From positions 64,501-128,500 of the forward strand of contig NC_088306.1 in NCBI RefSeq assembly GCF_032854445.1: DNA of 64,000 nt, in the 5' to 3' direction. Origin of the DNA: Liolophura sinensis (lineage: Eukaryota; Mollusca; Polyplacophora; Chitonida; Chitonidae). The notes below the pieces were generated by a model. It ran no database searches and was not told the DNA's origin. It saw only the letters and a program-made list of their open reading frames with translations. Made by a program: the position numbers and the translations under genes. Below, piece after piece: positions 1-64,000 of this stretch (within the stretch, counting starts at the first letter, position 1; each line of letters starts with the position of its first letter).

Positions 1-165
1 ACTTACACGTGAGACATTGACTTACACGTGAAACCTGTCTGACTTACACGTGAGATATTGACTTACACATGGGGCATTTTCTGACTTAGGCGTGAGACAT
101 TGACTTACACGTGAGACATTGACTTACACCTGAGGCAATTTCTGACTTAGACGAGAAACATTTTC
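1..165. repeat. short tandem array, ~20-bp unit
   Basis: Imperfect repeats of GACTTACACGTGAGACATT, about eight copies, running off the left edge. Confidence 0.75.
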
Positions 166-230
166 TCACAGTATTAACCCATGAGAAATACCTGAGCCGT
201 TGACCAGATTGGCTCAGATGCAGCTTTTCA

Positions 231-580
231 ACCGCCTCGGTGGCCTAATGGCTACGGTGTCCGCCTCGCAGTCGGGTGACCCAGGATCAAACTCAAGACT
301 TTGTCGTTGCTCGCCTGGCGCTTAGAACTCAACACTGGGAGGTTCGAGCAAGGACACATGACCGGATGGCCCGGTGTCGGTTTAATGTGACTAGATGGGG
401 TGTCATGCCTGGTGTCTTCGGCATGATACTTCAGTGACGTAAGCACTTTGGCGGCATGGACTCGTCCCTGCAACAAGAAGACGCAGTACATGTATACACG
501 CCTAATGACTTCTCGTCGTCAAATGACTGAAATCTTGTTAAGTACGACCTTAGACCCCAAGCATTCATTCATTCATTCAG
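231..580 (+). mobile_element. tRNA-derived SINE, tail type A
   Basis: A tRNA-like head (TGGCCTAATGGCTACGG as A box, GGATCAAACTC as B box) is followed by a body ending AAGTACGACCTTAGACCCCAA and (ATTC) repeats. The tail is shared with the element at 3049, but the head differs. Confidence 0.6.
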
Positions 581-692
581 TCTTGGAGCTTTTCAGGTAC
601 CTGGTAAGTGAAATATTTTTTCACTGCCAAGCACACCAATAAATTCAATAAGTAAACTTCTGATGGGCCCATTTCCTTTTCTGTTTGTCTAG

Positions 693-1364
693 GTGACGAA
701 GCTGGTGGAAATCTGGCGGCTGCCATAGCCAATCGGTTGTCCTTCGAAATTCGGCTTCCACCAATCAAATTCCATGCCTTGCTGAATCCATGGTCCAATC
801 CCTTTTGATTTTAAGACTCCATCGTACATGGCCAACGATATGGTGACGTCTGACATAATGACAGGAAAAATGCTGGTGACTTTGTGGTTGTATTACTATA
901 AAGGCCGTGTGGAAAATCTGGAGGACTTCTTAACCAACAATCACACAGCCCCTCTGATGAAGATATCAGAGTACGCCCAGCATGTTAGTCACGATCTACT
1001 ACCAGAGGCGTTTCAGTCAACGCCGGAAGAGATAACGGACACAGATTTTGGGAACCCGGTCTTAGCGCTGGCATACGAGGACTTTTTGTTGAACCCTTAC
1101 GCCAACCCTCTGATGGCGTTAGAACTGACTGCCCTGCCCCCAGCGCTGGTTACCACGGCCGAGTTTGACCCTGCGCGCGATGATGGGTTTTTCTACTCCC
1201 TGCGTTTGGTGGACTCCAATGTGACCATTACCCATAAGCATTATGAAGCGGGATTTCATCTCTTCACACCATTTATTAATTGCCCGCTAGAATTGGACGT
1301 GTCCAAATCTGCCGCTGTGGAGTTAGTCATATACGTCAAAAGTGCCTTAAAACTTAAAAGATGA
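693..1364 (+). pseudogene. AADAC-like hydrolase terminal exon, copy A (frameshifted, nucleophile lost)
   Basis: Terminal exon of an arylacetamide deacetylase / neutral cholesterol ester hydrolase family member (alpha/beta hydrolase fold 3, normally an ER membrane serine esterase). A pyrimidine-rich acceptor ending TTTGTCTAG precedes it at 692. The reading starts in phase 1 with GDEAGGNLAAA, where the family has the nucleophile elbow GDSAGG, so the catalytic serine is glutamate. The frame runs to LLNPWSNPF and then hits a stop. One extra T in the T-run at 803-806 explains this, because the next frame resumes with DFKTPSYMAND and continues to the stop at 1362-1364. The acid (EFDPARDDG) and histidine (AGFH) regions of the triad are still present. 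An AATAAA lies at 1394-1399. Upstream exons, including the HGGG oxyanion loop, are not in the window. Either a decaying exon or, if the T is an assembly error, a pseudoenzyme; the Ser-to-Glu change stands in both cases. Confidence 0.75.
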
Positions 1365-1393
1365 AAACGAATTGATTTGGCGAAATTTGAAAG

Positions 1394-1399
1394 AATAAA
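1394..1399 (+). promoter_or_regulatory. polyadenylation signal AATAAA after hydrolase copy A
   Basis: A canonical AATAAA sits 30 bases after the copy A stop codon, a normal place for the end of a transcript. It suggests the copy A exon was, or still is, the 3' end of a gene. Motif match only. Confidence 0.4.
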
Positions 1400-1400
1400 A

Positions 1401-2103
1401 GAAAACAGCTTAGTATGTATGGTCCAAGCTTTTGTACTAAACTCATCTTAAAAATCTTTTAAGGATATAACCATTGTATAGGTGTGTGATAGGCAACGAT
1501 GCCGTATTGTTCACAAATAATAATAAATCTGATACGCTGCACCCAACACATATTCGTTACCGGTTGTGGGAACACCTGCTGTACAGTGCCAGGCAGGAGG
1601 ATAAAGGATAGCAGCTCCAGTAGGCGGTCATGACGACAGCGTGACCCAAGTGTAGGACGACATCGTGACCCAAGGACAAGACGACATCGTGACATGTTTG
1701 GGCATGTCGCAGTTATTCCCAGTTTCTGTTTGCTTGTTTTGCTATGTATCTCACAAAGTACTGCAGTGTGATGTGAATCAGCGTAAGGGGTGGTATCTGG
1801 AAAAGAACTCCAGTAGTGAGCTGAGGCTTTGCATACATGTAGAGCACAGTTGCACGGGGAGGATGTTCCATCGTTGATGAATTGTGGGCATATTAATTAA
1901 AAAATTCACAACTTCATCACTCAAAGTATTATACTGAGCTGAAGTTTTGCGACCATGTCTCTTCCACAGGCGAGCTCTTCCGTAGCCTTTCTACCAAATA
2001 TTTTTTTTTTACAAAGTATCCGTCTGTACTATGCATGTATATGTCCAACAGAAATGAAACACCTCTCAAAGTTAACTTAACATTGTTTATTCTATGTGTG
2101 CTA
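1401..2103. other. no gene seen between hydrolase copy A and the SINE
   Basis: Only short unrelated open frames. An internal triplication of a ~17-base motif (GACGACATCGTGACC and variants) occurs near 1627-1692. Nothing else recognised. Confidence 0.5.
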
Positions 2104-2345
2104 AACATGTTTACCCGCTTCGGGAGCGGTAGATCCAGTGTCAATCCTAAATCGAGTCACACCTAAGTCCTTGAAAGAAGAAGCTGTGACTTCCTCGCTT
2201 GGCGATCAGCATGCAGGGGATAGTGCAACGACTGGTTGACCCGTATCAGTATAATGGCTCGGGCGGGGGCTGCTTACTTGCCTTCGGTAAGGCGCCTCAG
2301 TGAAGCAGCACTAGATAAAAGAGCGGTGGACTCACTCACTCACTA
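2104..2345 (+). mobile_element. partial SINE, tail type A, internally deleted
   Basis: Starts inside the tRNA-like head (CCCGCTTCGGGAGCGGTAG), carries the body segment GACTGGTTGACCCGTATCAG, and jumps to the terminal ACTC repeats without the usual 3' part. Confidence 0.6.
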
Positions 2346-2503
2346 AACATGTTTACAAGATTCATTAACACCAACGTGTTTGTGCGCCGAAGTTAAATTT
2401 TTCAACTTAGGACACACAGTGGGCGGGTTCAAACCCAGATTTTGTCCAGAAATTTGTATATTCTCCCGCTTTCCTTGTGCGTGGGGGCTTGATGACAATA
2501 AAG

Positions 2504-2905
2504 GGTCTACGACGCTCGTACTGCCGTGTGCGCAGCTAAAGGGACCACGACCCTTGTACTGCCGTGTGCACAGTTAAAGGGTCCACGACGCTCATACTGC
2601 CGTGCGCGCGGCTAAACGGTCCTTGACGCTCGTACCACCGTGTGCGCAGCTAAGCGGTTGTCGACACTTATACCATCGTGTGGGCAGCTAAATGGTCCAC
2701 GACGCTTGTAAAGCCGTGCGCGCAGATAAACGGTCCACGACGCTCATGCCACCGTGTGGGCACTTAAACGTGGGCTTGTCCCGCCTTGTGCGCAGCTAAA
2801 CGGTCCACGACACTCGTACTGCTGTGTGCGCAGCGAAACGGTCCACCACACTCGTACCGCTTTGTGCGCAGCTAAACGGTCCACCACACTCGTACCCCCC
2901 AGCTA
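2504..2905. repeat. minisatellite, ~38-40-bp unit
   Basis: About ten imperfect copies of a unit containing GTGTGCGCAGCTAAACGGTC and CACGACGCTCGTAC. GC-richer than its surroundings. Confidence 0.85.
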
Positions 2906-3048
2906 AAGTGGAGGGAAGTGCACAGATACTGGAGAAAAACATTGTCTCATGTTCTCAGGAGCCTGGCAAAACTTTTGTTTCTTAATCAGAGAAACTTAAA
3001 TTCAAATCTTAATTTGTTTCTGTACTGCTGTTCAAGCCTTTCCGTACC

Positions 3049-3361
3049 GGCCCGGATAGCACAGTTGGTAGAGCGCCCGCTTCGGGACCGGTAGATCCTT
3101 CCCCGTCTATCGGGTAACTTCAGCATGAAGGGGATAGTGCAACGACTGGTTGACCCGTATCAGTATAATGGCTCGGGCGGAGTGGCTTACTTGCCTTCGG
3201 TAAGTCGCCTCAGTGAAGCAGCAATAGATAAAAGAGCGGTGGAAATCCATCCTGCAACAAGGAGGCACATTACACGTACATGCACCCTAAGGATTCCTTC
3301 GTCGTCATATCACTGAAAAATTGTTGAGTACGACGTTAAACCCCAAGCACTCACTCACTCA
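3049..3361 (+). mobile_element. tRNA-derived SINE, tail type A
   Basis: Head GATAGCACAGTTGGTAGAGC is a good tRNA A box with flanks. The body contains GACTGGTTGACCCGTATCAG, and the 3' end is GTACGACGTTAAACCCCAAG with ACTC repeats. Flanking target duplication not determined. Confidence 0.75.
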
Positions 3362-4190
3362 AGCCGTTCCGCTACATGGCGCTGTGTATTTATCAACTTA
3401 CACATTGTCCGAAGCAGGGATGTCAAAACATGATGATAAATATAACCCGTGAATCTACCGGAAGTTAGATCCTTTTGCGCTCCCAGTATTGGCTTGTCGT
3501 TTACTAGATCTGACATAATAGTTATTCAGATACCATCGCTGTTTGTCCAATCCAGTTCATGATTCATACGAGTCTTCACGTTGGAATAGCTCTTTTTACC
3601 CTTGAGTAAAAGATTACTGAAATAATGTTCCCCAAAATCTCTTCCTTCCGGTCAACATCTGTTTAAAAAAAAAGGTGATGTGACGTCAGATACCGATTCC
3701 TGGATACCGTCAGTATGGCTCATGAAGACCACCATAGTATTCAAATATTTAAATACCTAACACTTAAAAAATCGGAAAAATAAATGAAATTATTTTCATG
3801 CATAGTTTTCAGTTGTCTGTGTGATGTACCTCACTTCATATTTTAGCATTCAGTTGAAGGGAGAATGGAACTACCTGAGTGATCTAATAAAGAATGACGA
3901 GATAGTTCACTGATGTTATGAGAGTACGACTCGTCTGGCCTTTGTATTGTTCATTATACCAAAGTCTATCGGGTATCGTCAAAGGCCCAGTGTTTGCTTC
4001 TGAGGTGACGTCAAGTGACTCGTGAGGTCAATGTTGTCTTACACGTTGGTCCCCACCTCTAATTGCCTTAGAGAACAAATTTCCCGCACCCAGGGTTCAA
4101 CCGGTTTGTTACCTGTTTAACTGGACACATGGAAGAAGTAAGGTTACCAGCACAGATTTGTTAAGTGAACGGCGGTTAATCTTGACGGAA
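3362..4190. other. no gene or repeat recognised
   Basis: AT-rich sequence with no long open frame and no repeat I could name. Confidence 0.4.
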
Positions 4191-4194
4191 ATGC

Positions 4195-5013
4195 CCGAAT
4201 CCCGTCTAGTCCGTATACTAGACGGAAATGCTCGATACTCGCTATGTACTAGCCGAAGATGCCCGCCCCCCGCTATGCACTAGACGAATACGCCCGCTAT
4301 ATACGGAAATGCCTGACACTCGCTATGTACTAGACGGAAAAGCTCGACCGCAGCTATGTACTAGACGGATATGCCCGACGCTATGTTCTATACGGGAATG
4401 CCCGTCACTCGCTATGTACGAAAATGCCTGACAATCGCTATTTACTATACGGAAATGCCCGACACTCGCTATGTACTAGACGGAAATGCCCGTTCCCCGC
4501 TATGCACTAGACGGAAATGCCCGACACTCGCTATGTATCAGACGGAAATAGCCGACCCCCCGCTATGTAGTAGACGGATATGCCCGACATTCACTACGTT
4601 ATAGACGGAAATGGCCGACACTCACTATGTACGAGACGGAAATGCCCATCCCGCGCTATGTACTACTCGGAAATGCCAGACCCCCTTGTACAACGCGGAA
4701 ATGCCCGACCCCCGCTATATACGAGACGGATATGCCCGACGTTCGCTATGTACTAGACGGAAGTGCCTGACATTCGTTATGTACTAGACGGATATGCTCA
4801 ACACTCACCATGTACTAGACGGAAATGCCCGAAACTCGCTATGCCCTAGACGGAAATGTCCGACACTCACTATATACCTGAGGGATATGCCCGACCCTCG
4901 GTATTTACTGGAGGAAAATGCCCGCCCCCCACTATGTACTTGACGGAAATGCCCATCCCCCGCTACGTACCAGGCGGAAATGCCCGACACTCGCTATGTA
5001 CTAGGCGGAAATG

Positions 5014-5015
<2 letters not shown>
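4195..5015. repeat. minisatellite, ~31-bp unit
   Basis: About 26 copies of a unit with core CGCTATGTACTAGACGGAAA followed by TGCCCGACACT. Short open frames here are repeat translations. Confidence 0.92.

Positions 5016-5016
<1 letters not shown>

Positions 5017-5108
<92 letters not shown>
5017..5108. repeat. compound microsatellite (TA)20 (GA)26
   Basis: An uninterrupted TA run (5017-5056) passes directly into an uninterrupted GA run (5057-5108). Probably length-polymorphic. Confidence 0.98.
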
Positions 5109-5110
<2 letters not shown>

Positions 5111-5504
5111 CCGTTTAGTGAATGAGAAAAATCTGACCTGGTGAGGATTACTCCTTTAAAAGTTTCTGCATATAGCCGTATTCATATGAGAACAGGTATA
5201 AGCTGACTGAAAGGGGGGCACAATTTATGCCCAGTGGAGTACCTGTACACTGTTGATGTATGGTTTGTATATATTAATAAGAAAGTAAAGCAGCTTAATG
5301 GCCATGGAAACATCCCATGAATGGTAACACTTGTATGTAGTGGAACTGAAGAAGGCATTTTTGTCTTTGTTGATATAGCGGTGACCGGTTTGATTAAACA
5401 CCGAAACAATTAGCGATTAAATTCTGTCTATTAAATCCGCGATAAGAAGTGTAGAATAGAGAGTGAAGAAATCTCAAGTAGCTAGTTCTTCAGTGATACG
5501 TCGC

Positions 5505-5562
5505 CACGATATGGCTGAAATATTGCCGATGTGGCGTTAAGCCATAATTATTCATTCAGTGA
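5505..5562 (+). mobile_element. SINE 3' end fragment, tail type D
   Basis: Contains CGATATGGCTGAAATATTGC and GATGTGGCGTTAAGCCATAA followed by ATTC repeats. The same tail appears reversed at about 54968-55027. Confidence 0.5.
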
Positions 5563-5724
5563 GACGTTTAGAGTTCTATGTATCTACATATTGTTGACGC
5601 CTGATTGTTTTGTTGTTGCACAGCAGTACTTGTTCCAAAAAGACTGTACTTCTTGTAGAGTTATCGTTAAGAGAGTGGATACAGATTTTGTGGTACAGCT
5701 TTTTTGATCCCGCAATTAATGTGG

Positions 5725-6430
5725 GAATTTATGCCTTTTTGGAATCCAGTAAAGGTGTGGTACGTCGGTGTGACTGATGTTTTTTAAATAGTTCATCCAG
5801 AGTATAGGTCGTGATGGAATACGTTGATATTGCATGAGTTATTGTGATATTAAGCTCCTCCACAAGAACCTGATAGTCATGGTTCTTCCAGACAAATATA
5901 TTATTAAGGGCTCTTTCCACAGGAACAATAATTTTTTTCTCTGAAGGTCATCAAGTACCGGAAGGTAGGATCCTTCATAACTTGCTGGGCTGTCACATGA
6001 GCATTACTACTGGTATGGTGACTTTGCATACACAAGCTTTTTCTTAACCAGCTCAAGACAAGTGTCAAAGACTGAAGGTTCTGCTTTCTCCCGTTTACAC
6101 CATTCATCTGCAAAAGTTTCAAGCACTGAAAAGGACTGTCCTTTTATTAGCTCTCATTTATATCTTTCTCGGCTCTTTGTACTTTGTACTACTCACCAGC
6201 AGACTTCGTAGATCATCATTGTTTATAATATCAAGGTTCCCCGTAATCACATGTTGACATGGATAGGAAATGAAGTATGAAGATCCACAATCACAACGGT
6301 ATCTGCCAGATGTATAATCAGACATCTCAAAATCAACTTCTTTCGCGTAATTAAATATCTTGGATTGGTTTTATATAGTGGTAGGAAATGCATGGGGGTT
6401 CTCGTATGTTGAACTAAATCGTCACAGCAA
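5725..6430 (-). pseudogene. decayed Penelope-like retroelement fragment
   Basis: Reading the minus strand in shifting frames gives a colinear series that I associate with the region upstream of the reverse transcriptase core in animal Penelope-like elements: CISYHYIKPIQDI, then YRCDCGSSYFISYPC, then HVITGNLDIINNDDLRSLL and KYKEPRK, then FADEWCKREKAEPS, then IVPVERALNNIFVWKNHDY and STYSITTYTLDELF. At least two frameshifts and several stops interrupt it, and the catalytic core is missing, so it is dead. The family call rests on memory of related sequences and is the least certain part; the decayed-protein pattern itself is clear. Confidence 0.6.
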
Positions 6431-6499
6431 TGCAATCCTCTGGATCGTTTAAAATCCGTAGTACGTTGATTAAATGAAGACCCCACCCTCGGCACTTTA

Positions 6500-7287
6500 G
6501 TTTAGGAACAATCTACAGAACTAACTGCTCTGACTGAATGATAACGTCGAAATAAGGATGTCTTGACATACACGGATCACATGGTGTAGTACAAAAAGTG
6601 TAGAAGTGGATGCTACTTCTGTAGCCAAGAGGAAGTGCATATAAAACTGTGCGTAGAGAGCGCATGCTGTGATATGTTAGAATCGTGTGGTTGACTGGAT
6701 GTTACATTGCCATCCTCATGACATTGTCATTTAAGAGGAAAAACGCCGTATATAAAACAGTTACAGATCATGCAAGAGCTGGGTTGGAAGATTAGGGAGA
6801 GGACGAACCTGTTACACGGCCTGTCCAACAAGTCCAGCAGGAATTACCTTCATGTGAAGAGCTAGCGCAGGCCTGTCTTAGAATTATCGGTTATATTTTC
6901 CCGCGCAATGGCGACTTGGTCCAAACAGAATTGACCATTGTACTTTTGAAATAAACTAGTAATATGTTATGCCCTCGCAAGAATATAACTCCACAACAGA
7001 CCACACAGCTCCTATGAACTGGTAGCGGGGGTGTGTCTCGCAATTAGTGGCTATCCCTTCCAGCATAATGGCATTTTCGGGTCAAATTTGAATCAAACGT
7101 TATGGAAATGCACGAGAAATGTTTTATCGTGTATTTTGCTCCCAAACTGTACAACAATCTACATAGCTTAATCATAAATCACATTTCACGGGAACGATTC
7201 CCAGTTATTTCGGGTACATGTTAGTAGGTGCGTAGATTTCACTCTGAAGTTTTATACAGCGTTACCTTTGCTATCGTATCTTTGCAG
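6500..7287. other. no coding exon recognised before hydrolase copy B
   Basis: I looked for an HGGG-type exon of the hydrolase on the plus strand and found none. Nothing else recognised apart from the acceptor at 7286-7287. Confidence 0.4.
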
Positions 7288-7931
7288 GTGACAGCGCGGG
7301 CGGCAACCTCGCCGCCGCCGTCGCCCTGAAGCTTCGTGACGAGAAACTGGAGATTCAGCCGACGATACAGTGTCTATTGTACCCGGTGCTCCAGTCCATC
7401 GACCTGCACAGCCCCAGTCGTCTGCAGAACAGTCCAATGTCCGGAGTACTGTCAGGCCACGGTGTCATGGTCTCCGGATATCTCGGATTACCGACAAAAT
7501 ACGCCCCCATCATACACCAAAACCGCCACCTTTCGGCCTCTCTTCGGCAGCAGTACTCCAAATACTTGGATTACAACCAACTCCCAGCATCCTTCATTCC
7601 AGATGGCTATGAGCCTACCCGTGCGCCTCCTAGTAGCGACCCTGGTCAAATTCCAGAGGCCGCTCAAAAGTTGTTTGTCCAGTCGTATGTGGCGCCTCTC
7701 TTATCTCCGGATCTCAGTGGACTTCCTCAGGCCTACGTCTTCACTGTTGGCGCCGACACGCTTCGTGATGATGGAGCTCTTTACGTGAAACGTTTACAAG
7801 ACGCTGGTGTCAAAGCGAAGCTGGCTCATTATCCAGAGAGCTTTCATGGTGTTTTATCCGTGGGCATAAAGTTTGAAGCTAGGGATAAAGGTAGACGAGA
7901 GTTTGTCGATTTCATTAAAAAGAATCTTTAG
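7288..7931 (+). CDS. AADAC-like hydrolase terminal exon, copy B (intact)
   Basis: Intact terminal exon (214 codons plus stop) of an arylacetamide deacetylase-like serine esterase, family alpha/beta hydrolase fold 3. In the family the protein is an ER-anchored enzyme that hydrolyses acyl-amide or ester lipids and drugs. The acceptor TATCTTTGCAG ends at 7287 and reading starts in phase 1, exactly as in copy A. It opens with the nucleophile elbow GDSAGGNLAAA. The catalytic acid region is GADTLRDDGALYVKRL and the histidine lies in YPESFHGV, so the triad residues carried by this exon are all present. The protein ends EFVDFIKKNL and TAG. The HGGG oxyanion motif and N-terminal membrane anchor belong to upstream exons that I cannot find between copy A and here. 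It may therefore be an alternative last exon of the same gene as copy A, or the tail of a second gene with lost or distant 5' exons. Confidence 0.85.
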
Positions 7932-8605
7932 TAGTATTTGCACATCATTCTTGGCGACATATATGGTGAATGTAGTGTCTTTTCACCAGACACTGTGCTA
8001 AAGGCTAGAGTCTAAGCATGGAACCACCAGTCGATGGTAAGACAGTGATTTGTAATTATATTTGCTCAATGTGATGGACTAACCTTTCCCGCGCAATGGC
8101 TATGACTGCCCGCAGAATGCAATGGCAGTTCTTAGGAGTAGATCACATACCTTAGGCGGGAATTAACCGGGAAGGGCTACCCAGTGTAAACACCAATGAA
8201 ATAAATAAATAAATATAAATAATTGTATAAGTGCCAAACTCAAATACTTTATTTTGTAACGAATTATTGGTTTCACCAACTTATGCAGAATATACTTTGT
8301 TCTTGTTGTTGTTTTAATTCATTATTATGTTCATGTTTAAAAATAAAATACTTAGCTGCATATACTACATATGAATTCTGCTTTTGTATTATTCGTTTTC
8401 TGTGATGTTTACTTATGATTGACATTATTCAATTAATCCATTATGCCTGTCATAAACAATACACAGTAAAGGTCACCGCAATATCTTGGAACATATGAAT
8501 GGTTATTTATTTAATTATATTTGATTGACTAACGCATTACTATAAAATTTTTCACATAATACGACGGTTTACAGGAATATTTATTGGTGGATGAAACTTT
8601 AACTA
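7932..8605. other. 3' flank of hydrolase copy B
   Basis: No gene. At about 8188-8220 a run TAAACACCAATGAAATAAAT plus further AAAT repeats resembles the 3' tail of SINE type B and also supplies AATAAA signals. The rest is AT-rich. Confidence 0.45.
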
Positions 8606-9576
8606 GGGAAAACCAAGGTAAGGACGAAAGAGGAAAACCAAGAGTAGGACAAGGGGGAAACCCAAGGGCAGAACTAGGGGGAAAGCCAAGGGCAGTACAA
8701 AGGGGGGGGGGGGCCGAAAGTAGGACAGAGTGGAAACACAAGGGCAGAACCAGGGAGAAACCCAAAGGCAGAACCAGGAGGAAACCAAGGGATGTATTAG
8801 GGGAAACCAAGGGCAGTATAAGGGGTTACCCAGGGCGGAACAAGGGGGGAAACCAAAGGGCAGGACAAAAAGGGAAACCCAGGGCAGAACCAGGGGGAAA
8901 ACCGGAGGGCAGAACCAGGGCTAAACCAAGGGCAGAACCAGGGCTAAACCAAGGGCAGAACCAGGATAAAACCAAGGGCAGTACAAGGGGAAACCAAGGG
9001 CAGTATAAGGGGAAACACAGGGCGGAACAATGGGGAAACCAAAGGGCAGAACAAAAAGGGAAACCCAGAGCAGAACCAGGGGAAAACCGGAGGGCAGAAC
9101 CAGGGGAAAACCAAGGGCAGTACAAGGGGAAACCAAAGGCAGTATAAGGGGTAACCCAGGGCATAACCGGAGGGGGGGACCAAGGGTGGTACAAAGGGGG
9201 AACCAAGAGCAGAACAAGGGGAAAACTAAGTGCAGCGCCAGGTAAGCCAAGGGAAAACCAAGGGCACATGACCAGGGAGAAACCTAAGGCAGGGGTAACC
9301 AAGGGTGCAAAGGGGGAACCAAGAGCAGAACAGGGAAAATCAAGAGCAGTACAAGTAAAGCAAGGCCAGAACCCTGGAAAACCAGGAGGAAACCAAGGCC
9401 AGAACCAGGGAGAAATCAAGGCAGGACAAGGGGGTGAGACCAAGGACAGAGCAAGGTGAAACTAAGGGCAGACCAACTGGACCAAAGACGGAAGAAGACA
9501 GAAAACCTGGGCAGAACAAGAGGTGAAACAACGGGGAAACCAGGGGCAGAATATGGGGAAACGAAAGGCAGAAAGA
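8606..9576. repeat. G-rich purine minisatellite, ~22-24-bp unit
   Basis: About 40 imperfect copies of GGGCAGAACCAGGGGGAAAC and CAA linkers; the plus strand is nearly free of T. Includes a run of G at about 8702-8713. Long open frames on both strands are by-products of the composition. Confidence 0.92.
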
Positions 9577-11190
9577 GGAACCACTGCCATTTTCTATTGC
9601 ACATTTTACTCGACAAACTTTTTGCCTGAAAGCCACGGTGGATCCAGAGATATCTGACTGTAGAACGCCTACATGCCAGATTTCGGGGGGCCCATTCATA
9701 AAACAGTGGTAATCAGTGACGTCAAGCGTATTTGCTGCGATAACGTACAGTGAGCATATCCTATGTCACTCGTATGTTGTCATCAACCAACACGCCAGGC
9801 GTAAGTTACGGCTACTTCGTAAAACTGGCTCTTCTGTCTAGACCAGATTTAGTTTATTGGTCACCGAGGGTTTTAGCGGAAATCGTTAATTTGAGGATGC
9901 GGGAATGTTCAAGCTGTATAAAAAGAATTATATGGGTTGACTAAGGAATGGTATAAGTAAACACATAGATGTAACTTTGAGTACGACGTTAAACCCCAAG
10001 CACTCACTCACTCATAGATGTAACTCTTACCGGTCCTGAATTGAGATTGACCATACCCATATATTTTGGAGAGCGATCCTGTGCCCCGTCTGAACACGCT
10101 TGTTCATTCTATTTATTTATTTGTTTATTTATTCGATTGATACTTAACGCCACACTCACTGATTTTTCGCTGATATCTACGATGATGTTGAGTTTAAAAA
10201 GCTGATTCTCCGAGGAAAACGCCGATCTTTGGAAGTAACGTTGTGTTATGTGACGATTTCAATCAACGTCACAAGTTATTACTGCAAAAACTAGTGTGTC
10301 AAGGTTATTCCATCAAACACATTCACTCCAAGTTTTACAATAAGTATAATTTTCTTGTAAGTAAATGAGGACAGAGCGTATATGAACAGTTGCAACCAAA
10401 GCGCAACTGAGATACATATTTTGTTATCGGAGCTGACGTCTGAAGGCACGGGCGATGGTATCAGTGTGTTCAGTCATTAATGTCGTTCCTGTCTACTTAA
10501 TATATAGCCAAATTTAATCACATCAATTGATGTGTGCCTGAGAAAGGCTTATTTGTGTCCAGTTTGTGCAAAGTGCATACCCTTGAATTTGACGAATTCT
10601 AGTTGTATGTTGGAACTCACTCTTTGAACAGGGTAAAGGAAATTTTTTCAATATGTAAACCAAGCAACCATACATTGTTTAGTAAACTATTAATACGTGA
10701 TAGTTTGTTCATACCATAATATTGATGGAATCAGGTTATTCCTGGTATTGCAGATGTTCACGAATGATTTTTCTGGTTTTTATCTTCCAAAGTTAGAAAT
10801 TGTTTCGTAACATGTTTTTAATCATCACTGTAACCTACCATACAATTTACCTTTATTACTTTTCTCTTCCCACAAGACTTTCCTTCCGTTTTCAGGTGAT
10901 ACAAGTCACATGACTATTCATGAGTTAGTCCTCAGCCCACCAGGGGTCTCTCCATATGTATATAGAGGTCTACGTACCAAAACCATCTTCTGTACGCTTT
11001 GCAGTAATGAAGGACGACCGTAGACAAAAATTCATACCGTGAATATGTCACGACCGTCGTTCTGTGCGCTAACATTGCCACCAGCCATCCACTAGTCATA
11101 TTCTTGAGTATGGCGTAAAACACCAATCAAATAAGTAAATAAAATAATATCCACCAGTCCAACTCATCCTGATCAGTATTCAGGGGTGCA
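9577..11190. other. no gene; scattered SINE debris
   Basis: Apart from a type A SINE tail at about 9977-10014 (GTACGACGTTAAACCCCAAG plus ACTC repeats) and a type B tail at about 11100-11147 (GAGTATGGCGTAAAACACCA), I recognise nothing. Confidence 0.5.
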
Positions 11191-11198
11191 AGTCTGCG

Positions 11199-11436
11199 GC
11201 TGGAAGCCCTGTTGTATCTGGAAGCCCTGTTGTGTCTGGAAGCCCTGTTGTGTCTGGAAGCCCTGTTGTATCTGGAAGCCCTGTTGTGTCTGGAAGCCCT
11301 GTTGTGTCTGGAAGCCCTGGAAGCCCTGTTGTGTCTGGAAGCCCTGTTGTATCTGGAAGCCCTGTTGTATCTGGAAGCCCTGTTGTATCTGGAAGCCCTG
11401 TTATATCTGGAAGCCGTGTTGTATCTGGAGGATTAT
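11199..11436. repeat. minisatellite, 18-bp unit
   Basis: About 13 near-perfect copies of CTGGAAGCCCTGTTGTAT or the TGT variant, with one short 9-base unit. All three plus frames stay open because the unit is a multiple of three; not a gene. Confidence 0.95.
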
Positions 11437-11631
11437 TAGGCCTTGTGACTTTGTAGCCTTTTCTTCTTGGTCGGACAATTAAAGAAATGTTCTCTGCAAA
11501 CACTGATTTTTAAATGTTCATCATGACTAAACCAAACTGCTGGTGGGTAATAAATAACAATAGTATTGTCACCCTAAACAAATGATACAACGGTGTGACC
11601 TACGTTTTCGATCATATTGTTGCGGGACTCG

Positions 11632-11848
11632 GGGCCGATTTCACAAAGCCATTTCTGACTAAAGTCAAAATTTAAAATACGATCATAAAGCTTAATTTTC
11701 GGCTTTAAAAGTTAAGGTTTTGTCCAGCTCATTAGTATTAGCTAAAGACAAAAGTGTCCAAATTTCTTCTTCCAGAACCACAAAGTAAGCGCTATGAAGA
11801 GGTTTAAAACTTTTACATAAGTCACAAATGGCTTTATGGAATTGGTCC
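11632..11848. mobile_element. MITE-like inverted repeat element
   Basis: The left end GGGCCGATTTCACAAAGCC and the right end, read in reverse, GGACCAATTCCATAAAGCC are inverted copies, with further inverted similarity inward (CATTTCTGACTAAAG against CATTTGTGACTTATG). About 217 bases, no open frame, typical of a nonautonomous DNA transposon. Confidence 0.6.
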
Positions 11849-12376
11849 TATATCCGTTAAAGTTGAACTCTCCATAGCCACTGCAAGGGTCAAGCTGAAT
11901 TTTGGTATGCTGTTACAGCATTTACTCAGCAAATTAATTTGCAAAGTGAGCAGGAAGATGTTAATATGCCCTGTCTACTGGCCAGAAATATTCGAATTTG
12001 TTGACAAGAGTTGAAATTGTAGAGCCTCAGAATTTTAATCGGCCGATTTACTAAATTTGAAAGCTTTAAAAAGTACACTGAGGAATTTCAAAGTAGTACA
12101 TATAGCTGACCCAATTCAAGTGATGATTGGGCCGTATTGGCCGCATATTTTTCTTCTGCTTTGTTTTGCACGTCTTATCTGGAATAATTGGAAGTTACCT
12201 GCATCTATAAGAAAATACTGAACTGGAACGCCTGGTAAGTTCAGATTGTCAGACACAAGTATTCGACAAATTTCTGCACATGCCACAACAACTGGGCCAG
12301 TTGGGAAATCCCCTTAGGTTGTCAAGTTATGAAAGATTTCTGAACTTGCATCCACAACTTTGTCAGTGAGTAGGCA
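11849..12376. other. no gene or repeat recognised
   Basis: AT-rich sequence between the MITE-like element and the 116-bp array. No supported feature. Confidence 0.4.
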
Positions 12377-13990
12377 CCATAGCTTGTGGCGTACTGGACA
12401 AATGTCCAGACATGCAGTCAGAGCTTAAGTCAGTACAAAGACAGGGAAACTAACATAACTTGTGGAGTACTGGACAGATTTCCAAGCTTGCAGCCAGAGG
12501 TAAACTCAGTACAGACAGGGGAAACCACCATATCTTGTGGTGTACTGGACTGATTTCCAGACATGCGGCCAGAGGTAAACGCAGTACAGAGGAAACCACC
12601 ATATCTTGTGGTGTACTGGACAGATTTCCAGACATGCAGTCAGACCTCGTGGTGTACTGGACAGATTTCCAGACATGCGGCCACAGGTAAACTCAGTACA
12701 GACAGGGGAAACCCCCATATCTTGTGGTGTACTGGACAGATTTCCAGACATGCAGTCAGAGCTCGTGGTGTACTGGACAGATTTCCAGACATGCGGCCAG
12801 AGGTAAACTCAGTACAGACAGGGGAAACCACCATATCTTATGGTGTACTGGACAGATTTCCAGATATGCAGCCAGAGCTCGTGGTGTATTGGACAGATTT
12901 CCTGACATGCAGCCAGAGGTAAACTCAGTACAGACAGGGGAAACCACCATGTCTTGTGGTGTACTGGACAGATTTCCAGATATGCAGCCAGAGCTTGTGG
13001 TGTACTTGACAGATTTCCAGACATGCGGCCAGAGGTAAACTCAGTACAGACAGGGGAAACCACCATATCTTGTGGTGTACTGGACTGATTTCCAGACATG
13101 CGGCCAGAGGTAAACGCAGTACAGAGGAAACCACCATATCTTGTGGTGTACTGGACAGATTTCCAGACATGCAGTCAGATCTCGTGGTGTACTGGACAGA
13201 TTTCCAGACATGCGGCCACAGGTAAACTCAGTACAGACAGGGGAAATCACCATGTCTTGTGGTGTACTGGACAGATTTCCAGACATGCAGTCAGAGCTCG
13301 TGGTGTACTGGACAGATTTCCAGACATGCAGTCAGAGCTCATGGTGTACTGGACAGATTTCCAGACATGTGGCCAGAGGTAAACTCAGTACAGACAGGGG
13401 AAACCACCATATCTTGTGGTGTACTGGACAGATTTCCAGATATGCAGCCAGAGCTCGTGGTGTATTGGACAGATTTCCTGACATGCGGCCAGAGGTAAAC
13501 TCAGTACAGACAGGGGAAACCACCATATCATGTGGTGTACTGGACAGATTTCCAGACATGCAGTCAGAACTTGTGGTGTACTGGACAGATTTCCTGACAT
13601 GTGGCCAGAGGTGAACTCAGTACAGACAGGGGAAACCACCATATCATGTGGTGTACTGGACAGATTTCCAGACATGCAGTCAGAGCTTGTGGTGTACTGG
13701 ACAGATTTCCAGACATGCAGCCAGAGGTAAACTCAGTACAGACAGGGGAAACCACCATATCATGTGGTGTACTGGACAGATTTCCAGACATGCAGTCAGA
13801 GCTTGTGGTGTACTGGACAGATTTCCAGACATGCGGCCAGAGGTAAACTCAGTACAGACAGGGGAAACCCCCATATCTTGTGGTGTACTGGACAGATTTC
13901 CAGACATGCGACCAGAGGGAAACTCAGTACAGACAGGGGAAACCACCATATCTTGTGGTGTACTGGACAGACTTTCAGACATGCAGCCAG
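12377..13990. repeat. higher-order minisatellite, 41 + 75 = 116-bp unit
   Basis: Two related subunits alternate. Both begin GTGGTGTACTGGACAGATTT and CCAGACATGC; the longer one adds GGTAAACTCAGTACAGACAG and GGGAAACCACCATATC. About 13 higher-order units with local subunit gain or loss. The many overlapping open frames are repeat translations. Confidence 0.93.
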
Positions 13991-14544
13991 AGCTGTACCT
14001 TCGCAGTTCATCAAGTACGTACGTAAGGCGTTGTCAAACGATAAACCAGTCACAAATTTTACCTACAGTAAATCACCTACAGGATTTACAGCAAAAAATG
14101 TGAAAAATCAAGTGAAAAAAAAAAGTGAAATCAGCTATATTATTTTTTTTCATGAGGTTTCAAAAAATTGTGAGGATTGTGAAAGAAAAACAAAACAATT
14201 TGTTTTGATTAATTAGATAACATTTGCTTTGTGGGTCCTTTTATGCCTGTAGGTCAGAACAAACATTCCTAAAACAGCTTTGCGTGAAGTCTGTGTGACT
14301 AATGCCACTCTGTGGAAGTAATATACATAAGCAGATGTACAAGACAATTTCCTCCATACATGTACTTTGTGTAACACAAAATTGTGTAGGCCACTGAAAG
14401 TTTCAGGCACCACCTTAACATAGATTTTACTACAGCACAGGCGTAAACTACTGCTCTCTGATCATGATACATGATTCACTGGCCAAAATTGTTGTATTTA
14501 CACAGCTATAACATCTAATGTTTATTTGATTACATGTGTTGGTA

Positions 14545-15150
14545 TATGTATGTTATCTGTGTTGTGACTGGTTGAATGTGAGCCAATAAGACTGCATATT
14601 TGAATCTGTGTTGTGATTGGTTGAATGAGAGAGCCAATGAGACTGCATATTTGAATGTTATCCGTTGTGAATAGATGAACGTAAGAGCCAATGAAACTAC
14701 ATATTTGAATGTATTTATGTATTTATTTGATTGGTGTTTTACGCCATACTCAAGAATATCTCACTTATTCGACGGCGGCCAGCATTATGGTGGGTGGAAA
14801 CCGGGCACAGCCCAGGGGAAATCCATGGCCATCCGCAGGTTGCTGGCAGACCTTCCCACATACGGCTGGAGAGGAAGCCAGCATGAGCTGGACTTGAACT
14901 CACAGCGACCGCATTGTGAGAGACTTCTGGGTCATTACGCTGCACTAACGCGCTAACCAACTGAGCCACGGAGGCCACTCATATTTGAATTTGATCTGTG
15001 TTGTGAATAGATGAATGACAGAGCCAATGAGACTACACATTTGGATGTTATATGTGGTGTGACTGGATGAATGAAAGACACGAATGATAGCCATTGAGAT
15101 TGCATGTTTGATGTCATCAGAGGTGTAAGAGAACGAATGAGAGAGCCAGT
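14545..15150. repeat. ~58-bp minisatellite interrupted by a SINE
   Basis: Units containing GAGAGCCAATGAGACTGCAT and ATTTGAATGTTATCTGTG lie on both sides of the SINE at 14711-14979. About three units on each side. Confidence 0.8.
14711..14979 (-). mobile_element. tRNA-derived SINE, type B, full length
   Basis: On the minus strand the head reads GGCCTCCGTGGCTCAGTTGG with a B box near GAGTTCAAGTCC, and the tail is GTATGGCGTAAAACACCAAT plus AAAT repeats. The 11 bases CATATTTGAAT flank it at 14700-14710 and 14980-14990, consistent with a target-site duplication. Confidence 0.85.
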
Positions 15151-15883
15151 CAGATTGCATTTTGTTGTCATTACATGAAGTAATCTACAGATTATTTCAT
15201 ATTTTGGTATGTTATCTGTGGTGTGTTTGGATAATTTAGCCAGGCAAGGAAATTGCTGCTGTGAAATCTCTCTTCTGAATGTAACAAATGGGGCAACAAG
15301 TGATGTACATATATATTTCTGTATGGTCATTGGATAAACTAGCCCCCAGAGCAACCGCACACAGATGATTTTGTGTCAGCCACTTATACAGCCAAACTGG
15401 TTTGAAGTAAATGTGATGATTTCAATAAATAAAATGTCACAATATTTGGCGATTGACAAAAATTTAAAGAATGGAAGTACATAATAATAAACAGACTGGC
15501 TGTATATTCCCAAATGAAAGTTCAATATCTGCACATTCCTCAATGTCAAATGTCTCTTCTACCTGACGTCCTGATAAACGCTTTCCTGAAAATGAAAGTG
15601 AAAGCGGCGTCACTTGATTCTGACAAAACAGAGCCAAACAAAATGTATTTAAAAAATTTATAAATAAAACAGAACACTGACAATACAAAAATTAAAAATT
15701 AACTGAGTTTTGCAAAGGCTTTATCATAACTCAATAATTTGAACAAAAACATGTAAATGAAATTGATTCCTCTCACATACTCTGATACAAAACTTTGGCT
15801 TATGTCTTTCATAAGACATCTTTCAAAACAAATGTTGGTTGCTTATGAAAAATGTATGCACACAAGTGTTGATATCTCAGACC
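15151..15883. other. SMC4 3' flank
   Basis: Contains the SMC4 3'UTR. A short exon-like stretch on the minus strand at about 15464-15590 follows a CAG acceptor and reads KRLSGRQVEETFDIEE, then CADIELSFGNIQPVC. I cannot assign it to a family. No other feature. Confidence 0.35.
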
Positions 15884-16045
15884 TCAGACATTGATGGGTT
15901 GAAGAGGCAGGCTCAGCTTCTCTGGGTTGATGGTAACTGATTTGGTACAGTTATAGGTCTTGTAAATGCCGACCAGCCGGTCTGCCAGCTCAAACATGTT
16001 GTTCCTCAGAGAGATGATGATAAACTGGGCATTCCGTGTTCGCTC
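15884..16045 (-). CDS. SMC4: SMC4 coding exon c26 (C-terminus and stop)
   Basis: Reads ERTRNAQFIIISLRNNMFEL, then ADRLVGIYKTYNCTKSVTIN and ends PLQPINV, TGA at 15884-15886. Human ends similarly after YKTYNITKSVAVNP. Acceptor GACAG at its right edge. I see no clear AATAAA on this strand close downstream. Confidence 0.95.
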   Translation of the reverse strand, partial: ERTRNAQFIIISLRNNMFELADRLVGIYKTYNCTKSVTINPEKLSLPLQPINV

Positions 16046-19000
16046 CTGTCAACACAGGCATGTGCAAGTCAGTTAAGCAAATCAGAAAAAAATGGAAAAT
16101 GCACAAGCTGGCTTCAAACTTGACCTGAGCGACCATAAAATTAATCTGCACATAAACCTGAATCAAAAACAGGACAACGCTTGAAGCAGTTCCTCCACAC
16201 AAACCAACGACCAATGAGAATCCGTTCCTCCACACAAACCAACGACCAATGAGAATCCGTTCCTCCACACAAACCAACGACCAATCAGAATCCGTTCCTC
16301 CATACAAACCAACGACCAATGAGAATCCGTTCCTCCATACAAACCAACGACCAATGAGAATCCGTTCCTCCACACAAACCAACGACCAATGAGAATCCGT
16401 TCCTCCATACAAACCAACGACCAATGAGAATCCGTTCCTCCATACAAACCAACGACCAATAAGAATCCATTCCTCCACACAAACCAACGACCAATGAGAA
16501 TCCGTTCCTCCATACAAACCAACGACCAATGAGAATCCGTTCCTCCACACAAACCAACGACCAATAAGAATCCGTTCCTCCACACAAACCAACGACCAAT
16601 GAGAATCCGTTCCTCCACACAAACCAACGACCAATGAGAATCCGTTCCTCCACACAAACCAACGACCAATGAGAATCCGTTCCTCCACACAAACCAACGA
16701 CCAATAAGAATCCGTTCCTCCACACAAACCAGCGACCATTAAGAATCCATCATGTATGCTAGACTTATGCACGGATAGGTTTGTTTTTTAAGTTAGATTA
16801 TGGTTCCAAAAAATGAATCTGTAAATGTGGGACAGTACATATTTGTCCCTCCCTCTTACAATCCACATCACCACACACTGTAAACCCACACATTTGTCCC
16901 TCCCTCTTACAATCCACATCAACACACACTGTAAACCCACACATTTGTAAGTCCCTCTTCACAACACTTCACCACACTCTGTAAACCCACACATTTGTCA
17001 CTCCCTCTCACAACACTTCACCACACTGTAAACCCACACATTTGTCAGTCCCTCTCACAACACTTCACCACACACTGTAAACCCACACATTTGTCACTCC
17101 CTCTCACAACACTTCACCACACTGTAAACCCACACATTTGTCAGTCCCTCTCACAACACTTCACCACACACTGTAAACCCACACATTTGTCACTCCCTCT
17201 CACAACACTTCACCACACTGTAAACCCACACATTTGTCAGTCCCTCTCACAACACTTCACCACACTGTAAACCCACACATTTGTCAGTCCCTCTCACAAC
17301 ACTTCACCACACACTGTAAACCCACACATTTGTCACTCCCTCTCACAACACTTCACCACACACTGTAAACCCACACATTTGTCACTCCCTCTCACAACAC
17401 TTCACCACACTGTAAACCCACACATTTGTCAGTCCCTCTCACAATACTTCAACACACACTGTAAACCCACACATTTGTCAGTCCCTCTCACAACACTTCA
17501 CCACACACTGTAAACCCACACATTTGTCAGTCCCTCTCACAACACTTCACCATACACTGTAAACCCAAACATTTGTCCGTCCCTCTCACAACACTTCAGC
17601 ACGCTCTGTAAACCCACACATTTGTCAGTCCCTCTCACAATACTTCAGCACAGTCTGTAAACCCACACATTTGTCCGTCCCTCTCACAACACTTCAGCAC
17701 ACTCTGTAAACCCACACATTTGTCAGTCCCTCTCACAATACTTCAGCACACATTTGTCACTCCCCTAACCACACTTCAGCAATCTCTGTACAAAGCCCAC
17801 ACATTTGTCCCTCCCTCTCACAACACTTCAGCACACTCTGTAAACCCACACATTTGTCCCTCCCTCTCACAACACTTCAGCACACTCTGTAAACCCACAC
17901 ATTTGTCAGTCCCTCTCACAACACTTCACCACACATTTGTCACTCCCTCTAACCACACTTCACCAAACTCTGTATAAAGCCCATACATTTGTCCCTCCCT
18001 CTCACAACACTTCACACACTCTGTAAACCCACACATTTGTCCCTCCCTCTCACAACACTTCACCACACATTCGTCACTCCCTCTAACCACACTTCACCAA
18101 ACTCTGTGTAAAGCCCATACATTTGTCCCTCCCTCTCACAACACTTCACCACACTCTGTAAAGCTACACATTTGTCCCTCCCTCTCACCATACTCTGTAT
18201 AAAGCCCACACAGGAAGACAGACTCACTTTGATGTAATTGCCTACGATGGAAACATTTCTAAAGTCCAGAGCTGCATCAATCTCATCCATGACATAGAGC
18301 GGGGTGGGTTTGTAATGGTGCAGCGCAAACACCAGAGCCAGAGAGCTCAGTGTTTTCTCCCCTCCAGAAAGATTGGAAATGTTCTTCCAAGACTTGTTCG
18401 GGGGCCGGACACTGTAGGCAAACGTCACCCAAAAGTTTAGAACATTTAGTGCTGTACAAATTTGACAATAATTCGTTATAAAGAATGGGTGAAAACAACT
18501 AAAGGGATTTTGTCTATGTATTAAAAAAAACGACAAATAAAAACCCCACACATTTAGCTTGCTGGTTGAGAGAAACAATGTTTTTGGGTGGAAACACAAA
18601 AGTCCTTTTTGTATCACACGTTAATATACTAGTGATATGCATCATCCTTTCTTTATGGACCAAAAGTTTAAATACAGGAACTGTTTATTATGGACCAAAA
18701 GTTTAAATACAGGAATAGTTTATTATGGACCAAAAGTTTAAATACAGGAACTGTTTATTATGGACCAAAAGTTTAAATACAGGAATTGTTTATTATGGAC
18801 CAAAAGTTTAAATACAGGAATAGTTTATTATGGACCAAAAGTTTAAATACAGGAACTGTTTATTATGGACCAAAAGTTTAAATACAAGAACTGTTTATTA
18901 TGGATCAAAAGTTTATTATGGACCAAAAGTTTAAATACAGGAACTGTTTATTATGGACCAAAAGTTTAAATACAGGAATTGTTTATTATGGACCAAAAGT

Positions 19001-22000
19001 TTAAATACAGAAATTATTTATTATGGACCAAAAGTTTAAATACAGGAATTGTTTATTATGGACCAAAAGTTTAAATACAGAAATTGTTTATTATGGACCA
19101 AAAGTTTAAATACAGGAATTGTTTATTATGGACCAAAAGTTTAAATACAGGAATAGTTTATTATGGACCAAAAGTTTAAATACAGGAAAAGTTTATTATG
19201 GACCAAAAGTTTAAATACAGGAAGTGTTTATTATGGACCAAAAGTTTAAATACAGAAATTGTTTATTATGGACCAAAAGTTTAAATACAGGAATAGTTTA
19301 TTATGAACCAAAAGTTTAAATACAGGAATAGTTCATTATGGACTAAAAGTTTAAATACAGAAATTGTTTATTATGGACCAAAAGTTTAAACACAGAAATT
19401 GTTTATTATGAACCAAAAGTTTAAATACAGAAATTGTTTATTATGAACCAAAAGTTTAAATACAGGAACAGTTTAGTATGGACCAAAAGTTTAAATACAG
19501 GAACTGCTTATTATGGACCAAAAGTTTAAGTACAGGAATTGTTTATTATGAACCAAAAGTTTAAATACAGGAATAGTTTAGTATGGACCAAAAGTTTAAC
19601 TACAGGAACTGTTTATTATGGACCAAAAGTTTAAGTACAGGAATAGTTTATTATGGACCAAAAGTTTAAATGCAGGAATAGTTATAACTAGTCTTTTTCC
19701 TTCCATTTAAGCTGATGGTAAAAGCTTGTTTGGCTTGCAATCCATCACAACAATGGCCACTGATAAAAATAATTCCCACAGAATGTCAAAATGAAGCAGG
19801 ATTTGGCAGAAAGTTTGGAATGAAAATGTCATAAGTATGGTATTTCATGGGATAATTGTTATATGGACAATAATTGCCTGGTGAAATTTGTGGGACATCA
19901 AAGAAAGCCTTTCAAATACAGAGCTCACGACTAAGTACAAACTACCAGCGTGTTACCTGAATACGATGCCCTCAGAAAACGGGTCGAGGGAGTCAACCAG
20001 CTCAAGCTCGGCGTCGCCCCCGAGCGTGATCATGCGGTACATTTCTTTAAGCTTGTTAGTGATCAGGCTGAAGCCAGCCATAAACTCATCCAGTCTCTGT
20101 TTGCGCAGCTCCTCGTGGTACTGTCGCTGTTGGTTACGGAACTCTGTGATATGCTCCAGCTCAGCCACCCTCTGCAGATACACCTCCTCCTATAACAACA
20201 GCAGAAGCCCGGATTACACTTCATCCAATAGAAATTTATCTGACGGTTGTTTAGCACCATACTCAAGTATGCTTCCCATTATACTATGTCAGTCAGGTTG
20301 ATCAGAGGAGCAGTGCCTTGGTTCAGCCGCGTTCCTTGTGCAAGGGCAGTGCCTGGGTTCAGCCACATTTCTTGTGCAAGGGCAGTGCCTGGGTTCAGCC
20401 ACATTTCTTGTGCAAGGGCAGTGCCTGGGTTCAGCCACATTCCTTGTGCAAGGGCAGTGCCTGGGTTCAGCCACATGAGCAAGGGCAGTGCCTGGGTTCA
20501 GCCACATGAGCAAGGGCAGTGCCTGGGTTCAGCCACATGAGCAAGGGCAGTGCCTGGGTTCAGCCACATTCTTTGTGGTTATTTATTGATGAGGTCTTCA
20601 TCACTGAGTGCACAAGACAATAACCACTCATTGCCACCCAGATCCTGAGAACAATGAAAGATAGAGGGCATGAAACTGCCCAGCTCGACACTGAGATTCA
20701 ACCCAAGACTACAGGTGTCCTAGCAAGTCAGCCACCAAGTCACCAAGTGGAAACCTCGTCAGAATACAATGTCATCTGTGTGGTGTTGTTGTCTTTAGCC
20801 CTTTGTAACACTTTCGCTGTCAGACTACAGAGAGACACACAAGTTTATACTACACTACATTTGACAAGATTATGCATGTACTAGCAGACAGGTGTAGATG
20901 TCATTTAGAAAGTAGATTAAGTAACAGTATTATCATTATTAGGGATTACACATTACACCCTAATAACGATAATACTGTCGCTTAATCCACTTTCTAAATG
21001 ACATCTATACCTGTCTGATATATTCACCTAAAGGAGCGGTGTCATTTGTAATCATCAGAGGGGTTCTGATCATGTTTTTGTGGAAGACCTGTTGGTCATG
21101 TGGTCTAGACGGTTGACATGTATTGCTGGCGATTTGGTGCCTGTCTCTGAGGTCGCTGGTTCGAATCCCGCAGTGGTCTCAGCCAATTTTCAGCACTAGA
21201 ATCTGTGCTATAGTCAGAAAGTGTATGCTGTTACTTAATCCACTTTCTAAATGACATCTATACCTGTATGATATATTGACCTAAGGCAGCGGTGTCATTT
21301 GTGATCATCAGATGGGCAATGCATGTTTGCTGTTAAGTCCACCAGTCAGCTCCATGAACCCCCTATTTTTGTGGGAGACCTGTTGGTGGAGAGGTCTAGA
21401 TGGTTGACATGTATTGCTGGCGATTTGGTGCCTGACTCTGAGGTCGCTGGTTCGAATCCTGCAGTGGTCTCAGCCAATTTTCAGCACTAGAATCTGTGCT
21501 ATATTCAGAAAGTGTAATCCGGGATAACCAGTGAGTGAGTGCTTGGGGTTTAACGTCGTACTCAACAATTTTTCAGTCATATGACGATGAAGGCAAGTAA
21601 GCTGCCCCGACCGAGCCACTATACTGATACAGGTCAACCAGTCGTTGCACTATCCCCTTCATGCTGAACGCCAAGCGAGGAAGTTACAACTTCCTCTTTT
21701 AAAGTCTTAGGTGTGATTCGATCAAGGATTAATCCTGGATCTACCGGTCCTGCGGGATAACGATAATACTGTTAAGATTATCCTAGACTACATTTGACAA
21801 GATTATAGTAGAATACATTTGAACTCCTGAATGGTGGCCTTGCCAGATTTCATATACACCTTGACCGTATTGTAAAGTTCCGACTGCTTCATAAAACAAG
21901 CCCACTGACATACTAATCCTACCCACCTTCTTTTTGAACTCTTCAATGGCGGCCATGTTGGGTTTCATGTCTGCCAGCTGTTCCTCTGCCACCATGACCT

Positions 22001-25000
22001 TGTAGTCCACGTCTTTCTGATTTACTGCCTCCAGATCGTCCTCACTAAGGGTAGGTAACTCTTCACAGTCATCCTTCTCTATTTTGTGCAGGGTCAGTTT
22101 TCCTAGCTGAAACAATGACAAGAAAACATTTGGTCTCATGCTGCAACGTGTGTGGCAAGGATATTACTGCCAGCAGTGCTGTCCTAATAACCAGGAACAG
22201 TAAATTTGCTGCAGGCACAGGAGCTCCTGATCAGGAACAAGACGAACAACATTTCCACCAATCAGGACAACAACAATGCCGTCCTTCCATGCAACTGCAC
22301 ATCCCTGTAGCAAATAAGACAACACAGCTTTTCAAACCAACAGCACATTTTATTGACTTCTTTCAGAGAATTTGTCATGCCGGATGAGGTGGGACAAGTG
22401 AGTGCTGAATGTACAGGCACTACCACGGAGGACACGTCTTTTCTCCGCATTTATTTGTGTCTGTCTGTCAACTTGACACACAAAAAAGTTATGCATGCAT
22501 TTGGATGAAATTTAATATTCCTAATATTCAGGACCAATTCACTAAATATTTGTGGTGAACCAGAACTCAATTTTTGAAATTTATTTTTATAAATGACAGA
22601 AATGTAGATTGTTGTCAGTAGTGGGGAGGCAAGAGTCCCCAGGATCAAGTCTCAGACTGTCAAACTTAGTCTTAACTTCAAAATAGTTTTCTAAAAGCTA
22701 AAATTGTGATTACCTCTGAAACAAGCACATGCTTCCATCATTTTTTTATCAGAAGAGATTTAGTTACCTCTTTTTTCCAGTGTTTAATATTTGCCTGACT
22801 CTCCTTCACTTTGGCTTCCCTCTTCTCAAGTTCATGTTTAACATTGACATTGTCTTTCTGCAGAGCTGTCTCCTCTTCTTCCACCTTGGTTATCTCCCCT
22901 TTTATTTCTTCTAGCGTTTTCTCAATCACTTTGATCTGTTCCTGAAAGTAGAGCAAAGTTTGTTAAATGTGTTCAGCTCAACATACCTACCCTTCTTAAG
23001 GTATGCAAATACTATGCATGCCTGCAGTCTGATCCCATTATGTGAAACATGGCATTACTGATGCTATGACACCGCTATTGGGCTCTATGAATGTGACATT
23101 ACTGATGCCATGACACTGCTATTGGCCAATATGAATGTGACATTACTGATGCTACATATATGACACCGCTATTGGGCTCTATGAATGTGACATTACTGAT
23201 GCCATGACACTGCTATTGGCCAATACGAATGTGACATTACTGATGCTATGACACTGCTATTGGGCTATATGAATGTGACATTACTGATGCTACATGTATG
23301 ACACTGCTATTGGGCAATATGAATGTGACATTACTGATGCTATGACACTATTGTTGGGCTATATGAATGTGACATTACTGATGCTACATGTATGACACTG
23401 CTATTGGGCAATATGAATGTGACATTACTGATGCTATGACACTATTGTTGGGCTATATGAATGTGACATTACTGATGCTACATATATGACACTGCTATTG
23501 GCCAATATGAATGTGACATTACTGATGCTATGACACTGCTATTGGGCAATATGAATGTGACATTACTGATGCTATGACACTATTGTTGGGCTATATGAAT
23601 GTGACATTACTGATGCTACATGTATGACACTGCTACTGGGCTATATGAATGTGACATTACTGATGCTATGACACTATTGTTGGGCTATATGAATGTGACA
23701 TTACTGATGCTACATATATGACACTGCTATTGGCCAATATGAATGTGACATTACTGATGCTATGACACTATTGTTGGGCTATATGAATGTGACATTACTG
23801 ATGCTATGACACTGCTATTGGCCAATATGAATGTGACATTACTGATGCTACATATATGACACTGCTATTGGGCAATATGAATGTGACATTACTGATGCTA
23901 TGACACTATTGTTGGGCTATATGAATGTGACATTACTGATGCTGCATGTATGACACTGCTACTGGGCTATATGAATGTGACATTACTGATGCTACATGTA
24001 TGACACTGCTATTGGCCAATATGAATGTGACATTACTGATGCTATGACACTGCTACTGGGCTATATGAATGTGACATTACTGATGCCATGACACTGCTAT
24101 TGGCCAATATGAATGTGACATTACTGATGCTACATGTATGACACTGCTATTGGGCTATATGAATATGACATTACTGATGCTGCATGTATGACACTGCTAT
24201 TGGGCTATATGAATGTGACATCACTGATGCTACATGTATGACACTGCTATTGGGCTATATGAATGTGACATTACTGATGCTATGACACTATTGTTGGGCT
24301 ATATGAATGTGACATTACTGATGCTACATGTATGACACTGCTACTGGGCTATATGAATGTGACATTACTGATGCTATGACACTGCTATTGGGCTATATGA
24401 ATGTGACATTACTGATGCTATGACACTGCTATTGGCCAATATGAATGTGACATTACTGATGCTACGACACTGCTACTGGGCTATATGAATGTGACATTAC
24501 TGATGCTACATGTATGACACTGCTATTGGGCTATATGAATATGACATTACTGATGCTGCATGTATGACACTGCTATTGGGCTATATGAATGTGACATTAC
24601 TGATGCTATGACACTATTGTTGGGCTATATGAATGTGACATTACTGATGCTACATGTATGACACTGCTACTGGGCTATATGAATGTGACATTACTGATGC
24701 CATGACACTGCTATTGGGCTATATGAATGTGACATCACTGATGCTACATGTATGACACTGCTATTGGGCTATATGAATGTGACATTACTGATGCTACATG
24801 TATGACACTGCTATTAGGCTACATGAATGTGACATTACTGATGCTGCATGTATGACACTGCTACTGGGCTATATGAATGTGACATTACTGATGCTACATG
24901 TATGACACTGCTATTAGGCTACATGAATGTGACATCACTGATGCTACATGTATGACACTGCTATTGGGCTATATGAATGTGACATTACTGATACTACATG

Positions 25001-28000
25001 TATGACACTGCTATTAGGCTACATGAATGTGACATTACTGATGCTACATGTATGATGCTGCTACTGGGCTATATGAATGTGACATTACTGATGCTACATG
25101 TATGACACTGCTATTGGGCTATATGAATGTGACATTACTGATGCTACATGTATGACACTGCTACTGGGCTATAGCAGACTGTTGTATGTCTTTTATATGT
25201 AAACGTAAAGGATCCATGAAACCACAATCAAACAAAATAACACCACCAAATATTTAAGAAATCCCAGTATAAATACAATTTGTAGCTTATGTATTACTCA
25301 TCAACGGGAATAAATCAGAAAATGTTTGATCGTGCCTTTATGCAGGGCTATGGACATAAGCCCAAAGTGTTTGGCACCTGACCTTTCATGACGTTTCTAA
25401 GACAAAATTTGCATTGTGTAGCTCAGCCAAGCTGTCTGATAACTCTCTAAGACTTTGGTAGTGTCCATATCCCCACACCACTAGTACTTGACCTCTCCAT
25501 GATCTCACCTGAGCTGTCTGATAACTCTCTAAGGCTTTGGTAGTGTCCATATCCCCACACCACTAGTACTTGACCTCTCCATGATCTCACCTGGGCTGTC
25601 TGATAACTCTCTAAGACTTTGGTAGTGTCCATATCCCCACACCACTAGTACTTGACCTCTGCATGATCTCACCTGGGCTGTCTGATAACTCTCTAAGACT
25701 TTGGTAGTGTCCATATCCCCACACCACTAGTCCTTGACCTCTCCATGATCTCACCTGAGCTGTCTGATAACTCTCTAAGACTTTGGTAGTGTCCATATCC
25801 CCACACCACTAGTACTTGACCTCTCCATGATCTCACCTGAGCTGTCTGATAACTCTCTAAGACTTTGGAAGTGTCCATATCCCCACACCACTAGTGCTTG
25901 ACCTCTCCATGATCTCACCTGAGCTGTCTGATAACTCTCTAAGACTTTGGTAGTGTCCATATCCCCACACCACTAGTACTTGACCTCTCCATGATCTCAC
26001 CTGGGCTGTCTGATAACTCTCTAAGACTTTGGTAGTGTCCATAACCCCACACCACTAGTACTTGACCTCTCCATGATCTCACCTGAGCTGTCTGATAACT
26101 CTCTAAGACTTTGGTAGTGTCCATATCCCACACCACTAGTACTTGACCTCTCCATGATCTCACCTGAGCTGTCTGATAACTCTCTAAGACTTTGGTAGTG
26201 TCCATATCCTCACACCACTAGTACTTGACCTCTCCAGGATCTCACCTGGGCTGTCTGATAACTCTCTAAGACTTTGGTAGTGTCCATATCCCCACACCAC
26301 TAGTGCTTGACCTCTCCATGATCTCACCTGAGCTGTCTGATAACTCTCTAAGACTTTGGTAGTGTCCATATCCCCACACCACTAGTACTTGACCTCTCCA
26401 TGATCTCACCTGAGCTGTCTGATAACTCTCTAAGACTTTGGTAGTGTCCATATCCCCACACCACTAGTGCTTGACCTCTCCATGATCTCACCTGAGCTGT
26501 CTGATAACTCTCTAAGACTTTGGTAGTGTCCATATCCTCACACCACTAGTACTTGACCTCTCCATGATCTCACCTGAGCTGTCTGATAACTCTCTAAGAC
26601 TTTGGTAGTGTCCATATCCCCACACCACTAGTACTTGACCTCTCCATGATCTCACCTGGGCTGTCTGATAACTCTCTAAGACTTTGGTAGTGTCCATATC
26701 CCCACACCACTAGTCCTTGACCTCTCCATGATCTCACCTGAGCTGTCTGATAACTCTCTAAGACTTTGGTAGTGTCCATATCCCCACACCACTAGTACTT
26801 GACCTCTCCATGATCTCACCTGAGCTGTCTGATAACTCTCTAAGACTTTGGTAGTGTCCATATCCTCAAACCACTAGTACTTGACCTCTCCATGATCTCA
26901 CCTGAGCTGTCTGATAACTCTCTAAGACTTTGGTAGTGTCCATATCCCCACACCACTAGTACTTGACCTCTCCATGATCTCACCTGAGCTGTCTGATAAC
27001 TCTCTAAGACTTTGGTAGTGTCCATATCCCCACACCACTAGTACTTGACCTCTGCATGATCTCACCTGGGCTGTCTGATAACTCTCTAAGACTTTGGTAG
27101 TCTCCATATCCCCACACCACTAGTACTTGACCTCTCCATGATCTCACCTGAGCTGTCTGATAACTCTCTAAGACTTTGGTAGTGTCCATATCCCCACACC
27201 ACTAGTGCTTGACCTCTCCATGATCTCACCTGAGCTGTCTGATAACTCTCTAAGACTTTGGTAGTGTCCATATCCCCACACCACTAGTACTTGACCTCTC
27301 CATGATCTCACCTGGGCTGTCTGATAACTCTCTAAGACTTTGGAAGTGTCCATATCCCCACACCACTAGTACTTGACCTCTCCATGATCTCACCTGAGCT
27401 GTCTGATAACTCTCTAAGACTTTGGAAGTGTCCATATCCCCACACCACTAGTACTTGACCTCTCCATGATCTCACCTGAGCTGTCTGATAACTCCTTAAG
27501 ACTTTGTTAGTGTCCATATCCCCACACCACTAGTACTTGACCTCTCCAGGATCTCACCTGAGCTGTCTGATAACTCTCTAAGACTTTGGAAGTGTCCATA
27601 TCCCCACACCACTAGTACTTGACCTCTGCATGATCTCACCTGGGCTGTCTGATAACTCTCTAAGACTTTGGTAGCATCCACCTCCAGCTGTTTGAAGTGA
27701 TTCTCCAGAGTGACCAGCTTCTCCTGATTCTCCTGGATGTCATCCTCTAAGGACTTCATCTTGGTCTCCGCTTTCTTAAGGTTCCTTGTACAAACATTTG
27801 CAGTTTAAAACATTGTGACTTCAGGGATATCTATAAAGTTTTCATATTCAGCTATATATGTGTATACTTTAATTTACATATTGAACTGTTGCCGATGGCC
27901 TAACAAGAATTTCACACTTATATGATGGCCGTTTGACTGATGGAGAACACCCGCACTTGAGGTAAATCCCAGATATTTAGCAAGTTACCGCAGAACTTTC

Positions 28001-31000
28001 CCCACATGTGATGTCAACTGATTATCACCAAGGCGACAAGAATAGTTTATAGATCGGGGAAATGTACAAATTCCTGGTGGAGGGCACGGTTCAAACCTGC
28101 ACCTTGTGTGTCCCAGCGAACGGAAGGCAAGCACCTGTGGAACTGGCACACATCCCAGTTTTTCTAGTTGTAGCCGAATATGGTCAAGTGCTTACTAGGG
28201 TTATCAAGAATACAGTGTAATACTCTAGAGTCTTGAGTCTACTCTGGAGTCTTGGTCTTTGTCTCTGCTTTTTCTAGTTTCTTAGCATCATCAGTCTGAG
28301 TGCTCAAACACGAAACGAAAACAATAAATCTATAATATTTCCAAAGTATGTGTACATGTAGTTGCTTTATTCTGTGTAAAATTGTCCTTTTAAGGCTTTA
28401 CCAGGCTATTTATGTAGCAATATATTGTCTTTTATTGTCTTCAGGTGGATCAGAACTCCTTATGCTGAATATTCTTGTACGAATGTCCACGCCTTTATGC
28501 TAGATCAGCCCCTGGCTCATGGAATTCATGATTATCTTGTCCTGATTTTCAGCAAACAGCAACAGCCAACACAGCATTTTTTCACTTTCAACCTTTTGAT
28601 TTCACTAAGACAGCAAGTTGTCTCACCTCTCTGCAGTTTTAATGCCCACTTTAAGCTTGGTGATTTGTCCCGTAGTCTCATCAATCTGCGCTGTGATCGC
28701 GTCAACTCGCGACTGAGCAGCACTCATTTTGGACCCGCCAATCTCCATTATCTGGTTGTGAAGTCTGGCAGAGGAGAAAACAAGAAATATGAGAATGGCA
28801 GATCCCCTTCAGTTAAGTTGCTATGAAAAATAAAAATAAATCCAAGAAACAAAAACAATTACTGTTGGAAAAGAAGAACTAGAAAAGTTTGCTTATGGAC
28901 ACAGTCTCAAAATTTGATTTCACCTATTTAATGGAGATTGTACCTCATAGCTTGAAAACTTTTTCTCGAGAAACACATGTTCTAATGGATCACATTACAA
29001 CAATATGAGTGACGACTGGAAAGGGAAACGTGGATCTGACTAGTTACAAGTGTGTGGAGGATTTGACTTGTTACAAGTGTGTGGAGGATTTGACTAGTAA
29101 CAAATGTGTGGAGTATTTGACTTTTTACAAATGTCTGGAGGATTTGACTAGTTAAAGGTGGTAGAGGATTTGACTTGTTACAAGGGTGTGGAGGATTTGA
29201 CTAGTAACAAGTGTATGGAGTATTTGACTTCTTACAAATGTGTGGAGGATTTGACTTGTTACAAGTGGTGGAGGAATTGACTGTTACAAATGTGTGGAGG
29301 ATTTGACTGGTTACAAGTTTGTGGAGGATTTGACTAGTAACAAGTGTGTGGAGTATTTGACTTCTTACAAATGTCTGGAGGATTTGACTAGTTACAAGTG
29401 GTGAAGGATTTGACTTGTTACAAGACTGTGGAGGATTTGACTTGTTACAAGAGTGTGGAGGATTTGACTAGTAACAAGTGTGTGGAGTATTTGACTTCTT
29501 ACAAATGTCTGGAGGATTTGACTAGCTACAAGTGGTGGAGGATTTGACTGTTATAAATGTGTGGAGAATTTGACTGGTTACAAGTGTGGAGGATTTGACT
29601 GTTACACATGTGTGGAGGATTTGACTGGTTACAAGTGTGAGGAGGTTTGACTGGTTACAAGTGTGTGGAGGATTTGACTGGTTACAAGTGTGTGGAGGAT
29701 TTGACTGGTTACAAGTGTGTGGACTGTTACAAATGTGTGGAGGATTTGACTGGTTACAAGTGTGTGGAGGATTTGACTGGTTACAAGTGTGTGGAGGATC
29801 TGACTGGTTACAAGTGTGTGGAGGATTTGACTGGTTACAAGTGTGTGGAGGATTTGACTGTTACAAATGTTTGGAGGATTTGACTGGTTACAACTGTGGA
29901 GGATTTGACTTGTTACAAGTGTGTGGAGCATTTGACTGGTTACAAGTGTGTGGAGGATTTGACTGGTTACAAATGTGTGGAGCACTTACTGTATTATACT
30001 GCTACCTTTTCGTCACTACTCCCAAAACAGCTGCAATTTCTGTAATCTTTCTTTTACTTCTTTGATCAAATGTGTATGGTAACAATATTACTTATTATGT
30101 TTAATAAAACACCTACATCCCTGCGTTTTTGATAAATCAAATTTGTGTTTACAATGCAATATACATCGTCACAAAATTGCTACAAATGATAGACGAACAA
30201 CAGTACAGTGTAGTGACAGCATGTTTTCCCGTCACTACTTATTAAATCTAAGAAATTCCAGTCCTTCAATGCCTTCCTTTTCTATGACATTTCCAGTTCT
30301 CCATACCCATGGTAATGCTGAATGAGAGTCTTTTGAAGCTTACTTTTGAACCACAGCTTCCACTTTGGAGGCAACAGCTGTAGCCTTGTCATAATCTGAA
30401 ATGAAAAAATCAAATAAATACATGTACAAAAATAAACATAAACAATAACAAACCATAAAACAAGAATTGCAAAGTCCACAATATTTTAACTGTTTACACT
30501 AGGTCTGGATTGTCAGGCCTGGACCTTTATCGAGATCACTTTTAATCCTCATGCCAGGATCTTCATTAAGATCACTTTCAATCCTCATGTCTGGACAAGA
30601 TCATTTTGATCCTTATTTATGTACATGTACCTAGATCTTCATCATCAAACGATCTCGTCTGTCTAAATGGCGCGTACATTGCTCTTCTTTGTTATTATTA
30701 TTATTATCCCCACATAAGCTGTTAGTGTAAAACAGGATGTATTTCTTGGTAGAGATACATGTATGCTTTAGGGATAAACTTTAACTCGCCTTTCTTATAG
30801 TTGTTGACCTTGGTCTGCATGTCCTTTAGGGTTTTCTCGTCAGGGGCCGCAGCCTTGACCTTGGCCTCCTGCTCCTGGATCTGACCTTTCAGCTGAACTT
30901 CATCTTCAGTCATCGCCTACACAAATATATTTATTTAATACCAAATTGACATACTCTTTATTTTTTCATGTTGTAACTTAGAATTGGTAGCGAGGTTACC

Positions 31001-34000
31001 AAAGAGCTCGTCTGTGAGAGACAAATGAATGAAAAAACTCGATGCATAAAGAACACAAATCGTGAAAAACCCACGACCATCCGCAGGTTTCTGACAGTCT
31101 TACGACTGGAGAGGAAGCCAGCATGAGCTGGACTTGAACTCACAGCGACCGCATTGGTGAGAGACTCCTGGGTCATTATGCTGTGGTAGCACGCTAACCA
31201 ACTAAACCATGGAGGCCCCAAAATACATAAATACATACATGTAGTTATTTATCACAACACTAGATCATGGATAGTCCAGGAAAAAAAAAATACTTATGTT
31301 GTATAGAACCATACTCAAGACTTTCTCAAATGTATGTTGTACAGAACCATACTAAAGACTTTCTCAAATGTATGTTGTATAGAACCACACTCAAGACTTT
31401 CTCAAATGTATGTTGTACAGAACCATACTAAAGACTTTCTCAAATGTATGTTGTACAGAACCATACTCAAGACTTTCTCAAATGTATGTTGTATAGAACC
31501 ATACTCAAGACTTTCTCAAATGTATGTTGTACAGAACCATACTAAAGACTTTCTCAAATGTATGTTGTACAGAACCATACTCAAGACTTTCTCAAATGTA
31601 TGTTGTACAGAACCATACTAAAGACTTTCTCAAATGTATGTTGTACAGAACCATACTCAAGACTTTCTCAAATGTATGTTGTATAGAACCATACTCAAGA
31701 CTTTCTCAAATGTATGTTGTACAGAACCATACTAAAGACTTTCTCAAAGGTATGTTGTATAGAACCATACTCAAGACTTTCTCAAATGTATGATGAGAGT
31801 CAGCTTTAAGAGTGGATTTCCAGAAACTCCCTCTGGAGCTTCCATGCCTCAGGCCATACAGCATGAATTCTACAGGACTCACAGCTATCTCCATCTTGTG
31901 TTTTGCCAGCGTGTGTTTCATCTGCGTCACTGACTTCTCCACACTATGAACAGTCTCCTCTAACTTGTTCTTATTGTCTCGCACCTGCTGTGCCTCCATC
32001 ATCAACTAAAACACGGAGAAATATTTGTTATAACAGACAAGAGAATATACTGTTAGCTCCAGATGGTAAGTTCATGTAAATTCTGTTTTGTCGGCATTTA
32101 TTACACAGTCCATCAAATTTACGGACAAAATTCTTCAAGAATGTGGATAAAATATTGTTTACAAGTTGGCCTTCAGTGAACGATCGATCCATTAAATGTA
32201 GGTCAGGAGCGGGCGCAGGATTGTTGTCCTGGAATTTCCTAAACTATTCTTTATCACGGTGAGTGTATCCCTTCTTCCATAGAAGAGAATTCGTCCATTT
32301 AAAGGTGGTACAAGTTTGTGCTCTTAGAGTGCATTCTAGCAGGAATAGAAATACAGTAAGACCTGAGAGTCAAAAGGTCATCAGAATTGGAAATCAATTT
32401 CACATGCCCATCATTGAAGAAATGAATAGTGCCCAAATTAGGTCTAACATTACAGGTTCTTTCAGATATCTAATTTCTAAAGCACAGTATTATCTTTGTT
32501 CAAAGGATTACACAAGACTTTTGTGTTCTGATGTACAGTTTTAAGCAGTGCGTGTGGTGGTCAAGGTCTCGTGATGGTCAGGAACCACAATCATCTGTTT
32601 ATATACACTTTGAACACTCTGAAACTGACCACAAGAATTGTAACATTAGCGATTGGGCATAGCATACTATGCCTAGATCTACATACATGTTTACAGCTGG
32701 TCAAACGACAGGTTCTATATTCTGCATACATGTTTACAGCTGGTCAAACGACAAGTTCTATGTACTGCATACATGTTTACAGCTGGTCGAAGGACAAGTT
32801 CTATGTACTGCATACATGTTTACAGCTGGTCGAAGGACAAGTTCTATGTACTGCATACATGTTTACAGCTGGTCGAAGGACAAGTTCTATGTACTGCATG
32901 CATGTTTACAGCTGGTCGAAGGACAAGTTCTATGTACTGCATACATGTTTACAGCTGGTCGAAGGACAAGTTCTATGTACTGCATACATGTTTACAGCTG
33001 GTCGAAGGACAAGTTCTACGTACTGCATACATGTTTACAGCTGGTCGAAGGACAAGTTCTACATACTGCATACATGTTTACAGCTGGTCGAAGGACGTTC
33101 TATGTACTGCATACATGTTTACAGCTGGTCGAAGGACAAGTTCTATGTACTGCATACATGTACATCGTGAACTGTCAAAAGAATTTGACTGGCCCACTGG
33201 ACTTTCTTATCCCAAGGCCTGCCTGCCTGGCCAACATTTCTCTATCCCTAAAATAAGTCTGACCTTTTCCAGGTTGGTTTCCATGACCTTGACCTGTGTA
33301 GGGTTGAACTCTTGTGACACAGCTGATGATCCCATGCGACCTTTGCTGACACTTTTCCCACCACCGCTCATTGTGCCTGAAGAACAAACAACTTCCTATA
33401 ACTGCTGCAGAAGGGCATCAACGTAACTCTCTTTCATTGGCTAATTACCATGTACCAGGCTAGGCCAGCAGAAAAAATATGGAAACATCAGATTCTGTCT
33501 TTTAAATTTAACATTTCTTTCAACATTGTTAACATTAGATGTATACTCTAACTTTGAAGAACATATGAAATGTCATTTGTCTTCATCATTCTATATGCCA
33601 TAGAAATGAGACTAATGCATTTCTTTTACCTCGGAGATAAATAGTGAAATATTTTGAAATGTAAGGCAGGCTCTATCAAGAAAATCCAGGGTCTAATGAT
33701 GTCAAATTTTTGGTTTTCTTTCACATTCTTTGACACACAGTCTTTATTTGTGTGTTTTTTGGACATTCACATAATATGTGTCACTTCCCCAAGATAATAT
33801 TCTTATTTCAACCGAAAACTCTGGAGTAAAGAATTCATGTTCATTTTACTGACGAACACTTCATTTCTACTGATGGTCGTCAACTTGATGGGTGAAGGAA
33901 ACTGAGTTGACCCATAATATTAGCCTGCTTGGCCAGTGAGGGAGAGATGGGATGGGTGAAGGAATCTGAGTGGACAAACAACATTAGTCTGCTTGGCCAA

Positions 34001-37000
34001 TGAGGGAGAGACAGGAGGGGTGGAGGAAACTGAGTGGCCCCACAATATTAGTCTGCTTGGCCAGTGAGGGAGAGATGGGAGGGGTGGAGGAAACTAAGTG
34101 GACCCACAACATTAGTCTGCTTGGCCAGTGAGTGAGAGACAGGAGAGGTGGAGGAAACTGAGTGGACCCATAATATTAGTCTGCTTGGCCAGTGAGGGAG
34201 AGATGGGAGGGGTGGAGGAAACTAAGTGGACCCACAACATTAGTCTCCTTGACCAATGAGGGAGAGACAGGAGGGGTGGAGGAAACTGAGTGGACCAACA
34301 ATATTAGTCTGCTTGGCCAGTGAGGGAGAGATGGGAGGGGTGGAGGAATCTGAGTTGACCCACAATATTAGTCTGCTTGGCCAATGAGGGAGAGACAGGA
34401 GGGGTGGAGGAAACTGAGTGGACCCATAATATTAGTCTGCTTGGCCAGTGAGGGAGAGACGGGAGGGGTGGAGGAAACTGAGTGGACCCACAACATTAGT
34501 CTGCTTGGCCAGTGAGTGAAAGACAGGAGGGGTGGAGGAAACTGAGTGGACCCACAACAATAGTCTGCTTGGCCAGTGAGTGAGAGACAGGAGGGGTGGA
34601 GGAAACTGAGTTGACCCATAATATTAGTCTGCTTGGCCACTGAGGGAGAAACGGGATGGGTGGAAGAAACTGAGTGGACCCACAATATTAGTCTGCTTGG
34701 CCAGTAAAGGAGAAACGGGAGGGGTGGAGGAAACTGAGTGGACCCATAATATTAGTCTGCTTGGCCAACATGGGACAGACGGGATGGGTGGAAGAAACTG
34801 AGTGGACCCATATTATTAGTCTGCTTGGCCAGTGAGGGAGAAACGGGAGGGGTGGAGGAAACTGAGTGGACCGACAATATTAGTCTGCTTGGCCAACATG
34901 GGAGAGATGGGATGGGTGGAAGAAACTGAGTGGACCGACAATATTAGTCTGTTTGGCCAGTGAGGGAGAGACGGGAGGGGTGGAGGAAACTGAGTAGACC
35001 CACAATATTAGTCTGCTCGGCCAGTGAGGGAGAGACGGGAGGGGTGGAGGAAACTGAGTGGACCCATAATATTAGTCTGCTTGGGCAGTGAGGGAGAGAC
35101 GGGAGGGGTGGAGGAAACTGAGTGGACCCACAACATTAGTCTGCTTGGCCAGTGAGTGAGAGACAGGAGGGGTGGAGGAAACTGAGTTGACCCATAATAT
35201 TAGTCTGCTTGGCCATTGAGGGAGAAACGGGATGGGTGGAAGAAACTGAGTGGACCCATAATATTAGTCTGCTTGGCCAACATGGGAGAGACGGGATGGG
35301 TGGAAGAAACTGAGTGGACCCATATTATTAGTCTGCTTGGCCAGTGAGGGAGAGACGGGAGGGGTGGAGGAAACTGAGTGGACCCACAATATTAGTCGGC
35401 TTGGCCAGTCTGGGAGAGATGGGATGGGTGGAGGAATCTGAGTGGACCGACAATATTAGTCTGCTTGGCCAGTGAGGGAGAGATGGGATGGGTGGAGGAA
35501 ACTGAGTGGACCCATAATATTAGTCGGCTTGGCCAGTCAGGGAGAGATGGGAGGGGTGGAGGAAACTAAGTGGACCCACATTAGTCTGCTTGGCCAGTGA
35601 GGGAGAGATGGGAAGGGCGGATGAAACTGAGTGGACCCACAATATTAGTCGGCTTGGCCAGTGAGGGAGAGATGGGATGGGTGGAGGAAACTGAGTGGAC
35701 CCATAATATTAGTCGGCTTGGCCAGTGAGGGAGAGATGGGAGGGGTGGAGGAAACTGAGTGGACCCATAATATTAGTCTGCTTGGCCACCATGGGAAAGA
35801 TGGGATGGGTGGAGGAAACTGAGTGGACCCATAACATTAGTCTGCTTAGCCAGTGAGGGAGAGATGGGAGGGGTGGAGGAAACTGAGTGGACCAACAATA
35901 TTAGTCTGCTTGGCCAGTGAGGGAGAAACGGGAGGGGTGAAGGAAACTGAGTGGACCCATAATATTAGTCTGCTTGGCCAACATGGGAGAGACGGGATGG
36001 GTGGAAGAAACTGAGTGGACCCATATTATTAGTCTGCTTGGCCAGTGAGGGAGAAACGGGAGGGGTGGAGGAAATTGAGTGGACCCATAATATTAGTCGG
36101 CTTGGCCAGTCTGGGAGAGATGGGAGGTGCGGAGGAAACTGAGTGGACCCACAACATTAGTCTGCTTGGCCAGTGAGGGAGAGACAGGAGGGGTGGAGGA
36201 AACTGAGTGGACCGACAATATTAGTCGGCTTGGCCAGTCTGGGGGAGATGGGATGGGTGGAGGAAACTGAGTGGACCCACAATATTAGTCTGCTTGGTCA
36301 GTGAGGGAGAGACAGGAGGGGTGGAGGAAACTGAGTGGACCGACAATATTAGTCGGCTTGGCCAGTCTGGGAGAGATGGGATGGGTGGAGGAATCTGAGT
36401 TGACCCACAATATTAGTCTGCTTGGCCAGTGAGGGAGAGATGAGAGGGGTGGAGGAAACTGAGTGGACCCATAATATTAGTCTGCTTGGCCAGTGAGGGA
36501 GAGATGGGATGGGTGGAGGAAACTGAGTGGACCCACAATATTAGTCTGCTTGGCCAGTGAGGGAGAGACGGGAGGGGTGGAGGAACCTGAGTGGACCCAT
36601 AATATTAGTCTGCTTGGCCAACATAGGAGAGATGGGATGGATGGAGGAAACTGAGTGGACCCATAACATTAGTCTGCTTGCCAGTCAGGGAGAGATGGGA
36701 GGGGTGGAGGAAACTGAGTGGACCCACAATATTAGTCTGCTTGGCCAGTGAGGGAGAAACGGGAGGGGTGGAGGAAACTGAGTGGACCCACAATATTAGT
36801 CTGCTTGGCCAGTGAGGGAGAGAATTGAGGTTTCTACACCTTCACGTTATGACTGGATTGAAACTAATCTCTAAACTCCAACTTAAAACGAGTGTTATTT
36901 GCCATCTTGGATTTCCTTGTTTGTACGAAGTGTGGGTTTTTATAATATACTCTTACCAGAGGTGTCAATCAGCTGTCCATGAAGGGTGACAACCCTGAAG

Positions 37001-40000
37001 CGAGTTTTCCCGTAAGCAATTCTTGTAGCTTGTTCAAGGTCATTGGCAACAAGAGTGTCACGAAGAGCAAAGTAAAACGCCATTCGGATGTTTTCGTCTC
37101 TAACCTTCACAAGGTCAAACAGTCGTGGCACACCTTCAGGCCTGTTCAAATGACGTGAAAGACTTGAGCCTCAATTGTCCTCATATTCACGATGGAAAAA
37201 GACTCGTCTTAAAATCCCTCAATTTATGTACTCATTTTTCACATTGTACTCAAACATATTTGAGTTACACTAAATGGCCCGTTTCAAAAATGGTATTTTA
37301 ATAATTAGGTTAGCCCTTAACTACCATGACAACATAGGTTATGCTGACAAAAAGCATATTTTATAGCTAAACCTTATTTTTTAAGATCAAGAAAAGAACC
37401 ATTAATGTGTGTGATTCTCACGAATTCACTGACCTAGACTGTGATCACAGAACTTCTACCATACAAACACAGTGTACTACACAATACGAAGACAGTGTAC
37501 CAGACACCACAAACACACAGTGTACCAGACACCACAAATACACTGCTTACGTAACACCACAAAGACAGTATACTACACACCACAAACACACAGTGTACCA
37601 GACACCACAAACACACAGCGTACCACACACCACAAACACACAGTGTACCACACACCACAAACACACAGTATACCACATGCCACAAACACACAGTGTACCA
37701 CACACCAAAAATACACCACAAACACACAGTGTACAATACACCACAAACACAGTATACCACACACCACAAACACACAGTGTACAATACACCACAAACACAG
37801 TATACCACACACCACAAACACACAGTATACCACACACCACAAGCACACTGTGTACCACACACCACAAACATACAGTGTACCACACATCACAAACACACAG
37901 TGTACCATACACCACAAACACAGTGTACCACACACCACAAACACACAGTATACCACACACCACAAATACACCAAAACACACAGCGTACCACACACCACAA
38001 ACACACAGTATACCACAAACCACAAAACAGACAGTGTACCACACACCACCATCACACTGTATACCACAAACCACAAACACACAGTATACCACACACCACA
38101 AACACACAGTATACCACACACCACAAACACACAGTGTACCACACACCACAAACACACAGCGTATCAGACACCAGAAACACACAGTATATCACAAACCACA
38201 AACACACAGTGTACCACACACCACCATCACACAGTATACCACACACCACAAACACACAGTATACCACACACCACAAACACACAGCCTACCACACACCACA
38301 AACACACTGCGTACTAGACACCACAAACACACTGCATGCCTAACACCACAAACACATCGCGTACCACACACCACAAATACACCGTGTACCACACACCACA
38401 AACACACTGCGTACCACAACACAAACAGACTGTGTACCTAACACCACAAACACATCGCGTACCACACACCACAAACACACAGTGTACCACACACCACAAA
38501 CACACAGTATACCACACACCACAAACACAGTGTACCACACACCACAAACACACAGTATACCACACACCACCATCACACTGTATACCATACACCACAAACA
38601 CAGTGTACCACACACCACAAACACACTGCGTACCACGCACCACAAACACACAGTATACCACACACCACAAACACACAGCGTACCAGACTCCACAAACACA
38701 CAGTATACCACAAACACACAGTGTGCCACACACCACAAATACACCAGAAACACACAGTATACCACACACCACAAACACACAGCGTACCACACACCACAAA
38801 CACACTGTGTACCACACACCACAAACACACCAAGCACCACACCACAAACACACTGTGTACCACACACCACAAACACAGTGTACAATACGCCACAAACACA
38901 GTATACCACACACCACAAACACACAGTATACTACACACCACAAACACACAGTGTACAATACACCACAAACACATAGTATACCACACACCACAAACACACG
39001 GTGTACCACACACCACAAACACAGTGTACAATACACCACAAACACAGTGTACCACACACCACAAACACACAGTGTACAATACACCACAAACACACAGTAT
39101 ACCACACACCACAAACACATTGTACCACACACCATAAACACAGTGTACCACACACCTCACACACACAGCGTACAACACACCACAAACAGTGTACCACACA
39201 CATACAGTATACCACACACACAGTGTAACACACACCACAAATACAGTGTACCACATCACAAACACACAGTGTACCACACACCACAAACACACAGCATACA
39301 ACACACCACAGACACACAGCGTACAACACACCACAAACACACAGCGTACCAGACACACACCTTACCACACACCATGAAGACACAGCGTACAACACACCAC
39401 AAACACACAGTATACCACACACCACAAACACACCGCGTACCACACACCACAAACAGCCCAGATCTAACATACACCACAAACACATAGAGTACCACACACC
39501 ACAAACACATAGCGTACCACACACCACAAACACATAGCGTACCACACACCACAAACACACAGCATACCACAAACACAGCATACCACACACACACAGCGTA
39601 CTAGACACACAGCGTACCAGACACACAGCGTACCACGCACACAGCATACCATACACCACAAACACACAGCGTACCACACACACAGAGTACCGCACACCAC
39701 AAACACACAGTGTACCAGACACCACAAACAGCTCAGATCTAACATACACAGACATACGTTTGTATTTTTCGTTTTGCATGCTCTTTCCACTTCTGCATCT
39801 TGTCCAGGCCGATGAATGTTGCTGAGCCAACGTTGTTTTTCTTGAGGAACTCGACACATTTCTGGGCAGTATCGATCGTATCCACGACGATGTTGTCAAG
39901 CGAACCACAAGCTGTCGATATGGCAACATCATACTTCTCATCAATTCCACCAAGGTCACCCTGCAAACAAAGAAAATGCTAGATTTGCAAACTAATTTCA

Positions 40001-43000
40001 TTCATTATTATTCAGTGATACTTATTTGATTGGAGTTTGATGCCATACTGAAGAATATTTCATTGATGCGATGGCATAATGGGAAGGAAACTGCATAGAG
40101 CTGGGGGGGGGGGGGGGGACCCTTGACCAACCATAGGTTGCTGGAAGACCTGCACACGTACGATAAGACAGGAAGCCAACATGAGTTGAAAGCATCCAAG
40201 AAACAGAAAGTGAATTCAAAGAATTTATATCTCATTTAAAATATCTCACGCCAAACCAACGCAGGCAGCAAGATGGCTTTGACTTGCCTAGGAATACACA
40301 AGGCCACCTGCACACAAACTTAAATTTGGACAAAAATGCTGATAATTTTTGGCACTGAGACCAAAGCATGACAGAGGAACAAACCACAGATCAGAACTAA
40401 TATTCTCTGCTGCATTTTTGCGGAAGCAATGAATAATAGATGTAACAGATGATCATACATGTAACAGATGATAACAGATGTAACAGATGATAATACCACT
40501 AAGGTGTTCAAGTGAGACTTGAAATGCCACCTAGAATCGTGAACATTACCAGTCTCCCGCTGACACCCGCCAGTTTCCCGCTGCGTTTTTCCACCATCAA
40601 AGCTTCCAGCACTTTCCCGCGGCTCTTGGACGCTTCCATGGAGGATTTTGCTGTTTCCACTTTGACTCGCAAATCTTTGAGCTAAAATTGGCAAGAGGAA
40701 AATGTTCAGTCCTATCAGAACGACAAGGTTTATGAGAAATGCCAACAGGTGACTAATGTATGCATCTGGGAACTTCTTTCACATAAATTATTTTTATGGG
40801 ACAGCTGCAATAGCTTGCTCATTAGACTTGCCAGACTAGTTGACAGCGAAGTAAAGCAAGACAGCAGGAACTGCTGCATGTACTGTCAAGAAATAGGATC
40901 TAAAAGCCTGATAATCTGAAATATCACAAAGGACTGTTCTCCAAACTCTAACTGATTTATTTACTTTATCTGACAGCCAGCATTATGGTGGCAGAAAACC
41001 TGAATAATGTGAGAAACAAAACAACCTTCTGAAAAACCTTGCATGACCTTTTGTTTTTTTTCCTTTTGTTTTGATTGCCCAAATTACACAAAAGATTATG
41101 CCTCCATATTCAAAATCCACATTTATGAGCAGAATATGGGCACCAAATCTAACAGCCATGTCAATAACTTTTGTGAAATTGTGTCCACAAGTAACCAGGA
41201 CACCAGACAGACAGATGGGGACACAAAAGACACCAGATAGACAGGCAGGGACACAAAGGATCTCAGACAGACAGAAGAGGACACAAAAACCACAAACCTC
41301 CTGGGTCGCTTGAGCTTCAGTTTGGATGGCCGTCTGTAAATCATTGTGAATTTGTTTCAGGGATTTCTCAGCTTCTGGAATCTTTTGTTCAAACTCTGCC
41401 ACTTCCCTGTAAACAGAAGCAATAAAAAGTTTTAGTACGGTCACGCACCTGCCTCTTCCCTGGCAACAGAAGCTACAAACAGTTATAGTACAGTCCCACG
41501 TCTGCCTCTTTCCTGGCAACAGAAGCAACAAATAGTTATAGTATGGTCCCACGTCTGCATCTTCCCTGGCAACAGAAGCAACAAATAGTTATAGTACGGT
41601 CCCACGTCTGCATCTTCCCTGGCAACAGAAGCAATAAACAGTTATAGTACGGCCCCACGTCTGCCTCTTCCCTGGCAAGAGAAGCTACAAATAGTTATAG
41701 TATGGTCCTACGTCTGCATCTTCCCTGGCAACAGAAGCAACAAATAGTTATAGTACGGCCCCACGTCTGCATCTTCCCTGGCAACAGAAGCAAGAAATAG
41801 TTATAGTACGGTCCCATGTCTGCCTCTTCCCTGGCAACAGAAGCAAGAAATAGTTATAGTACGGCCCCACGTCTGCATCTTCCCTGGCAACAGAAGCAAC
41901 AAATAGTTATAGTATGGTCCCACGTCTGCATCTTCCCTGGCAACAGAAGCAATAAACAGTTATAGTACGGTCCCACGTCTGCCTCTTCCCTGGCAAGAGA
42001 AGCAACAAATAGTTATAGTATGGTCCCACGTCTGCATCTTCCCTGGCAAGAGAAGCAAGAAATAGTTATAGTACGGCCCCACGTCTGCATCTTCCCTGGC
42101 AACAGAAGCAACAAATAATTACAGTATGGTCCCACGTCTGCATGTTCCCTGGCAACGGAAGCAACAAATAGTTATAGTGCGGTCCCACGTCTGCCTCTCC
42201 CCTCGAAGCAACAAATAGTCATAGCATGATCATAAGTCTGCCTCTTCCCTGGTAACAGAAATGCTTACCATTAGCTACATGCATATAGCTATTACTATCA
42301 GTTTTATTTATTTTACATAGAAGAGCAACCTTATCTGATGCCTCAATGACAAACTGACATGTAATCAAACCATTTCAGTTGTATATCTGACATCAAAACT
42401 ATAAAATAGTTAAAATGGTTTATATGAAGTAAAATTTACTGCATAATGATACAGGACATGGTAGTGACAAAACAGGCTCACTTTTTGCGCTCCTTCAGCA
42501 AGGTTGTTGTTCTCTCTAGATTCTTTTGGGCAGTTTCCAATTTGTTTTTCTCAGACTGTTGATTACTGAGGTAGATATCCAGTTCTGATTGAGCCACCTC
42601 AAACTGTCAAGAAAAACATCAAACTGTCAAACAAACGGTCAAGGAAAACATCAAACTGTCACGAAAAACATCAAACTGTCAAACAAAACCGTCAAGAAAA
42701 ACATCAAACTGTCATGATAAGCATCAAACTGTCAAACAAACCGTCAAGAAAAACATCAAACTGTCAAGAAAAGCATCAAACTGTCAAGAAAAATATCACA
42801 TTTCACACAAAGACACAAAAATGTCAACAATTACATCAAAATACATGGGAATCTCAACAAACTGAGCAGAAATACAGTTTCTGTAACTGTTTTGAGGCTT
42901 TCAATTGCCCAAAAATGAAAACCTCTAATCGCAGCAAGAAGAGTGTTGTACCTTTGATTTGGTTTCGTTCACAGCTGTTTGCAGTACCAGTAGCTCTTCT

Positions 43001-46000
43001 TGGCTCTTCTCTTTCTCTTCTTGAAGTCCCTGAGTAAACAAATTTGCTTGTTAGTGGCTATAAACAGGAGAGTTAATAACCTATGTCATCATCTGAGTCC
43101 CGCGGGCTGATCTCATCATCCAAGTCCTGCAATCTGATGTCATCATCCAAGTCCCACAGTCTGATGTCATCATCTGAGTCCCACAGTCTGATGTCATCAT
43201 CTGAGTCTCACCATTAGATGTCATCACTTGAGTCTTGCGGTTTGATGTCATCATCCAAGTCCTGCAGTCTGATATCATCACCTGAGTCCTGCAGTCTGAT
43301 GTCATCATTCGAGTCCCGCAGTCTGATGTCATCACCTGAGTCCTGCAGCCTGATGTCATCATCCTAGTCCTGCAGTCTGGTCTAATGTCATCATTCGAGT
43401 CCCACACTCTGATGTCATCATCCGAGTCCAGCAGTCTGATGTCATCATTTGAGTCCCACAGTCTGATGTCATCATCTGAGTCCTGCAGTCTAATGTCATC
43501 ATCCGAGTCCTGCAGTCTGGTCTAATGTCATCATCCGAGTCCCGCAGTCTGATGTCATCATCTGGGTCCCACAGTCTGATGTCATCATCTGAGTCTCGCT
43601 GTTTGATGTCATCAACCGAGTCCCGCAGTCTGATGTCATCATCTGAGTCTCGCTGTTTGATGTCATCAACCGAGTCCCACAGTCTGATGTCATCATCTGA
43701 GTCTTGCTGTCTGATGTCATCAACCGAGTCCCGCAGTCTGATGTCATCATCTGAGTCTCACGGTTTGATGTCATCACCTGAGTCCCGGGGTCTGATGTCA
43801 TCATCTGGGTCCCGCAGTCTGATGTCATCATCTGAGTCGCGCAGTCTGGTCTGATGTCATCCATCCGAGTCCCACAGTCTGATGTCATCATCCGAGTCCC
43901 GCAGTCTGATGTCATCATCTGAGTCCCGCAGTCTGACAGCTGGTACACAATCACAACTTATCTAGATGTATGTTTATAGTGTTATAACCCAGGCACTCCC
44001 TACAGAATTCACCAAGTCTATTAACAGATTGTTTTCATAGGCTCTGGTATAGTTTAAAATAGAAAACTGAGAAACAAATATTAAGCATGTGAACTAAGCA
44101 TAATGCTGGGCTTGTGTTCAAGTCTGGAATTTTGTGCAACAGGCATGGAAGGGCCTCATACTTTTGTCTGTTTGTCGTACAACAAAGTAACACGAGTGAC
44201 ACATTCTAGGCAAGCCTACTCATGTGTTATTGAAACTCCAATAACGCCTTTTGTGATTGATAACACAAAGGCAGTAAGCAAAAGCATCACAAATAGATAA
44301 AATGAAATGTCAACCATTCTCACCACAATAATGTGATGAGAGACTATAAGGTTCGATGTTCTGATTTCAGGTTCACTAGTCACGTTTCTTCAGGCTGCCG
44401 CACAACTAGCAGCAGCTGGAACAAGGACTGTCACTGGATTGTTCAGGGAACATCACGCAGGCCAAGCAAGTCCATTTACATAATTGTTTTTTAATCCAAT
44501 AGTCTGGAAATTTTGACTTAAATGATGGTGGTCAGTTCTATGGGAAGAGGAAACCACAGTACCTGAAGTAAATCACAGACAACTGACAGCCGATTCTAGG
44601 ACAAGAAGGCTTTGACAGAGCTGAGTCTTTGTTCTATGGGAAGAGGAAACCACAGTACCTGAAGTAAATCACAGACAACTGACAGTCGATTCTAGGACAA
44701 GAAGGCTTTGACAGAGCTGAGTCTTTGTTCTATGGGAAGAGGAAACCACAGTACCTGAAATAAATCACAGACAACTGACAGTCGATTCTAGGACAAGAAG
44801 GCTTTGACAGACCTGAGTCTTTGTCTTCAGGGATTCCATGACTGGGATGGAACCCACAACCCTTGTGTCCTGACATTCAGCTGGATGATCACCAGCCAGC
44901 AGAAGACAGTAGGTTCTAGGACAAGAAGGCTTTGACAGACCTGAGTCTTTGTCTTCAGGGAGACTTTGACTGGGATGGAACACACACCCCTTGTGTCCTG
45001 ACTTTCTGCTGGATCATCACCAGCCAGCAGAAGACAGTAGGTTCTAGGACAAGAAGGCTTTGACAGACCTGAGTCTTTGTCTTCAGGGAGACTTTGACTG
45101 GGATGGAACACACACCCCTTGTGTCCTGACCTTCTGCTGGATCATCACCAGCCAGCAGAAGACAGTAGGTTCTAGGACAAGAAGGCTTTGACTGACCTAA
45201 GTCTTTGTCTTCAGGGATTCCATGACTGGGATGGAACACACACCCTTGTGTCCTGACTTTCTGCTGGATCATCACTATGATCTGAATGACAAACCTGGGT
45301 CTCGGTTTTCAGAGAGTCCATGACAGCTTTCAGCTTCTCTTCCTCTTTGGCTTTGTTCACCTCCTTCTCCTCCAACTCTTTTGTTAGCCTCTCCATGGCC
45401 TTCTCACTCTGCTCAGGCACTTTTTGTAGCTCCTCAACCTGGAGAGTTTCAAAGACAGAAAAATATTACATCTTATTTGCAGATTTGCACAATTTCATCA
45501 CTTTCAGCACTTCTGAACCAAACGTAGCTTCACACACTGCACAATTTCATCACTTTCAGCACTTCTGAGCCAAACATGTAGCTTCACACACTGCACAATT
45601 TCATCACTTTCAGCACTTCTGAACCAAACATGTAGCTTCAAACACTGCACAATTTTATCACCCTGAGCACTTCTAAGCCAAACATGTAGCTTCACACACT
45701 GCACAATTTCATCACTTTCAGCACTTCTGAGCCAAACAAGTAGCTTCACACACTGCACAATTTCATCACTTTCAGACCTTCTGAACCAAACATGTAGCTT
45801 CACACAATGCACAATTTTATCACTTTCAGCACTTCTGAACCAAACATGTAGCTTCAAACACTGCACAATTTTATCACCCTGAGCACTTCTAAGCCAAACA
45901 TGTAGCTTCACACAATGCACAATTTCATCACTTTCAGCACTTCTGAGCCAAACATGTAGCTTCACACACTGCACAATTTCATCACTTTCAGACCTTCTGA

Positions 46001-49000
46001 GCCAAACATGTAGCTTCACACAATGCATAATTTCATCACTTTCAGACCTTCTGAGCCAAACATGTAGCTTCACACACTGCACAATTTCATCACTTTCTGC
46101 ACTTCTGAACCAAACAAGTAGCTTCACACACTGCACAATTTCATCACTTTCAGCACTTCTGAACCAAACAAGTAGCTTCACACACTGCACAATTTCATCA
46201 CTTTCAGCACTTCTGAACCAAACAAGTAGCTTCACACACTGCACAATTTCATCACTTTCAGCACTTCTGAGCCAAACATGTTGCTTCACACACTGCACAA
46301 CTTCATCACTTTCAGCGCTTCTGAACCAAACATGTAGCTTCACACACTGCACAATTTCATCACCCTGAGCAGTTCTGAGCCAAACATGTAGCTTCACACA
46401 CTGCACAATTTCATCACCCTGAGCAGTTCTGAGCCAAACATGTAGCTTCACACACCTGCACAATTTCATCACCCTGAGCAGTTCTGAGCCAAACTGAGGA
46501 CAACCCAATGCGAGAGTTTCTACATCCAATGTCATGGTCACAGTTTCTACATCACAACATCACAGTTTCTACATCAGAACGTCATGGGTACAGTTCCTAC
46601 ATCACAACATTATGGGCAGAGTTTCTACATCACAACGTCATAGTCACTTTTCTACATTACGACGTCATAGTCACTTTTCTACATTATGCCATGGTCAAAA
46701 TTTCTATATCTCAATGCCTTGGTCACCGTTTCTATATCACAACGCATGGTCACAGTGTCTATATCATAATGCCATGGTCACAGTGTCTATATCATAACGC
46801 CATGGTCACAGTGTCTATATCATAACGCCATGGTCACAGTGTCTATATCATAACGCCTCATGGTCACAGTGTCTATATCATAATGCCATGGTCACAGTGT
46901 CTATATCATAATGCCATGGTCACAGTGTCTATATCATAATGCCCATGGTCACAGTGTCTATATCATAACGCCATGTCACAGTGTCTATATCATAACGCCA
47001 TGGTCCACAGTGTCTATATCATAACGCCATGGTCACAGTGTCCTATATCATAACGCCATGGTCACAGTGTCTATATCATAACACCATGGTCACAGTGTCT
47101 ATATCATAATGCCATGGTCACAGTGTCTATATCATAATGCCATGGTCGCAGTGTCTATATCACAACGCCATGGTCACAGTGTCTATATCATAATGCCATG
47201 GTCACAGTGTCTATATCATAATGCCATGGTCACAGTGTCTATATCATAATGCCATGGTCGCAGTGTCTATATCACAACGCCATGGTCAACAGTTTCTACG
47301 TCACAACGTCTTGGTCACAGTTTCTACGTCACAACTTCATGGTCACAGTTTCTACATCACAACGTCTTGGTCACAGTTTCTACGTCACAACTTCATGGTC
47401 ACAGTTTCTACATCACAACGTCTTGGTCACAGTTTTCTACGTCACAACTTCAATTTTAGAAACAAAGTGTACCTTCTTTTTTTCTTGCTCTAAAGATTTC
47501 TCCAGTTTCTTTGCATTGGCTTTACAGTGCTTAAAATCTTCTCTGCACTTTACATCTTGTTTTTCAAATTCAGCAAACTCGTCCTTTCTTTCCTCACAAG
47601 CCTTCACCGTCGCTTCATATTCTCTGTAAGTACCAAAAATTAAATCAATGAAAACTGCGCAAAACTAAAAGTGCATGTATATTCAATGGAAGTGCACTAA
47701 CACTAATGACACCAAAAACTGGGTTCCTTTTCACAAAACCAGTTCTGTCATAATCTTGTGATGCACAACACTGGGCTGAAATACTGGAGACTGCTGTATT
47801 TCACCTAAAGCTTGGTCTGTAACCATGCACTTTCTGAAGCACTTAGGAGCCATAAAATGATACCTCTGAAACCAACATTTCTGATCAAAAATTAATTGAT
47901 TAGTCTCTGAGCAGTTTTCTACACAAACTTACTTGTATACTCTGTGGGTAGGCTTCTCTGTATGGATCGGTCAAATGTTACCTTTCTGATCACACATGGT
48001 AACTGTCTGAAGTCTCTGAGCAGTCTCTACACAAACTTACTTGTATACTCTGTGGGTAGGCTTCTCTGTATGGATCAGTCAAATGTTACCCCTCTGATCA
48101 CACATGGTAACTGTCTGAAGTCTCTGAGCAGTTCTCTACACAGACTTACCTGTATACTTTCTGGGTAAGCTTCTCTGTATGGATCGGTCAAATGTTACCC
48201 CTCTGATCACACATGGTAACTGTCTGAAGTCTCTGAGCAGTTCTCTACACAGACTTACTTGTATACTCTGTGGGTAAGCTTCTCTGTATGGATCGGTCAA
48301 ATGTTACCCCTCTGATCACACATGGTAACTGTCTGAAGTCTCTGAGCAGTTCTCTACACAGACTTACTTGTATACTTTGTCTCTGCATGGATCGGTCAAA
48401 TGTTACCCCTCTGATCACACATGGTAACTGTCTGAAGTCCCCTGAACAGTTCTCTACACAGACTTACTTGTATACTTTGTCTCTGCATGGATCGGTCAAC
48501 TGCTGCCCCTCTGATCACACATGGTAACTGTCTGAAGTCCCCTGAACAGTTCTCTACACAGACTTACTTGTATACTTTCTGGGCAAGCTTCTCTGTATGG
48601 ATCGGTCAAATGTTACCCCTCTGATCACACATGGTAACTGTCTGAAGTCTCTGAGCAGTTTTCTACACAGACTTACTTGTATACTCTGTGGGTAAGCTTC
48701 TCTGTATGGATCGGTCAAATGTTACCCCTCTGATCACACATGGTAACTGTCTGAAGTCTCTGAGCAGTTCTCTACACAGACTTACTTGTATACTTTGTCT
48801 CTGCATGGATCAGTCAACTGCTGCCCCTCTGATCACACATGCTGTCTGAAGTCCCCTGAACAGTTCTCTACACAGACTTACTTGTATACTTTGTCTCTGC
48901 ATGGATCAGTCAACTGCTGCCCCTCTGATCACACATGCTGTCTGAAGTTCCCTGAACAGTTCTCCTACATAGACTCACTTGTATACTTTCTTGTAGGTCC

Positions 49001-52000
49001 TTATTCTTCTCTTTCTTCTGGCTACTGAGCTCATCTAGTTTAGTCGTCAACCCTGTCATGCCTTCTTTTATCCGATCTCTCTCCTCAACAGCTTTCTGTT
49101 CCTCATGGGAAAAAACGTGCCTGAAACAGTGAAAGTTAAATTTTTTTATAAATGACTCAAACTGATTCCCTGCACATTGTTTAATGCTTTTTTTACCTCA
49201 CATATACTTGATGAAAGTGCTTTCTTTGCTATTGAATAAACCAAGGCGGTATATCTTACAGAAATTTCTGATAAAGTGTGTTCTTCTGTCGGATAATTTC
49301 GTTCTCCAATCGTAGATACTCCAAAGCCTCATTCTTTGGACCTTCCAAGTTGTCCTTCTCTTTTTCCACAGTCTTAACTCTATTCAGCTGAAAGCAAAGA
49401 AAACAAACATTTAAAAATCACAGAAATTTTTTTGGTGGTTGTGAGTGGCCAAAAAATGAACAGGCAGACAGATTGTTGATCAAAATTGGAAGATGAGGAG
49501 CAGTTCTTGTACAGACCGACAGACCTACATTAGTCATCCCTCACTATCACTGAATCATGTCAGAAAAGAAGCTCAACAGTATTATGAGCTAATATTGTGG
49601 ATACAACAGAGAGCACTGACCTTCTCTCCGCGGAGTTCGTTGAGTTCCTCCACACGTTTTGACAGCTGTTCAATGGGCTCCTGGTAGCGACTACTGCCAA
49701 TGATGTCCTCCAGAAACTCCAGCATGCCTTCATCATGTTCTGTCTGACCTTTAGGCTTCATCATAGCAATCTGCTCCACCTCACCCTACAACATGTGATT
49801 GATTCATTGATCGATTATTTAAAAAGACAAAGGATTAGCCAAAAATTTGGATTCAGAATTGACTTTATTTGATAATTGTTCAATGCGATTATGCACAATT
49901 TCCAGGTATACCATGGTGGTCAGTTGTACGGGCGGAGAAAATCAGAGTGCCCAGGAAAACCAAGGGCATAATTAAATTTCCCACAAGTTTTGTACCCATT
50001 TTTGTACCCATTTCCAGGTAAATACCGCACAAACCAGGACAAGTGCTCTCCAACAGCCACAGTTGACCATGAGCGCAGCAGGCACAAATTTAGAGGCAGA
50101 GAATGGAACTCCAGAAGTTTGTAGGGATGAGGGCCATCTCTCAAGGAAATGTAGCTGTTGTTCAGAGTTTACCTGAAGGATGAGGAATCTGTTATGATCA
50201 AGGTCAATCCCATTTCCTCGCAACAAAGTTGCCACTTCTTTCCATGTTGCACGTTTCCCATTAACACAGTAGTAAGAGCTGTTGTCACGCCCTGCAGTAC
50301 GGGAAACCACGAACTTGGAGTTCGGAACAACCTCATAGTCATTTTCTCCAGACTGTGGAAAATGTAACAGAAAAGCGTGAATGAAACATCAAATACATAG
50401 CACTGATATGATTTATTGAGCACTGCATTAAACCTTAAGCAAAGAGATAAATTCAAAATAGAGAATGTCTTTACCTAAATCTCGAGGCCTGACAAAAAGT
50501 CCTGGCATGAGTCAGCCTTAAACTCGCAAAAGGTTCTCCATCCTCACCACTCTTTCCACTGAGCTACCCACGTACACAGACTGGTACGCTTATTTACATT
50601 TACGAGTCAGTTTACATGTACAATTATTTAGTTGTTTGAATTGGATACAAAATTGGTGGAAAACAAGGCACCAAACAAGAGTGTCAATGACCCCTTGACC
50701 AGCGAAAACAAGGCACCAAACACTCACACAAGTGTCAATGACCCTTTGACCAGCGAAAACAAGGCACCGAACACTCACACAAGTGTCACTGACCCCTTGA
50801 CTAGCGAAAACAAGGCACCAAACAAAAGTGTCAATGACCCCTTGACCAGCGAAAACAAGGCACCAAACACTCACACAAGTGTCAATGACCCTTTGACCAG
50901 CGAAAACAAGGCACCGAACACTCACACAAGTGTCACTGACCCCTTGACCAGCGAAAACAAGGCACCAAACACTCACACAAGTGTCACTGACGCCTTGACC
51001 AGCGAAAACAAGGCACCAAACACTCACACAAGTGTCAATGACCCCTTGACCAGTGAAAACAAGGCATCAAACACTCACACAAGTGTCAATGACCCCTTGT
51101 AATTAGGGCCCAATGACCAGGGAAAACAAGACACAAAACACTCACACAAGTGTCACTGACCCCTACTTGTAATTAGGGCCCATTGACCAGGGAAAACAAG
51201 ACGCCAAACACTCACACAAGTGTCACTGACCCCTACTTGTAATTAGGGCCCCATGACCAGTGAAATCAAGACGCCAAACACTCACACAAGAGTCAATGAC
51301 CCTTTGTTTTAATTAGGGCCCAATGACCAGGGAAAACAAGACACGAAATACTCACACAAGAGTCAATGACCCCTACTTGTAATTAGGGCCCATTGACCAG
51401 GGAAAACAAGACGCCAAACACTCACACAAGTGTCACTGACCCCTACTTGTAATTAGGGCCCCATGACCAGTGAAATCAAGACGCCAAACACTCACACAAG
51501 AGTCAATGACCCCTACTTGTAATTAGGGCCCCATGGCCAGTGAAAACAAGACACCAAACATTCACACAAGAGTCAATGACCCCTACTTGTAATTAGGGCC
51601 CCATGACCAGTGAAATCAAGACACAAAACACTCACACAAGTGTCACTGACCCCTACTAGTAATTAGGGCCCCATGACCAGTGGAAATCAAGACACAAAAC
51701 ACTCATACAAGCGTCACTGACCCCTACTTGTAATTCGGAGCCCCATGACCAGGGAAAACAAGACACGAAACACTCACACAAGTGTCACTGACCCTTTGTT
51801 TTAATTAGGGCCCAATGACCAGGGAAAACAAGACACGAAACACTCACACAAGAGTCAATGACCCCTACTTGTAATTAGGGCCCATTGACCAGGGAAAACA
51901 AGACACCAAACATTCACACAAGAGTCAATGACCCCTAGTTGTAATGAGGGCAACATAACCAGTGAAATCAAGACACAAAACACTCACACAAGTATCACTG

Positions 52001-55000
52001 ACCCCTAGTTGTAATTAGGGCCCAATGACCAGCGAAAACAAGATACCAATCACTCACACAAGAGTCAATGACCCCTACTTGTAATTAGGGCCCCATGACC
52101 AGCGAAAACAAGACGCCAAACTCACACAAATGTCACTGACCCCTACCTGTAATTAGGGCCCCATGACCAGTGAAATCAAGACGCCAAACACTCACACAAG
52201 AGTAAATGACCCCTACTTGTAATTAAGGCCCCATGGCCAGTGAAAACAAGACACCAAACATTCACACAAGAGTAATGACCTCTAGTTGTAATGAGGGCAA
52301 CATAACCAGTGAAATCAAGACGCAAAACACTCACACAAGTATCACTGACCCCTAGTTGTAATTAGGGCCTCATGACCAGGAAAAACAAGACACCAAACAC
52401 TCACACAAGTGTCACTGACCCCTATTTGTAATTAGGGCCCCATGACCAGTGAGAGCGGGAACACCTACAAATTCTCTGTCTCAGGATGAGTGAGAGCGGG
52501 AACACCTACAAATTCTCTGTCTAATGACCAGTGAGAGCGAGAATACATACAAATTCTCTGTCCCAGGACGGGTGAGAGCAGGAACACCTACAAATTCTCT
52601 GTCTCAAGACGAGTGAGAGCGGGAACACCTACAAATTCTCTGTCTCATGACCAGTGAGAGCGGGAACACCTACAAATTCTCTGTCTCAAGACGAGCGAGT
52701 GCGAAACACCTTCAAATTCTCTGTCTCAGGAAGAGTGAGAGCAGAACACCTACAAATTCTCTGTCTCATGACCATTGAGAGCGGGACACCTACAAATTCT
52801 CTGTCTCAGGACGAGTGAGAGCGGGAACACATACAAATTCTCTGTCTCAGGACGAGTGAGAGCAGGAACACCTACAAATTCTCTGTCTCAGGAGAGTGAG
52901 AGTGGGAACACATACAAATTCTCTGTCTCAGGACGAGTGAGAGCGGGGAACACATATATATTCTCTGTCTCAGGACGAGTGAGAGAGGGAACACCTACAA
53001 ATTCTCTGTCTCATGACCATTGAGAGCGGGAACACATATATATTCTCTGTCTCATGGCCAGTGAGAGCGAGAACACATACAAATTCTCTGTCTCATGACC
53101 AGTGAGAGCGGGAACACCTACAAATTCTCTGTTTCAATGAGTGAGAGCGGGAACAATACAAATTCTCTGTCTCATGACCAGTGAGAGCGGGAACACCTAC
53201 AAATTCTCTGTTTCATGACGAGTGAGAGCGGGAACACATACAAATTCTCTGTCTCATGACCAGTGAAAACGGGAACACATACAAATTCTCTGTCCTCATC
53301 ACCAGTGAGAGCGGGAACACATACAAATTCTCTGTCTCATGACCAGTGAAAACGGGAACACCTACAAATTCTCTGTCCAAGACCAGATGTATCTATTCAT
53401 TTGGACCAGTACACTGAACGGTGTAGTGGGATCAGTGTCGATAATCATAATATTGAAATTGATACATTTCTTGGTGTCGGTAGCTGGAGACTTACCCCTG
53501 TGTCAATGATCTTCTGGAAGTGCACGGCCACGGTACAAGACTGGGTGTCACGATGTTCATCACTGTTGTGGATGAGGACGCTTATTTTCTTGGAGCGGAT
53601 CTTGTTGGCACGGAAACCAAACACAAACAGCATGGAGTCGATCACATTGGATTTACCACTGCCATTTGGACCAACGATCGACGTAAAACTCTGCAACAAC
53701 AATGAAAATACCGTACAGAATGACAAAGATTAAAAATCCTAAGAAAAATTTACATGAAATATTGTTGCAAAGATAGTATAAAGTTGAACAACTAAGATTC
53801 TTGTTATTTTAAAAAACAACAACCAATGAAAATTAAGTCACAAAATTCATTAAATGGGCCGGGAAGACATATTTCATTACATCATACGATGTTACATAAA
53901 CCATAAAGAACACAATGGGGAAATTTAAAATCCCCACAAGGCAAAAACACAAACCTTATGAAATGGCCCTAAAGTCTGTTTACCAGCGTAGGATTTGAAG
54001 TTTTCATTCTCGATGTGGGTTATCATTAGACGTGGTCCATTGACGTCATACGTGGCAACTTTCTCTGGAGCAGGAGGCACCTCAATCGTTCCGTAATCTG
54101 TAATCACATGCAGGTAAAACAATGAATTACTCTAATAATGAGCACACTTACTGTTCTGTTAATTAGCTAATAGGCTGCCACCTTAAAAATCATCTTATGC
54201 TCATTTTCAAAAATGTACGCAGAAATGAACCTTGCTCTCGCAACTACATGTGGGGCTGCCAGGCATAAACCATGAACGAAGCTGTCAAAATAGCTGGGCG
54301 TTCTTTGGTCCAATCAAAAAGAAGTTTAAAACATTGTAGGTAAAGGACTGGGGCTGGAGGGTCATGATTGTCATTAGGTAATCGGGCAGTAAATGAGGTT
54401 TAGATAGGTAAGCCGGGATGGCATGAAGTGGGGAATATATAAATATATAAATGAGGGCAGATTTGGATACAGACAGGCACTGGTCAATGCAAACTGACAC
54501 AACAGAGAAGACTGTCAAGCTTATCAAGTTTGTGACACATTTGCATTGTTCAAACCAAACCATCTCCAACTTACTTGGTTTGTTCTCCGTACTTGTGTGT
54601 AGGGGTTCCAGCTGTAGCGGGGGGGGGGGGGGGGGGGGAGGGGGTAGGAGGGGTCAGTAATGGGCTGTCTCCCACTACCCTACTTCTGCTATATGGGACA
54701 CAGTTGCAGAGACACCACTATTGGTTGTGTTGTGGCTGCTCTTGTAAGAATGAGTGTAAGTATGTACCATCACTTTTCAAATATACATGATGCTTGTTTT
54801 ACATATATCGATGTATTTTTCACTGGGCTCTGAAATACCAGATTCCTATATATTGTTTTCTCTGTGAAGGCTTTGGGGAAGAACAGTTTGACTGCAAACT
54901 GACTGAGCAACCTTTGATAAATAAAGATATTATTATTATCAGTGATATGTCGGACAGACCAAACACCTAGGGAATGAATGATTATGACGCCACATCAGCA

Positions 55001-55562
55001 ATATCTCAGCCATATCGTGCCGAAAACACCAAGGGAAAGCCGGGAATTTATCAGTATATATCTTTATACAAGACCATCTAGAAAAGAAGGTTTTGATCTC
55101 AAAACATTAAAAGTGGAAGCGCAATAGAGTATGAAAACATTATGTTTAAGAATGGCAAATTAAAATGCTCTCTGAGCACTTACAAGTCTGCGAATGATAA
55201 AAATGTAAACCAAACTTTTTAATCATAAACAATCATATTGTCATTTAATTTACGTGTTACTTTATGTACAGATTGATTAGTCTGAACTGCTAATAGCTTT
55301 GAAACTAACACCACTCTATATACTGCCCTAATATATACTTGCACACAAAATTACATAAACTACATCTACCTTCAGGGTTGAACTCTCTACGAAGGAATGT
55401 GGAGCCAGTGGAGAAGTCTTGATCAACATCCATGCCCACTTCCTGGGCACCATCGCCCCCACCTCCCAAATCCCCCTCCTCGGTGACCTCCTCCTCTCTA
55501 GACTCGACGCTCTTGACAGCTTGAGCCGTCGACACCTTAGTGGTCTTCTTCCTGCCTGGCAT
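15884..55562 (-). CDS. SMC4: SMC4, structural maintenance of chromosomes 4 (condensin ATPase), whole coding span
   Basis: Complete SMC4 gene in 26 coding exons (listed separately as c1-c26), about 1300 codons, close to the human 1288. SMC4 pairs with SMC2 at the hinge to form the core of condensin I and II, which compacts chromosomes in mitosis by ATP-driven loop extrusion. In order: an acidic, low-complexity N-terminus; the head half with Walker A GPNGSGKS (residues ~119-126); long coiled coil; hinge (~628-757) starting GDLGGIDEKYDVAIS; returning coiled coil; then LSGGEK signature (~1200) and Walker B YVMDEIDAALD (~1228). Residue matches to vertebrate SMC4 (for example GEVEQIAMMKPKGQTEHDEGM) separate it from SMC2, SMC1 and SMC3. 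All junctions keep phase except c7-c8, which is off by one base. Introns hold about 23 kb of minisatellites. The gene is head to head with UXS1. Confidence 0.95.
16184..16748. repeat. minisatellite, 35-bp unit (SMC4 intron c25-c26)
   Basis: Sixteen near-identical copies with core CAAACCAACGACCAATGAGA; nearly every unit holds a CCAAT. A 35-base unit cycles through all frames, yet stops are absent on the minus strand. Confidence 0.97.
16840..18207. repeat. minisatellite, ~47-49-bp unit (SMC4 intron c25-c26)
   Basis: About 27 copies with core CCCACACATTTGTCAGTCCC and TCTCACAACACTTCACCACA, ending just before the donor of c25. Confidence 0.95.
18228..18411 (-). CDS. SMC4: SMC4 coding exon c25 (signature and Walker B)
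   Basis: Reads SVRPPNKSWKNISNLSGGEK, then TLSSLALVFALHHYKPTPLY and VMDEIDAALDFRNVSIV. It carries the ABC signature LSGGEK and the Walker B DE pair needed for ATP hydrolysis. Donor GTGAGT, phase 2 to 0. Confidence 0.96.
18649..19685. repeat. minisatellite, 36-bp unit (SMC4 intron c24-c25)
   Basis: About 29 copies with core TTATTATGGACCAAAAGTTT and AAATACAGGAATAG. AT-rich and very regular. Confidence 0.97.
19957..20189 (-). CDS. SMC4: SMC4 coding exon c24 (coiled coil to C-terminal head)
   Basis: Reads EEVYLQRVAELEHITEFRNQ, then LDEFMAGFSLITNKLKEMY, then LGGDAELELVDSLDPFSEGI. It re-enters the ATPase head and is almost identical to vertebrate SMC4. Phase 0 to 2, donor GTAACA. Confidence 0.95.
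20316..20572. repeat. minisatellite, 31-36-bp unit (SMC4 intron c23-c24)
   Basis: About eight copies with core GGGCAGTGCCTGGGTTCAGC; the first units carry TTCCTTGTGCAA and the later ones a shorter linker ATGAGCAA. Confidence 0.93.
20854..21806. mobile_element. composite insertion with palindrome, tRNA-like heads and a nested SINE
   Basis: Bounded by a 20-base direct repeat, ACTACATTTGACAAGATTAT, at 20854-20873 and 21787-21806. Inside are an inverted repeat with ~62-base arms (20885-20947 and 20955-21016), two ~250-300-base direct copies each with a tRNA-like segment ending GTCGCTGGTTCGAATCC (B box), and a minus-strand type A SINE (21524-21757). Confidence 0.6.
21524..21757 (-). mobile_element. 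SINE, tail type A, minus strand
   Basis: Starts with GAGTGCTTGGGGTTTAACGT and contains GTCAACCAGTCGTTGCACTA-type sequence in reverse orientation to the elements at 2104 and 3049. It ends in GATCTACCGGTCCTGCGGGA. Confidence 0.7.
21927..22106 (-). CDS. SMC4: SMC4 coding exon c23 (coiled coil)
   Basis: Reads LGKLTLHKIEKDDCEELPTL, then SEDDLEAVNQKDV and MKPNMAAIEEFKKK, matching human LSPEDLEAIKN and MKPNLGAIAEYKKK. Phase 0 to 0, donor GTGGGT. Confidence 0.93.
22768..22941 (-). CDS. SMC4: SMC4 coding exon c22 (coiled coil)
   Basis: Reads EQIKVIEKTLEEIKGEITKV, then ETALQKDNVNVKHEL and NIKHWKKE, matching human EHALQKDALSIKLKL and KIKYWHKE. Phase 0 to 0, donor GTAACT. Confidence 0.92.
23040..25172. 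repeat. minisatellite, 43/50-bp unit (SMC4 intron c21-c22)
   Basis: About 44 copies with core GAATGTGACATTACTGATGC. Units with or without the insert ACATGTATG alternate, giving two length classes. Confidence 0.96.
25427..27639. repeat. 82-bp minisatellite made from the c21 donor junction
   Basis: About 27 units. On the minus strand each has ~35 bases matching the end of coding exon c21 (ending GAGAGTTATCAGACAGCTCAG less its last repeats), the donor GTGAGATC, and ~47 bases of intron start. One unit is 81 bases. The array passes without a break into the real exon at 27640. Confidence 0.97.
27640..27784 (-). CDS. SMC4: SMC4 coding exon c21 (coiled coil; seed of the 82-bp array)
   Basis: Reads NLKKAETKMKSLEDDIQENQ and ends ATKVLESYQTAQ at donor GTGAGATC. 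The last ~35 exon bases and the donor are repeated about 27 times downstream in the intron (25427-27639). Phase 2 to 0. Confidence 0.92.
27925..28150. mobile_element. possible SINE remnant, type C
   Basis: Contains GGTTCAAACCTGCACC, a tRNA-type B box on the plus strand in a short context, and segments such as CTTTCCCCACATGTGA that I associate with a mollusc SINE. Weak. Confidence 0.3.
28627..28764 (-). CDS. SMC4: SMC4 coding exon c20 (coiled coil)
   Basis: Reads LHNQIMEIGGSKMSAAQSRV, then TTGQITKLKVGIKTAER, matching human LHNTIVEINNHKLKAQQDKL and KAQVAIKTADR. Donor GTGAGA, phase 2 to 2. Confidence 0.92.
29035..29990. repeat. minisatellite, ~27-bp unit (SMC4 intron c19-c20)
   Basis: About 34 copies with core GTGTGGAGGATTTGACTGGT and TACAA; the left half is more diverged than the right half. 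Confidence 0.94.
30344..30395 (-). CDS. SMC4: SMC4 coding exon c19 (short coiled-coil exon)
   Basis: 52-base exon reading YDKATAVASKVEAVVQ, matching human YDAVAEKAGKVEAEVK. Acceptor TTTCAG, donor GTAAGC, phase 1 to 2. Confidence 0.88.
30790..30916 (-). CDS. SMC4: SMC4 coding exon c18 (coiled coil, GC donor)
   Basis: Reads AMTEDEVQLKGQIQEQEAKV, then APDEKTLKDMQTKVNNYKK. It must join c19 (YDKATAVASKVEAV) in phase 1, and only a cut before GCGAGT does this, giving KKDYDKA as in the family (human KTEYDAV). The intron is therefore of the GC-AG class. Confidence 0.88.
31066..31218 (-). mobile_element. SINE type B, truncated
   Basis: Matches the head and middle of the full-length elements (GAGGAAGCCAGCATGAGCTG, GACTTGAACTCACAGCGACC in plus orientation) but lacks the 3' tail. 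Confidence 0.75.
31294..31792. repeat. minisatellite, 38-bp unit (SMC4 intron c17-c18)
   Basis: Thirteen near-perfect copies with core TATGTTGTACAGAACCATAC and GACTTTCTCAAATG. Confidence 0.97.
31883..32005 (-). CDS. SMC4: SMC4 coding exon c17 (coiled coil)
   Basis: Reads LMMEAQQVRDNKNKLEETV and ends KHTLAKHKMEIA at donor GTGAGT. Phase 0 to 0. Assigned by position and heptad character as well as weak similarity to human SMC4. Confidence 0.85.
32682..33163. repeat. minisatellite, 43-bp unit (SMC4 intron c16-c17)
   Basis: Eleven near-perfect copies with core TACATGTTTACAGCTGGTCG and AAGGACAAGTTCTATG. All three plus frames stay open through the array. Confidence 0.97.
33264..33376 (-). CDS. SMC4: SMC4 coding exon c16 (hinge exit)
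   Basis: Reads GTMSGGGKSVSKGRMGSSAV, then QVKVMETNLEK, matching human GTMTGGGSKVMKGRMGSS. Phase 1 to 0, donor GTCAGA. Confidence 0.93.
33868..36824. repeat. minisatellite, 64-bp unit (SMC4 intron c15-c16)
   Basis: About 46 copies, the largest array here. Core AATATTAGTCTGCTTGGCCA and a G-rich half GAGACGGGAGGGGTGGAGGA. Variants (AACATGGGAGAGA, TCTGGGAGAGATG) recur in blocks, suggesting segmental duplication within the array. Confidence 0.97.
36957..37141 (-). CDS. SMC4: SMC4 coding exon c15 (hinge)
   Basis: Reads PEGVPRLFDLVKVRDENIRM, then AFYFALRDTLVANDL and VVTLHGQLIDTSG. Second half of the hinge. Donor GTAAGA. Starts phase 2, ends phase 1. Confidence 0.95.
37463..39735. repeat. AC-rich minisatellite, 25-bp unit (SMC4 intron c14-c15)
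   Basis: About 90 copies of GTACCACACACCACAAACAC plus ACAGT, with many short variants. Strong strand asymmetry removes stops on both strands and creates several open frames of 200-380 codons that are not genes. Confidence 0.96.
39758..39960 (-). CDS. SMC4: SMC4 coding exon c14 (hinge)
   Basis: Reads GDLGGIDEKYDVAISTACGS, then VVDTIDTAQKCVEFLKK and GSATFIGLDKM. This is the hinge, where SMC4 dimerises with SMC2. Donor GTATGT, ends phase 2. Confidence 0.95.
40021..40190 (-). mobile_element. diverged SINE type B remnant
   Basis: Contains GATGCCATACTGAAGAATAT and CATAGGTTGCTGGAAGACCT-like sequence colinear with type B, with a G run at 40107-40119 in place of the usual GGGCAGAGCCC region. The head is missing. 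Confidence 0.55.
40550..40681 (-). CDS. SMC4: SMC4 coding exon c13 (coiled coil to hinge)
   Basis: Reads LKDLRVKVETAKSSMEASKS, then RGKVLEALMVEKRSGKL and VSGRL, the conserved entry to the hinge. 132 bases, phase 0 to 0, donor GTAATG. Confidence 0.93.
41298..41406 (-). CDS. SMC4: SMC4 coding exon c12 (coiled coil)
   Basis: Reads EVAEFEQKIPEAEKSLKQIH and ends TEAQATQE. Acceptor TTTACAG, donor GTTTGT. Starts phase 2, ends phase 0. The acceptor with ~11 exon bases is the seed of the 53-bp array next door. Confidence 0.88.
41410..42250. repeat. 53-bp minisatellite made from the c12 acceptor junction
   Basis: About 16 units. On the minus strand each reads TTGTTGCTTCTGTTGCCAG then GGAAGAGGCAG, against the real junction ATTGCTTCTGTTTACAG then GGAAGTGGCAG. 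Each unit thus holds a pyrimidine tract, AG and ~11 exon-like bases. Confidence 0.95.
42482..42603 (-). CDS. SMC4: SMC4 coding exon c11 (coiled coil)
   Basis: Reads FEVAQSELDIYLSNQQ and TTTLLKERKK, matching human DVAQSELDIYLSRH. Acceptor GACAG, donor GTGAGC. Starts phase 0, ends phase 2. Its acceptor junction is copied in the adjoining ~20-bp array. Confidence 0.93.
42604..42800. repeat. ~20-bp array made from the c11 acceptor edge
   Basis: About nine copies of CATCAAACTGTCAAGAAAAA. On the minus strand each contains CTTGACAG followed by TTTGA, the same as the true c11 acceptor and first exon bases. Confidence 0.85.
42952..43029 (-). CDS. SMC4: SMC4 coding exon c10 (coiled coil)
   Basis: Reads GLQEEKEKSQEELLVLQ and AVNETKSK, matching human GLQKEKES...SVNEARSK. 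78 bases, phase 0 to 0, acceptor CTCAG and donor GTACAA. Confidence 0.9.
43083..43935. repeat. minisatellite, 27-bp unit (SMC4 intron c9-c10)
   Basis: About 31 copies with core GTCATCATCTGAGTCCCGCA. The unit is a multiple of three and stays open in several frames. Confidence 0.96.
44530..45290. repeat. 96/128-bp array including copies of the c9 donor junction
   Basis: Two unit classes share TCTAGGACAAGAAGGCTTTG. The right-hand units read on the minus strand ATGGAATCCCTGAAGAC, AAAGACTCAG then GTC, like the true c9 end (ATGGACTCTCTGAAAAC, CGAGACCCAG then GTT). The left units also resemble a SINE segment (ATGGTGGTCAGTTCTATGGG) seen again near 49910. Confidence 0.85.
45295..45438 (-). CDS. SMC4: SMC4 coding exon c9 (coiled coil)
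   Basis: Reads VEELQKVPEQSEKAMERL, then EEKLKAVMDSLKTETQ, matching human KLKEVMDSLKQETQ. 144 bases, phase 0 to 0, donor GTTTGT. The donor junction has been copied into the neighbouring minisatellite. Confidence 0.93.
45486..46490. repeat. minisatellite, ~54-bp unit (SMC4 intron c8-c9)
   Basis: About 19 copies with core AATTTCATCACTTTCAGCAC and AACATGTAGCTTCACACA. The 54-base unit leaves one minus frame open for over 340 codons; not a gene. Confidence 0.96.
46515..47455. repeat. minisatellite, ~28-bp unit (SMC4 intron c8-c9)
   Basis: About 33 copies of CATGGTCACAGTGTCTATAT plus CATAACGC; units at both ends differ (TTTCTACGTCACAAC) while the centre is homogeneous, a common sign of recent central expansion. 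Confidence 0.95.
47473..47623 (-). CDS. SMC4: SMC4 coding exon c8 (coiled coil)
   Basis: Reads EYEATVKACEERKDEFAEFE, then KCREDFKHCKANAKKLEKSL, colinear with the human segment ending NKEKF...KAKKLEKQL. Acceptor is TTACAG with an extra A before the first full codon (GAA). Donor GTACAC. The right boundary could be 47621 if the next AG is used. Confidence 0.8.
47915..48978. repeat. ~97-109-bp minisatellite including copies of the c7 donor junction
   Basis: About ten units. On the minus strand each carries AGTATACAA then GTAAGTCTGTGTAGAG, against the real c7 end AGTATACAA then GTGAGTCTATGTAGGAG. Similarity continues into intron sequence (ACTGTTCAGGG, CTTCAGACAG). Confidence 0.93.
48979..49120 (-). 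CDS. SMC4: SMC4 coding exon c7 (coiled coil)
   Basis: Reads HVFSHEEQKAVEERDR and ends KEKNKDLQESIQ at the strong donor GTGAGT. Together with c6 it has the same number of residues as the human segment. Its donor side borders a 109-bp minisatellite that contains copies of this junction. The join to c8 is out of phase by one base. Confidence 0.85.
49260..49387 (-). CDS. SMC4: SMC4 coding exon c6 (coiled coil)
   Basis: Reads LNRVKTVEKEKDNLEGPKNE and LENEIIRQKN, aligned without gaps to the start of the SMC4 coiled coil. Donor GTAAGA at its left edge. Starts phase 0, ends phase 2. Confidence 0.9.
49621..49785 (-). CDS. SMC4: SMC4 coding exon c5 (Q-loop)
   Basis: Reads GEVEQIAMMKPKGQTEHDEG, then LEFLEDIIGSSRYQEPI and LNELRGEK. 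This is the ATPase Q-loop region and the exit from the head into the coiled coil; almost identical to vertebrate SMC4. Phase 0 to 0. Confidence 0.95.
50173..50352 (-). CDS. SMC4: SMC4 coding exon c4
   Basis: Reads SGENDYEVVPNSKFVVSRTA, then KRATWKEVATLL and GIDLDHNRFLILQ. The last segment precedes the Q-loop. 180 bases, phase 0 to 0, acceptor CACAG and donor GTAAAC. Confidence 0.95.
50645..52440. repeat. minisatellite, ~57-62-bp units (SMC4 intron c3-c4)
   Basis: About 30 copies with core AAACACTCACACAAGTGTCA; the right part adds TACTTGTAATTAGGGCCC. Two subfamilies meet near 51095. Confidence 0.95.
52441..53375. repeat. minisatellite, ~41-45-bp unit (SMC4 intron c3-c4)
   Basis: About 22 copies with core ACACCTACAAATTCTCTGTC and GTGAGAGCGGG, immediately next to the ~60-bp array; the ATGACCAGTGA motif is shared, so the two may be related. 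Confidence 0.95.
53496..53690 (-). CDS. SMC4: SMC4 coding exon c3 (Walker A)
   Basis: Contains SFTSIVGPNGSGKSNVIDSM, the ATP-binding Walker A loop, then FGFRANKIRSKK and VLIHNSDEH, all SMC4 hallmarks. Ends FQKIIDTG at a GTAAGT donor. 195 bases, phase 0 at both ends. Confidence 0.95.
53955..54097 (-). CDS. SMC4: SMC4 coding exon c2
   Basis: Reads YGTIEVPPAP, then RLMITHIENENFKSYAG and QTLGPFHK, the first beta strands of the SMC head with the conserved ENFKSYAG motif. Acceptor CAG at its right edge and donor GTTTGTG at its left edge. Starts phase 1, ends phase 0. Confidence 0.93.
54098..55369. other. SMC4 intron c1-c2 contents
   Basis: Contains a G run at about 54619-54639 and a reversed type D SINE tail at about 54968-55027 (TGACGCCACATCAGCAATAT, CAGCCATATCGTGCC). 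Nothing coding seen. Confidence 0.5.
55370..55562 (-). CDS. SMC4: SMC4 coding exon c1 (start codon)
   Basis: Begins with ATG at 55562 and reads MPGRKKTTKVSTAQAV, then an acidic glycine-rich stretch and FLRREFNPE. This basic-then-acidic N-terminal extension is typical of SMC4 and absent from SMC2. The donor GTAGATG follows at 55369. Ends in phase 1. The exon also carries 9 bases of 5'UTR up to the acceptor at 55571-55572. Confidence 0.9.
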
Positions 55563-56569
55563 GATGTGTCCTAATAAAATGTCAAATGAATCGTCTGGGT
55601 CTTTCTGTTCAACGATTAAACGTTGAGGTAGGTAAATACGGGGCTTGAAATAAACTGCAAACGATAGTTCAGGTTACAGGGAGGTTACACAATGACAAAA
55701 GCGAATAATTTTTCATTCGCTAAAAACAAACTGACGAAAGTGGAGAAAAATAAAATACTAAATATCCTGTTGAAGAGCTGGGCAATGAGCCGACAATTCA
55801 CATGTATTTCCTGTTATAGTTGCAATTTTCTTTCAAATTGAAAGTGTCATAAATCCAAATCCTGATGACTGAAAACTTTAACTTTAAAAATTTGATGCAT
55901 CGCGCAACTGGCATGATGCACCGCAACTAGACTTGTGATGCTATGAAATGAAGGTTAAAAATCAGAGTAAAAATTGAAGTTACCTACATTTTTTGATAAT
56001 ATTTGTCTGCCGATAATTAACTTTCCGTTTTTCGAATCTTCTTCACAGTGAACAGCATTGCTTTGACAACTACATGTAGAAGGTTGTACATGATGCCATT
56101 GATGTGATGCACTTCTAACAGGTTGTCATTCACCTAGTTGAATGTTAGCTTATTTACTGTCACGCAGTGCCTTGTACTCTGGGTGTATCGAAGTTGTGCA
56201 CCGACTTTGCCACCATGAGCTCTATTAACTTCTTTAAAACAATAATTTAAAGGAAAGCTAATTACAGAAATCATTGGGATTAATTATAATGATGCAATGC
56301 CAGATTTTAAGTAAATGACACACACTTTTACATCGGCTTAAACCTTAATAGGCTGACTTCATATTTTACGCTTTCCTGGCCACTGGTATAAAACATAAAA
56401 TGAAACTATACTTACATCTCAATAAATTAACATTAAAATAAAATTTTAAAAATAAAAAGCTAAGCAACTACTATGTGAGAAAATAATTTCTACATGTAAT
56501 TATTTGATGTATACTCTCATACTCAAGACAATAGACAATAGAGAATAAATGCCGCATCACTGCATAATA

Positions 56570-56805
56570 CATACCCCAGGTAATAGGGTTTCAGGCCGTT
56601 CAAATACCGTAACCACCCTGTAATCTAATGGGATGCAGGTGCACCAAATCTTGTACCCTAACCTGTCAACCAAATGGGATACAGGGGTGCACCTAATCCT
56701 GTAACCTACCCTGTCAACCAAATGGGATACAGGGGTGCACCTAATCCTGTAATCTACCCTGTCAACCTAATGGGATACAGGGGTGCACCTAATCCTATAA
56801 CCTAC
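56570..56805. repeat. minisatellite, ~48-bp unit (SMC4 first intron)
   Basis: About five copies with core AATGGGATACAGGGGTGCAC and CTAATCCTGTAACCTACC. Confidence 0.9.
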
Positions 56806-56847
56806 AAATACATGCAGGTTACTGGTGTGAGGTTTTATTTCACGCTT

Positions 56848-57117
56848 GGGGGCCTCCGTGGCTCAGTTGGTTAGCACGCTAGCACAGCGTAATGACCTAG
56901 GAGTCTCTCACCAATGCGGTCGCTGTGAGTTTAAGTCCAGCTCATGATGGCTTCCACTCCGGCCGTAAGTGGGAAGGTCTGCCAGCAACCTGCGGATGGT
57001 CGTGGGTTGCCCCCCGGGCTCTGCCCGGTTTCCTCCCACCATAATGTTGGCCGCCGTCGTATACGTGAAATATTCTTGAGTACGGCATAAAACACCAATA
57101 AAATAAATAAATAAATA
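56848..57117 (+). mobile_element. tRNA-derived SINE, type B, full length
   Basis: A tRNA-like head (GTGGCTCAGTTGGTTAGC, A box; GAGTTTAAGTC, B box near 56927-56937) is followed by a body with CCATAATGTTGGCCGCCGTC and the tail GTACGGCATAAAACACCAAT plus AAAT repeats. Best-preserved copy in the window. The tRNA-like head has a degraded B box, so it is not a functional tRNA gene. Confidence 0.88.
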
Positions 57118-57790
57118 TTTTCAAGCTCTGTAAATATCAGAAATTGCTGAAAATAGACCTAAACATTTAACTGAAATACCGAGGCCTCAGATACAAACTG
57201 GATCTTGGATGCACCCCATGTGTCGTGGCTGCACAGCAGGAATTTCAAGAGAGTAAAGTCAACACTTTGACTTATTCAGGTTTTCTGAATACAACTGTAT
57301 AACTGGCTTGAACTGAATTTGAATGTGTATTATTGATTGAAAAGATCCTTTTCTCCACAATCCACACAAGAAATCGGCCTGTGGTGCTGTTTTAGAATCA
57401 ATTTGAAGGCCCACTTTGTTCCGCAAAGCACGTTCAGTCCAACAGGGTTCAAAATCTAAGCGCCCTCAGTAGTTAAAACTCACTTCATAACGATGCTAGT
57501 ATCTGCATCGAACCGTCGTGACAATAAACCAAGAAGTTGTAAATCCATAAGCAATGCCTTGTCCAGTGTACTTCCGTTCCAACTTCTAAATGCCACAAAC
57601 AATGTTGTTGTTGTTCGGAAACGAAATGTCCGTTTTATTTGATTATCAATTCCACTTCTCTCACATAAGTTAACCAGTTTACTTCATTTCAAAATTGTCT
57701 ATCATGTTCTTTCGTTGTGACATGAAGCCAATTCTGAAAAAATACCACAAATCAGTGTTTTACAATCAAATAATAACTATTATCACTTAC
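57118..57790. other. remainder of SMC4 first intron
   Basis: No repeat or coding exon recognised. Ends at the strong minus-strand donor GTAAGTGA at 57783-57790. Confidence 0.4.
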
Positions 57791-57900
57791 CGACACTTTT
57801 TCACCCGCTTGAAAAAGGCGCGTTAATTTCGTGTTTATTTCAGCACCGAATTAAATACTTGAATCCGATTGGATCAAGCAAATTTGCGGTCAACCCTTTC
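57791..57900 (-). other. SMC4: probable SMC4 5'UTR exon (right boundary not determined)
   Basis: The coding exon c1 is preceded directly by an acceptor (AG at 55571-55572), so a noncoding first exon must lie further right. A strong donor reading GTAAGTGA on the minus strand occupies 57783-57790. I place the first exon from 57791 rightwards; its transcription start is unknown and the end given here is only nominal. An inverted CCAAT (GATTGG) lies nearby at about 57868-57873. Confidence 0.45.
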
Positions 57901-58303
57901 AAAATTGCAAATGATAGGTGTTGCAGAGACGAAAATGGACTTTTTTTTATAAATTTAAATTGATCCTCTTTTGAACGTAAATTTCACTTTACTTTCAAAT
58001 AATTACCTATAAAAATTATTTTTATACAGAAGTATATATCGGATACATTCTTTTCTTAGCATGTAGGTTGAATGCGTTTTCCTTGCAGTGAGTAACCGGT
58101 CTTAGCTCAAATTCGCTCTTCATATACCGCAACTTTCGTTTACCTTCACTGTCAGTGATAAGTGCGGCATGACTTTGATGGGATCAAACGATAAGGAGAT
58201 CAAAGGCTGATGAAACCAAAACACAGTATGCATTGTCAAATCTCAGTGTAGTAGAAGGCCTGCGACAAATTGCGGATAGGACAGGGGTTCGATTGATACA
58301 GGA
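57901..58303. promoter_or_regulatory. probable shared SMC4 / UXS1 promoter interval
   Basis: This interval separates the probable SMC4 5'UTR exon (minus strand) from the UXS1 start codon (plus strand). Both genes must initiate in or near it. It has no minisatellite, unlike the introns on both sides. I see no clear TATA box placed for either gene. Inferred from gene order only. Confidence 0.45.
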
Positions 58304-63803
<5,500 letters not shown>

Positions 63804-64000
63804 GTAAGCCGTCTTTGTACTCCTGTAAGATAAGGCCTGTAAGGTTCCCCGCCTAGTGCGGTGAGGACTGGGTGACAGTAAGTAGGCGATGATGTTCGTG
63901 TGGCCTTTTGCGCCAGCTAATGTTAGTTGAAGCCCATCTGTCTTCTGTTTTCTTTTTGTTTCCATTTGCGTGATCCATTCTTGTCGGATCATGTGTTGAT

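Follow-up and report, generated by a model that had tools for sequence, protein, structure and literature searches.

Mirage-type minisatellites spanning exon-intron junctions of SMC4 and other genes in the chiton Liolophura sinensis

Five minisatellites in the SMC4 gene of Liolophura sinensis overlap exon-intron junctions, at the donors of exons c7, c9 and c21 and the acceptors of c11 and c12, as an earlier note on this DNA had reported; Tandem Repeats Finder and the gene model agree on all five. We read these arrays as mirage-type minisatellites, i.e. random duplications surviving at exon edges, with donors tolerated more than acceptors, and assign this reading a probability of about two in three. 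Contrary to the earlier note, which knew of no described system of this kind, the same thing has been described in amphioxus (PMC3087553, PMC3902484; available portions of both papers). Here such arrays occur in a mollusc and recur in several genes.

SMC4, which codes for a condensin subunit, occupies positions 15884..55562 (minus strand, like all SMC4 features below) of the window, the whole 64 000-nt stretch that was analysed. The hand-built model has 26 coding exons (c1-c26). Its frame is open with the exon-joined splice sites except for a phase problem between c7 and c8: the donor assumed for c7 (ATACAA/GTGAGT) conflicts in reading phase with c8, and joining these exons via a weaker donor/acceptor pair gives an open frame of 1296 residues. 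The product contains SMC_N and SMC_hinge domains, with SMC4 (9f5w_B) as the top PDB match for its N-terminal part. The hand-built model also served to train a Viterbi gene finder, which recovered 50 out of 50 of its splice sites and added 2 extra ones. Arrays were detected with Tandem Repeats Finder in one haploid assembly, the c9 and c11 intervals being merged from overlapping rows. Tandem arrays make up 41% of C12:1-258500 (window included), and SMC4 contains 23-25 minisatellites, 5 of which cross a junction while 18-20 do not.

The c21 donor array (25430..27674) has an 82-bp unit present in 27.4 copies with 97% matches. Each unit comprises 35 bp from the end of exon c21 (27640..27784; the true donor is at the low-coordinate end), the donor and 47 bp of intron; a second alignment extending to 93 bp (75/93 identities) was taken as over-extension. 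GT is kept in 27 of the 28 copies found, and 26 of the decoy donors equal or outscore the true one. At c7 (48979..49120, with the exon end 48979 at the assumed donor), the array (47902..48991) is built of 10.4 copies of an approximately 109-bp unit that includes 13 bp of exon (13/13 identical) and the donor GTGAGT, and all 11 copies found keep GT. The c9 array (44535..45275; exon 45295..45438, donor at 45295) has diverged 96/128-bp units. It holds four copies of the last 30 bp of the exon (22-24/30 identities), each followed by GT, and no decoy at or above the median real-donor score; a longer, 48-bp exon alignment was judged over-extended.

On the acceptor side, the c12 array (41395..42260; exon 41298..41406) consists of 16.5 copies of a 53-bp unit including the acceptor and ∼12 bp of exon (21 bp, 18 identical, in a second alignment). 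AG is kept in all 15 copies found, at a mean copy identity of only 0.84; 11 decoys reach the median real-acceptor score and none reaches that of the true c12 acceptor. A further array (41199..41288) adjoins the c12 donor, beginning 4-9 bp into the intron with a unit free of exon sequence. The c11 array (42599..42842; exon 42482..42603; 20/52-bp units) is the weakest of the five cases: its unit includes the acceptor and 5-8 bp of exon (7/8 exon bases identical), AG is kept in three of the four copies found, and no decoy there reaches the median real-acceptor score. Across the five arrays, the units carry the splice site plus about 8-35 bp of exon (5-35 bases in the earlier note), with c9 units diverged and the c11 overlap slight. 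The statement that dozens of decoy splice sites lie inside an essential condensin gene is borne out, GT/AG being retained by 52 out of 54 decoys across four of the five arrays.

Exon matches were scored against 182 null alignments, in which exon edges were aligned with introns of junctions other than their own (maximum 20, 99th percentile 19, 95th percentile 16). The scores with their own introns were 50 for c21, 24 for c9, 19 for both c12 and c7 and 16 for c11. Hence c21 and c9 stand by score alone, because they exceed the null maximum; the other three do not, and were accepted because the match continues the array across the junction, c11 being the weakest. Intron 20 holds a lone, diverged copy of the beginning of exon c21 (28232..28301); it scores 19, not above the null maximum, and is not a whole Tandem Repeats Finder array. 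When the array units of SMC4 were compared with each other, 8 of the 10 pairs were no more alike than shuffled sequence. The remaining pairs, c7-c21 and c9-c21, are marginal (score 17 versus shuffled maxima of 16 and 15). The earlier claim that the arrays arose separately is supported, the eight pairs being clearly unrelated.

Seven further junction-crossing arrays were found in four of the six other genes modelled, namely an ABCC-like gene and three of four chaperonin genes (the chaperonin sample being 4 of 11 listed loci); one of the seven genes modelled has no array at all. With SMC4 included, units of crossing arrays are 20-162 bp long, and at six donors outside SMC4 they include 23-97 bp of exon. 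Of 128 decoys (11 arrays, 5 genes), 112 still have GT/AG, from which it follows that most decoys are not being eliminated; for the L039 chaperonin gene, the figure for GT is just 10 of 21 copies. Before counting, predicted exons shorter than 30 bp were removed (UXS1 from 9 to 7, ABCC from 31 to 29, CCT5 from 11 to 9, CCT7 from 12 to 11 and CCT6 from 11 to 10 exons), the exon 1 donor of L037 was set by hand and the exon 2 donor of UXS1 is probably placed ∼20 bp too far. An AADAC-like gene was modelled and excluded from the counts, its model having looked unreliable. No crossing array was seen by eye in six modelled loci of 3 kb each that surround exons of other SMC-family members (L003-L008), which were kept outside the counts.

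Are these crossings more frequent than expected by chance? Random seeding of unit-length duplications in SMC4 gave 2.9 expected crossings for 23 arrays (5 seen, P = 0.15) and 3.2-3.7 for 25 arrays (P = 0.22-0.31), so the SMC4 crossings alone fit random seeding. A null that limits exon overlap to 20 bp (1.85 expected, P = 0.034) was not used because two of the five observed overlaps exceed this limit. Over the seven genes, crossings occur at 9 donors and 3 acceptors. The donor count exceeds the 3.67 expected (P = 0.009), an excess noticed after the fact that random seeding alone would yield only if the collapsed intron length in the null was too long, whereas acceptors show no excess (3.67 expected); for donors and acceptors together P = 0.051. 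Donor crossings number 6 against 2.20 expected in the six genes other than SMC4 (P = 0.018) and 4 against 0.53 in the four chaperonin genes (P = 0.001). One more candidate, in the L039 chaperonin gene at exon 2, was dropped since its exon part does not align; with it included, donors number 10 (P = 0.0028). There is also a 5′ bias in position: in 30 of 43 array-bearing introns the array lies nearer to the donor than to the acceptor (median gap 104 versus 241 nt, Wilcoxon P = 0.022), and arrays lie within 50 nt of the splice site on 17 donor sides versus 6 acceptor sides. The recurrence on which the earlier note based a junction mechanism is real, but an excess appears only at donors and only in counts that go beyond SMC4. 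Array birth may be linked to donors, but the asymmetry would look the same if selection acted more strongly at acceptors.

The mirage-type reading would account for the arrays as follows. Where short tandem duplications are common in a genome, some of the duplicated stretches would straddle an exon edge. The outermost copy would remain attached to the exon and still be spliced, while the inner copies would become intronic and then expand and homogenise like any minisatellite. On sequence grounds, the mRNA probably uses the exon-joined copy. If splicing tolerates arrays at donors more than at acceptors, which selection would guard more strongly, surviving arrays would lie nearer to 5′ splice sites than to 3′ ones; we infer that random seeding gave rise to the arrays and that selection caused the 5′ bias. 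Three observations count against this reading: the donor excess (in the seven genes and in the chaperonins) is not given by random seeding alone, acceptors are not below expectation and the L039 chaperonin gene has lost GT from many copies.

Array birth might instead be targeted to 5′ splice sites, through breaks, nicks or R-loops that accompany transcription or splicing, or through some feature of the donor motif's own sequence; we regard this as rather unlikely. The donor excess, with or without SMC4, argues for it, and the genome-wide motif counts are mixed. For CAGGTGAGT, tandem triples number at least 793 versus at least 10 097 single matches, a larger share than for the reversed motif (at least 57 versus at least 2731). 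However, no excess is seen for CAGGTAAGT, a donor just as canonical (at least 316 versus at least 9807; control, at least 171 versus at least 4849), and the acceptor motif TTTTWCAGG is also mildly raised (at least 223 versus at least 24 721; control, at least 108 versus at least 18 984). Motif matches cluster in arrays. Counted by loci at the start of C1, among the matches listed, 13/103 donor-motif loci and 7/144 reversed-motif loci are in clusters of at least three copies (P = 0.034), over stretches of C1 that differ in length between the donor and control lists. The difference disappears against the first control motif alone (P = 0.42) and for CAGGTAAGT (5/46 versus 4/57 among the matches listed, P = 0.51). 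Together with the post hoc nature of the donor excess, this leaves it doubtful that in chitons arrays are preferentially born at active 5′ splice sites, in a process coupled to transcription or splicing that would generate minisatellites and load introns with identical donors and with raw material for new introns.

It is very unlikely that selection keeps the arrays for a role of the copied sites in U1 snRNP recruitment, splicing regulation or the excision of long introns in steps. Most decoys retain their dinucleotide, even in c12 despite the divergence of its copies, but copies of common ancestry are not independent evidence; moreover, GT loss on L039, the unrelatedness of SMC4 units between junctions and the modelled gene that carries no array speak against function. 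Chance overlap or an assembly artefact is least credible: c11 does no more than equal the null 95th percentile, c7 and c12 the 99th, and arrays of 1-3 kb can be mis-assembled, but across the seven genes 9 of the 186 junctions, 8 of which lie at arrays, beat every null alignment, the exon shares at donors outside SMC4 are long and the HiFi reads from which the assembly was built (mean 8,347 bp, according to the available part of PMC11068029) exceed the array lengths.

The genes carrying these decoys look like working genes. They are natural test cases for how the spliceosome chooses one among up to 27 near-identical donors, and this genome is suited to asking whether tandem duplication is drawn to 5′ splice sites. 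The arrays resemble ordinary intronic minisatellites in unit length, array length and high copy similarity; they differ in that the five SMC4 units hold coding bases and a splice site. A model of intron gain via tandem duplication of a stretch containing AG/GT is discussed in the available text of PMC3087553. The chiton duplications likewise hold splice signals, raw material for new introns, but reveal no new intron position.

The closest likeness is to the mirages of amphioxus, which, in the available portions of PMC3087553 and PMC3902484, are tandem repeats spanning 5′ and 3′ exon-intron boundaries in Adh3, the globins BflGb6 and BflGb9, troponin C and PGBD5. Their units measure about ten to 160 bp, many repeats carry AG/GT, and RT-PCR suggested normal splicing in spite of them (PMC3087553). 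The chiton arrays share the boundary-spanning unit (at five SMC4 junctions, c11 weakly), the involvement of both donors and acceptors (3 + 2 in SMC4, 9 + 3 in the seven genes) and the retention of AG/GT in most repeats, including 4/4 at c9. No report of mirage-type arrays in molluscs was found in the literature searched, and the present arrays take mirages beyond one chordate lineage, the cephalochordates; mirages might be expected generally wherever a genome is rich in minisatellites. Compared with the mirages described in those portions of the two papers, with 3-6 repeat units in BflGb6 and 2-7 in PGBD5, the chiton arrays reach up to 27 copies and several of them cross junctions within one gene.

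The window (C12:64501-128500) belongs to a chiton assembly totalling 609,464,459 bases in 632 contigs, for which the species was later corrected to Liolophura sinensis (PMC12441733); the assembly's 15,209-bp mitochondrial contig has a gene order of molluscan type. On the minus strand of the window, SMC4 extends from 55562 to 15884, and its 26 coding exons (c1 to c26) were modelled manually, following open frames and splice signals. Pfam detects SMC_N and the SMC hinge in the model, and the top PDB match for its N-terminal part is SMC4. At the setting used, a small Viterbi gene finder recovered 50/50 splice sites and predicted 2 more that the model lacks; since it was trained on the SMC4 model itself, this is a test of consistency and not of accuracy on new genes. 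At the junction of c7 and c8 (window 48979-49120 and 47473-47623), the strong donor CAA/GTGAGT and the first acceptor ACAG are out of frame, and use of this donor breaks the reading frame, which stays open over 1296 residues if the two exons are joined by a weaker donor (GAAA/GTATAC) 8 bases earlier and an acceptor 2 bases later. Both candidate donors are inside the repeat unit. Intron 18 apparently begins with GC (AAAG/GCGAGT, window 30790), and one GC donor likewise occurs in an ABCC-like gene.

The earlier note had described arrays copying the exon-intron junction at the donors of c7, c9 and c21 and the acceptors of c11 and c12. All five are present in the TRF output, each running over its junction, and the exon bases within the array match number 13 (c7), 30 (c9), 8 (c11), 12 (c12) and 35 (c21); the c9 array holds four copies of its 30 exon bases, 22-24/30 identical. 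Independently of TRF, each exon edge was aligned to its own intron, with 182 pairings with other introns as null (maximum score 20). The scores of c21 (50) and c9 (24) exceed this maximum; those of c12 (19), c7 (19) and c11 (16) do not, so that their case rests on array continuity across the junction. The units, which had been thought to share no sequence, are clearly unrelated in 8 of the 10 pairs and marginal in the other 2. The expectation of dozens of decoy splice sites was borne out: the five arrays contain 38 donor sites that equal or exceed the median true donor in strength (7.4 per kb versus 0.24 in unique intron) and 11 acceptors reaching the median true acceptor (2.1 versus 0.48 per kb). 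These strong decoys all come from the c7, c21 and c12 arrays, none in the c9 and c11 arrays attaining median true-site strength. The splice dinucleotide is intact in 52/54 decoys of four SMC4 arrays, in 4/4 copies of the c9 array and in 112/128 decoys of 11 arrays from five genes (a count without c9 and a dropped exon-2 case on locus L039, for each of which the copy search gave one copy); the exception among the 11 belongs to a gene on L039, with only 10/21 copies intact.

Six other genes were modelled: UXS1, identified by its PDB match, a transporter near the window that we take from its sequence to be ABCC-type, and four chaperonin genes found via Pfam PF00118, presumably CCT3, CCT5, CCT6 and CCT7. 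Crossing arrays, i.e. those whose unit spans an exon edge and its splice site, are found in ABCC (exon 5 acceptor, exon 19 and exon 28 donors), CCT5 (exon 7 donor, the unit holding 97 bp of exon), CCT3 (exon 5 and exon 6 donors) and CCT6 (exon 4 donor); none was found in the UXS1 and CCT7 models. With SMC4, 12 of 54 arrays cross a junction (93 introns, seven genes), in a sample that is small and non-random, since UXS1 and ABCC, two of the six other genes, adjoin the window. Arrays that copy junctions are thus real, and a striking feature that recurs among the sampled genes.

There are also near misses: at one UXS1 donor (locus C12:130734-131733) an array begins 2 bp into the intron with a unit lacking exon sequence, and others occur at the SMC4 c12 and c14 donors and at one ABCC acceptor. 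At the ABCC-like exon 16 acceptor (C12 near 175702), one similar copy lies ~40 bp upstream in a 324-bp intron; this copy, with a score of 25 against a null maximum of 20, was not called as an array and is perhaps an early stage of one. More widely, tandem arrays of period at least 9 make up 41% of the 258.5-kb block C12:1-258500, which includes the window (124 merged arrays, median 478.5 bp). Short coding-like stretches (e.g. around the peptides GGQHYGG and SAENWLRPL) recur at window 56945-57158, 21108-21572 and elsewhere in C12, which suggests interspersed repeats. Contig C99 (108,685 bp), with seven COX1 matches spaced ~15.5 kb, appears to be mitochondrial DNA concatenated head to tail, which probably arose in assembly.

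An origin linked to junctions had also been proposed. As a fair null we placed one seed unit, and not the finished arrays, at random on the gene with its arrays collapsed. SMC4 shows no excess over this null, with 5 crossings versus 3.2-3.7 expected for 25 hand-listed arrays, or 2.9 for 23 automatically merged ones. Over the seven genes, donors are in excess (9 versus 3.67 expected, P = 0.009, the donor focus being picked post hoc; P = 0.013 with arrays collapsed fully), acceptors are not (3 versus 3.67), and the two together give P = 0.051. Without SMC4, the six genes give 6 donor crossings versus 2.20 expected (P = 0.018) and 1 acceptor crossing versus 2.21. Among 43 introns with arrays, the donor is the nearer splice site in 30 (median gaps of 104 nt to the donor and 241 nt to the acceptor, P = 0.022), a closeness that either selection protecting the branch point and acceptor, or birth at donors, would give.

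Motif counts across this genome are mixed evidence for donor-linked arrays. For CAGGTGAGT, there were at least 793 tandem triples versus at least 10097 single matches (reversed motif, at least 57 versus at least 2731); for CAGGTAAGT, at least 316 versus at least 9807 (reversed, at least 171 versus at least 4849); and for the acceptor TTTTWCAGG, at least 223 versus at least 24721 (reversed, at least 108 versus at least 18984). Because these are lower bounds and matches are clustered in arrays, no P values are attached to the totals. On contig C1, where 100 matches were listed for each of four motifs and a cluster meant three or more, clustered loci among the matches listed were 13/103 for donors versus 7/144 for controls (P = 0.034), a comparison that could be biased by array density along the chromosome since the lists span unequal lengths of C1. 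Among these listed matches the signal is carried by the GTGAGT form (8/57 versus 3/87, P = 0.026) and not by GTAAGT (5/46 versus 4/57, P = 0.51), and donor loci versus the first control alone give P = 0.42. That array birth is targeted to 5' splice sites seems to us the less likely reading, though one that merits attention; most simply, the arrays would reflect frequent tandem duplication together with tolerance at exon edges, greater at donors than at acceptors.

The earlier note knew of no described system of this kind. Among molluscs, no title or abstract on junction-copying arrays was found in the open-licence literature searched, which does not prove their absence, and the term minisatellite is absent from the text of a chiton comparative paper (PMC12005716). 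Tandem repeats at exon-intron boundaries have, however, already been reported in amphioxus, where they are known as "mirages" (PMC3087553 and PMC3902484); the latter adds PGBD5 as an amphioxus case, with 5' splice sites abutted by its repeats, and cites troponin C. Amphioxus VCBP3 introns are reported to hold partial exons with splice sites (PMC2632668). The SMC4 junction arrays are of a kind already known and, as far as searched, new for the phylum.
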